This document shows, piece by piece, positions 1 to 33,732 of a DNA stretch of 33,732 nt. Position numbers and translations under genes: made by a program. The DNA comes from Deltaproteobacteria bacterium (GTDB taxonomy: Bacteria > Desulfobacterota > Syntrophia > Syntrophales > UBA2185). Every line of letters begins with the position of its first letter. The stretch's first letter is position 1. Location: positions 1 to 33,732 of the forward strand of contig JAPLJS010000110.1 of assembly GCA_026388545.1 (NCBI GenBank). Direction: 5' to 3'. The notes beneath the pieces were generated by a model, which saw only the letters and a program-made list of their open reading frames with translations, ran no database searches and was not told the DNA's origin.

Positions 1-618
1 AACCTCCAGGAATCGCTCAACATCGCACCCGAAGACGTTGACACCCTTCGCCACAGCCGCTCTCGCCTGCGGGTGGGTAATCGCCTCACACGCGGAGATG
101 CCCTGCTTCTGGCTTTGATGGCTTCCGAGAACCGATCTGCTCATGCTCTGGGAAGGACTTATCCGGGTGGTCTCGGCGCATTCGTTACTGCCATGAATGC
201 CAAGGCCAAGTCGCTGGAACTCGTCGAGACGCGCTTCGAGGACCCTGTCGGGCTCTCCAGCGGCAATGTCTCCTCCGCACGGGACCTGGCGCGGATGGTG
301 GACGCCGCCTACAAGTATCGCCTTATCCGGGAATTCACAACCCGCAAAGAGGCCACGATTCATACAGGCTACCGTTCACGGGAATTCCGCAACAGCAATC
401 GCCTGGTCCGGAGCCCTCGATGGCAGATCGGCCTCTCCAAGACGGGTTTCATCGATGAGGCAGGCCGGTGCCTGGTGATGCAGGCCTATGTGGCCAAGCG
501 TCCGGTGCTGATTGTGCTGCTCGATTCTCAAGGCAAGCTGTCCCGCTACGGCGACGCCAACCGCATCAAACAGTGGATGGAGAAACCATCGACGGCGCTG
601 CGAAAACAGAGAGGTTGA
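1..618 (+). CDS. pbpG: D-alanyl-D-alanine endopeptidase (PBP7 type), 3' part
   Basis: The reading frame is open from the first base of the window, so the true start lies outside it. The visible 205 residues hold the SxN motif (SEN in LMASENRSAHALG) and the KTG motif (LSKTGFIDEAG) of serine penicillin-binding proteins of peptidase family S11, spaced as in PBP7/PbpG. The SxxK active-site serine is upstream of the window. Such enzymes cut D,D-peptide cross-links in periplasmic peptidoglycan. The protein ends in a basic tail with no obvious C-terminal membrane anchor, which fits PBP7 better than DacA/DacC. It converges with the large minus-strand gene that ends at 748. Family assignment is firm; the choice of pbpG over another S11 member is inference. 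Confidence 0.9.
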   Translation, partial: NLQESLNIAPEDVDTLRHSRSRLRVGNRLTRGDALLLALMASENRSAHALGRTYPGGLGAFVTAMNAKAKSLELVETRFEDPVGLSSGNVSSARDLARMVDAAYKYRLIREFTTRKEATIHTGYRSREFRNSNRLVRSPRWQIGLSKTGFIDEAGRCLVMQAYVAKRPVLIVLLDSQGKLSRYGDANRIKQWMEKPSTALRKQRG

Positions 619-674
619 CCAGGAACAATGACCATGCCGGCGTGTTTAAGAATGTCGTCAAGCGATGGAACGTG

Positions 675-713
675 TTCATGGGGAAGATGTACTTTGTACC
701 GCTTCCCCATGAA
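675..713. terminator. Hairpin between convergent genes, likely bidirectional terminator
   Basis: A perfect 12-bp inverted repeat (TTCATGGGGAAG at 675-686, CTTCCCCATGAA at 702-713) encloses a 15-base loop that itself contains GTAC-ttt-GTAC. It lies between the converging pbpG and the large repeat-protein gene. No clear T-tract follows on either side, so intrinsic termination is likely but not certain. A 10-bp palindrome, GCAATATTGC, follows at 714-723. Confidence 0.55.
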
Positions 714-747
714 GCAATATTGCATTATCTTCTTTTATTGAGCGCTT

Positions 748-1782
748 CTATCGAATCTCTCCGACCTTCTGCAGAATGTAGATCGCCTCAGGCAAACCAA
801 TCCTGCCGTCACCATTCACATCGGCTTCTTTGTATATGGGTACGGCGGGCGTTATCCTCGACATCACCTGGAGGGCAAGTATGACATCTTTAAGATCCAC
901 AACGCCGCCGCTGCCATCGATGTCGCCCTTTTCAGTAGCGTCGAGCGTTATCATACCGGAATACGGCACTGATTCATTGCCAGCTGCATCCTTGAATTTG
1001 ACGTAAACTCTCTTTTCACCAGGTGCAAGCGACAGTATCCATGATCTGGTAGGACTGAAATGCTCCCATTCACCATATACAACACCATCACTGCTCAAGG
1101 ACATCTTAACTACCCCGGAGGTTGTGTCTGTGGCGGTAATGTTCAGGATGACCGACGTCGATCTGGTTCTCAGGGCGCCATTATTTATACTGATTGTCCC
1201 AGTGGGTGGGTTAATATCCACCGTCCACGTCACTGTAGTGGCCGATCCCTCAGCCTGCCAGTTACCTGCAGTGTCCTTACCGATAACGGAGACCGTATGG
1301 GAACCTTCTGAAAGGGAGGAAAGAGTGATCGGCGTGCCAGCCGGAATTTCCGATGCTGAGTAGACACCGCCGTCAAGCTTATATTTGTAGGCAACTACAT
1401 CCGTCCCGCTTACCGTCAGGCTCACAGAGGTGGCATTGGTCAGCGCTGCAGGCGTGCCCGAGATCGTGGCCGTAGAGGGGGTAAGGTCCACCGTCCACGT
1501 TACCATGGTAGCTGATCCCTCAGCCTGCCAGTTACCCGCACTATCCTTACCGATCACAGAAACCGTATGGGAACCTTCTGAAAGGGATGAAAGACTGATC
1601 GGCGTGGCAATTGAAATCCATGATAGCGAATAAATACCACTATCAAGCTTATACTTGTAGGCAACGACATCTTTCCCGCCTACCGTCAGGCTCGCTGACG
1701 TGGCACTGGTCGGGGATTCAGGCATGCCCGATATCGTGGCCGTAGAGGGAGTAAGGTCCACCGTCCACGTTACCGTTGTGGC
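748..1782 (-). pseudogene. C-terminal part of the SBBP/Ig-repeat protein, separated by an in-frame TAG
   Basis: This stretch is in the same frame as the gene at 1783-6570 and is separated from it only by the TAG at 1783-1785. It encodes the end of one 90-residue Ig-like repeat, two further full repeats, a diverged Ig-like domain (NPPTGTISINNG onward), and a dockerin/EF-hand-like end with DIDGSGG and DVNGDGRIG calcium-loop motifs. An internal ATG exists at 1761 but has no ribosome binding site, so separate translation is unlikely. In every other repeat the matching codon is TCG (serine), so one base change explains the break. It could be a real nonsense mutation, a sequencing or assembly error, or a readthrough site; I favour one of the first two. 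Confidence 0.8.
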
Positions 1783-3917
1783 CTATCCCTCTGACTGCCA
1801 GTTCCCCGCACTATCCTTACCGATCACAGAAACCGTATGGGAACCTTCTGAAAGGGATGAAAGAGTAATCGGCGAGCCAGCCGGAATCTCCGATGCTGAG
1901 TAGACACCACCGTCAAGCTTATACCTATATGCAACGACATCTATCCCCCCTATGTTCAGGCTCGCTGACGTGGAATTCGTACGGGATGCAGGCATGCCTG
2001 ATATCGTGGCCGTAGACGGAGTAATATCCACCGTCCACGTTACCGTTGTCGCCGATCCCTCTGACTGCCAGTTCCCCGCACTATCCTTACCGATCACAGA
2101 AACCGTATGGGACCCTTCTGAAAGGGATGAAAGAGTAATCGGCGAGCCAGCCGGAATCTCCGATGCTGAGTAGACACCACCGTCAAGCTTATACCTATAT
2201 GCAACGACATCTATCCCCCCTATGTTCAGGCTCGCTGATGTGGAATTCGTACGGGATGCAGGCACGCCCGAGATCGTGGCCGTAGACGGGGTAATATCCA
2301 CCGTCCATGTTACCATGGTAGCCGATCCCTCAGCCTGCCAGTTCCCCGCAGTGTCCTTCCCGATCACATAAACTGTATGGGAACCTTCTGAAAGGGACGA
2401 AAGACTGATCGGCGTGCCAGCCGGAATCTCCAATGCCGAGTAGACACCGCCGTCAAGCTTATGCTTGTAGGCGACCACATCTGTCCCGTCCACCGTCAGG
2501 CTCGCAGAGGTGGAATTCGTGCGGGATGCAGGCATGCCCGATATCGAGGCCGTAGAGGGGGAAAGGTCCACTGTCCACGTTACCATGGTAGCCGATCCCT
2601 CAGCCTGCCAGTTACCCGTAGTGTCCTTCCCGATGATAGAGACCGTATGGGAACCTTCTGAAAGGGACGAGAGACTGATCGGCGTACCAATCGGAATCTC
2701 CGATGCTGAGTAGACACCGCCGTCAAGCTTATACTTGTAAGCGACCACATCCGTCCCACTTACCGTCAGGCTCACAGAGGTGGAATTCGTCAGAGATGCA
2801 GGCGCGCCCGATATCGAGGCCGTTGAGGGGGTAAGGTCCACCGTCCACGTTACCATGGTAGCCGATATCTCTGACTGCCAGTTACCTGCACTATCTTTCC
2901 CGATGACGGAAACTGTATGGGAACCCTCCGAAAGGGACGAAAGACTGATCGGCGTACCAGCCGGAATCTCCAAAGTCGAGTAAACACCGCCGTCAAGCTT
3001 ATACTTGTAGGCAATCACATCCGTCCCGCTTACTGTCAGGCTCGCTGATGTTGAATTCGTACGGGATGCAGGCACGCCCGAGATCGTGGCCGTAGAGGGG
3101 GTAAGGTCCACCGTCCACGTTACCATGGTAGCCGATCCCTCAGCCTGCCAGTTACCCGTAGTGTCCTTCCCGATGACAGAAACTATGTGGGAACCTTCTG
3201 AAAGGGACGAGAGACTGATCGGCGTACCAATCGGAATCTCCGATGGCGAGTAGACACCGCCGTCAAGCATATACCTATATGCAACGACATCTATCCCCCC
3301 TACGTTCAGGCTCGCTGATGTGGAATTCGTACGGGATGTAGGCATGCCCGAGATCGTGGCCGTAGACGGAGTACTATCCACCGTCCACGTTACCATGGTA
3401 GCCGATCCCTCAGCCTGCCAGTTACCTGCACTATCCTTCCCGATCACATAAACTGTATGGGAACCTTCTGAAAGGGACGAAAGACTGATCGGCGTGCCAG
3501 CCGGAATCTCCAATGGCGAATAAATACCACTATCAAGCTTATACTTATAGGCAACTACATCTGTCCCGCTTACCGTCAGGCTCACAGAGGTGGTATTGGT
3601 CAGCGCTGCAGGCGTGCCCGATATCGTGGCTGTCGACGGGGTAAGGTCCACCGTCCACGTTGCTTCTGTGGCCGATCCCTCAGCCTGCCAGTTACCCGCA
3701 GTGTCCTTCCCGATCACATAAACCGTATGGGAACCTTCCGAAAGGGATGAGAGGCTGATCGGCGTGCCAGCCGGAATCTCCGATGGCGAGTAAACACCGC
3801 CGTCAAGCTTATACTTGTAAGCGACTACATCTGCCCCGCCTACCGTCAGGCTCGCAGAGGTGGAATTCGTCCGGGATGCAGGCGTGCCTGAGATCGTGGT
3901 TATGGGCGGACTTTGAT
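1218..3917 (-). repeat. Ten tandem 270-bp repeats inside the large secreted-protein gene
   Basis: The block reading TCCACCGTCCACGT on the plus strand recurs at 270-base steps (near 1218, 1488, 1758, 2028, 2298, 2568, 2838, 3108, 3378, 3648). Each unit encodes 90 residues, from PSTATISG through DVVAYKYKLDGGVYS and SLSSLSEGSHTV to GNWQAEGSATMVTWTVD. No unit has an insertion or deletion, so the period is exact. The copies around 1801-2000 and 2071-2270 differ at only a few bases, which points to recent duplication or gene conversion. Long open frames on the opposite strand here are by-products of the repeat. Confidence 0.95.
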
Positions 3918-6570
3918 CCAAGGTGATCGACGCAGAATAGACACTCGACCAGTTACCTGCGGCATCTTTAAACATAACATATACCGTTCTTATTCCGTCA
4001 CCTGGCATGAGGTTCCATGCTATTGAGGAACTGTATGGCACAGCAGTGACAGTGTTCCAGTTCGCATCTTCATTGGAGATTTTCATTTCAGTGACGCCAC
4101 CGGCATCGTTCGCGGATAGCGATAAGGCAACCGAAATACTGCCTGTAATGGTTGCCCCGGAATTTATCGTGATTAATCCATTTGAAGGAGAGGTTATATC
4201 ACTGAACATTGCTGTAACTGTTACATCCATATTAGACATGATCAGATTACATGTCCCTGTACCTGAACAGCCGCCTCCGGACCATCCGACAAATGTGCAA
4301 CCCGTATCGGGCGAGGCGGTAAGGGCTATCGATGTACCGATACCGTATTTCGTATTGCAGACGCTGCCGCAGTTGATTCCCGCCAGCGAATCTGTGATGT
4401 TGCCTGTCCCATTGCCGGTCTTTGATACTGCAAGGGTGTTTCCTGTGAGGCTTGAATCGAATCTGCTTACAAAAATCTCATCGCCTCCCTGTCCCTCAGA
4501 TTGGGCTCCGCCCGCGGTTCCCGGAAAGTTGATGGAAAACGTAAACCCCGCAACATAGATCTTATCATTCGAGTCAATGGCAATTGCATAAGCGGATTCA
4601 CTTCCACTTCCACCGAGAAATGTAGATTTGGCAATGGACGTGAGGTCCGAATTAAGTCTTGCAACAAAGGCGTCCCAAGATCCTCCTTTATGCGGCTGGA
4701 CGCTATCTGTTGCAGTCCCTGTAAGGGTAGTTGAAATGGTCTGACCTGCAATGTAGACATTTCCACTCGAGTCAATAGCCATCGCATTGGCGTAATCATC
4801 GCCGTCCCCACCCAGGTACGTTGATCGGACTAATGAGGTAAGTTCTGAATTGAGTTTCGTGACAAAGGCGTCACTAAGACCTGCATCTGTTCCATGAGAC
4901 GGCTGAGCGCCGCTTGACGTACCGGGAAAGTCGGTGGAAGAGGTGTACCCTGCAACGTAGACGAATCCGCCTGCGTCAACGACCGTCGAATAGGCAGATT
5001 CATATCCGTCCCCACCCAGGTACGTTGATTTGACAATTGATGTAAGGTCTGAATTCAGCTTTGTAACGAATGCATCGAAGGCTCCTCCATTAAATTGTTG
5101 AGCGCCGCCTGAGGTGCCCGGAAAGTTGGTGGAATCGGTCTGGCCCGCAGCATAGACGTAAGTGTTGCCATCACTTGAATATAAGGCTAACGAATAAACC
5201 TCGTCGTATCCCTCCCTTCCCAGATACGTGCTCTTGACAGTGTCGAGATTCGAATCAAGCTTCGTAACAAAGGCATCGAAGCCAGTACCTTTAGATGCCT
5301 GAGCGCCGCCAGTTGTCCCTGGAAAGACAGCAGAATCGGTTGTCCCCGCGACGTAGATGTTTCCGCCTGCTTCAATGGCTATCGAATTGGCCCAATCGGA
5401 TCCAGTCCCGCCCAGGTACATGGATTGGATGGTTGTAAGTTCCGAATTAAGTTTTGCGACAAAGGCGTCACTATTGCCACCATAACCGCCGGCAGTTCCG
5501 GGAAAATCTGTGGAAGACGTCTGACCTGCAACGTAGACATTCCCATTATTGTCAACGGCTATCGCATATGCCCGATCATCTCCATTCCCGCCCAGGTACG
5601 TGGATTGGATAATTGATGTAAGCCCTGAATTGAGTTTCGTGACAAAGGCATCGCGTTTCCCTCCATCTCCTCCATGCGATGACTGGTACCCATTGATGGC
5701 ATTCGGAAAGTCAATGGAGAATGATTCGCCTGTAACGTACACGTTCCCGCTGGAGTCAGTGGCAATCGAATAGGCATAATCAGAATTACTTCCACCTATG
5801 TATGTCGATTGGAGAAGCGGGTCTATGACGAGGGCCTCCGTTTTGTCATAGGAACCGATGGAGAAGCCGTAGACGTGCCCACCACGTGTCGATTTCTTGT
5901 CGGCGTCAAGAATGGCATATCTGACAGGTATGTCAACACGTTTACCCTTGATTTCCTGATAGGCAAAGGGGATCGTAAATGCGATAGATCCAAGATCAGT
6001 TGCCGCTTCGAGCTCGCCGGCATCGTTGATCTTTATGCCTTTTCCACCGCTTACGCTTACTCTGATCTGATCCGGTCTTGAACCCGGTTTTACATAAAAG
6101 AGCTTCTCCACATTGTTCCCGTAGGCTTTGAGCTTTACTTCTATCCCTTTGTATACTTCTCCCAGGTTAACGAGCTGATAGGTGGCGACATTACCTCTCC
6201 ATGTAGAAGGATCATTCCCTCTAAAACAACTCACCGCTGTGGGAGATTTCTCCTCTGCCGTTACGTGCTTGATAGCACTGCCTTCGAATTCTTCTTTGAG
6301 AACCCATCCCCCGACCACCTTTCCTTTCCGATCTGTCTTCGGAAGAGAGTAAATAATGTCTCCATCTCTCGTAACAAAGACGGTACCACCAAATGTTTTC
6401 GCATAAAATGCGACAGCTTCATCTATCTGTCCCATATTGGCGATAAAAGGTATATGGAGCCCTTTCATCTCGCGTACGAGATCCGGTTTGGCATGCAGCG
6501 GATAAGGAAGGAACAGAATGAAGCTGAAAGCGGCGATTAATCGCCAATATTGTACGGGTTTGATTTTCAT
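1783..6570 (-). CDS. Large secreted protein: DUF7948-like, SBBP propeller, InlB-like and Ig-like repeats
   Basis: The start chosen is the ATG at 6570, preceded by GAGGAG six bases upstream; a GTG at 6597 lacks such a site. Residues 1-27 form a signal peptide (MKIKPVQYWRLIAAFSFILF, cleavage near PLHA). The DUF7948-like domain (HIPFIANMGQ) follows to about residue 250. Next come seven SBBP repeats (STYLGGxGxDxAY...GNVYVAGxTxSxDFPGT), enough for one seven-bladed beta-propeller. A divergent InlB/bacterial-repeat domain (GWSGGGCSGTGTC) comes next, then an Ig-like domain and eight of ten 90-residue Ig-like repeats. The product stops at the TAG at 1783-1785, giving 1595 residues instead of about 1940. 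It is probably an exported or surface adhesin-like protein; no enzyme motif is visible. Without its dockerin-like end, anchoring or partner binding may be lost. Confidence 0.85.
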   Translation of the reverse strand: MKIKPVQYWRLIAAFSFILFLPYPLHAKPDLVREMKGLHIPFIANMGQIDEAVAFYAKTFGGTVFVTRDGDIIYSLPKTDRKGKVVGGWVLKEEFEGSAIKHVTAEEKSPTAVSCFRGNDPSTWRGNVATYQLVNLGEVYKGIEVKLKAYGNNVEKLFYVKPGSRPDQIRVSVSGGKGIKINDAGELEAATDLGSIAFTIPFAYQEIKGKRVDIPVRYAILDADKKSTRGGHVYGFSIGSYDKTEALVIDPLLQSTYIGGSNSDYAYSIATDSSGNVYVTGESFSIDFPNAINGYQSSHGGDGGKRDAFVTKLNSGLTSIIQSTYLGGNGDDRAYAIAVDNNGNVYVAGQTSSTDFPGTAGGYGGNSDAFVAKLNSELTTIQSMYLGGTGSDWANSIAIEAGGNIYVAGTTDSAVFPGTTGGAQASKGTGFDAFVTKLDSNLDTVKSTYLGREGYDEVYSLALYSSDGNTYVYAAGQTDSTNFPGTSGGAQQFNGGAFDAFVTKLNSDLTSIVKSTYLGGDGYESAYSTVVDAGGFVYVAGYTSSTDFPGTSSGAQPSHGTDAGLSDAFVTKLNSELTSLVRSTYLGGDGDDYANAMAIDSSGNVYIAGQTISTTLTGTATDSVQPHKGGSWDAFVARLNSDLTSIAKSTFLGGSGSESAYAIAIDSNDKIYVAGFTFSINFPGTAGGAQSEGQGGDEIFVSRFDSSLTGNTLAVSKTGNGTGNITDSLAGINCGSVCNTKYGIGTSIALTASPDTGCTFVGWSGGGCSGTGTCNLIMSNMDVTVTAMFSDITSPSNGLITINSGATITGSISVALSLSANDAGGVTEMKISNEDANWNTVTAVPYSSSIAWNLMPGDGIRTVYVMFKDAAGNWSSVYSASITLDQSPPITTISGTPASRTNSTSASLTVGGADVVAYKYKLDGGVYSPSEIPAGTPISLSSLSEGSHTVYVIGKDTAGNWQAEGSATEATWTVDLTPSTATISGTPAALTNTTSVSLTVSGTDVVAYKYKLDSGIYSPLEIPAGTPISLSSLSEGSHTVYVIGKDSAGNWQAEGSATMVTWTVDSTPSTATISGMPTSRTNSTSASLNVGGIDVVAYRYMLDGGVYSPSEIPIGTPISLSSLSEGSHIVSVIGKDTTGNWQAEGSATMVTWTVDLTPSTATISGVPASRTNSTSASLTVSGTDVIAYKYKLDGGVYSTLEIPAGTPISLSSLSEGSHTVSVIGKDSAGNWQSEISATMVTWTVDLTPSTASISGAPASLTNSTSVSLTVSGTDVVAYKYKLDGGVYSASEIPIGTPISLSSLSEGSHTVSIIGKDTTGNWQAEGSATMVTWTVDLSPSTASISGMPASRTNSTSASLTVDGTDVVAYKHKLDGGVYSALEIPAGTPISLSSLSEGSHTVYVIGKDTAGNWQAEGSATMVTWTVDITPSTATISGVPASRTNSTSASLNIGGIDVVAYRYKLDGGVYSASEIPAGSPITLSSLSEGSHTVSVIGKDSAGNWQSEGSATTVTWTVDITPSTATISGMPASRTNSTSASLNIGGIDVVAYRYKLDGGVYSASEIPAGSPITLSSLSEGSHTVSVIGKDSAGNWQSEG

Positions 6571-7574
6571 AGCGCACTCCTCAAGGAAGGACTCCACCTC
6601 TTTTACTCTATTGATCTTGATTTGTCTTCAAAATATTCCGGCAGAAAAAACTTCATGATTGCCGGCTCGTCGACACGCTTCCTGTTTTCAATTCCACTCC
6701 CATTGCCGTATTGATTTTCATCATATCCTCTTCACTCAGAATGAACGGGCGTCTTTATAGCATAAATAATTGATATGTTCGATAATCATATCTTTTATGC
6801 GCTTATGAAAAAAATAAATCCGTATATGATCATTGCGTTAACTGTAATACCACGTATCACAATAACCGTGCCAGACATCCCAATATCAAGATATTAACAA
6901 TATAAGTATACGAATAGTAATGGCATCCCGCCTATCTAAAGTTCTATGATAGATATTGCAGAGTGATCTGCACACCAAAGATGTAAAGAATTCCGACACT
7001 CGTCCGATTCACGGCCTTATTAAGGAAAAGAATATTAATCATGTAATCCCCTGCTATTGTCTGCAATAGATTATGCCTGGATGTTATTGGACGGGATGAC
7101 ATAATTCTTGCGACGAAATGACAGCCGAGATATACCTGCTTTCATCGTAATAATGCCAATATCAGCATTTGTCACATATTTATAAATATGATGCATCCTC
7201 TTTATTATCGTTTTCTGATCTATAAATTTTTAGTCTTGTTTATACATTATTAGAAAAACCTCTACGTGAGAACCATAATGAAAATTCAAATATAAAAACC
7301 CCTAATTGGGGATATATATCAACTATGTCGGGTTTCTTTACAAAGACAAATAATTTGTGTAATACATTGTATTTTCATTATATTGTGCTAAAAATGCTTT
7401 TCGAATATTCGTAATACACAGTAATACTGTCGAGATTTTTTACAACTTTTTACAAAAGGTAAAGGCGAAGGACGGATATTCCAATCTCGAGTTTTCTGAT
7501 CGACCAAGTATTACAATCAATATTTCAATGACTTATGAAATGTGAAGGCTATCTTTTCTAAAATATTCATGCTG
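6571..7574. other. AT-rich intergenic region with inverted repeats and GTAATAC boxes
   Basis: About one kilobase without a credible gene lies between two divergent genes. Seen in it: an imperfect inverted repeat at 6761-6799 (CATAAA, GATATG, loop, CATATC, TTTATG); the dyad AATATC-aa-GATATT at 6882-6895; CCCC-taatt-GGGG near 7300; and the heptamer GTAATAC at 6844, 7359, 7411 and 7421, with its complement GTATTAC at 7508. The two copies at 7411 and 7421 are ten bases apart, one helical turn. The region probably carries control sites for the PEP-CTERM gene and the promoter of the minus-strand gene. Confidence 0.6.
7411..7514 (+). promoter_or_regulatory. Candidate enhancer sites (GTAATAC boxes) for the sigma-54 promoter
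   Basis: GTAATAC occurs at 7411-7417 and 7421-7427, and in inverse orientation at 7508-7514, roughly 60 to 165 bases upstream of the -24/-12 element; further copies lie at 7359 and 6844. The copy at 7421 sits in a dyad, ACAGTA-a-TACTGT. This spacing is normal for upstream activating sites of sigma-54 enhancer-binding proteins. PrsR is the known activator of PEP-CTERM genes in several bacteria; that it binds here is inference. Confidence 0.4.
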
Positions 7575-7590
7575 TGGCATGTTAGTTGCG
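7575..7590 (+). promoter_or_regulatory. Sigma-54 (-24/-12) promoter of the PEP-CTERM gene
   Basis: TGGCATGTTAGTTGCG matches the RpoN consensus TGGCAC-N5-TTGCW, with the invariant GG (7576-7577) and GC (7588-7589) exactly ten bases apart. Transcription should begin near 7601, giving a leader of about 33 bases with AGGAGGT before the ATG at 7634. Sigma-54 control by a PrsK/PrsR two-component system is known for PEP-CTERM proteins in other bacteria. Confidence 0.75.
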
Positions 7591-7633
7591 TATCTTAATG
7601 CAAAGTCTGACAGTTTAAGAAGGAGGTGTAAAC

Positions 7634-8440
7634 ATGCGCACACTTAAAATATTGTTGATTCTTGCTCTATCTCTTGCCGTGTCGAACGCATACGCAGCGA
7701 ATATCACAATCTTTGATAAAGTGGGAAGCGGCACTGGATGGTATGGAACAAATGAAGATCAGGAGGTTGAGCCCGGGATGGTATCCACCCAGGAATGGGA
7801 CCTCGAAGCGTTCATGAAGAACGGCGCGATACTGTCCATGACAGGCGGTTACGACTTCAAGAATGGTCATGGAGACATGTTTTCTGGAGACATATTCTTC
7901 GACGTTACTGGTGACGTACAGTACGGTACGGATTTGGGTGCCATTTATTCGCCTGGCGGAGAGGTGAGTGTAAATAATCGCTGGGGTTATGACTATGTGC
8001 TACATCCAGTAAACTTTGCAACCAGAACGCAAGACAGCACACCTGACAATATATACGAACTTTACGCCATAGACGGAAATTCAAAGGTAATAACTACATT
8101 TTACGCTAACCCCCGTCACAATGCAGCATCTAATCCGTGGAAGTACGATTTAGATGACCCATCAATACACCCGATAGGCAGTTACTCCTTCACATATGAA
8201 GCTGGTTTAACCGATGCTCAGACTGGATTGTCAGGCGGGTCGCACAATCGCGTAACCATAGATCTTAGTGAAATCAGTGACTATATAAACCCGTACGGAC
8301 CGTTCACTGTCCATTATACGTATGAGTGCGGTAATGACAATTTAATGGGTCGGTACCCCGTCCCCGAACCCGCAACCATGCTGCTTCTTGGCCTTGGTTT
8401 GATTGGACTGGCAGGAATCAGGAAAAGGATGAGAAACTAA
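7634..8440 (+). CDS. PEP-CTERM sorting-domain secreted protein
   Basis: The 268-residue product begins with a signal peptide (MRTLKILLILALSLAVSNAYA) and ends with the PEP-CTERM signal: VPEPATMLLLG, a hydrophobic segment and the basic tail IRKRMRN. Proteins of this kind are exported, cut and sorted at the outer face by an exosortase, usually in bacteria with an extracellular polysaccharide locus; no exosortase is in this window. The central 220 residues match no family I can name and are rich in aromatic, Gly and Asn residues, as in beta-rich surface proteins. AGGAGGT sits before the ATG. The gene stands alone between a sigma-54 promoter and a strong terminator, so it is a monocistronic regulated unit, possibly tied to floc or biofilm formation as in Zoogloea (inference). 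Confidence 0.9.
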   Translation: MRTLKILLILALSLAVSNAYAANITIFDKVGSGTGWYGTNEDQEVEPGMVSTQEWDLEAFMKNGAILSMTGGYDFKNGHGDMFSGDIFFDVTGDVQYGTDLGAIYSPGGEVSVNNRWGYDYVLHPVNFATRTQDSTPDNIYELYAIDGNSKVITTFYANPRHNAASNPWKYDLDDPSIHPIGSYSFTYEAGLTDAQTGLSGGSHNRVTIDLSEISDYINPYGPFTVHYTYECGNDNLMGRYPVPEPATMLLLGLGLIGLAGIRKRMRN

Positions 8441-8461
8441 TCAACTTAACCTCTCAAAACG

Positions 8462-8495
8462 AAAGGCAGGGTCAGAAATGATCCTGCCTTTTTGT
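8462..8495 (+). terminator. Intrinsic terminator of the PEP-CTERM gene
   Basis: AAAGGCAGG at 8462-8470 pairs with CCTGCCTTT at 8483-8491. The stem extends through TCA/TGA to a GAAA tetraloop, with one G-T wobble, and is followed by a T-rich tract (TTTTTGTTT). It lies 22 bases after the stop codon. Confidence 0.9.
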
Positions 8496-8716
8496 TTAAT
8501 GAACAATATATATTGTAATGCTCAGTTTATTTCTTAACCGAAACCTCGATTTTGATGTAAAACCCTCAGTAAGCATTAGTATGGGGAAGAGATTCCTTGC
8601 CCGGCAATCGATTGTTTAATGATCGCACATCTTTTCATGCTTCCTCTCATCGCTGATTTTGTTCAATCAATATTTGCCGGGAGGCATAAACCTGAATCAC
8701 CAACACCACTCGTACA

Positions 8717-8935
8717 ATGTTTTTCGCACTGTTTTGTGTTATGGGTTTTGCACTGATTCCCATTGTTATAAGATATTTTATTGTCTTACAAATCAAAATC
8801 GGCAATGGGGAGTTATTCCTGGTAAAATTGTTACAAACACACGAACACGCAGTCATCTACGGTATCTGGAGCCTTTTCGTCATCGGATTATGTATTTCCT
8901 TACCTGCAGCTATAAAGGACGGTTTTTTTAAATAA
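8717..8935 (+). CDS. Small two-helix membrane protein, function unknown
   Basis: The 72-residue frame has two hydrophobic segments, about residues 1-24 (FFALFCVMGFALIPIVI) and 46-62 (YGIWSLFVIGLCISLPA), around a short polar loop with QTHEH. Hydrophobic and polar residues are spaced as in a real membrane protein, unlike the overlapping frame. An in-frame TGA at 8693 limits the N-terminus, and no ribosome binding site precedes the ATG at 8717. The purine-rich GGGAGG at 8679-8684 is too far away and suits a different frame, so the 5' end may have suffered a frameshift. The two-histidine loop could bind a metal or heme, but that is speculation. No family recognised. Confidence 0.45.
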   Translation: MFFALFCVMGFALIPIVIRYFIVLQIKIGNGELFLVKLLQTHEHAVIYGIWSLFVIGLCISLPAAIKDGFFK

Positions 8936-9147
8936 AATAGGTTCAAGACAATTCTGCAGAGTTTTATCTACCCTGTCTGTCAGACAACCGGCACAGTCGC
9001 CACATGTGATAATGAAGTGTATACCGTGCAGCAGGCCTAATACGGAAGGCAGCTTGGCAAATGTCGGTATCCGTATCTTCAAACGCTCCAGGTTACGGGC
9101 ACCGTTTCCCCTCACATAATATATGTCAGTTTATGAAATGTGTAATG

Positions 9148-10989
9148 TCACAGGGGGTCCCCTATGCCTTTCTTCTTCTGATACTGCCGATAAAAAAAAG
9201 GAATCAGGGAAACCAATACAACGAGGGCGATTCCGATAATGAACGTGATCGAGATTTTTCCTCGAATCAAATCCAGGAGCGAACTGGAAAAGACGATAAA
9301 GGCGATGCAGGCTGGAAGCATGCAGATAAAGGACGCCACGGCGTAAGGCCAGAAACCGATCTTTGTCAACCCGAAAGCATAATTCAAAAGGTTAAACGGG
9401 AAAAGGGGAATGAGACGGGTAAAGGCCACGACCTTCCATCCGTGCTTTTCCACCCCTTCGTCAAGGCGGCGCCACCGGGGGCTCCGGAGCTTGCCCTCGA
9501 CCCAGTCCCTGGCCACGTAACGCGAGATGAGAAAGGCAATACATGCTCCTACCGTCGCGCTGGTGATGGTGTAGATTACCCCCCAGAAAGGCCCGAAGAG
9601 AATCCCCCCGGCGATGGTAATGGGGAGACCGGGCAGGAGCAAAGCCGGCGCAATCGTATAGATCAGCATATAGATGAGGGGCGCCAGCATCCCGTACCCC
9701 GCAATCAATTGACGGAGGGTTTCCTGATCAAGATAACGGGTGGCGCCTGTCGTTCGGACGGCGACAATGGCAGCTATAAGGACGGCCAGAATCGCCAGAC
9801 GCCCGATCCACCCTTTCTTCTTCCCTTCCGACACCGTATAGGTTCTCTCCCGGGAAGCGGCTGTGTCTATCTTCTTTTTAAAGTAATTCTTGATGCGGAG
9901 CCGGTTAAGGTAGGTAAAGGGCGCTCCGGAGATTTTGCTTTGCCCCACCAGGGCCGCCTCCGGTTCACAGAGAACATCGAGGGCATGCACCGCCGCCTTG
10001 CCGCTGAGACGTCCGGCGCAGCCGCAGCAGTAGGTAACGATCCGGCGTTCTCCCGCTTCCTTCCATGTGCGTTCCAACCATCGGTCTGCTAGTTCGGGCG
10101 ACAGGACATTCACACCCGCCCCGCTTCCACAGCAAAGGGTTCGTTCCGCTGAATGGTTCATTTCCCGGGAGGCGACGCCCGTCATGCCGACCAGACGGCG
10201 CACTGCAGCATGGGCGTCTTTATGAAACCGTACGCCGCACGGGTCGTGAATCACGATATCATGGCTTTTCAAGGCGCCGGAAACAATATTCCCCGGCAGC
10301 GCTTCATAGACCGTGCGGATATTCAGGCCGTCGCCGTATCTGCTGAAGATGTCATGGCAGTTGTGACAGACGACCAGAACCTCCCTTACACCCTGCGACA
10401 GCAGATAATTTCTCATCTCCTCGAACATTGCTCGAAAGAACTGTTTACGACCCAGGTCGTGGGATATTTTCCCGCAACAGTCGAGGACGATGCCGATAGT
10501 CGGATCCTGTTTTTGGAGGGTCTCAAAAAGATCTTGCGTTCTGGCAGGCCGTGTCCCGGGCATTGCGCATCCCGGGAAAAGGACAGTCCGGCATCCTTCG
10601 GGAAGTCCATACCATGTGAACCGTTTCGACATCCCCCGCTTTTCGTAATCGAGGAGCGCGGCGTGCTCGGGAAAGGAACCGGCATCACGATCCACCGCTT
10701 CCCGGCGCATTTCAAGGAACATCCCGGAGAGATTTAAGCCGAGAGGGCAGACGGCATTACAGAGCCGGCACAGGCTGCACTCAAAGGGCATGACCTGTCC
10801 TTCTTTCGTCCCGGGATCATAACTATCCGCTATTTCCTTCGGCGTGCCGTATTTTTCGAGAAAACCGCATTCCTCCCGGCATATGCCGCAGTCCGTGCAT
10901 GTCTCCGATACATGCGCCATAACTTCCCTAAGAGATGGGCGAATGGGCATTTGCTTCATAGCAGACGATGATGAGGTTTGTGTTTCCAA
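9148..10989 (-). CDS. Fusion: dicluster ferredoxin + CCG (HdrD-like) domains + VTT/TVP38 membrane domain
   Basis: The 613-residue product has three parts. Residues 31-41 (CTDCGICREEC) and 71-81 (CSLCRLCNAVC) bind two [4Fe-4S] clusters. Residues about 133-345 hold two cysteine-rich CCG-type domains (C141, CC171-172, C208/C211, then C251, CC286-287, CC321-322 and C324) as in heterodisulfide reductase HdrD and GlpC. From about 395 a transmembrane helix leads into a VTT/TVP38 (SNARE-associated, DedA-like) membrane domain with LLPGLPITIAGGILFGP and TRLIPLFPFNLLNYAFG. The start is TTG at 10989 with AGGGA upstream; the first ATG, eleven codons on, has no such site. It follows the activator ATPase gene by 12 bases, so it is co-transcribed with the double-cubane genes. 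A likely role is membrane-bound electron transfer to that reductase; the VTT part may instead only anchor it. Confidence 0.85.
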   Translation of the reverse strand: METQTSSSSAMKQMPIRPSLREVMAHVSETCTDCGICREECGFLEKYGTPKEIADSYDPGTKEGQVMPFECSLCRLCNAVCPLGLNLSGMFLEMRREAVDRDAGSFPEHAALLDYEKRGMSKRFTWYGLPEGCRTVLFPGCAMPGTRPARTQDLFETLQKQDPTIGIVLDCCGKISHDLGRKQFFRAMFEEMRNYLLSQGVREVLVVCHNCHDIFSRYGDGLNIRTVYEALPGNIVSGALKSHDIVIHDPCGVRFHKDAHAAVRRLVGMTGVASREMNHSAERTLCCGSGAGVNVLSPELADRWLERTWKEAGERRIVTYCCGCAGRLSGKAAVHALDVLCEPEAALVGQSKISGAPFTYLNRLRIKNYFKKKIDTAASRERTYTVSEGKKKGWIGRLAILAVLIAAIVAVRTTGATRYLDQETLRQLIAGYGMLAPLIYMLIYTIAPALLLPGLPITIAGGILFGPFWGVIYTITSATVGACIAFLISRYVARDWVEGKLRSPRWRRLDEGVEKHGWKVVAFTRLIPLFPFNLLNYAFGLTKIGFWPYAVASFICMLPACIAFIVFSSSLLDLIRGKISITFIIGIALVVLVSLIPFFYRQYQKKKGIGDPL

Positions 10990-11001
10990 AATTTTTCCCT
11001 A

Positions 11002-11754
11002 TTACGATTCCTTTGTAGTCTTCATATACGCACAGCCAAGAGCGCCCACAATCTGCGGGTCCCCCGGAACGAAGAGGTCACTGCCGATTTCTTGACTGAG
11101 AATATCATTCACACAGGAGTTCATGGCCACACCGCCAAAGAAGGCGATCCTCCCCCCCACATACACGCGTTTCAACATGGCAGCCGAACGCCGGCAGATC
11201 GTTTCATGGATGCCTCGGGAAATTTCCGACCTGTCATGCCCCTGCGCCAGCATGGAGATGACCTCCGACTCCGCGAATACGGTGCACATACTGTTGATCT
11301 TGACGGCGTTTCGCGTTGACGAACCTGCCGTAATAAATTCTTCCATACCGAAGCCGAGGGCGGTGGCCATGATCTCAAGGAACTTGCCCGTTCCGGCGGC
11401 GCACTTATCGTTCATTTCAAACCGTTCGATGTGCCCCGTCTCGGTGAGGGAAATGGCCTTGGTGTCCTGTCCGCCGATGTCGAGAATCGTCCGGCAGTCC
11501 GGACAGACTTTTCGCGCGCCGATCGCGAAGGCCTTGATTTCACTGATCACACGGCAATCGTAATAATTGCGGAACAGATTCCTCCCGTAGCCTGTGGCGG
11601 TGATGGTATCGTACTGTACGCCATCTATGATCTTTCTGCAGACCTCCAAGGGATTGTACGAATTCATATCCTTCCGGACCAGAATGATCTCCCCGTTTTC
11701 TACCACAACGAGCTTGACCGTTCGCGATCCGATGTCAATGCCTGCACTGATCAT
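11002..11754 (-). CDS. ATP-dependent activator (BadF/BadG/HgdC family) of the double-cubane protein
   Basis: The 250-residue protein has the actin-like ATPase fold of 2-hydroxyglutaryl-CoA dehydratase activators: phosphate-1 loop GIDIGSRT (5-12), DIGGQDTK (92-99), and the two cysteines that bind one [4Fe-4S] cluster between the subunits of a dimer, C118 in NDKCAAGTGKF and C157 in SMCTVFAESE. Known members use ATP hydrolysis to push a single electron of very low potential into their partner. The partner is the double-cubane protein encoded just upstream, as in the yjiM/yjiL pair of E. coli. AGGGA precedes the ATG. A 200-base gap filled with a palindromic repeat element separates it from the partner gene, while only 12 bases separate it from the Fe-S/VTT gene downstream. 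Confidence 0.92.
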   Translation of the reverse strand: MISAGIDIGSRTVKLVVVENGEIILVRKDMNSYNPLEVCRKIIDGVQYDTITATGYGRNLFRNYYDCRVISEIKAFAIGARKVCPDCRTILDIGGQDTKAISLTETGHIERFEMNDKCAAGTGKFLEIMATALGFGMEEFITAGSSTRNAVKINSMCTVFAESEVISMLAQGHDRSEISRGIHETICRRSAAMLKRVYVGGRIAFFGGVAMNSCVNDILSQEIGSDLFVPGDPQIVGALGCAYMKTTKES

Positions 11755-11847
11755 AGTTCCCTATTCGTATAACAACAACAAAACTGTAATAAACCCTCAT
11801 GTCCGCTGGGGCACGAGGAAAACATGAAAATCATCGATTCTATTAAG

Positions 11848-11927
11848 TCTCCCTTCTGTAAAGGGAGATTTAGAGGGATTTTGCAAAGAAAATGAAAAAT
11901 CCCCCCGGCCCCCTTTAAAAAAGGGGG
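11848..11927. repeat. Palindromic repeat element, copy A (within the double-cubane operon)
   Basis: Three nested parts are seen: hairpin TCTCCCTT/AAGGGAGA (11848-11868), a central pair GGGATTTT (11875-11882) and AAAATCCC (11896-11903), and hairpin CCCCCTTT/AAAGGGGG (11909-11927). Copy C at 25957-26041 has the same order of parts. It has no coding capacity and resembles non-autonomous palindromic repeats (REP/MITE-like) common in delta-proteobacteria. Confidence 0.8.
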
Positions 11928-11953
11928 TGATTAAATCCTTTTTGGTATTAACA

Positions 11954-13111
11954 TCAGAGACTGTCAAACAAAGCCTCCACCCGTGTGCGTATCTGTTCCA
12001 CATCGCCTTCTGAATAGTCGGTTTCGATCTTCAGATAAGGCAGGCCGTGTCTGTTCTTTGCATGAACGCGGATTTTGTGGGATTCGACATTATAGGAATG
12101 GCAGGCATGGAGCACGACTTCAATGATTGCATCCGGCTTAAACCGGTCAATCATTGCATCCAATTCCTGCAGGCGGTTCGAGTTGGGGGTCATGCAGGAG
12201 CAGGGAATTTTCAGGTATCGTTTAGCGATGGCGGCGTACGGATCTGCCGTATTTTCTTCTATTTTTCCCATAAACGTCTTCATCCCCGTACAGGAATCCA
12301 GACAGACGATATCGCCGCCGAGTTCCTCGATAATCATGAAGACCTTGTTTGCGTCCCCGCCCACGGGGCATCCGGTAACGAGCACCCGCGGCGAATCCGC
12401 ACCTCCGACGGCAACTCCGGAGGCGACTCTTTTCTCCAGCTTCTTTACGGTCTCTTCCAGCAAGGGAGCAATATCGTTGAACGTCGCCGATTGTGCCAGA
12501 TACGTCAGGTCGTAGAGTTCGCTCCAGCTTATCACTGAGGGCTTATGCCTGGTGAAATCGAAAATCCGATTCATCATTTCGAATTTCCGGTTGGTGTCTT
12601 TAATCTCCGCCTCCACATCCTCATCACGGATCTCTCTGTCAAAGGTGTTTTCCAGAAACGTCTGCAGTTTCCTGATCATGACCGTCCAGTTGGCCTGGGC
12701 CTCCCGTTCATCGGGAAGCTGGGGCAGATCCATGACATACATGGGCTTGATGTGTGAAATGAGTTCGAACATTTTTTTCTTGCCGTCGCACGTGGTCTCC
12801 GCAATGACGGCCTCGGAGAGGGCGTAAAACGGACAGGTATCCGTGATGATAAACCCGTAGCTCGATTTAATGAGCGGACACAGATTGGCGGGCAGCACCG
12901 CTTCCGCCGCGGCGATGGTTTTGTTGGCAAAGGCACACAACACTGCCGGAACGGCATTTATGGCGCGAATAACCTCCAGAGGAGCATACCCGCAGTAGAT
13001 GCCGACCACGTTTTTTCCCTTCTCTCTCTGCGATTGTATATAGTTCAAAACCCTTTTAGCGTGCTGACCGTCAAAACCGTCGTTAACAAGCGGCTCAATA
13101 TTTCTGTGCAT
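11954..13111 (-). CDS. Double-cubane-cluster anaerobic reductase (2-hydroxyacyl-CoA dehydratase D-like, YjiM family)
   Basis: The 385-residue product belongs to the HgdB/FldC-like superfamily. It carries the YjiM/DCCP signature motifs: IYCGYAP (C40), NLCPLIKSSYGF (C78), DTCPFY (C93), TGCPVGGDANK (C248), CLDSCTGMK (C270, C274), PCSCMTPN (C304, C306) and HACHSYN (C337). In the characterised Carboxydothermus protein such cysteines hold an [8Fe-9S] double cubane that reduces small molecules such as acetylene and azide after ATP-driven electron input; the natural substrate is unknown. A single gene replaces the two dehydratase subunits. I place the start at ATG 13111, eight bases after AAGGAGG; ATG 13117 lies too close to that site and a TTG at 13147 lacks one. 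It leads an operon with its activator and the Fe-S/VTT fusion. Confidence 0.9.
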   Translation of the reverse strand: MHRNIEPLVNDGFDGQHAKRVLNYIQSQREKGKNVVGIYCGYAPLEVIRAINAVPAVLCAFANKTIAAAEAVLPANLCPLIKSSYGFIITDTCPFYALSEAVIAETTCDGKKKMFELISHIKPMYVMDLPQLPDEREAQANWTVMIRKLQTFLENTFDREIRDEDVEAEIKDTNRKFEMMNRIFDFTRHKPSVISWSELYDLTYLAQSATFNDIAPLLEETVKKLEKRVASGVAVGGADSPRVLVTGCPVGGDANKVFMIIEELGGDIVCLDSCTGMKTFMGKIEENTADPYAAIAKRYLKIPCSCMTPNSNRLQELDAMIDRFKPDAIIEVVLHACHSYNVESHKIRVHAKNRHGLPYLKIETDYSEGDVEQIRTRVEALFDSL

Positions 13112-13158
13112 ACTCATGGCCTCCTTATATGAAGTGAATTCAAACAAATATGGCGGCC

Positions 13159-13185
13159 AATATATTATTTAATTGAATAAGTCAA
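13159..13185 (-). promoter_or_regulatory. Possible sigma-70 promoter of the double-cubane operon
   Basis: On the minus strand TTGACT (13185-13180) is followed after 15 bases by TATATT (13164-13159), about 47 bases upstream of the chosen start. The spacing is short, so this is a weak call. Confidence 0.3.
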
Positions 13186-13387
13186 ATAGATAATATGAAT
13201 AGCTACAGGGGAAGTATTCTAAAAACAAATGGCACTGGTGTTGGTTCTCGGCGTTATATACCCATTAGAAATACGGAGATGTCCTGATAGAAAAACCAGG
13301 ATGAGACAATTGAATTCGAACTATATTTTTTGATTATGGAAGGCAAAGTGGCTGAGAAAAACGTTATTATTTAACGGATCAGGCCCC

Positions 13388-13891
13388 TCATTCGTTCTCT
13401 TTGGCCCCACCGCTCTTTTGCTCATAGTCCCTGATAGCTTCGAGTAATGCGCTGGTACCTGAAAGAATGCATTTACCGTCGCGTCCGGGAATTCCCTCAA
13501 GAGCAAGGATAACATCGGCGTCGGTTATCCGTTTCGCTTCTTCTATGGTTTTCCCTCTGGCAAGCACTGTCGTCATGCTGCTGGTCGCAACAGCGCCCGC
13601 ACATCCGGAGGACAGGAATTTAATATCTGCAATCCTGCCCGAATCCACTTTAATCCATAAGTTCATCCAATCACCGCATGAGGGATCGCCAAGGTGCGCA
13701 AACCCGTCAGCATCGGTTATTTCACCGACATTCCTGGGATTCGTACAATGTTCTATTACCAGTTCATTATAAAAAAGCACGGGTCCATGGGGGAGTTCCT
13801 TGCCCAGTTCCGGCTCCGTTTCCTCCGGTACATTTTTTTTATAGAGATCCATCCAGTTATCAGATTTTCTCTTCATTTCCCTTTGTCTCAT
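13388..13891 (-). CDS. IscU/NifU-type Fe-S cluster scaffold protein
   Basis: The 167-residue product has the U-type scaffold fold with all three ligand cysteines: C72 with the assembly aspartate D74 (GDPSCGDWM), C97 (SSGCAGAVATSSM) and C141 (GRDGKCILSGTSAL). It would hold nascent [2Fe-2S] or [4Fe-4S] clusters in the cytoplasm. A polar extension of about 35 residues precedes the usual start of the family. I chose ATG 13891, preceded by AGGTG five bases upstream; a TTG at 13960 has no such site. No cysteine desulfurase is adjacent, so it is not part of a full isc or nif cluster here. It points the same way as the Fe-S-rich double-cubane operon downstream and could serve it (inference). Confidence 0.88.
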   Translation of the reverse strand: MRQREMKRKSDNWMDLYKKNVPEETEPELGKELPHGPVLFYNELVIEHCTNPRNVGEITDADGFAHLGDPSCGDWMNLWIKVDSGRIADIKFLSSGCAGAVATSSMTTVLARGKTIEEAKRITDADVILALEGIPGRDGKCILSGTSALLEAIRDYEQKSGGAKENE

Positions 13892-14050
13892 TGTATCACC
13901 TGAAGGACAACTCCATGTCCATTTATTAAAATCGATAGTATCTTTACAAACTGTTATCAACGGAGGGTAGGCCCCCGATCCGCTTTCGGAAGGCGAATAT
14001 AGAAGAAGTAATGATATCTGTCAACGGAAATATAAAACAGTGATTTCACG

Positions 14051-15086
<1,036 letters not shown>

Positions 15087-15099
15087 TGGAGGACAACCG

Positions 15100-16617
15100 A
15101 TGAATCTTGTCACACTTGCCGATGAAAACCTGAAAAGCTTCGGTGAATATCCATTTTTAATCTTTGAGGACGTAACTTTCACAAACAGGCAAATGATTAA
15201 TGATGCAAATGGGATGGCTAATGGTCTGAAGAAGCTCGGCGTTAACAAGGGCGATAAAGTGGCGGTAATGCTGCCCAACTGCCCGGAGGTCCTTATCAGC
15301 TACCAGGGTATTCTCAGGTGCGGCGCCGTCATCGTTCCCCTTATTCCCCTTATGAACGAAAAGGAATTAACCCATATTCTCGGTAACTGTGAAGCCGTTG
15401 CGATGATCACCACACGTGACATTTTTCAAAAAAACGAACCCATGCTGCGGACGATCAAAACCCTGAAAAACATAATCATCGCGGACGAGAACGCACCGGC
15501 GGGAACCATTCCTTTCCGGTCACTGATCAGGGATGCTTCCGAAGAACCGGATTTCCCAGCCGTCGAAGAGGATGATCTGGCGGTGATCCTCTACACAGCA
15601 GGCACTACATCGACGCCAAAAGGAGTCATGCTGACGCATAAGAATCTCTATTCCAACGCGGTGAACGCTTCACGCGCCCACGGCACCCAGGCAAGCGATA
15701 TCACCCTGATTGCACTACCCCTGTCCCACTCTTTCGGGATCACATCAATGAATAAGGCATACACATATGGCAATCTGCATGTCCTGATGCGGAAATTCCA
15801 GGTTGAAGAGGCCTTTAAACTGATCGAGAAATACAGAGTGACCAACTGTCCCGGTGTCCCTGCCATGTTCATCACCATGCTGAACAGTCCCGATGCGGAT
15901 AGGTACGATCTATCCTCATGGAAGAGCTGCCTCAGTGGTGCAGCACCTTTTCCGGTCGCGAATCTATTAGCATTTCAAAAGAGATTTCACTGTACAGTCT
16001 TTGAGGCCTATGGACTTTCCGAAGCCTCGCCGGCAGTCAGTACGAATTATCATAACCGCCCGACAAAACCCGGCTCTATCGGCCAGCCTATCCCCGAAGT
16101 TGAGGTAAGGATCGTGGATGATCAAGATCAGGATGTCCCCGGGGGAGATGTCGGAGAGTTACTGGTCAAAGGTCCCAATGTTTCGTCGGGCTATTATAAG
16201 CTGCCCGAAGAAACTGCAAAGACGTTCAGAAACGGCTGGTTGCACACCGGCGACATGGCGAGAATGGATGAGGACGGTTATCTGTATATCGTGGAAAGAA
16301 AAAAGGACCTCATCATCCGTGGCGGTTTCAATATTTATCCCCGCGATATTGAGGAAATCCTGTACCAGCATCCGGCCGTCAAGGACGCTGTGGCCATCGG
16401 CGTCCCCGATCCTGTAATGGGAGAAGAAATCAAAGTGTATGCGGTACTGAAAGAGGGCATGACGGCAGAAGCGGAAGAGATTCTCAATTACTGTCAGAAT
16501 CAGCTTGCCAAATACAAATGGCCGAAATTCATTGAATTTGTTGAGAGCCTGCCGAGAAATCCCATGGGAAAGATATTACGCAAGGAACTGCGAAAACTCA
16601 ACACCAGGGACAGTTGA
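15100..16617 (+). CDS. AMP-forming acyl-CoA ligase (fatty-acid/aromatic acid type)
   Basis: The 505-residue protein is an ANL-superfamily adenylating enzyme with every core motif: the phosphate loop YTAGTTSTPKGVMLTH (165-180), FEAYGLSEASP, the hinge region LHTGDMARMDEDG...VERKKDLIIRGG, and the catalytic lysine K491 in NPMGKILRKE. It activates a carboxylic acid with ATP to an acyl-adenylate and transfers it to CoA. Chain-length or aromatic preference cannot be read from the sequence. GGAGG lies just before the ATG, and the gene follows the flavin oxidoreductase by 13 bases, so the two form an operon. It fits the fatty or aromatic acid use of a syntrophic anaerobe. Confidence 0.92.
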   Translation: MNLVTLADENLKSFGEYPFLIFEDVTFTNRQMINDANGMANGLKKLGVNKGDKVAVMLPNCPEVLISYQGILRCGAVIVPLIPLMNEKELTHILGNCEAVAMITTRDIFQKNEPMLRTIKTLKNIIIADENAPAGTIPFRSLIRDASEEPDFPAVEEDDLAVILYTAGTTSTPKGVMLTHKNLYSNAVNASRAHGTQASDITLIALPLSHSFGITSMNKAYTYGNLHVLMRKFQVEEAFKLIEKYRVTNCPGVPAMFITMLNSPDADRYDLSSWKSCLSGAAPFPVANLLAFQKRFHCTVFEAYGLSEASPAVSTNYHNRPTKPGSIGQPIPEVEVRIVDDQDQDVPGGDVGELLVKGPNVSSGYYKLPEETAKTFRNGWLHTGDMARMDEDGYLYIVERKKDLIIRGGFNIYPRDIEEILYQHPAVKDAVAIGVPDPVMGEEIKVYAVLKEGMTAEAEEILNYCQNQLAKYKWPKFIEFVESLPRNPMGKILRKELRKLNTRDS

Positions 16618-16792
16618 ATTTAACCCTTTTTGGTGCATTGCCTTACTTCCGAAGTCAAGCTTCCGACAATTTTGACTGGCATACTTTCTTTCAAACGGTA
16701 TTCAATATTGACTGTACTCTACAATCCCAAATCGTGCCTAAAAGTTCAAAACATTAACTGGCAATCTGCGTTTATCGCACCCCTCTTTTCAT

Positions 16793-16821
16793 TTGACACC
16801 ATCTGCGACCCATTCTATAAT
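16793..16821 (+). promoter_or_regulatory. Consensus sigma-70 promoter of a leaderless gene
   Basis: TTGACA (16793-16798) and TATAAT (16816-16821) are perfect consensus hexamers at the ideal 17-base spacing. Transcription is expected seven to nine bases after the -10 box, at 16828-16830, which is the start codon of the next gene. Confidence 0.85.
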
Positions 16822-16829
16822 ATTAATCG

Positions 16830-17177
16830 ATGGCTTCCGAATTAACTATTACAAACCTTAGCCGGCATTTTAGCTACGTTATTCTTCTTGACGGACACGA
16901 AAAGGGAGAAGTATTTTCACTACAAACCACACCACTAACAATCGACTCCGGGAAACATGAATTATCTTTTAAGGACAGTGATACCGATAATCTCCCGACG
17001 AAGTGCAAGCCGATTCAGATAACAATCGCGGATGGCAAATCACTTTCCTTGAAAGTACTTACCGAAGATTTTTCAATCCGAATATACGATGAACAGGGTA
17101 CCCACTTAAACGGGAAACGTGGTTTCCTCTGCGGCCAGGTCTGTGAAGGTGTTCATATTGAAAATCCGATAACGTAA
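16830..17177 (+). CDS. Hypothetical protein (115 aa), probably translated from a leaderless mRNA
   Basis: I do not recognise the family. The protein is soluble and beta-rich, with no signal peptide or membrane segment. The stretch ILLDGHEKGE...TTPLTIDSGKHELSF resembles PEGA-like beta-sandwich modules, in which a short 'DG...G' strand pair is followed by a 'G-x-H' strand. A C-terminal part has cysteines in FLCGQVC. There is no other methionine in the sequence, so ATG 16830 is the only plausible start. No ribosome binding site precedes it, and a perfect promoter ends eight bases before it. The KimA-like transporter gene starts 64 bases after the stop and may share the transcript. Confidence 0.7.
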   Translation: MASELTITNLSRHFSYVILLDGHEKGEVFSLQTTPLTIDSGKHELSFKDSDTDNLPTKCKPIQITIADGKSLSLKVLTEDFSIRIYDEQGTHLNGKRGFLCGQVCEGVHIENPIT

Positions 17178-17241
17178 TGACTCTTCTCATATAATGTAAG
17201 CATAAACTATGGAAATAAATCTACGGCACATATAAAACGCT

Positions 17242-19224
17242 ATGAATTCTGATAATTCGGAGCGCACATTAAACCTCTTTGAGAAGTTGCGCCGCAGATT
17301 GATCGGTCCGCCTCGAGATATCAATGAACCTTCACTATTTCACAAGATATCTCTCATACCCGTCCTTGCATGGATCGGCCTCGGCGCCGACGGCCTTTCT
17401 TCCTCTTCATACGGTCCGGAGGAGGCATTTAAGGCTCTGGGTTCCCACAGCTATCTTGCTGTTTTCTTAGCCTTAGCGACCGCTTTAACAGTTTTCATCA
17501 TCTCCTACGCATATTCCCGTATCATCGAGCATTTCCCTCATGGCGGCGGCGGATACATTGTCTCAACCCATATGATCGGCAAAAACGCAGGTGTGATATC
17601 GGGATGCGCCCTTCTCGTCGATTATGTACTGACTATCACCGTATCTCTTGCTTCCTGTGGCGATGCTCTGTTCAGCTATCTACCCATTGCCTACCTTAAA
17701 TACAAATTGATCTTCGTCGTCTTTTTAATCCTCCTCCTTGTTGTCATGAACTTGAGAGGCGTAAAAGAGTCTGTAACAGTTCTCGCGCCGATTTTTATCA
17801 TTTTCATTGTAACCCATGTCTTGCTGATTGGTTATGGTTTGTTAAGCCATGTCGATCAAGTCGGGCCTGTTGCTGAAGCATATAAAGGGAGTTTCAAGCA
17901 TGACCTCTCAACCATAGGTTATGTAAGTATGTTGGCGATTTTTCTCAGGGCTTTTTCTCTGGGCGGAGGTACCTATACGGGTATCGAGGCTGTTTCTAAT
18001 GCGATGCAGATTATGCGTGAACCCAAAGTCCAGACGGGCAAGCGTACGATGGTGTACCTGGCCACATCGCTTGCAATTACAGCAGCGGGGCTGCTGTTCT
18101 GTTATTCGCTTTACCAAATAGTGCCTACCGAAGGGAGAACTTTGAATGCAGTCCTCGCCGATCTCACTTTCGGTAATTGGCCTCTGGGCGGCTGGATCGC
18201 TTTGATTACCATTCTCTCCGAGGGGGGTCTCCTCATGGTTGGTGCTCAGTCAGGATTCGCAGGGGGACCGAGTGTCATGGCAAACATGGCCATCGATTCC
18301 TGGCTCCCCCGCCGCTTCGCATCATTATCCGAACGCCTCTCCATGCAGGATGGCGTCCTTTTGATGGGTGGCGCCGCCCTGTTTCTTTTATTATACACCA
18401 ATGGTTCCGTTTCAGCCCTTGTTGTCATGTACTCCATTAATGTGTTTCTCACCTTCACGCTCTCACAGTTCGGAATGGCGAGTTTTTTCTTCCGAAACAG
18501 GGAAAAAGATAAAGCCTGGAAAAGACACATCGTCATACACGTTATCGGCTTGATACTCTGCCTTACAATCCTCATTATTACCGTCTTCGAGAAGTTTGAA
18601 GAGGGCGGCTGGATGACCCTTTTAATCACCTCAACAGTGATCGGGTTGTGCTATTTAATCCGTGGACATTACAGGAAAGTGAGCAAAGGAGTTCGACAAC
18701 TCGAAGATATTCTTTCTGAACTCCCCAAGGGTCGTGATCCCAATAATGAACCGTTAGACCCAAAGGAGACGACAGCAATTCTCCTTGTAAGAGGCTACAG
18801 CGGTTTTGGTCTTCATGTGTGGCTTTCCGTTGTCCGTGAATTTCCCAAACTTTACAAAAACTTCGTTTTTATCTCTGTGGGAGAAATCGATTCGGGTTCA
18901 TTTAAAGGAATAGCAGAAATAGATTCCTTAAAAAAATCTGTCGATAATGACCTAAAAAAATACGTAAATCTTGTACGTTCCTACGGATTCCCGGCTGATT
19001 ACAGGATGGGGATAGGAACAGATGTAGCTGATACTGCGACAGAGCTTTGCGAGTCTCTTGTGAAAGAATTCCCAAGAGCAACGGTCTTCGCAGGAAAACT
19101 GATTTTTCGCCAGGAAAACCCTTTTCAGAAGATACTCCATAATGAGACGGCCTTTGCCATCCAGCGGCGTCTGCAGTGGAATGGCATCACAACAGTCATA
19201 ATGCCTGTCCGTGTAGATATATGA
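17242..19224 (+). CDS. KimA-like potassium importer (APC superfamily permease)
   Basis: The 660-residue protein has about twelve hydrophobic segments in residues 30-480 and a soluble C-terminal domain of about 180 residues. It matches KimA-type K+/H+ symporters: WIGLGADGLSSSSYGPEEA in helix 1 (KimA has DALSSVAYG at this place, with a potassium-binding aspartate), HFPHGGGGYIVS, LLVDYVLTITVS and NLRGVKESV. The C-terminal domain has the alpha/beta pattern typical of this family and is the region that binds c-di-AMP in Bacillus KimA; whether this one does is unknown. No Shine-Dalgarno sequence precedes ATG 17242, and an in-frame stop lies just upstream, so translation may be coupled or weak. Generic amino-acid permease is the alternative. 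Confidence 0.82.
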   Translation: MNSDNSERTLNLFEKLRRRLIGPPRDINEPSLFHKISLIPVLAWIGLGADGLSSSSYGPEEAFKALGSHSYLAVFLALATALTVFIISYAYSRIIEHFPHGGGGYIVSTHMIGKNAGVISGCALLVDYVLTITVSLASCGDALFSYLPIAYLKYKLIFVVFLILLLVVMNLRGVKESVTVLAPIFIIFIVTHVLLIGYGLLSHVDQVGPVAEAYKGSFKHDLSTIGYVSMLAIFLRAFSLGGGTYTGIEAVSNAMQIMREPKVQTGKRTMVYLATSLAITAAGLLFCYSLYQIVPTEGRTLNAVLADLTFGNWPLGGWIALITILSEGGLLMVGAQSGFAGGPSVMANMAIDSWLPRRFASLSERLSMQDGVLLMGGAALFLLLYTNGSVSALVVMYSINVFLTFTLSQFGMASFFFRNREKDKAWKRHIVIHVIGLILCLTILIITVFEKFEEGGWMTLLITSTVIGLCYLIRGHYRKVSKGVRQLEDILSELPKGRDPNNEPLDPKETTAILLVRGYSGFGLHVWLSVVREFPKLYKNFVFISVGEIDSGSFKGIAEIDSLKKSVDNDLKKYVNLVRSYGFPADYRMGIGTDVADTATELCESLVKEFPRATVFAGKLIFRQENPFQKILHNETAFAIQRRLQWNGITTVIMPVRVDI

Positions 19225-19250
19225 TTGTCTTGAAATAAAGAGGCCAAGGG

Positions 19251-19268
19251 GTCAAGTCTGCTCTTGAC
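19251..19268 (+). repeat. Hairpin at the left side of a transposase remnant
   Basis: GTCAAG (19251-19256) and CTTGAC (19263-19268) form a 6-bp stem with a 6-base loop just upstream of a truncated Y1 transposase. Such subterminal hairpins are the recognition structures of IS200/REP-type transposases. A second hairpin, TGCGT-tttc-ACGCA, follows the fragment at 19555-19568 and may or may not be the other end. Confidence 0.45.
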
Positions 19269-19298
19269 TCTTAGATTGAAATCCTGTAGATACCGTTT

Positions 19299-19553
19299 AT
19301 GGCCAGACCGTTACGAATCCAGTATCCTGATGCGTGGTACCATGTGATGAACCGGGGACGGCGAGGCGAGCCCGTCTTTACAGTTGATGACGACTATGTC
19401 TCATTCATTGCCACCCTGAGGGAATCACGCGAACTCTGGAACGTCAACGTAGCCGCATACTGCCTCATGCCGAATAAAATGCCCATCATGTGTTCTATTT
19501 TTGGCAGGACAATGGAGAGGGAAAATACTCTACAAAGGCCAATGAAAACATAG
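19299..19553 (+). pseudogene. Truncated REP-associated tyrosine transposase (Y1_Tnp / RayT-like)
   Basis: The first 60 residues (ARPLRIQYPDAWYHVMNRG ... WNVNVAAYCLMPN) are the typical start of single-domain HUH transposases of the TnpA-REP family. The HUH motif that should follow as PNHxH is lost: the frame reads PNKMPIMCSIFG and ends about 24 residues later, against roughly 200 or more in intact members. The catalytic tyrosine region is missing. The element is therefore dead. Complete members mobilise or spread REP hairpins; no full REP pair is obvious here. Confidence 0.88.
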
Positions 19554-19611
19554 CTGCGTTTTCACGCAATAAAACTTCCGCTTTATCATTTTTCCCTGGA
19601 ATAAATTGGCG

Positions 19612-19674
19612 TTAAGATCGGTAAATGACAAGACCAGCAGTTACGTATAACTTCCGTGTGTCTGCTCTCTTCAT
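19612..19674 (-). CDS. 20-codon ORF with a consensus ribosome binding site, possible gene remnant
   Basis: AAGGAGG (19686-19680) is placed five bases before an ATG, followed by 20 codons (MKRADTRKLYVTAGLVIYRS) and TAA. The start region looks real, but the product is too short to classify. It may be the surviving 5' end of a gene cut off when the nearby transposase remnant decayed, or a small peptide. No homology is claimed. Confidence 0.3.
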   Translation of the reverse strand: MKRADTRKLYVTAGLVIYRS

Positions 19675-19904
19675 AATATCCTCCTTGCCTTTTTGCTGGA
19701 ATAACCAAACTCGCATCTGAAGGATATCGACATTCCCAAAACGATTCAATCTCTAACTACAATATAGCAAGCTGAAGTCAGTAAAACGGCAACCTTGACG
19801 AAAATGCTTGACTTCAAACAGAAGTAAATGATGTTGTTTTCTCAACGATTGTGGTACGATGACAGAAATATTGACGGCTGGATGAAAAGGGGGCTTGCGG
19901 AAAC

Positions 19905-19950
19905 GTGGGTCATGGTGGAATTAGGAGACAGATTTGAAATCTGTTCCCAC
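19905..19950 (+). promoter_or_regulatory. Nested stem in the leader of the dockerin-module gene
   Basis: GTGGG (19905-19909) pairs with CCCAC (19946-19950) around an inner 17-base near-perfect palindrome, ACAGATTTGAAATCTGT (19928-19944). The inner hairpin also resembles a tRNA anticodon arm (5-bp stem, 7-base loop TTTGAAA), with GGTGGAATTAGGAGAC before it recalling a leucine-tRNA D-arm, but no T-loop or acceptor stem is present. It could be an operator, a decayed tRNA-like sequence or an RNA leader. Confidence 0.35.
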
Positions 19951-20047
19951 ATACCGAAAGGGTGCATGAATTGGTAACTCTCCATCTAAAACCGTGCGCG
20001 CCGTATTTCTATCCCGACCTCTCCTCAATTTTCGAAAGGAGACCAAA

Positions 20048-21283
20048 ATGAAAAGGTTTCTGTGGATTTTGGCTTTGGTTTTCTTTTCCTTCACTTCTTC
20101 CTGGGCGGGGACGTTTGGTGACGTCAACGATGACGGACAGCTGAATCTGGCCGATGCCGTTTTGGCCCTGCAGGTGATCACCGGCATTTCACCTCAGCAA
20201 ACAGTTTATAGAGAGGCAGATGTGAACGGCGATGCAAAGATCGGCCTTGATGAAGTTATCTATATCCTCCAGACCTTAGCTGGCCTGAGGCCGGCGATAA
20301 TAGGGCCAGACGCACCGACAGGTGTATCCGCTGTTGCGAGCAATGCACAGGTGATATTAAGCTGGACGGCTGTTACTGGTGCCACCTCCTACAATATCTA
20401 CTGGTCTGCTTCGTCGGGGGTTACAAAAGCGAACGGCACGAAGATTTCCAATATTGCCAAGTCTCCCTATAAGCACACCAAGCTCGCAAATGGTTCAGCC
20501 TATTACTATATTGTTACCGCCAACAGTGGTTCGGAAGAAAGCGCACCATCGGTTGAGGTATCAGTAAAACCAACAGTAGTGGTTAAAATATCTTTCTACA
20601 ATTCCGGGGACGTGTTAACAGCGTATGCCACGTACGACTATGATGCGGCGGGACACGTGGTAAAGACCACTTCCTACGCCGCGGGGCTGATGGCAGGGTA
20701 TATCACGATGGAATATAACGTGGATGGAAAAGTAACAAAGTCCTCTTCCTACGGGCCCACGAATGAGCTAATGCAATATACCACGATCGAATACAATGCG
20801 GATGGAAAGGTGACAAAGATCTCTATCTACGATCTCGAGGGAGATTTAATGATGTATACCACGAAGGAATATAATACGGGTGGAATGTTGACAAAGACCT
20901 CTACCTACAACGGTTACACGAATGTGCTATCAGCGTACTCCACCTATGAATATAATGCGGATGGAAAGGAGACAAAATCCTCTACCTACAATGTCACGGA
21001 CTTGTTAACATCGTATACCACGACCGAATATAATGCGGACGGAAAGGTGACAAGGACCTCCAACTACAACGGGTTCTCGAATCTGCTGACCGGGTATACC
21101 GAGTACGGATATGATGCGAAGGGAAACATAATAAGTATAACCAAGAACGACATGAAAGAAAAACCGTCAACAGATACTATCATAAACGAATATAATGAGT
21201 CGGGATTGCCGGTAAAGATCTCAATCTACAGCGGGGTTACGGGGCTACTGGAATCATATACTACGATGGAATATATGATTTGA
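20048..21283 (+). CDS. Secreted protein: dockerin-like module, fibronectin III domain and YD-like repeats
   Basis: The start is ATG 20048 with AAAGGAGA upstream. The 411-residue product opens with a signal peptide (MKRFLWILALVFFSFTSSWA). A dockerin/EF-hand-like module follows, with DVNDDGQLNLADAVLALQV and DVNGDAKIGLDEVIYILQ. Residues about 95-180 are a fibronectin type III domain (PDAPTGVSAVASNAQVILSW). The rest consists of about eight repeats of 27-30 residues of the form YTTxEYNADGKVTKxSxY, similar to YD/RHS repeats, ending abruptly in MEYMI. It is likely exported and calcium-stabilised, and it may bind carbohydrate or other surface proteins. The dockerin-like module is closely related to the C-terminal module of the large repeat protein at 748-6570. 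Confidence 0.85.
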   Translation: MKRFLWILALVFFSFTSSWAGTFGDVNDDGQLNLADAVLALQVITGISPQQTVYREADVNGDAKIGLDEVIYILQTLAGLRPAIIGPDAPTGVSAVASNAQVILSWTAVTGATSYNIYWSASSGVTKANGTKISNIAKSPYKHTKLANGSAYYYIVTANSGSEESAPSVEVSVKPTVVVKISFYNSGDVLTAYATYDYDAAGHVVKTTSYAAGLMAGYITMEYNVDGKVTKSSSYGPTNELMQYTTIEYNADGKVTKISIYDLEGDLMMYTTKEYNTGGMLTKTSTYNGYTNVLSAYSTYEYNADGKETKSSTYNVTDLLTSYTTTEYNADGKVTRTSNYNGFSNLLTGYTEYGYDAKGNIISITKNDMKEKPSTDTIINEYNESGLPVKISIYSGVTGLLESYTTMEYMI

Positions 21284-21707
21284 AGAGGCTCCATTTGCCA
21301 CGGTCGCTTATAGCCAGGATTTAGGCTGCTACCGCAGACCCGCATAACTCATTGACGCCATGCCCGAGTGTGGGGAAAAGCAAGGTCGTGTCTTAGCTTC
21401 GGACAATACAAGAGTTGACACACGAAACCATGATTCCTATTGCAGAACGAGAATGGCTGTGGCGTGAAGTGCAGAACAGATGTGCCTTTAGTGATTAAAA
21501 TCGAGGAACTTGCGGACAATCTTCTCAGCCACGCTGTTGAAAGTTACAACGAGTAATGCTTAGGTCTTTTCATGCCACGAGGGCGTTGACTCGTAGGTGG
21601 AACAAATAATCGCTACTTCTCTAAAGTTTTTCAAGTTTCAACCACAACCAATTGTCCGTTTCTTTTTCAGTTTATGCCTCGAACTATTGCACATACCGGA
21701 TCGACAT
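21284..21707. other. Intergenic region without a clear gene
   Basis: Nothing certain is seen. A short plus-strand frame ending at the TAA at 21554-21556 reads VPLVIKIEELADNLLSHAVE, and another frame nearby reads IPIAEREWLWREVQNRC. They look like pieces of decayed genes, but neither can be assigned. Confidence 0.4.
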
Positions 21708-22572
21708 CTAACACGATCCAAGAGCCGCCACAACCTCCTCCCGGACAATCCCTTCACTTATCTTAAGAAATGAATCAAGGGCATCCTTTGCTTTCTTCCC
21801 GCCTGTTCGACCCAAGGCCCAGGCGATCATACTCCTGACCCGTTCATTATTATTTTCATTATAGGCGCGAATGAGATCATCAACATAGCGATGATCGAGG
21901 CTGTTTCCCATCACGCGAGCGATATTCATTTTCCACTTCCAAAGGTCATCAGGAGACATATAGAACATGGAAGGCCATATTCGGCTTTCAAAGAATTTCC
22001 TATCCATGTGGAGAAGGGTTGTAATCTCGAAGTCCTTCACCTTCGCCGCTGCGCGCCGGTTAATGGGAAGTTCCTGGGAAAGCCAGGGGAGATTGCGCGG
22101 GCAGACATTCTGACATCGGTCGCAACCATAGATATACATGCCCATTGGTTCGCGGAGTTCCCTTGGCGTGATTGTGTTCCCGAAGTAAGTAAGAGCGGAA
22201 ACGCATTTTCTCGGATCAATTGCACCGTTTCCTTTCAGAGCTTTTGTGGGGCATGCGGCAATACAAGCATTCCGGCACCATTCGGGACAACCCATCCTCA
22301 TCGTCGGTTCGTCCGGTGTAAACTCGCTATCCACCACTAAAGGAATGGGAAAAACCCACGAACTCTGTCGGGCCGTCCTCCCTGAATACAAGAGACAATT
22401 CTTGCCAAATGTTCCCATGCCGGCCCGGGCCGCCGCAACGCGATGGGGAATGTTGAAAGGAACCTTGGAATCGATGCCGCTGCTGCGAAGGAAAGGGTTC
22501 AGCGGTTGTAAATCCCACATCTCCAAAGCCGAGGCGACGTGCCTCCTCAATGATGTCGCTTTTCGTTATCAT
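21708..22572 (-). pseudogene. QueG-like (epoxyqueuosine reductase family) Fe-S protein with internal deletion and frameshift
   Basis: The gene starts at ATG 22572 with 27 residues of a normal family N-terminus (MITKSDIIEEARRLGFGDVG...TAEPF). It then shifts frame at GAACCCTTTC and continues as NPFLRSSGIDSKVPFNIPHR followed by AAARAGMGTFGKN, the conserved segment that in intact proteins lies roughly 100 residues further on. The rest is well kept: CPEWCRNACIAACPT and GCDRCQNVCPRN for two [4Fe-4S] clusters, and C-terminal HEAT-like helices. The cobalamin-binding front half is therefore missing. QueG makes queuosine in tRNA in the cytoplasm; this copy should be inactive unless a later start gives a partial protein. 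It runs in the same direction as the cus operon, 156 bases downstream of cusA. Confidence 0.82.
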
Positions 22573-22687
22573 TCACAAAGTCCCCTTGCTTAATTTTTTT
22601 TATTGCGTTGGCAATCACTCCTCAGAATACTTTAAAAAACCTGGAATTGATGAACTCGTAAAAAGGCAAATACCCTGTCATTTAGGT

Positions 22688-22704
22688 CCCCTTTGCAAAA
22701 GGGG
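22688..22704. repeat. Palindromic repeat element, copy B (half element after cusA)
   Basis: CCCCTTT-gca-AAAGGGG forms one hairpin of the type that occurs twice in copies A and C. It sits 24 bases after the cusA stop codon. It may protect the 3' end of the cus mRNA or act with Rho; there is no T-tract. Confidence 0.6.
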
Positions 22705-22727
22705 GGAAGTTATTTGAGGATAAGCAC

Positions 22728-25700
22728 TTAATCTTTCTGTAAGCTCCGGCCCCGCCAGATCATATAAATGGCGGGATAGATGATCAATTCGAGGATGGTG
22801 GAAGTGATGACGCCGCCTACCATGGGCGCGGCAATCCGTTTCATGACGTCGGCGCCGGTGCCATGGCTGAACATGATGGGGATAAGGCCCGCCAGGATAA
22901 CGCTCACCGTCATGATCTTGGGACGAATTCTTTTTACGGCGCCGTACATGATGGCCTCTTTCAGATCGGCTGCAGTTGCCATTTTTCCTTCTTTTTTCCA
23001 CTTCTCATAGGCGAGGTCAAGATAGAGGAGCATCACCACGCCCGTTTCCGCGTCGAGCCCCGCGAGGGCGATGATGCCGACCCATACGGCAATGCTCATG
23101 TTGTAATTGAGAATATAGAGAAGCCAGAAGGAACCGACGAGGGAAAAGGGAACGGCAAGAAGAACGATTGCCGTTTTTATGACTGATTTCGTATTGAAGT
23201 AAAGCAGGATAAAAATGATAAAGAGCGTAAGGGGAATGACCAGTTTCAGCCTTTCGTGGGTCTTGACCAGGTATTCATATTCGCCGCTCCAGGAAAGTCG
23301 GTAGCCTTCAGGTATCTTCAGAGAGGCCACCTTCTTCCGGGCTTCATCAACATACCCTCCCACATCCCCGCCTGAGTAATCGATAAAGACATAGGCGGTC
23401 AAGAGTCCTTCTTCACTTTTTATGGCGGTCGGACCTTTGACAATCTTGATATCCGCAAGTTCCCCCAAGGGTATCTGGAGAGGACCGGTTGAACCGGACA
23501 TACCGGCAGTCGATGCGGCGGCAACCGGACGGTTCGCCGTCATCACCGGCACAAGCACCCTTCTCAGCTTTTCCACGTCATTGCGTAATTCCCTTGAATA
23601 CCGGACATTGACAGGATAGCGCTCCCGCCCCTCAACAGTGGTGGTCAGATTCATCCCCCCGATGGCGACCTGGATCACTTCCCCAACGTCGTCCACGGTC
23701 AGCCCATACCGTGCCACTTCATTTTTCTTAATAACAATATCCAGAAAGTAGCCGGTTGCGACCCTCTCCGCGTAAACACTGCGGGTTCCCGGAATGTCCT
23801 TGAGGTGATGTTCCAAGGCAAGGCCTATCTTTTCGATTTCTTCGAGGTTCGGGCCCAAAATCTTGATTCCCACGGGGGTCCTGATCCCCGTGGCAAGCAT
23901 GTCAATGCGGGCCTTGATCGGCATGGTGAAGGAATTCGCAACACCGGGAATTGAAAGCGCATCATTCATCTCATCCTTAAGTTTTTCCACAGTCATCCCT
24001 TCACGCCACTCGGATTCAGGCTTCATATTAATCACCGTCTCAAACATCTCCAGGGGCGCCGGATCTGTAGCGGTCTCGGCCCGGCCAGCCTTTCCGAACA
24101 CCTGGGCAACTTCCGGGATCTTCTTTAGAATTTTATCCTGTATCTGCAACAAGCTGGAGACCTCGGAAATGGATGCCCCGGGCATGGTCACCGGCATATA
24201 AAAGAGGGACCCTTCGTAAAGGGGGGGCATAAATTCCGAACCCAGTTTCATAAATGGGTAGATAGTCAGTATCAGAATGACGGCGGCAGTAATAATAACC
24301 GTCTTTTTGAATCTCAAGGCAAGCCTGGCGATGGGTTCATAGAGCTTGTGCAGGATGATGCTGATGGGATTTCTTTCTTCCGGCCGAATTTTACCCCGAA
24401 TAAAGAGCGTCATCAATACCGGCGTCAGGGTAATGGCAAGGAATGATGAGAAGAGCATGGCAAACGTCTTCGTATAGGCCAGCGGTTTGAACAGCCTCCC
24501 CGCCTGCGCCTGCAGCGTGAACACGGGAAGGAACGCCACCGTGATCACCAGGAGGGAGAAGAATAGAGAAGGCCCAACTTCCTTGGCCGCGTCAATGATG
24601 ACGTCCGTCCTGTTTCCCGGTTTGCCCTCCGCTTCCCATTCTTCCAGCTTCTTGTGGGAGTTTTCCACCATGATGATGGAAGCATCGACCATGGCCCCGA
24701 TGGCAATGGCAATACCGCTCAAACTCATGATATTTGACGTGACCCCAAGATAGTACATGCAGATAAACGACATAATGATCGCCACGGGCAGGGTGAGGAT
24801 CACAACAAGGGCGCTGGGCAGGTGAAACAGGAAAATGAAACAGACAACGCTGACCGCAACGGCCAGCTTTATGATCTCGTCCTTCAGCGTGTCGATTGAG
24901 CGCTTTATCAGGTCTGACCGATCATAGGTCGTGACAATCTTCACCCCTGTGGGGAGGCTCGGTGCGATGTCTTTCTCTATTTTTTCCTTAACCCGCTCAA
25001 TGACATTAAGAACATTCTCGCCAAAACGGACAACGACAATCCCCCCGGCAACCTCTCCCCTGCCGTCCAGTTCCGCCAGACCCCTTCTGATTTCCGGCCC
25101 GAACTGAATACGGGCCACATCCTTCAAGAGGATCGGTGTCCCCGCATTGTTCGTGCCCAGGGAAACATCTTCCAGATCCTTGAGGTTCTTGATATATCCC
25201 CTGCCCCTCACCATGTATTCCACGCCGGACATCTCCAGAACCCTGCCCTCCACGTCCCGGTTGCTCTTGCGGATTACCTCCATCACTTTCGTAATCGGGA
25301 TATTGTAGGCAAGAAGGCGGTTCGGATCGATGGTGACCTGGTACTGCTTTACAAAGCCGCCGATGCTCGCGACCTGCGAAACTCCGGGGACGCTCTCCAG
25401 CCCGAGTTTGATCGAATAGTCCTGGATTGAGCGGAGTTCGGAAAGATCATGCCCCCCTGTCTCATCAACGACGGCATAGGAAAACCCCCATCCCAAGCTC
25501 GTCGCATCGGGACCGAGGACGGGATTCACATCGGCGGGGATTTTGTTTTTAACGGCCTGGAGATACTCCAGCACCCGGCTTCTCGCCCAGTAGATATCCG
25601 TCCCCTCTTTGAAAATGACATAGATGAAGGAGCTACCAAGATAGGAAAACCCTCTGACCGCTTGTACCTGGGGAGCGGCAAGGAGGGTGGAGGAAATGGG

Positions 25701-25901
25701 ATAGGTGATCTGGTCTTCCACCAGGTCAGGGCTTCGGCCTGTCCATTCCGTGTAGATGATGACCTGGGTGTCGCTCAAGTCCGGGATGGCGTCAAGTGGT
25801 GCATTCTTCAACGCCCAGTAACCCCAGGCAAGGGAGATGAACATCATCAGAAAGATGATGAACTTATTACGGGCACTGTATGCAATGATTTTGGCGATCA
25901 T
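22728..25901 (-). CDS. cusA: Copper/silver efflux RND pump, inner-membrane transporter
   Basis: The 1057-residue protein is a heavy-metal RND pump. It has twelve predicted helices in the usual two halves and two large periplasmic loops. Seen features of the Cu(I)/Ag(I) subgroup are the TM4 proton-relay segment IGAMVDASIIMVENSHKKLE (D406), M573 and M668 (in RIDMLATGIRTPVG), which align with the methionines of the E. coli CusA metal site, with M619/M626 near the third. It exchanges protons for metal ions taken from the periplasm or cytoplasm. It is the last gene of the operon with the FixH-like protein, cusC and cusB. A 173-base gap occupied by a palindromic element separates it from cusB, and the Shine-Dalgarno sequence is weak. 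Confidence 0.95.
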   Translation of the reverse strand: MIAKIIAYSARNKFIIFLMMFISLAWGYWALKNAPLDAIPDLSDTQVIIYTEWTGRSPDLVEDQITYPISSTLLAAPQVQAVRGFSYLGSSFIYVIFKEGTDIYWARSRVLEYLQAVKNKIPADVNPVLGPDATSLGWGFSYAVVDETGGHDLSELRSIQDYSIKLGLESVPGVSQVASIGGFVKQYQVTIDPNRLLAYNIPITKVMEVIRKSNRDVEGRVLEMSGVEYMVRGRGYIKNLKDLEDVSLGTNNAGTPILLKDVARIQFGPEIRRGLAELDGRGEVAGGIVVVRFGENVLNVIERVKEKIEKDIAPSLPTGVKIVTTYDRSDLIKRSIDTLKDEIIKLAVAVSVVCFIFLFHLPSALVVILTLPVAIIMSFICMYYLGVTSNIMSLSGIAIAIGAMVDASIIMVENSHKKLEEWEAEGKPGNRTDVIIDAAKEVGPSLFFSLLVITVAFLPVFTLQAQAGRLFKPLAYTKTFAMLFSSFLAITLTPVLMTLFIRGKIRPEERNPISIILHKLYEPIARLALRFKKTVIITAAVILILTIYPFMKLGSEFMPPLYEGSLFYMPVTMPGASISEVSSLLQIQDKILKKIPEVAQVFGKAGRAETATDPAPLEMFETVINMKPESEWREGMTVEKLKDEMNDALSIPGVANSFTMPIKARIDMLATGIRTPVGIKILGPNLEEIEKIGLALEHHLKDIPGTRSVYAERVATGYFLDIVIKKNEVARYGLTVDDVGEVIQVAIGGMNLTTTVEGRERYPVNVRYSRELRNDVEKLRRVLVPVMTANRPVAAASTAGMSGSTGPLQIPLGELADIKIVKGPTAIKSEEGLLTAYVFIDYSGGDVGGYVDEARKKVASLKIPEGYRLSWSGEYEYLVKTHERLKLVIPLTLFIIFILLYFNTKSVIKTAIVLLAVPFSLVGSFWLLYILNYNMSIAVWVGIIALAGLDAETGVVMLLYLDLAYEKWKKEGKMATAADLKEAIMYGAVKRIRPKIMTVSVILAGLIPIMFSHGTGADVMKRIAAPMVGGVITSTILELIIYPAIYMIWRGRSLQKD

Positions 25902-25956
25902 AAATTTACCGGAAAATAACTATCATTCCTACGAGAATTGACTTATCTCTTGCTAA

Positions 25957-26041
25957 CCCCCCTTTATTTTGAAAGGGGGGCAGGGGGGATTTTGGCGAAC
26001 CCATTGAAAATCCCCCTAAATCCCCCTTTACAAAAGGGGGA
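25957..26041. repeat. Palindromic repeat element, copy C (between cusB and cusA)
   Basis: Hairpin CCCCCCTTT/AAAGGGGGG (25957-25980), a central pair GGGGGGATTTT (25983-25993) and AAAATCCCCC (26007-26016), and hairpin TCCCCCTTT-aca-AAAGGGGGA (26021-26041). The order of parts is identical to copy A at 11848-11927. It fills most of the cusB-cusA gap and does not interrupt either gene. Confidence 0.85.
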
Positions 26042-26074
26042 CTTGGAAGAAGGTATTTTTTTCATTCCTTTATT

Positions 26075-27310
26075 TCATTTCAGCCTGCGCAGGGGTTTGA
26101 CACCTTTAAGCTGTGCTTCGGAATCAATCAGGAAATTGGCCGATGATACAACCTTTTCGCCGGTTTTGAGGCCACGCAATACTTCCACGGCGCCGTCCGC
26201 CCGGAGGCCGAGTTGAACCTCACGGGGTTCGAAGGCGCCATTCCCCCGGTCCACATAGACCACCTGCCCCGTCCCTGTATCAATCACGGCTGATTCCGGG
26301 ACGACAAGCCTTTTGCCCAGGTTGATCCTTATTTCCACATTCGTAAACATTTGGGGTTTCAACCGGCCGCCTGGATTGGGCAGTGTCAGTCGAACCTTCG
26401 TTGTCCGGGTATCCGCTGAAATGGTGGGATAGATATAATCAATCTGTGACGATAGTTCTCTTCCCGGAAAATAACTGAGGGTAATTCGGGCCGGTTGGCC
26501 GACCCGGACGAAGGACAACTCGTATTCATAAATATCGGCGATGATCCAGAGGGTGGAGAGATCGGCTATGTCAAAGAGCTTTTCTCCCGGCATGACTTTC
26601 ATTCCCTGGACGGCCATCTTCTGCGTAACAAACCCGCTGACAGGGCTATACAGAGTCAATGTCCGGACAGCTTTGCCCGTCTGTTCGATATGTTTGATCT
26701 GTGCCTCGGATATGTCCCAGAGCCGCAGCCGTTGCCTTGCCGCATCCAGTGCGGCGTTGGCATCCTTTGCTATCATAAGGCCGAGCGTGTCATCCTTTTT
26801 CTTGTCGCCCGGCTGTGTTGCCCATTTTAAGACCCCCAGGAATTCCTGTTGTGTTGCCAGAAGCTCCGGGCTATAAATCTCCGCCAGGGGCTCCCCCTTC
26901 TTGACGTAGCGGCCCGTGTAATCTACATAGAGCTTCTCAATCCAGCCCTCAATCTTCGTATTGACCGTAGCCTGCTTCCGCTCATCAGCCTCGATCCGTC
27001 CCACCGTGCGAATGACCTTCTGCAGGGGCTTCAGGGAAACCTTGACCGTCTTGACTCCGATGAGTTGCTGCTGTTCCGGAGTAATTTCAACTTGGGGAGC
27101 CTCTTCTGTCGCCTCTTCCTGTGGAGCCGGTTGCTTGATCTGGGGTGTGACGGTCTTGGGTTTCTCCGCTCCTGCCGCCGGCGGCTTCGCCGTATGCCCT
27201 GCATGTCCCTGGGCCCAGGCAGGTGATGAAACAATATTCCCCGAAAGGAGGAATAAGACTCCCATGACACCGATGAACGTAAAAATAATGCTTTGGTTCC
27301 GCCTGATCAT
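26075..27310 (-). CDS. cusB: Copper/silver efflux periplasmic adaptor
   Basis: The 411-residue protein has an N-terminal membrane/signal segment (about 9-33), a His-containing stretch (HAGHTAKPP), then the membrane-fusion-protein order: lipoyl half-motif (IEGWIEKLYVDYTGRYVKKG), a helical hairpin (about 150-225), the second lipoyl half (LYSPVSGFVTQKM), and a beta-barrel with LSTLWIIADIYEYELSFVRVGQ, typical of CusB. It links CusA to the outer-membrane channel and hands over metal. GGAGG lies before the start, and the ATG overlaps the cusC stop codon by four bases (ATGA), so the two are translationally coupled. Confidence 0.93.
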   Translation of the reverse strand: MIRRNQSIIFTFIGVMGVLFLLSGNIVSSPAWAQGHAGHTAKPPAAGAEKPKTVTPQIKQPAPQEEATEEAPQVEITPEQQQLIGVKTVKVSLKPLQKVIRTVGRIEADERKQATVNTKIEGWIEKLYVDYTGRYVKKGEPLAEIYSPELLATQQEFLGVLKWATQPGDKKKDDTLGLMIAKDANAALDAARQRLRLWDISEAQIKHIEQTGKAVRTLTLYSPVSGFVTQKMAVQGMKVMPGEKLFDIADLSTLWIIADIYEYELSFVRVGQPARITLSYFPGRELSSQIDYIYPTISADTRTTKVRLTLPNPGGRLKPQMFTNVEIRINLGKRLVVPESAVIDTGTGQVVYVDRGNGAFEPREVQLGLRADGAVEVLRGLKTGEKVVSSANFLIDSEAQLKGVKPLRRLK

Positions 27311-28587
27311 TTCTTTTCACCTCCCTGTACCGAGGCCAGGCCTTCCGTAATTGCATGGAGTCTTGCAATGGCTTTTTCTCTTTCCACAAATTGACTCCAG
27401 TAAAGGATTTCATAATCCAGCAGGGTTTTCAGCCTGGAAATCACAACGATTGCCTCCGTCCTCCCGGTAGAATATCCTGTGATGGCCAACTCAACATCCT
27501 GGGTGTTTTTCGGAATCAAGCCATTCCTGTATAGGTCCATGAGCTTTTCCGATGATCTGAGCATGGAGAAATTATCCTGTATGGCCGCTGAAATCATCAG
27601 TTTTACGGCCTCCAGTTCCTGTTTTGCCTGTGCAAGAGACGCTTTCGCCTCCAGGACGGCCGGCTCCTGCTTCGTTTTGAAGTACAGGGGGATGTTGATC
27701 GTCGCCGTCGCGCTCCACATATCTTTAAAATCCCCTGATCGGTTAAAATAGCCGGCGTTGATAGTAAAGTCAGGATAATACTCTTTCTGGGCCATTAAAA
27801 CTCTGGTGTCGGCCGCTTCTATCATTTTATTCCTGGATTTTATTTCGGGAGACTTGCTGAGGGCCATCTTGACGCCCTCATCGACATCGAGACGGACGGA
27901 TTGATAAACAGGTTCAATCGGTCTCCCCAGGGGCGGTCCCTTTCCCCTGCCTGTTGTGGCCCGGAGCATGGCTTCCAGGGACTGAATCTTCTGTTTGAAC
28001 ATCTCTTCTTTTTCGAGAAGCATGTATTTTTCGGTCTGCGCCATGACGACTTCCTGCTGTATCGCCTTCCCTGCCGCATAACGTACCAGAGTGAGATCTT
28101 CTATCCTGACAAAGAGATCTCTCTTGTTCTTCAACAGGTCGATATTTTTGTAGGCCAGAAAGAGATCGAAATAGAGTTCCTTAACCCGCGCTGCCGTCCT
28201 GAGCTTCAGGAGTTCATGCATGGCTTCCAGGCTTTCGGCATCCCGCTGCGCCATTTCCCCTTTCAGCGAACGCTTGCCGGGGAAGAGAAACTGCTGCGAC
28301 GCGGAAAACATCCACTGGGAACCCTGCTCCTCGCCGTAGGTGTAACGGCTAAAGCCCTCGTTCTGATACCCGAACGAAACCATGGGATCGGGGAGGCTCT
28401 TCGTCTGCGGGATCCTGTACTTTGCCGCCTCGATCCTTGCCTGAGAGGCCAGAATATCAGGATTATTCTTCAGGGCCTCATCGACAAGATCGGAGAGCTT
28501 CAATTCCTGGGCAAAGGCGGAGTTCCCAAGAAGAAAGACCGCCATAATAAGAATGATCGTTTTCCATGTATTAGCTGACATCCACAT
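27307..28587 (-). CDS. cusC: Copper/silver efflux outer-membrane channel (TolC family)
   Basis: The 426-residue protein has a signal peptide (about residues 1-26, cleavage after FAQ or nearby) and two outer-membrane-efflux-protein halves, each with long helical stretches (LDEALKNNPD-type start LSDLVDEALKNNPDILASQA, and a second at VDEGVKMALSKSPEIKSR). It would form the trimeric channel that empties CusA/CusB to the outside. Its start overlaps the end of the FixH-like gene by 17 bases and has no own ribosome binding site, pointing to coupling; ATG 28581 is an equally possible start. The name follows operon context, since TolC-family members are hard to separate by sequence alone. Confidence 0.88.
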   Translation of the reverse strand: MWMSANTWKTIILIMAVFLLGNSAFAQELKLSDLVDEALKNNPDILASQARIEAAKYRIPQTKSLPDPMVSFGYQNEGFSRYTYGEEQGSQWMFSASQQFLFPGKRSLKGEMAQRDAESLEAMHELLKLRTAARVKELYFDLFLAYKNIDLLKNKRDLFVRIEDLTLVRYAAGKAIQQEVVMAQTEKYMLLEKEEMFKQKIQSLEAMLRATTGRGKGPPLGRPIEPVYQSVRLDVDEGVKMALSKSPEIKSRNKMIEAADTRVLMAQKEYYPDFTINAGYFNRSGDFKDMWSATATINIPLYFKTKQEPAVLEAKASLAQAKQELEAVKLMISAAIQDNFSMLRSSEKLMDLYRNGLIPKNTQDVELAITGYSTGRTEAIVVISRLKTLLDYEILYWSQFVEREKAIARLHAITEGLASVQGGEKK

Positions 28588-28960
28588 TGAATTTTACCGA
28601 TTGTGTCTTCCCTGCGCGCGAGATTTTGACAACAACATTCCAGGCTCCCGACATGGAAAAATTGAGAGTTGCCAAATATTTTTTGTTTTTCAGCTCTGAT
28701 TTCGTCTTGTAATTCATGGCCGGCATCCCGGGCATTGCAGGCATGCTATATTCCACAGATACTATGGCATCGGTTACATCAGCCCCCATGGTATCCTGGA
28801 TGCCGATTTCCATTTTATTCAGGCCGGTAACGGGAGGATTCTTGTCGATCTTTACATGAACCATGTAGTTGCCAGCCTTTTTTATGATCATGTAATCCTT
28901 TGCATACGCAAAACCCGCTACAAAAAGCAGTATAACTACAACCGTAGCAAATCTCTTCAT
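28571..28960 (-). CDS. FixH/YtkA-like periplasmic protein with a methionine-rich motif, first gene of the cus operon
   Basis: The 129-residue product has a signal peptide (MKRFATVVVILLFVAGFAYA) and a single beta-sandwich of the YtkA/FixH type (GNYMVHVKIDKNPPVTGLNK ... AWNVVVKISRAGKTQSV). Between its strands lies SMPAMPGMPAM, four methionines in eleven residues, a pattern suited to Cu(I)/Ag(I) binding. CusF, the usual periplasmic chaperone, is absent, so this protein may fill that place by passing metal to CusB (inference). ATG 28960 is chosen because GGAG stands seven bases upstream; a GTG at 28963 is less suitable. It overlaps cusC. Confidence 0.8.
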   Translation of the reverse strand: MKRFATVVVILLFVAGFAYAKDYMIIKKAGNYMVHVKIDKNPPVTGLNKMEIGIQDTMGADVTDAIVSVEYSMPAMPGMPAMNYKTKSELKNKKYLATLNFSMSGAWNVVVKISRAGKTQSVKFNVDVS

Positions 28961-29036
28961 CACCTTTCTCCTTTCATTTCTTTTTGAAAACCATTTGCTT
29001 TTGAATCCGATGTATCAGTGAGGATAACGCCTCCTT

Positions 29037-29060
29037 TTTCATGGGAAAGCTACCATGAAA
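29037..29060 (-). promoter_or_regulatory. Inverted repeat upstream of the cus operon, candidate operator
   Basis: TTTCATGG (29037-29044) and CCATGAAA (29053-29060) are perfect 8-bp arms with an 8-base spacer, 77 bases upstream of the first cus-operon gene and in the divergent region shared with the marR remnant. It does not match the E. coli CusR box or the CueR spacer that I know. Confidence 0.4.
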
Positions 29061-29106
29061 TAATTAACTTTTCATCAATTATTTTAAGAGTTTTAAAAGG
29101 CAGGCC

Positions 29107-29134
29107 TACGAAATTTCGGTTGCTCCGAAATTCG
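29107..29134. other. Imperfect hairpin in the cus/marR divergent region
   Basis: ACGAA and TTTCGG pair with CCGAAA and TTCGT around TTGCT. It lies between the cus inverted repeat and the marR promoter and could separate the two transcription units or bind a regulator. Confidence 0.35.
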
Positions 29135-29155
29135 TTACTTCATGCATTTTTTCCC

Positions 29156-29191
29156 TTGATGGGGAACGGGTAATTATTTAGTATACGAAAT
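29156..29191 (+). promoter_or_regulatory. Promoter and MarR-type operator ahead of the marR remnant
   Basis: TTGATG (29156-29161), 17 bases, TAGTAT (29179-29184) form a likely promoter. The -10 box is overlapped by ATTTAGTATACGAAAT (29176-29191), a dyad with seven of eight matching pairs around GTATAC. It abuts the Shine-Dalgarno AAAGGAG. The same core recurs at 29465-29480. Confidence 0.6.
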
Positions 29192-29207
29192 AAAGGAGCC
29201 TCACCCC

Positions 29208-29449
29208 ATGAGCGTCTATCACGACTGCATCCTCTATCTGCTGGCCAAGGCCTACCAGAAGGCGTATGCCTGCTTCAAGAAGCGTCTGCATGAATACGGC
29301 CGCCGGTGCAGAGTCTCGTCGTTATGGGCATCAGCGAGGCGGAAGGGTTGTCGGCCAAAGAGCGGGATGAGGCAAATAAGGAAATACTGGGCGGACTGCG
29401 CCTGGAGGAGCAGATGCTTCTGAAAAGGATGCTGAAGGATCTGCGATAA
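29208..29449 (+). pseudogene. MarR-family regulator lacking its DNA-binding core
   Basis: The start is intact (AAAGGAG, then ATG) and reads SVYHDCILYLLAKAYQKAYA and KRLHEYG, the N-terminal dimerisation helices of a MarR protein. A deletion of a few bases after EYG shifts the frame, which then continues as PVQSLVVMGISEAEGLSAKE. The sequence jumps directly to ERDEANKEILGGL and EEQMLLKRMLKDLR, the C-terminal dimerisation helix. The recognition helix and wing, about 65 residues, are missing: 242 bases remain of roughly 440-450. The gene cannot make a DNA-binding MarR protein. Its operators, here and before the next gene, remain. Confidence 0.82.
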
Positions 29450-29454
29450 TTTTT

Positions 29455-29480
29455 TTGACTATATAGTTAGTATACGAAAT
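29455..29480 (+). promoter_or_regulatory. Second MarR-type operator, ahead of the QueG-like gene
   Basis: AGTTAGTATACGAAAT (29465-29480) repeats the core of the operator at 29176-29191; the shared string TTAGTATACGAAATA is followed in both by an AAGGAG-type ribosome binding site. A -35-like TTGACT lies at 29455-29460, so a bound repressor would sit in the promoter. Confidence 0.6.
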
Positions 29481-29493
29481 ACAAGGAGGCGTT

Positions 29494-30267
29494 ATGAGCA
29501 AGGAAGAGATTCGACAGATAGGTTTATCTTATGGGGCTGATGTCGTCGGCTTTGCCGCCGTCGAGGATTATCAATCAAAACGGTCACCCGATCCGAAGAC
29601 AATCCTTCCGGGAATCCGTTCAATGGTCGTTTTGGGGTTCAGGGAACTGGACGGCTCTCTTGCCTCGGACATCGGCCGGATCAGCATGCATGGCCGGATC
29701 GGCCAGATGGATTTGACGAGGCGCTGTACTTTCCACACGGCCAAGGAATTAGAGGATCGATACCGGGTCAAGGCCGCGCCGATAATGGCGTCCTATCCCC
29801 TGAACATGGCCGCACCTTATATGGGTCTGGTGGCGGATATTTCCCTCCGGCATGCAGCAGTGGCCGCAGGTCTTGGGATTTTCGGCCGGCATAATCTGGT
29901 CATTTCGCCCCTCTTCGGCACGCGTGTTATTTTCACAGCGATCCTTACGGATATGGAGATGGCCTCCGATCCCGCCATAACAGAAGTCCTATGCAACGAG
30001 TGCGGCCTATGCGTCGAGTCCTGTCCCGCCCGCGCCCTGGACGAGGAAGGAAAGACGGAAAACCTGAAATGCCTGCGGAACTCACAGCCCCACGGAATCG
30101 GCGGCGCCATTGGGTTTATCAGGAAATTCATGGCCGCACCACCGGAGCAGCAGAAGGCCATGATATTTGATCCCCAATTCTTGAGCCTCTACCAGGCCTC
30201 GTTTATCGGATTCCAGTATGAATGCTTCCGCTGCATGGCTGTCTGCCCCGCCTGTGTCGATGCGTAA
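29494..30267 (+). CDS. QueG-like 4Fe-4S double-cluster protein
   Basis: The 257-residue protein shares the layout of the epoxyqueuosine-reductase/reductive-dehalogenase-like family: ILPGIRSMVVLGF near the front, AAVAAGLGIFGRHNLVISP in the middle, CNECGLCVESCP (C167, C170, C173, C177) for one [4Fe-4S] cluster, and C193 with CFRCMAVCP (C244, C247, C251) for a second. It is shorter than true QueG and lacks the HEAT-like tail, so queuosine synthesis is unlikely; a reductase with a corrinoid or other cofactor is possible. AAGGAGG stands before the ATG. A MarR-type operator lies immediately upstream, suggesting induction by a small, perhaps aromatic or toxic, compound. It follows the marR remnant directly. 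Confidence 0.78.
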   Translation: MSKEEIRQIGLSYGADVVGFAAVEDYQSKRSPDPKTILPGIRSMVVLGFRELDGSLASDIGRISMHGRIGQMDLTRRCTFHTAKELEDRYRVKAAPIMASYPLNMAAPYMGLVADISLRHAAVAAGLGIFGRHNLVISPLFGTRVIFTAILTDMEMASDPAITEVLCNECGLCVESCPARALDEEGKTENLKCLRNSQPHGIGGAIGFIRKFMAAPPEQQKAMIFDPQFLSLYQASFIGFQYECFRCMAVCPACVDA

Positions 30268-30352
30268 AAAAGATGACATGGAGAATCACACCGGAGGCGC
30301 CGGATTGAAAGGATAAGTGACTTAACAATATGGTATTTCAACTAAGATTAAC

Positions 30353-30398
30353 TTGACATGAAGCGAAAAAAGAATATAATCGCTTCACCAATTGAAGC
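30353..30398 (+). promoter_or_regulatory. Promoter of the fic gene with overlapping inverted repeat
   Basis: TTGACA (30353-30358), 16 bases, TATAAT (30375-30380) is a near-ideal sigma-70 promoter. TGAAGCG (30359-30365) and CGCTTCA (30381-30387) are perfect 7-bp arms flanking the -10 region, and a third half-site TGAAGC follows at 30393-30398. The layout is that of a self-repressing operator. Confidence 0.75.
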
Positions 30399-30413
30399 AA
30401 TAAAAGGCGATAA

Positions 30414-31532
30414 ATGACTCAGTACTTATGGGAGCATCCAGATTGGACACACTTTAGATGGAAGAACGAAGACATTCTTCTTGCACTGAGTGAATGCCGG
30501 CTGTTCCAGGGGAAACTCCTGAGTAAAGTGGCCGATCTTGGATTTACCCTTGAAAACCAAGCCCAGGTTGAAATATTAACTGAGGAGACCTCAAAGACTG
30601 CCTTAATCGAAGGAGAGAGCCTCAATGTTCAGGCCGTTAGATCATCGGTCGCAAGAAAGCTCGGGCTCCCTTCGGCGGGACTTAGAGTGGACCGTTATAT
30701 CGACGGACTCGTATCGGTTCTCCTTGATGCCACAAAAAATCATGAGGAGCCTCTTACACAGAAACGTCTTTTCGGCTGGCAAGCTGCGCTTTTTCCAACC
30801 GGCTATTCTGGAATGCATAGGATCAGGGTGGGAAAATGGCGGGGGGACAAGCCCATGCGGGTTGTATCCGGCCCCATCGGCCGAGAAACTATTCACTTCG
30901 ATGCCCCTCCCTCTGATCTCATATCTGTTGAAATAGGCAAGTTTCTTAAGTGGTGGAAAGAGAGCAGGGGTAATGTAGAAGGATTGCTCCGGGCGGCAAT
31001 TGCCCAGTTCTGGTTTGTGACCATCCACCCTTTTGAGGATGGCAACGGCCGGATCGCCCGAGCCTTGACCGATATGGCACTGTCCCAGGATGACCGGCAA
31101 TCGATCCGCTATTATAGTCTTTCTTCTCAGATTATGGCAGAGCGGGACGCCTATTATAATGTTCTCGAGCACTGCCAGAAGCGTGATGGTGATATTACTG
31201 ACTGGCTATGTTGGTTCCTTGGCTGTTTCTGCAGAGCCATCAAGCGCTCGGAAGGGATGCTCGCGATAGTCCTGAATAAATCCGCATTCTGGAAATCACA
31301 TGCCGAGGATTTCCTCACGGAGCGGCAGCGCAAAGTCATAAACCGGCTGCTTGATGCGGGAAAGGGCGGCTTTGCAGGCGGCCTGACTACCAGAAAATAT
31401 GTATCTCTTGCCAAAGTCAGCCGGGCCACAGCCTTCAGAGAGATAGATCACCTTATGAAACTCGGGATCATTAAACAGAATCCTGGCAGAGGTCGGAGTG
31501 CAAGCTATGAGTTGAACTGGGAGGAGACGTGA
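30414..31532 (+). CDS. Fic-family AMPylase with N-terminal inhibitory helix and C-terminal winged helix
   Basis: The 372-residue protein begins with a DUF4172-like domain (YLWEHPDWTHFRW). The inhibitory motif (S/T)xxxE(G/N) is at T62-ALI-E66-G67, which places it in the class with the inhibitory helix N-terminal to the Fic fold. The active-site loop HPFEDGNGRIAR (205-216) is complete, including the catalytic H205 and the phosphate-binding residues. Residues about 310-370 form a winged helix (TTRKYVSLAKVSRATAFREI) able to bind DNA. The enzyme would transfer AMP from ATP to target protein hydroxyls, normally held off by E66. No separate antitoxin gene is present, as expected for this class. Its own winged helix could bind the repeat in the promoter (inference). 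Confidence 0.92.
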   Translation: MTQYLWEHPDWTHFRWKNEDILLALSECRLFQGKLLSKVADLGFTLENQAQVEILTEETSKTALIEGESLNVQAVRSSVARKLGLPSAGLRVDRYIDGLVSVLLDATKNHEEPLTQKRLFGWQAALFPTGYSGMHRIRVGKWRGDKPMRVVSGPIGRETIHFDAPPSDLISVEIGKFLKWWKESRGNVEGLLRAAIAQFWFVTIHPFEDGNGRIARALTDMALSQDDRQSIRYYSLSSQIMAERDAYYNVLEHCQKRDGDITDWLCWFLGCFCRAIKRSEGMLAIVLNKSAFWKSHAEDFLTERQRKVINRLLDAGKGGFAGGLTTRKYVSLAKVSRATAFREIDHLMKLGIIKQNPGRGRSASYELNWEET

Positions 31533-32187
31533 ATCGAGCCAGTTAAACGGAGCACGCCTATTCAAAATATCGAGGCATCCCTAATCTCTTCGCGGGTGAT
31601 CCTCAATGCTGGATGATTCATCCCGAAAACCCGACTGCACAGATAATTGATGTTCTCAGAATATCTTCAATTCCCAGGTAAATATACTTAACTATTCAGC
31701 GAAATGTTTTCTTTGTAGCGGGAAAGCTATAGGCAATAGCTAAGAAAGGGTTAACAAATTCAAATACCTATACGTAACAAAATGATGGTTGACAGTTTAT
31801 AAGATGGAAGTCATCATCTGTTTGTTTTTCTTATTCATTACGGACAAAAAGACGCAACAGCCAAGTATATGGTTTTCTATTGCACGAATTTACGTACATC
31901 TTCCTGTAACAAAGCATACGGCAATTCTCGCAGAGATCCACCCTTTCGGACGGTAATCAATGATTAAAACAGAGGCCATCAACAAATAGGGTGCACAATC
32001 CCGATAATTTTGCTATCTTCATGTCGATTCATGGTCTTCCTCCTGATTAAAAGTTTTGTCGGAAATTCTTCTGTCAGTGGATTACCGTGAGTCGCTCCTT
32101 TATCTCAAGATCAATATTTTCATCCTTCGTTTTGCTCGGGCCGGCCATGGGGGTTAGTAAAAAAATCTGAATATCAAGGAGGGTATA
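31533..32187. other. Intergenic region with one tiny ORF, otherwise no gene
   Basis: No normal gene is seen on either strand. It holds a 17-codon minus-strand frame with a strong ribosome binding site (31979-32032) and, at 31930-31953, a stretch reading AEIHPFGR that recalls a Fic motif but is too short to call. Confidence 0.5.
31979..32032 (-). CDS. 17-codon ORF with a consensus ribosome binding site, possible gene remnant
   Basis: AGGAGG (32044-32039) lies six bases before an ATG followed by 17 codons (MNRHEDSKIIGIVHPIC) and TGA. As with the similar frame at 19612-19674, initiation signals are good and the product is tiny. It may be the head of a lost gene. Confidence 0.28.
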   Translation of the reverse strand: MNRHEDSKIIGIVHPIC

Positions 32188-32673
32188 ATGAAGACAACTC
32201 ACAGTTTCAGGAAACGCAATCGGATACTATTATTCTTGCTTGGCTTGTTTTTAATGACAGTCATCATTGGATGCGCAACTACCGGTCCAACGTATTCTAC
32301 AACGAGAAATGAATTTACCGCTTTGTCCAAAGGACAGGGTCGAATAATATTTTATCGTCCGAGCGCCTTCTTTGGGTTCGCAATGAAATCAGATATTCTT
32401 CTCGATGGCAGGAAAGTAGGAGAGTCACGTAATGGTATAGTCTTTTATGTTGATGTTGCCCCTGGAAAACATCAAGTTCAAACTTCTGTCATTATGTATC
32501 CTGGTGAGCAGTCAGGTGACATTGAATTACACCAGAATGAAACAATATATGTGAAAACTTATATTGGCAGTTCGGCTTTCGCCGGAAGGACGAACTTTGA
32601 AGTGGTCAGCTCCGAACAAGCGAGGGCAGAAGGAATCGACAACTTGGTATTTATTGCTGAACCTCTTAAATAG
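32188..32673 (+). CDS. DUF2846-type outer-membrane lipoprotein
   Basis: The 161-residue protein has a basic N-terminus, a hydrophobic stretch and a lipobox (VIIGC, Cys29), so the mature protein should be lipid-anchored. The body shows the DUF2846 pattern: GRIIFYRPSAFFGFAMK, LLDGRKVGE, FYVDVAPGKHQV. This family is a small beta-sandwich of unknown role, often encoded near envelope-stress genes. AAGGAGGG before the ATG makes the start clear. It stands alone. Confidence 0.88.
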   Translation: MKTTHSFRKRNRILLFLLGLFLMTVIIGCATTGPTYSTTRNEFTALSKGQGRIIFYRPSAFFGFAMKSDILLDGRKVGESRNGIVFYVDVAPGKHQVQTSVIMYPGEQSGDIELHQNETIYVKTYIGSSAFAGRTNFEVVSSEQARAEGIDNLVFIAEPLK

Positions 32674-32952
32674 AACCAGTTTATTTAACAGTCAAAGATC
32701 CACTAACCAGTTAAAGCGGGGATGTTTATCCCCCGGCTTCCGCAACTACCAAGTATGCCGGTCAAATAAGGTTTGTGGATGCAGTTCAACTGGTAATCCT
32801 CACTCCATTGCTGAACCACGGATTGAGGCTTTGTAGGTGAACAAAAGTTCAGCCTTATCCGAATTTCGCCAAGAGCGGCCTCAAGAATTGCCATTTGAAA
32901 TGTTGTATACTTCTTCAAAAAACCGAGTCATCTCTTTCAATAAAGGAGATAT
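32674..32952. other. Intergenic region with a hairpin, no gene
   Basis: GGGGAT (32718-32723) and ATCCCC (32728-32733) form a stem-loop 45 bases after the lipoprotein stop; it lacks a T-tract. AACCAGTT occurs at 32674 and 32705, and AACTGGT at 32788. A minus-strand frame here has no recognisable product. Confidence 0.4.
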
Positions 32953-33123
32953 TTACCCGGTAATTTCTATCCGATCATCTACCTGAACTTCACCTCCGAC
33001 TATAATTTTCGCAAAGATTCCCTCTCTTGGCATGACACAATCCCCGACTGTGTAAAAGATATGGGCGTCATTTTCGAGACCGAGGTTCTCAAAAAACAGA
33101 CCGCAACCGATATTATTCTTTTT
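32953..33123 (-). pseudogene. C-terminal fragment of a MOSC-domain protein
   Basis: The minus strand reads NNIGCGLFFENLGLENDAHI, then FYTVGDCVMPREGIFAKII and GGEVQVDDRIEITG before a TAA. VGDCVMPREGIFA and the GG-V-x-x-D-x-I end are the conserved C-terminus of small MOSC proteins (molybdenum-cofactor sulfurase C-terminal domain family). The frame is closed by TGA at 33124-33126 and has no start codon before the internal ATG, so about 90-100 N-terminal residues are missing. It lies just downstream of fdhD on the same strand. In related genomes MOSC genes sit with molybdenum-cofactor and formate dehydrogenase genes, so this was probably part of the same operon. Confidence 0.75.
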
Positions 33124-33230
33124 TCACCTTTCTCTTTAGAAATATTGACGGCCAAAACCTTCCGAAATAGCCCCTTCCCTAAGTCCCTCCTCCTCTGATG
33201 GGGGAGGAAGGAGTGGGGTATGATGCTTCC

Positions 33231-33732
33231 CTACGCCAAGCGCTCTTCTCCTGAATATACATACCCGGAATTTTTTCGTACATATCCCAGCAGAGTAACA
33301 TGGTATTTTCTGGCGAGGTTTACCGCTGCCGCAGTGGGCGTTGATCGGGACACAAGAACCGGAACGCCGAGTCTGATGACCTTGGTGATGATTTCAGAAG
33401 AAACCCTCCCGCTCACGAACAGCATTCCCTTTTCAACAAGGTTCATTTTATCGTTTCTAAGCATCACGCCTGCTATCTTATCGAAACAGTTGTGCCGTCC
33501 GATATCCTCGTTAAAAACGGAAAATACCTCATGGTGGAATAAGACACTGTGGACCCCGCCGATTTCCCTGTAAATCTCGGAGCGCCGCTCAAACTCCTTC
33601 ATGGATCGCAGTATGTTTTGGAGTGGGAATGTATCCTGACTTGTCACCGGCAGAAATTTGTCATGTTTAAGGGGATTGATGTAGGTAAAGCATTTCCCAC
33701 AACCTGACGTTACGCTGCGCAGACTTTCACAC
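33231..33732 (-). CDS. fdhD: Formate dehydrogenase accessory sulfurtransferase, 3' part
   Basis: The frame is open to the window edge, so the N-terminus is outside. The visible 166 residues include the active-site cysteine loop SVTSGCGKCFTYINPL, then IGGVHSVLF, EDIGRHNCFDKIAG, LFVSGRVSSEI and VPVLVSRSTPTAAAVNLA, all hallmarks of FdhD. FdhD carries sulfur from a cysteine desulfurase to the molybdenum or tungsten bis-MGD cofactor of formate dehydrogenase in the cytoplasm. This implies that the organism makes a Mo/W formate dehydrogenase, as expected for a syntroph or sulfate reducer. A MOSC fragment follows. Confidence 0.93.
   Translation of the reverse strand, partial: CESLRSVTSGCGKCFTYINPLKHDKFLPVTSQDTFPLQNILRSMKEFERRSEIYREIGGVHSVLFHHEVFSVFNEDIGRHNCFDKIAGVMLRNDKMNLVEKGMLFVSGRVSSEIITKVIRLGVPVLVSRSTPTAAAVNLARKYHVTLLGYVRKNSGYVYSGEERLA

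Follow-up and report, generated by a model that had tools for sequence, protein, structure and literature searches.

A double-cubane protein, its activase and an HdrD/EtfD-like VTT protein encoded together, and their possible place in selenium/sulfur redox metabolism

Gene order at the locus

The 33.7-kb stretch of DNA analyzed here (the window) carries genes for a double-cubane-type protein (DCC), its activator ATPase (ACT) and a third protein in which an Fe-S/CCG module is fused to a VTT domain (Table 1). The first-pass annotation had proposed these three genes, and coordinates together with family matches confirmed all of them, as well as the 12-base gap behind ACT. DCC starts with ATG, 8 bases after AAGGAGG, and the third gene with TTG, preceded by AGGGA 6 bases upstream. 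The proposal that the three form a tightly linked operon holds in part: DCC and ACT lie 199 bases apart and, because a repeat fills this gap, the description is well founded for ACT and the third gene only.

Table 1. Features of the double-cubane locus and its surroundings in the window
Feature	Position	Strand	Description
DCC gene	13111-11954	minus	double-cubane-type protein, 385 aa
ACT gene	11754-11002	minus	activator ATPase (acyl-CoA dehydratase activase / DCCP reductase type), 250 aa
Third gene	10989-9148	minus	HdrD/EtfD-like Fe-S/CCG module + VTT, 613 aa
DCC-ACT spacer	11755..11953	minus	structured dispersed repeat; at the same site in second genus
DCC leader and promoter-like region	13112..13240	minus	TTGACT, AAGGAGG; conserved
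NifU/IscU-type scaffold gene	13388..13960	minus	upstream of DCC; PF01592, TIGR03419 matches
AMP-binding (acyl-CoA ligase-like) gene	15100-16617	opposite to DCC/ACT/third gene	

The double-cubane protein and its activase

In the double-cubane family, ATP hydrolysis by the activase drives electrons into the [8Fe-9S] cluster. A 2025 publication still describes the biological function of DCCP as unknown (PMC11971306). DCC of the window scored 460.9 bits against NF040772 (“double-cubane-cluster-containing anaerobic reductase”, cut-off 350), matched PF06050 in Pfam and hit PDB 6eno/7yyl with an E value of 5e-73. The six [8Fe-9S] ligands of BzdN (Cys36/73/100/263/293/327; PMC11971306) have aligned counterparts in its residues C40, C78, C108, C274, C304 and C337, C304 with a small gap ambiguity, and all six counterparts are invariant among 20 relatives. 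ACT, which supplies the activase partner 199 bp downstream, scored 205.5 bits against TIGR00241 (cut-off 125.4), matched PF01869 as well as the structures 4eht, 7yyl_E and 1hux in the PDB, and contains both cysteine motifs for the bridging cluster, CAAGTG (C118) and CTVFAES (C157). The pair thus resembles DCCP and its reductase (PDB 6ENO, 7YYL) in the family score, the six ligands and the adjacent activase, but differs in the repeat before ACT, the extra FeS/VTT gene and the divergence of DCC itself, which scores 249 bits to 6ENO, whereas a canonical DCCP relative from the same order reaches 462. Judged by its sequence, DCC is a divergent NF040772 subfamily with an N terminus shorter than that of canonical DCCP.

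An HdrD/EtfD-like module fused to a VTT domain

Pfam matches of the third protein comprise Fer4_17 (residues 31-86), CCG (246-328) and VTT (452-569), in agreement with the fusion proposed earlier; the VTT domain (PF09335, VTT/DedA superfamily) scored 99.1 bits vs a gathering score of 33.9. A second CCG motif that Pfam did not call is complete (C141, C171-C172, C208-x2-C211). Two [4Fe-4S] and two CCG motifs are therefore combined in one chain (residues 1-385), followed by the membrane domain at about 391-607, and 18 cysteines are invariant in 55 homologues. In an AlphaFold2 model (mean pLDDT 86.5), the closest solved structure was EtfD (9ojn, Z 19.4 over 327 residues), ahead of LutA (Z 18.6) and HdrB (Z about 17), a comparison that covers the fold of the soluble module only. 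A VTT-type structure is absent from the fold matches, but the soluble module fills that list, which carries no information on VTT.

Its motifs mark the third protein as an HdrD/EtfD-like module of the HdrD/HdrCB type with VTT fused to it. It shares the two CCG domains and two [4Fe-4S] motifs with HdrD/HdrBC, LutA and EtfD (PDB 5ODC, 9A6L, 9OJN), on which it superposes with Z 17-19, but its sequence identity to them is only 15-20%, and it has VTT rather than an HdrE partner or the membrane part of EtfD. The heterodisulfide reductase subunit B model TIGR03288 is absent from its NCBIfam matches and reached only 20.7-20.8 bits (cut-off 345) in two homologues. Residues 33-379 match the C-terminal half of NF045663 (pyridine nucleotide-disulfide oxidoreductase/dicluster-binding protein, “diclust_near_Sec”) with an E value of 8e-55; however, the score of 186.2 bits, from profile positions 310-670 of 759 only, stays below the cut-off of 530, and the third protein lacks the FAD/NAD oxidoreductase half while VTT is added. 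Selenocysteine use by the third gene and the genes around it was rejected: among translations that read TGA as a sense codon within 5 kb of the 80 third-gene loci, just two matches overlapped a TGA, each time where the position is not a cysteine and at the margin of a SelD or YdjY match.

Recurrence of the three-gene arrangement

The order NifU-DCC-ACT-FeS/VTT recurs unchanged in a second genus (locus L096 of genome G005), with 82% identity in DCC and ACT. No second copy is as close, and frame breaks affect the ACT and FeS/VTT genes of this one, where about 78 residues are missing; G005 being a metagenome-assembled genome, error and decay are indistinguishable here. More widely, DCC and ACT occur within 6.5 kb at 7 of the 80 loci of the third gene (FeS/CCG loci), vs roughly 0.3 loci expected by chance as estimated from gene density, and the tree requires at least 4-5 changes of this linkage. 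At L117, DCC, ACT and FeS/CCG are contiguous, with a DCC of a different subfamily and again a 12-base gap, and L086 has the order DCC-ACT-rhodanese-rhodanese-FeS/VTT.

The remaining 73 third-gene loci lack DCC/ACT within 6.5 kb, and no FeS/CCG gene was found that close to any of the 36 phylum-wide DCC loci. Among the neighbors of the third gene, rhodanese-like genes are the most frequent (39/80 loci). Only one of the sister sequences L086 and L087 has DCC/ACT nearby, and in the close relative G002 a YdjY gene follows the third gene while DCC/ACT lie on a separate contig. Eight of the 26 genomes with the third gene have no DCC above the cut-off. The triplet is found beyond this genome without being general. 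Conservation across genomes, a point raised by the first-pass annotation, is thus borne out by the second genus and the seven loci but not by most third genes or by the phylum-wide DCC loci, and the latter two do not support a general or dedicated partnership of the third gene with DCC/ACT. Two observations had been named as refutations: adjacency in this genome only, which the copy in L096/G005 contradicts, and a third gene widespread without double-cubane genes and not co-transcribed, the first half of which is what we observed.

Association with selenium genes

Among 296 genomes of the phylum (YedF in 204, SelD in 270), YedF accompanied DCC in 102 of 106 genomes, vs 102 of the 190 genomes that lack DCC (odds ratio 22, p 1e-16), and in 19 genomes DCC lay within 6 kb of YedF. 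All p values in this section are uncorrected for kinship between genomes. We counted YedF, YedE, SelD, the Se/S-carrier (PF11823) and the TIGR01977 lyase as selenium neighbors when found within 6.5 kb; such genes occurred at 22 of 61 DCC loci, where about 1 was expected, but at only 9 of the 36 phylum-wide DCC loci and only 6 of the 80 third-gene loci. The third-gene family follows the same pattern by genome: YedF accompanies the FeS/CCG protein in every one of its 26 genomes (p 4e-5), and DCC does so in 18 of them, vs 88 of the 270 others (p 3e-4 phylum-wide, 1e-3 within the order). SelD was uninformative as a presence/absence marker in the phylum, with 270 of 296 genomes positive. YedF scored in none of 14 control genomes, which leaves that control silent; in laboratory E. 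coli, one of the control genomes, a DCC homologue and SelD are both present.

Several loci join these pieces physically. L206/L089 is a single cluster of the form DCC2-ACT ... rhodanese ... FeS/VTT-YdjY-ArsS ... DCC-lyase-YedF, and L050 and L038 are single clusters that also contain many of these pieces. DCC/ACT homologues recur inside the selenium-associated gene sets described before (YedE, YedF, PF11823, SelD, TIGR01977 lyase; PMC5322559, PMC10418091). In contrast, none of the selenium marker genes is present in the window; the genome has its yedF and selD on a different contig, C117, together with a paralogue of the third gene, the TIGR01977 lyase, arsS, a TsoB-like rhodanese and a MauE/DoxX-like protein. 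The selD gene on C117 has one in-frame TGA. The STRING partners of YedF include an activase as well as a subunit of 2-hydroxyglutaryl-CoA dehydratase, and such a subunit ranks first among the partners of a LysR-like regulator (PMC5322559 Table 1); the dicubane protein has been “provisionally linked to selenium metabolism” (PMC10418091). The co-occurrence with YedF and the clustering with YedE, YedF, SelD and Se/S-carrier genes turn this loose earlier hint into a specific, testable hypothesis. The HdrD-VTT family, an uncharacterized membrane redox protein, is itself linked to these genes.

Possible functions of the combined genes

Our favored, still tentative explanation is that the window represents a clade-specific joining of two modules from the selenium/sulfur redox neighborhood of deltaproteobacterial-type anaerobes. 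DCC and ACT would form an ATP-driven low-potential reductase pair, as the conserved ligands and the partner gene indicate for the window. In the third protein, the two [4Fe-4S] clusters would wire up the two CCG sites, which would relay electrons or meet a disulfide, persulfide or selenosulfide, and VTT would anchor the protein at the membrane. The modules may have been placed together in this lineage because both, as we infer, handle selenium or sulfur in reduced form; for instance, bound Se/S could be released or re-reduced to selenide/sulfide for SelD or Fe-S assembly. Besides a donor-acceptor relation, the selenium context thus suggests a second option, work in such a common pathway. A broader formulation is doubtful for now: that double-cubane proteins serve selenium (or selenium/sulfur) assimilation and that, in some lineages, an HdrD-like thiol/selenol redox protein with a VTT anchor, its gene following that of the activase, connects the ATP-driven reductase to the membrane.

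Electron donation from the third protein to DCC/ACT is possible. A model in which the FeS/CCG-VTT protein serves as membrane-bound donor (or anchor) of ACT-DCC, feeding the [4Fe-4S] cluster of ACT, draws on the contiguity in two genera with the short gap behind ACT, the arrangements at L117 and L086, the repeated changes of linkage on the tree and the EtfD/HdrD-like electron-transfer architecture. Yet we regard it as unlikely, given the 73 of 80 third genes and 36 of 36 phylum-wide DCC loci without the respective partner nearby, and the eight third-gene genomes without an above-cut-off DCC. There is a minor but real chance that the adjacency is accidental or merely regulatory, the third gene keeping its usual rhodanese/YdjY-type job after landing behind ACT in the window lineage; the prevalence of rhodanese-like neighbors, the separate contigs in G002 and the difference between L086 and L087 fit this reading, but the seven linked loci far exceed the estimate, and DCC and the FeS/CCG protein co-occur by genome. 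We consider it very improbable that DCC/ACT is a catabolic enzyme for CoA esters (of the 2-hydroxyacyl-CoA dehydratase or benzoyl-CoA reductase type) and that the third protein serves it as quinone-linked, EtfD-like carrier. The relation of the DCC family to BzdN and HadC, the AMP-binding gene and the structural proximity to EtfD speak for it; however, NF040772 exceeds its cut-off while the BzdN, HadC and BcrC models remain far below theirs, all six double-cubane ligands are present, a gene for a second, non-identical subunit is absent, and the ligase gene lies on the opposite strand.

Non-coding DNA and the upstream neighbor

No known RNA family reached its gathering score in the window. The DCC-ACT spacer is structured (MFE z -2.84) and is 87.7% identical to that of G005, vs 61% at DCC third codon positions; its repeat has 25 matches in the same genome, the best of them between unrelated genes, and a specific riboswitch was rejected for this dispersed element. 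About 100 bases of the DCC leader are near-identical in G005, and the leader has no repeats elsewhere in the window genome; a structured RNA was rejected here (z -0.24). The NifU/IscU-type gene matches PF01592 and, below the cut-off, TIGR03419. NifU near DCC is rare elsewhere (1/61 DCC loci, at a distance of 4.6 kb). It is possibly a fourth member of the gene set, and the order NifU-DCC is kept in G005 with about 85% identity.

Gene organization of the reductase locus

The genes for the double-cubane-cluster-type protein (DCC), its activator ATPase (ACT) and a third protein, an iron-sulfur/CCG module fused to a VTT membrane domain (FeS/CCG-VTT), had been described in the first-pass annotation as tightly linked. 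The 12-base gap was confirmed between ACT and the third gene, but DCC and ACT are 199 bases apart; the proposed domain composition of the third protein was recovered in profile searches. Shine-Dalgarno-like sequences were read at the starts of all three genes.

Features of the window in the order of their positions
Feature	Position	Strand	Remarks
Ig-like/PKD frame	748-1761		adjoins the repeat-rich frame
Repeat-rich frame	1783-6597		1604-aa open frame, many near-identical repeats
FeS/CCG-VTT gene	10989-9148	minus	last in transcription order; Fer4_17, CCG and VTT matches
ACT gene	11754-11002	minus	third in transcription order; TIGR00241, 205.5 (cut-off 125.4)
DCC-ACT spacer	11755-11953		dispersed repeat
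DCC gene	13111-11954	minus	second in transcription order; NF040772, 460.9 bits (cut-off 350)
NifU-like gene	13960-13388	minus	first in transcription order; NifU/IscU-type scaffold
Apparent RND efflux operon	22728-28587		CusA/CusB/outer-membrane type (ACR_tran, HlyD_D23, OEP)
Further spacer-repeat copy	25958-26065		
Fic/DOC protein	30414-31532		N-terminal domain DUF4172

The spacer is a repeat rich in hairpins; the genome contains 25 matches to it, including copies on other contigs, and the best of these are flanked by unrelated genes. It occupies the same site in a genome of a different genus of the same family (Syntrophaceae UBA10514; genome G005, locus L096), with 87.7% identity vs 61% at DCC third codon positions, and may attenuate transcription into ACT. 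The NifU-DCC order is also kept there, and the NifU/IscU-type gene is a candidate for providing DCC with its cluster in this clade.

Protein features

The six [8Fe-9S] ligands of BzdN listed in PMC11971306 have aligned counterparts in DCC at C40, C78, C108, C274, C304 (where gap placement is slightly ambiguous) and C337, and these six DCC cysteines are invariant across 20 relatives; the cluster content itself is a prediction. Judging by its sequence, this DCC is a divergent subfamily with a shorter N-terminus, its PDB 6ENO score being 249 bits vs 462 for the canonical type, which is also present in the same order; some genomes carry both types close together. The biological function of DCCPs was stated as unknown in 2025 (PMC11971306).

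Pfam reports one CCG domain in the third protein, but its sequence holds two complete CCG motifs (C141/C171-C172/C208-x2-C211 and C251/C286-C287/C321-x2-C324) plus two [4Fe-4S] motifs of four cysteines each. Across 55 homologues, six of them without VTT in the aligned region, none of the 18 cysteines varies. A structure predicted with AlphaFold2 (pLDDT 86.5 on average) matched EtfD (Z 19.4 over 327 residues), LutA (18.6) and HdrB (about 17), with the following rows at 7.5 or less. Motifs, invariant cysteines and modelled fold together identify the protein as an HdrD/EtfD-like module on a VTT anchor. Its match to NF045663 ("diclust_near_Sec") is confined to the C-terminal half of that model; going by the model name, the remaining half is a pyridine nucleotide-disulfide oxidoreductase. 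Some genomes encode the FeS/CCG part and a VTT protein in separate genes within one cluster.

Conservation and genomic company

All four genes recur in the same order in G005 (DCC and ACT, 82% identity), with frame breaks in ACT and the third gene, the latter short by about 78 residues. Of 80 named FeS/CCG loci, 7 had DCC and ACT within 6.5 kb (L038, L050, L071, L086, L089, L096, L117), compared with about 0.3 expected by chance from gene density. At L117 the ACT-FeS/CCG gap is likewise 12 bases. On a 78-row tree, from which L089 is absent, the linked rows need five changes, at least four of them forced by supported branches; the linkage was thus gained or lost repeatedly. G002, which belongs to a third genus, has a YdjY gene after the third gene and its DCC/ACT on a separate contig. 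None of 36 phylum-wide DCC loci had an FeS/CCG gene within 6.5 kb, and among 296 genomes the two lie within 10 kb only in the window and in genome G268, whose cluster is that of L089.

FeS/CCG neighbours include rhodanese-like proteins (39/80 loci), YdjY, MauE/DoxX and ArsS-type radical SAM proteins; those of DCC, besides ACT, are YedF, YedE, SelD, PF11823 Se/S-carrier proteins and the TIGR01977 lyase. At least one selenium-type neighbour lay within 6.5 kb of DCC in 22 of 61 loci (13/25 in the order, 9/36 in the phylum; about one expected). Among the 296 genomes, and ignoring shared ancestry, YedF occurred in 102/106 with DCC vs 102/190 without (odds ratio 22, p 1e-16), all 26 genomes with the FeS/CCG protein had YedF (p 4e-5), and 18 of these 26 had DCC vs 88/270 others (p 3e-4). 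Of 14 control genomes, E. coli and M. jannaschii were the two with a DCC match and also the two with a SelD match.

Another contig of the window's own genome (L034, C117:1-13361) carries a selenium island comprising selD, which contains one in-frame TGA, together with yedF, TIGR01977 lyase, arsS, a TsoB-like rhodanese, a MauE/DoxX-like protein and a third-gene paralogue (36% identical). G268 holds nearly the whole neighbourhood on one contig within 18 kb (L206/L089): the L206 cluster comprises DCC2-ACT, rhodanese, FeS/VTT, YdjY, ArsS, GT2, DCC, lyase and YedF. The L208 cluster (genome G269), which likewise unites most of these genes, comprises rhodanese, FeS/CCG, MsrA, FAD oxidoreductase, VTT, YedF and SelD.

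The triplet linkage is real, yet it is one piece of a wider neighbourhood that has been shuffled and is associated with the handling of selenium and perhaps sulfur. We tentatively favour a shared pathway for DCC/ACT and the third protein, although the selenium-marker-free 33.7-kb window and the commonness of YedF in the phylum are weak points of this reading. Mere adjacency, against which the excess of the linkage over chance speaks, seems rather unlikely; a dedicated donor-acceptor pair, close to the electron input first proposed, would suit the order kept in G005 and sit poorly with the 36 phylum-wide loci, and we hold it somewhat less probable still. The analysis shows the genes, their domains, the ligand residues, the fold match and the linkage statistics, whereas cluster content, electron flow, substrate and pathway are all inferred from these.

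New here are the quantitative selenium-gene association and the HdrD-VTT partner family; the selenium hint is not, since in Slackia the STRING partners of YedF already included an activase and a 2-hydroxyglutaryl-CoA dehydratase subunit, and such a subunit ranked first among the partners of a LysR-like regulator (PMC5322559, 2015).
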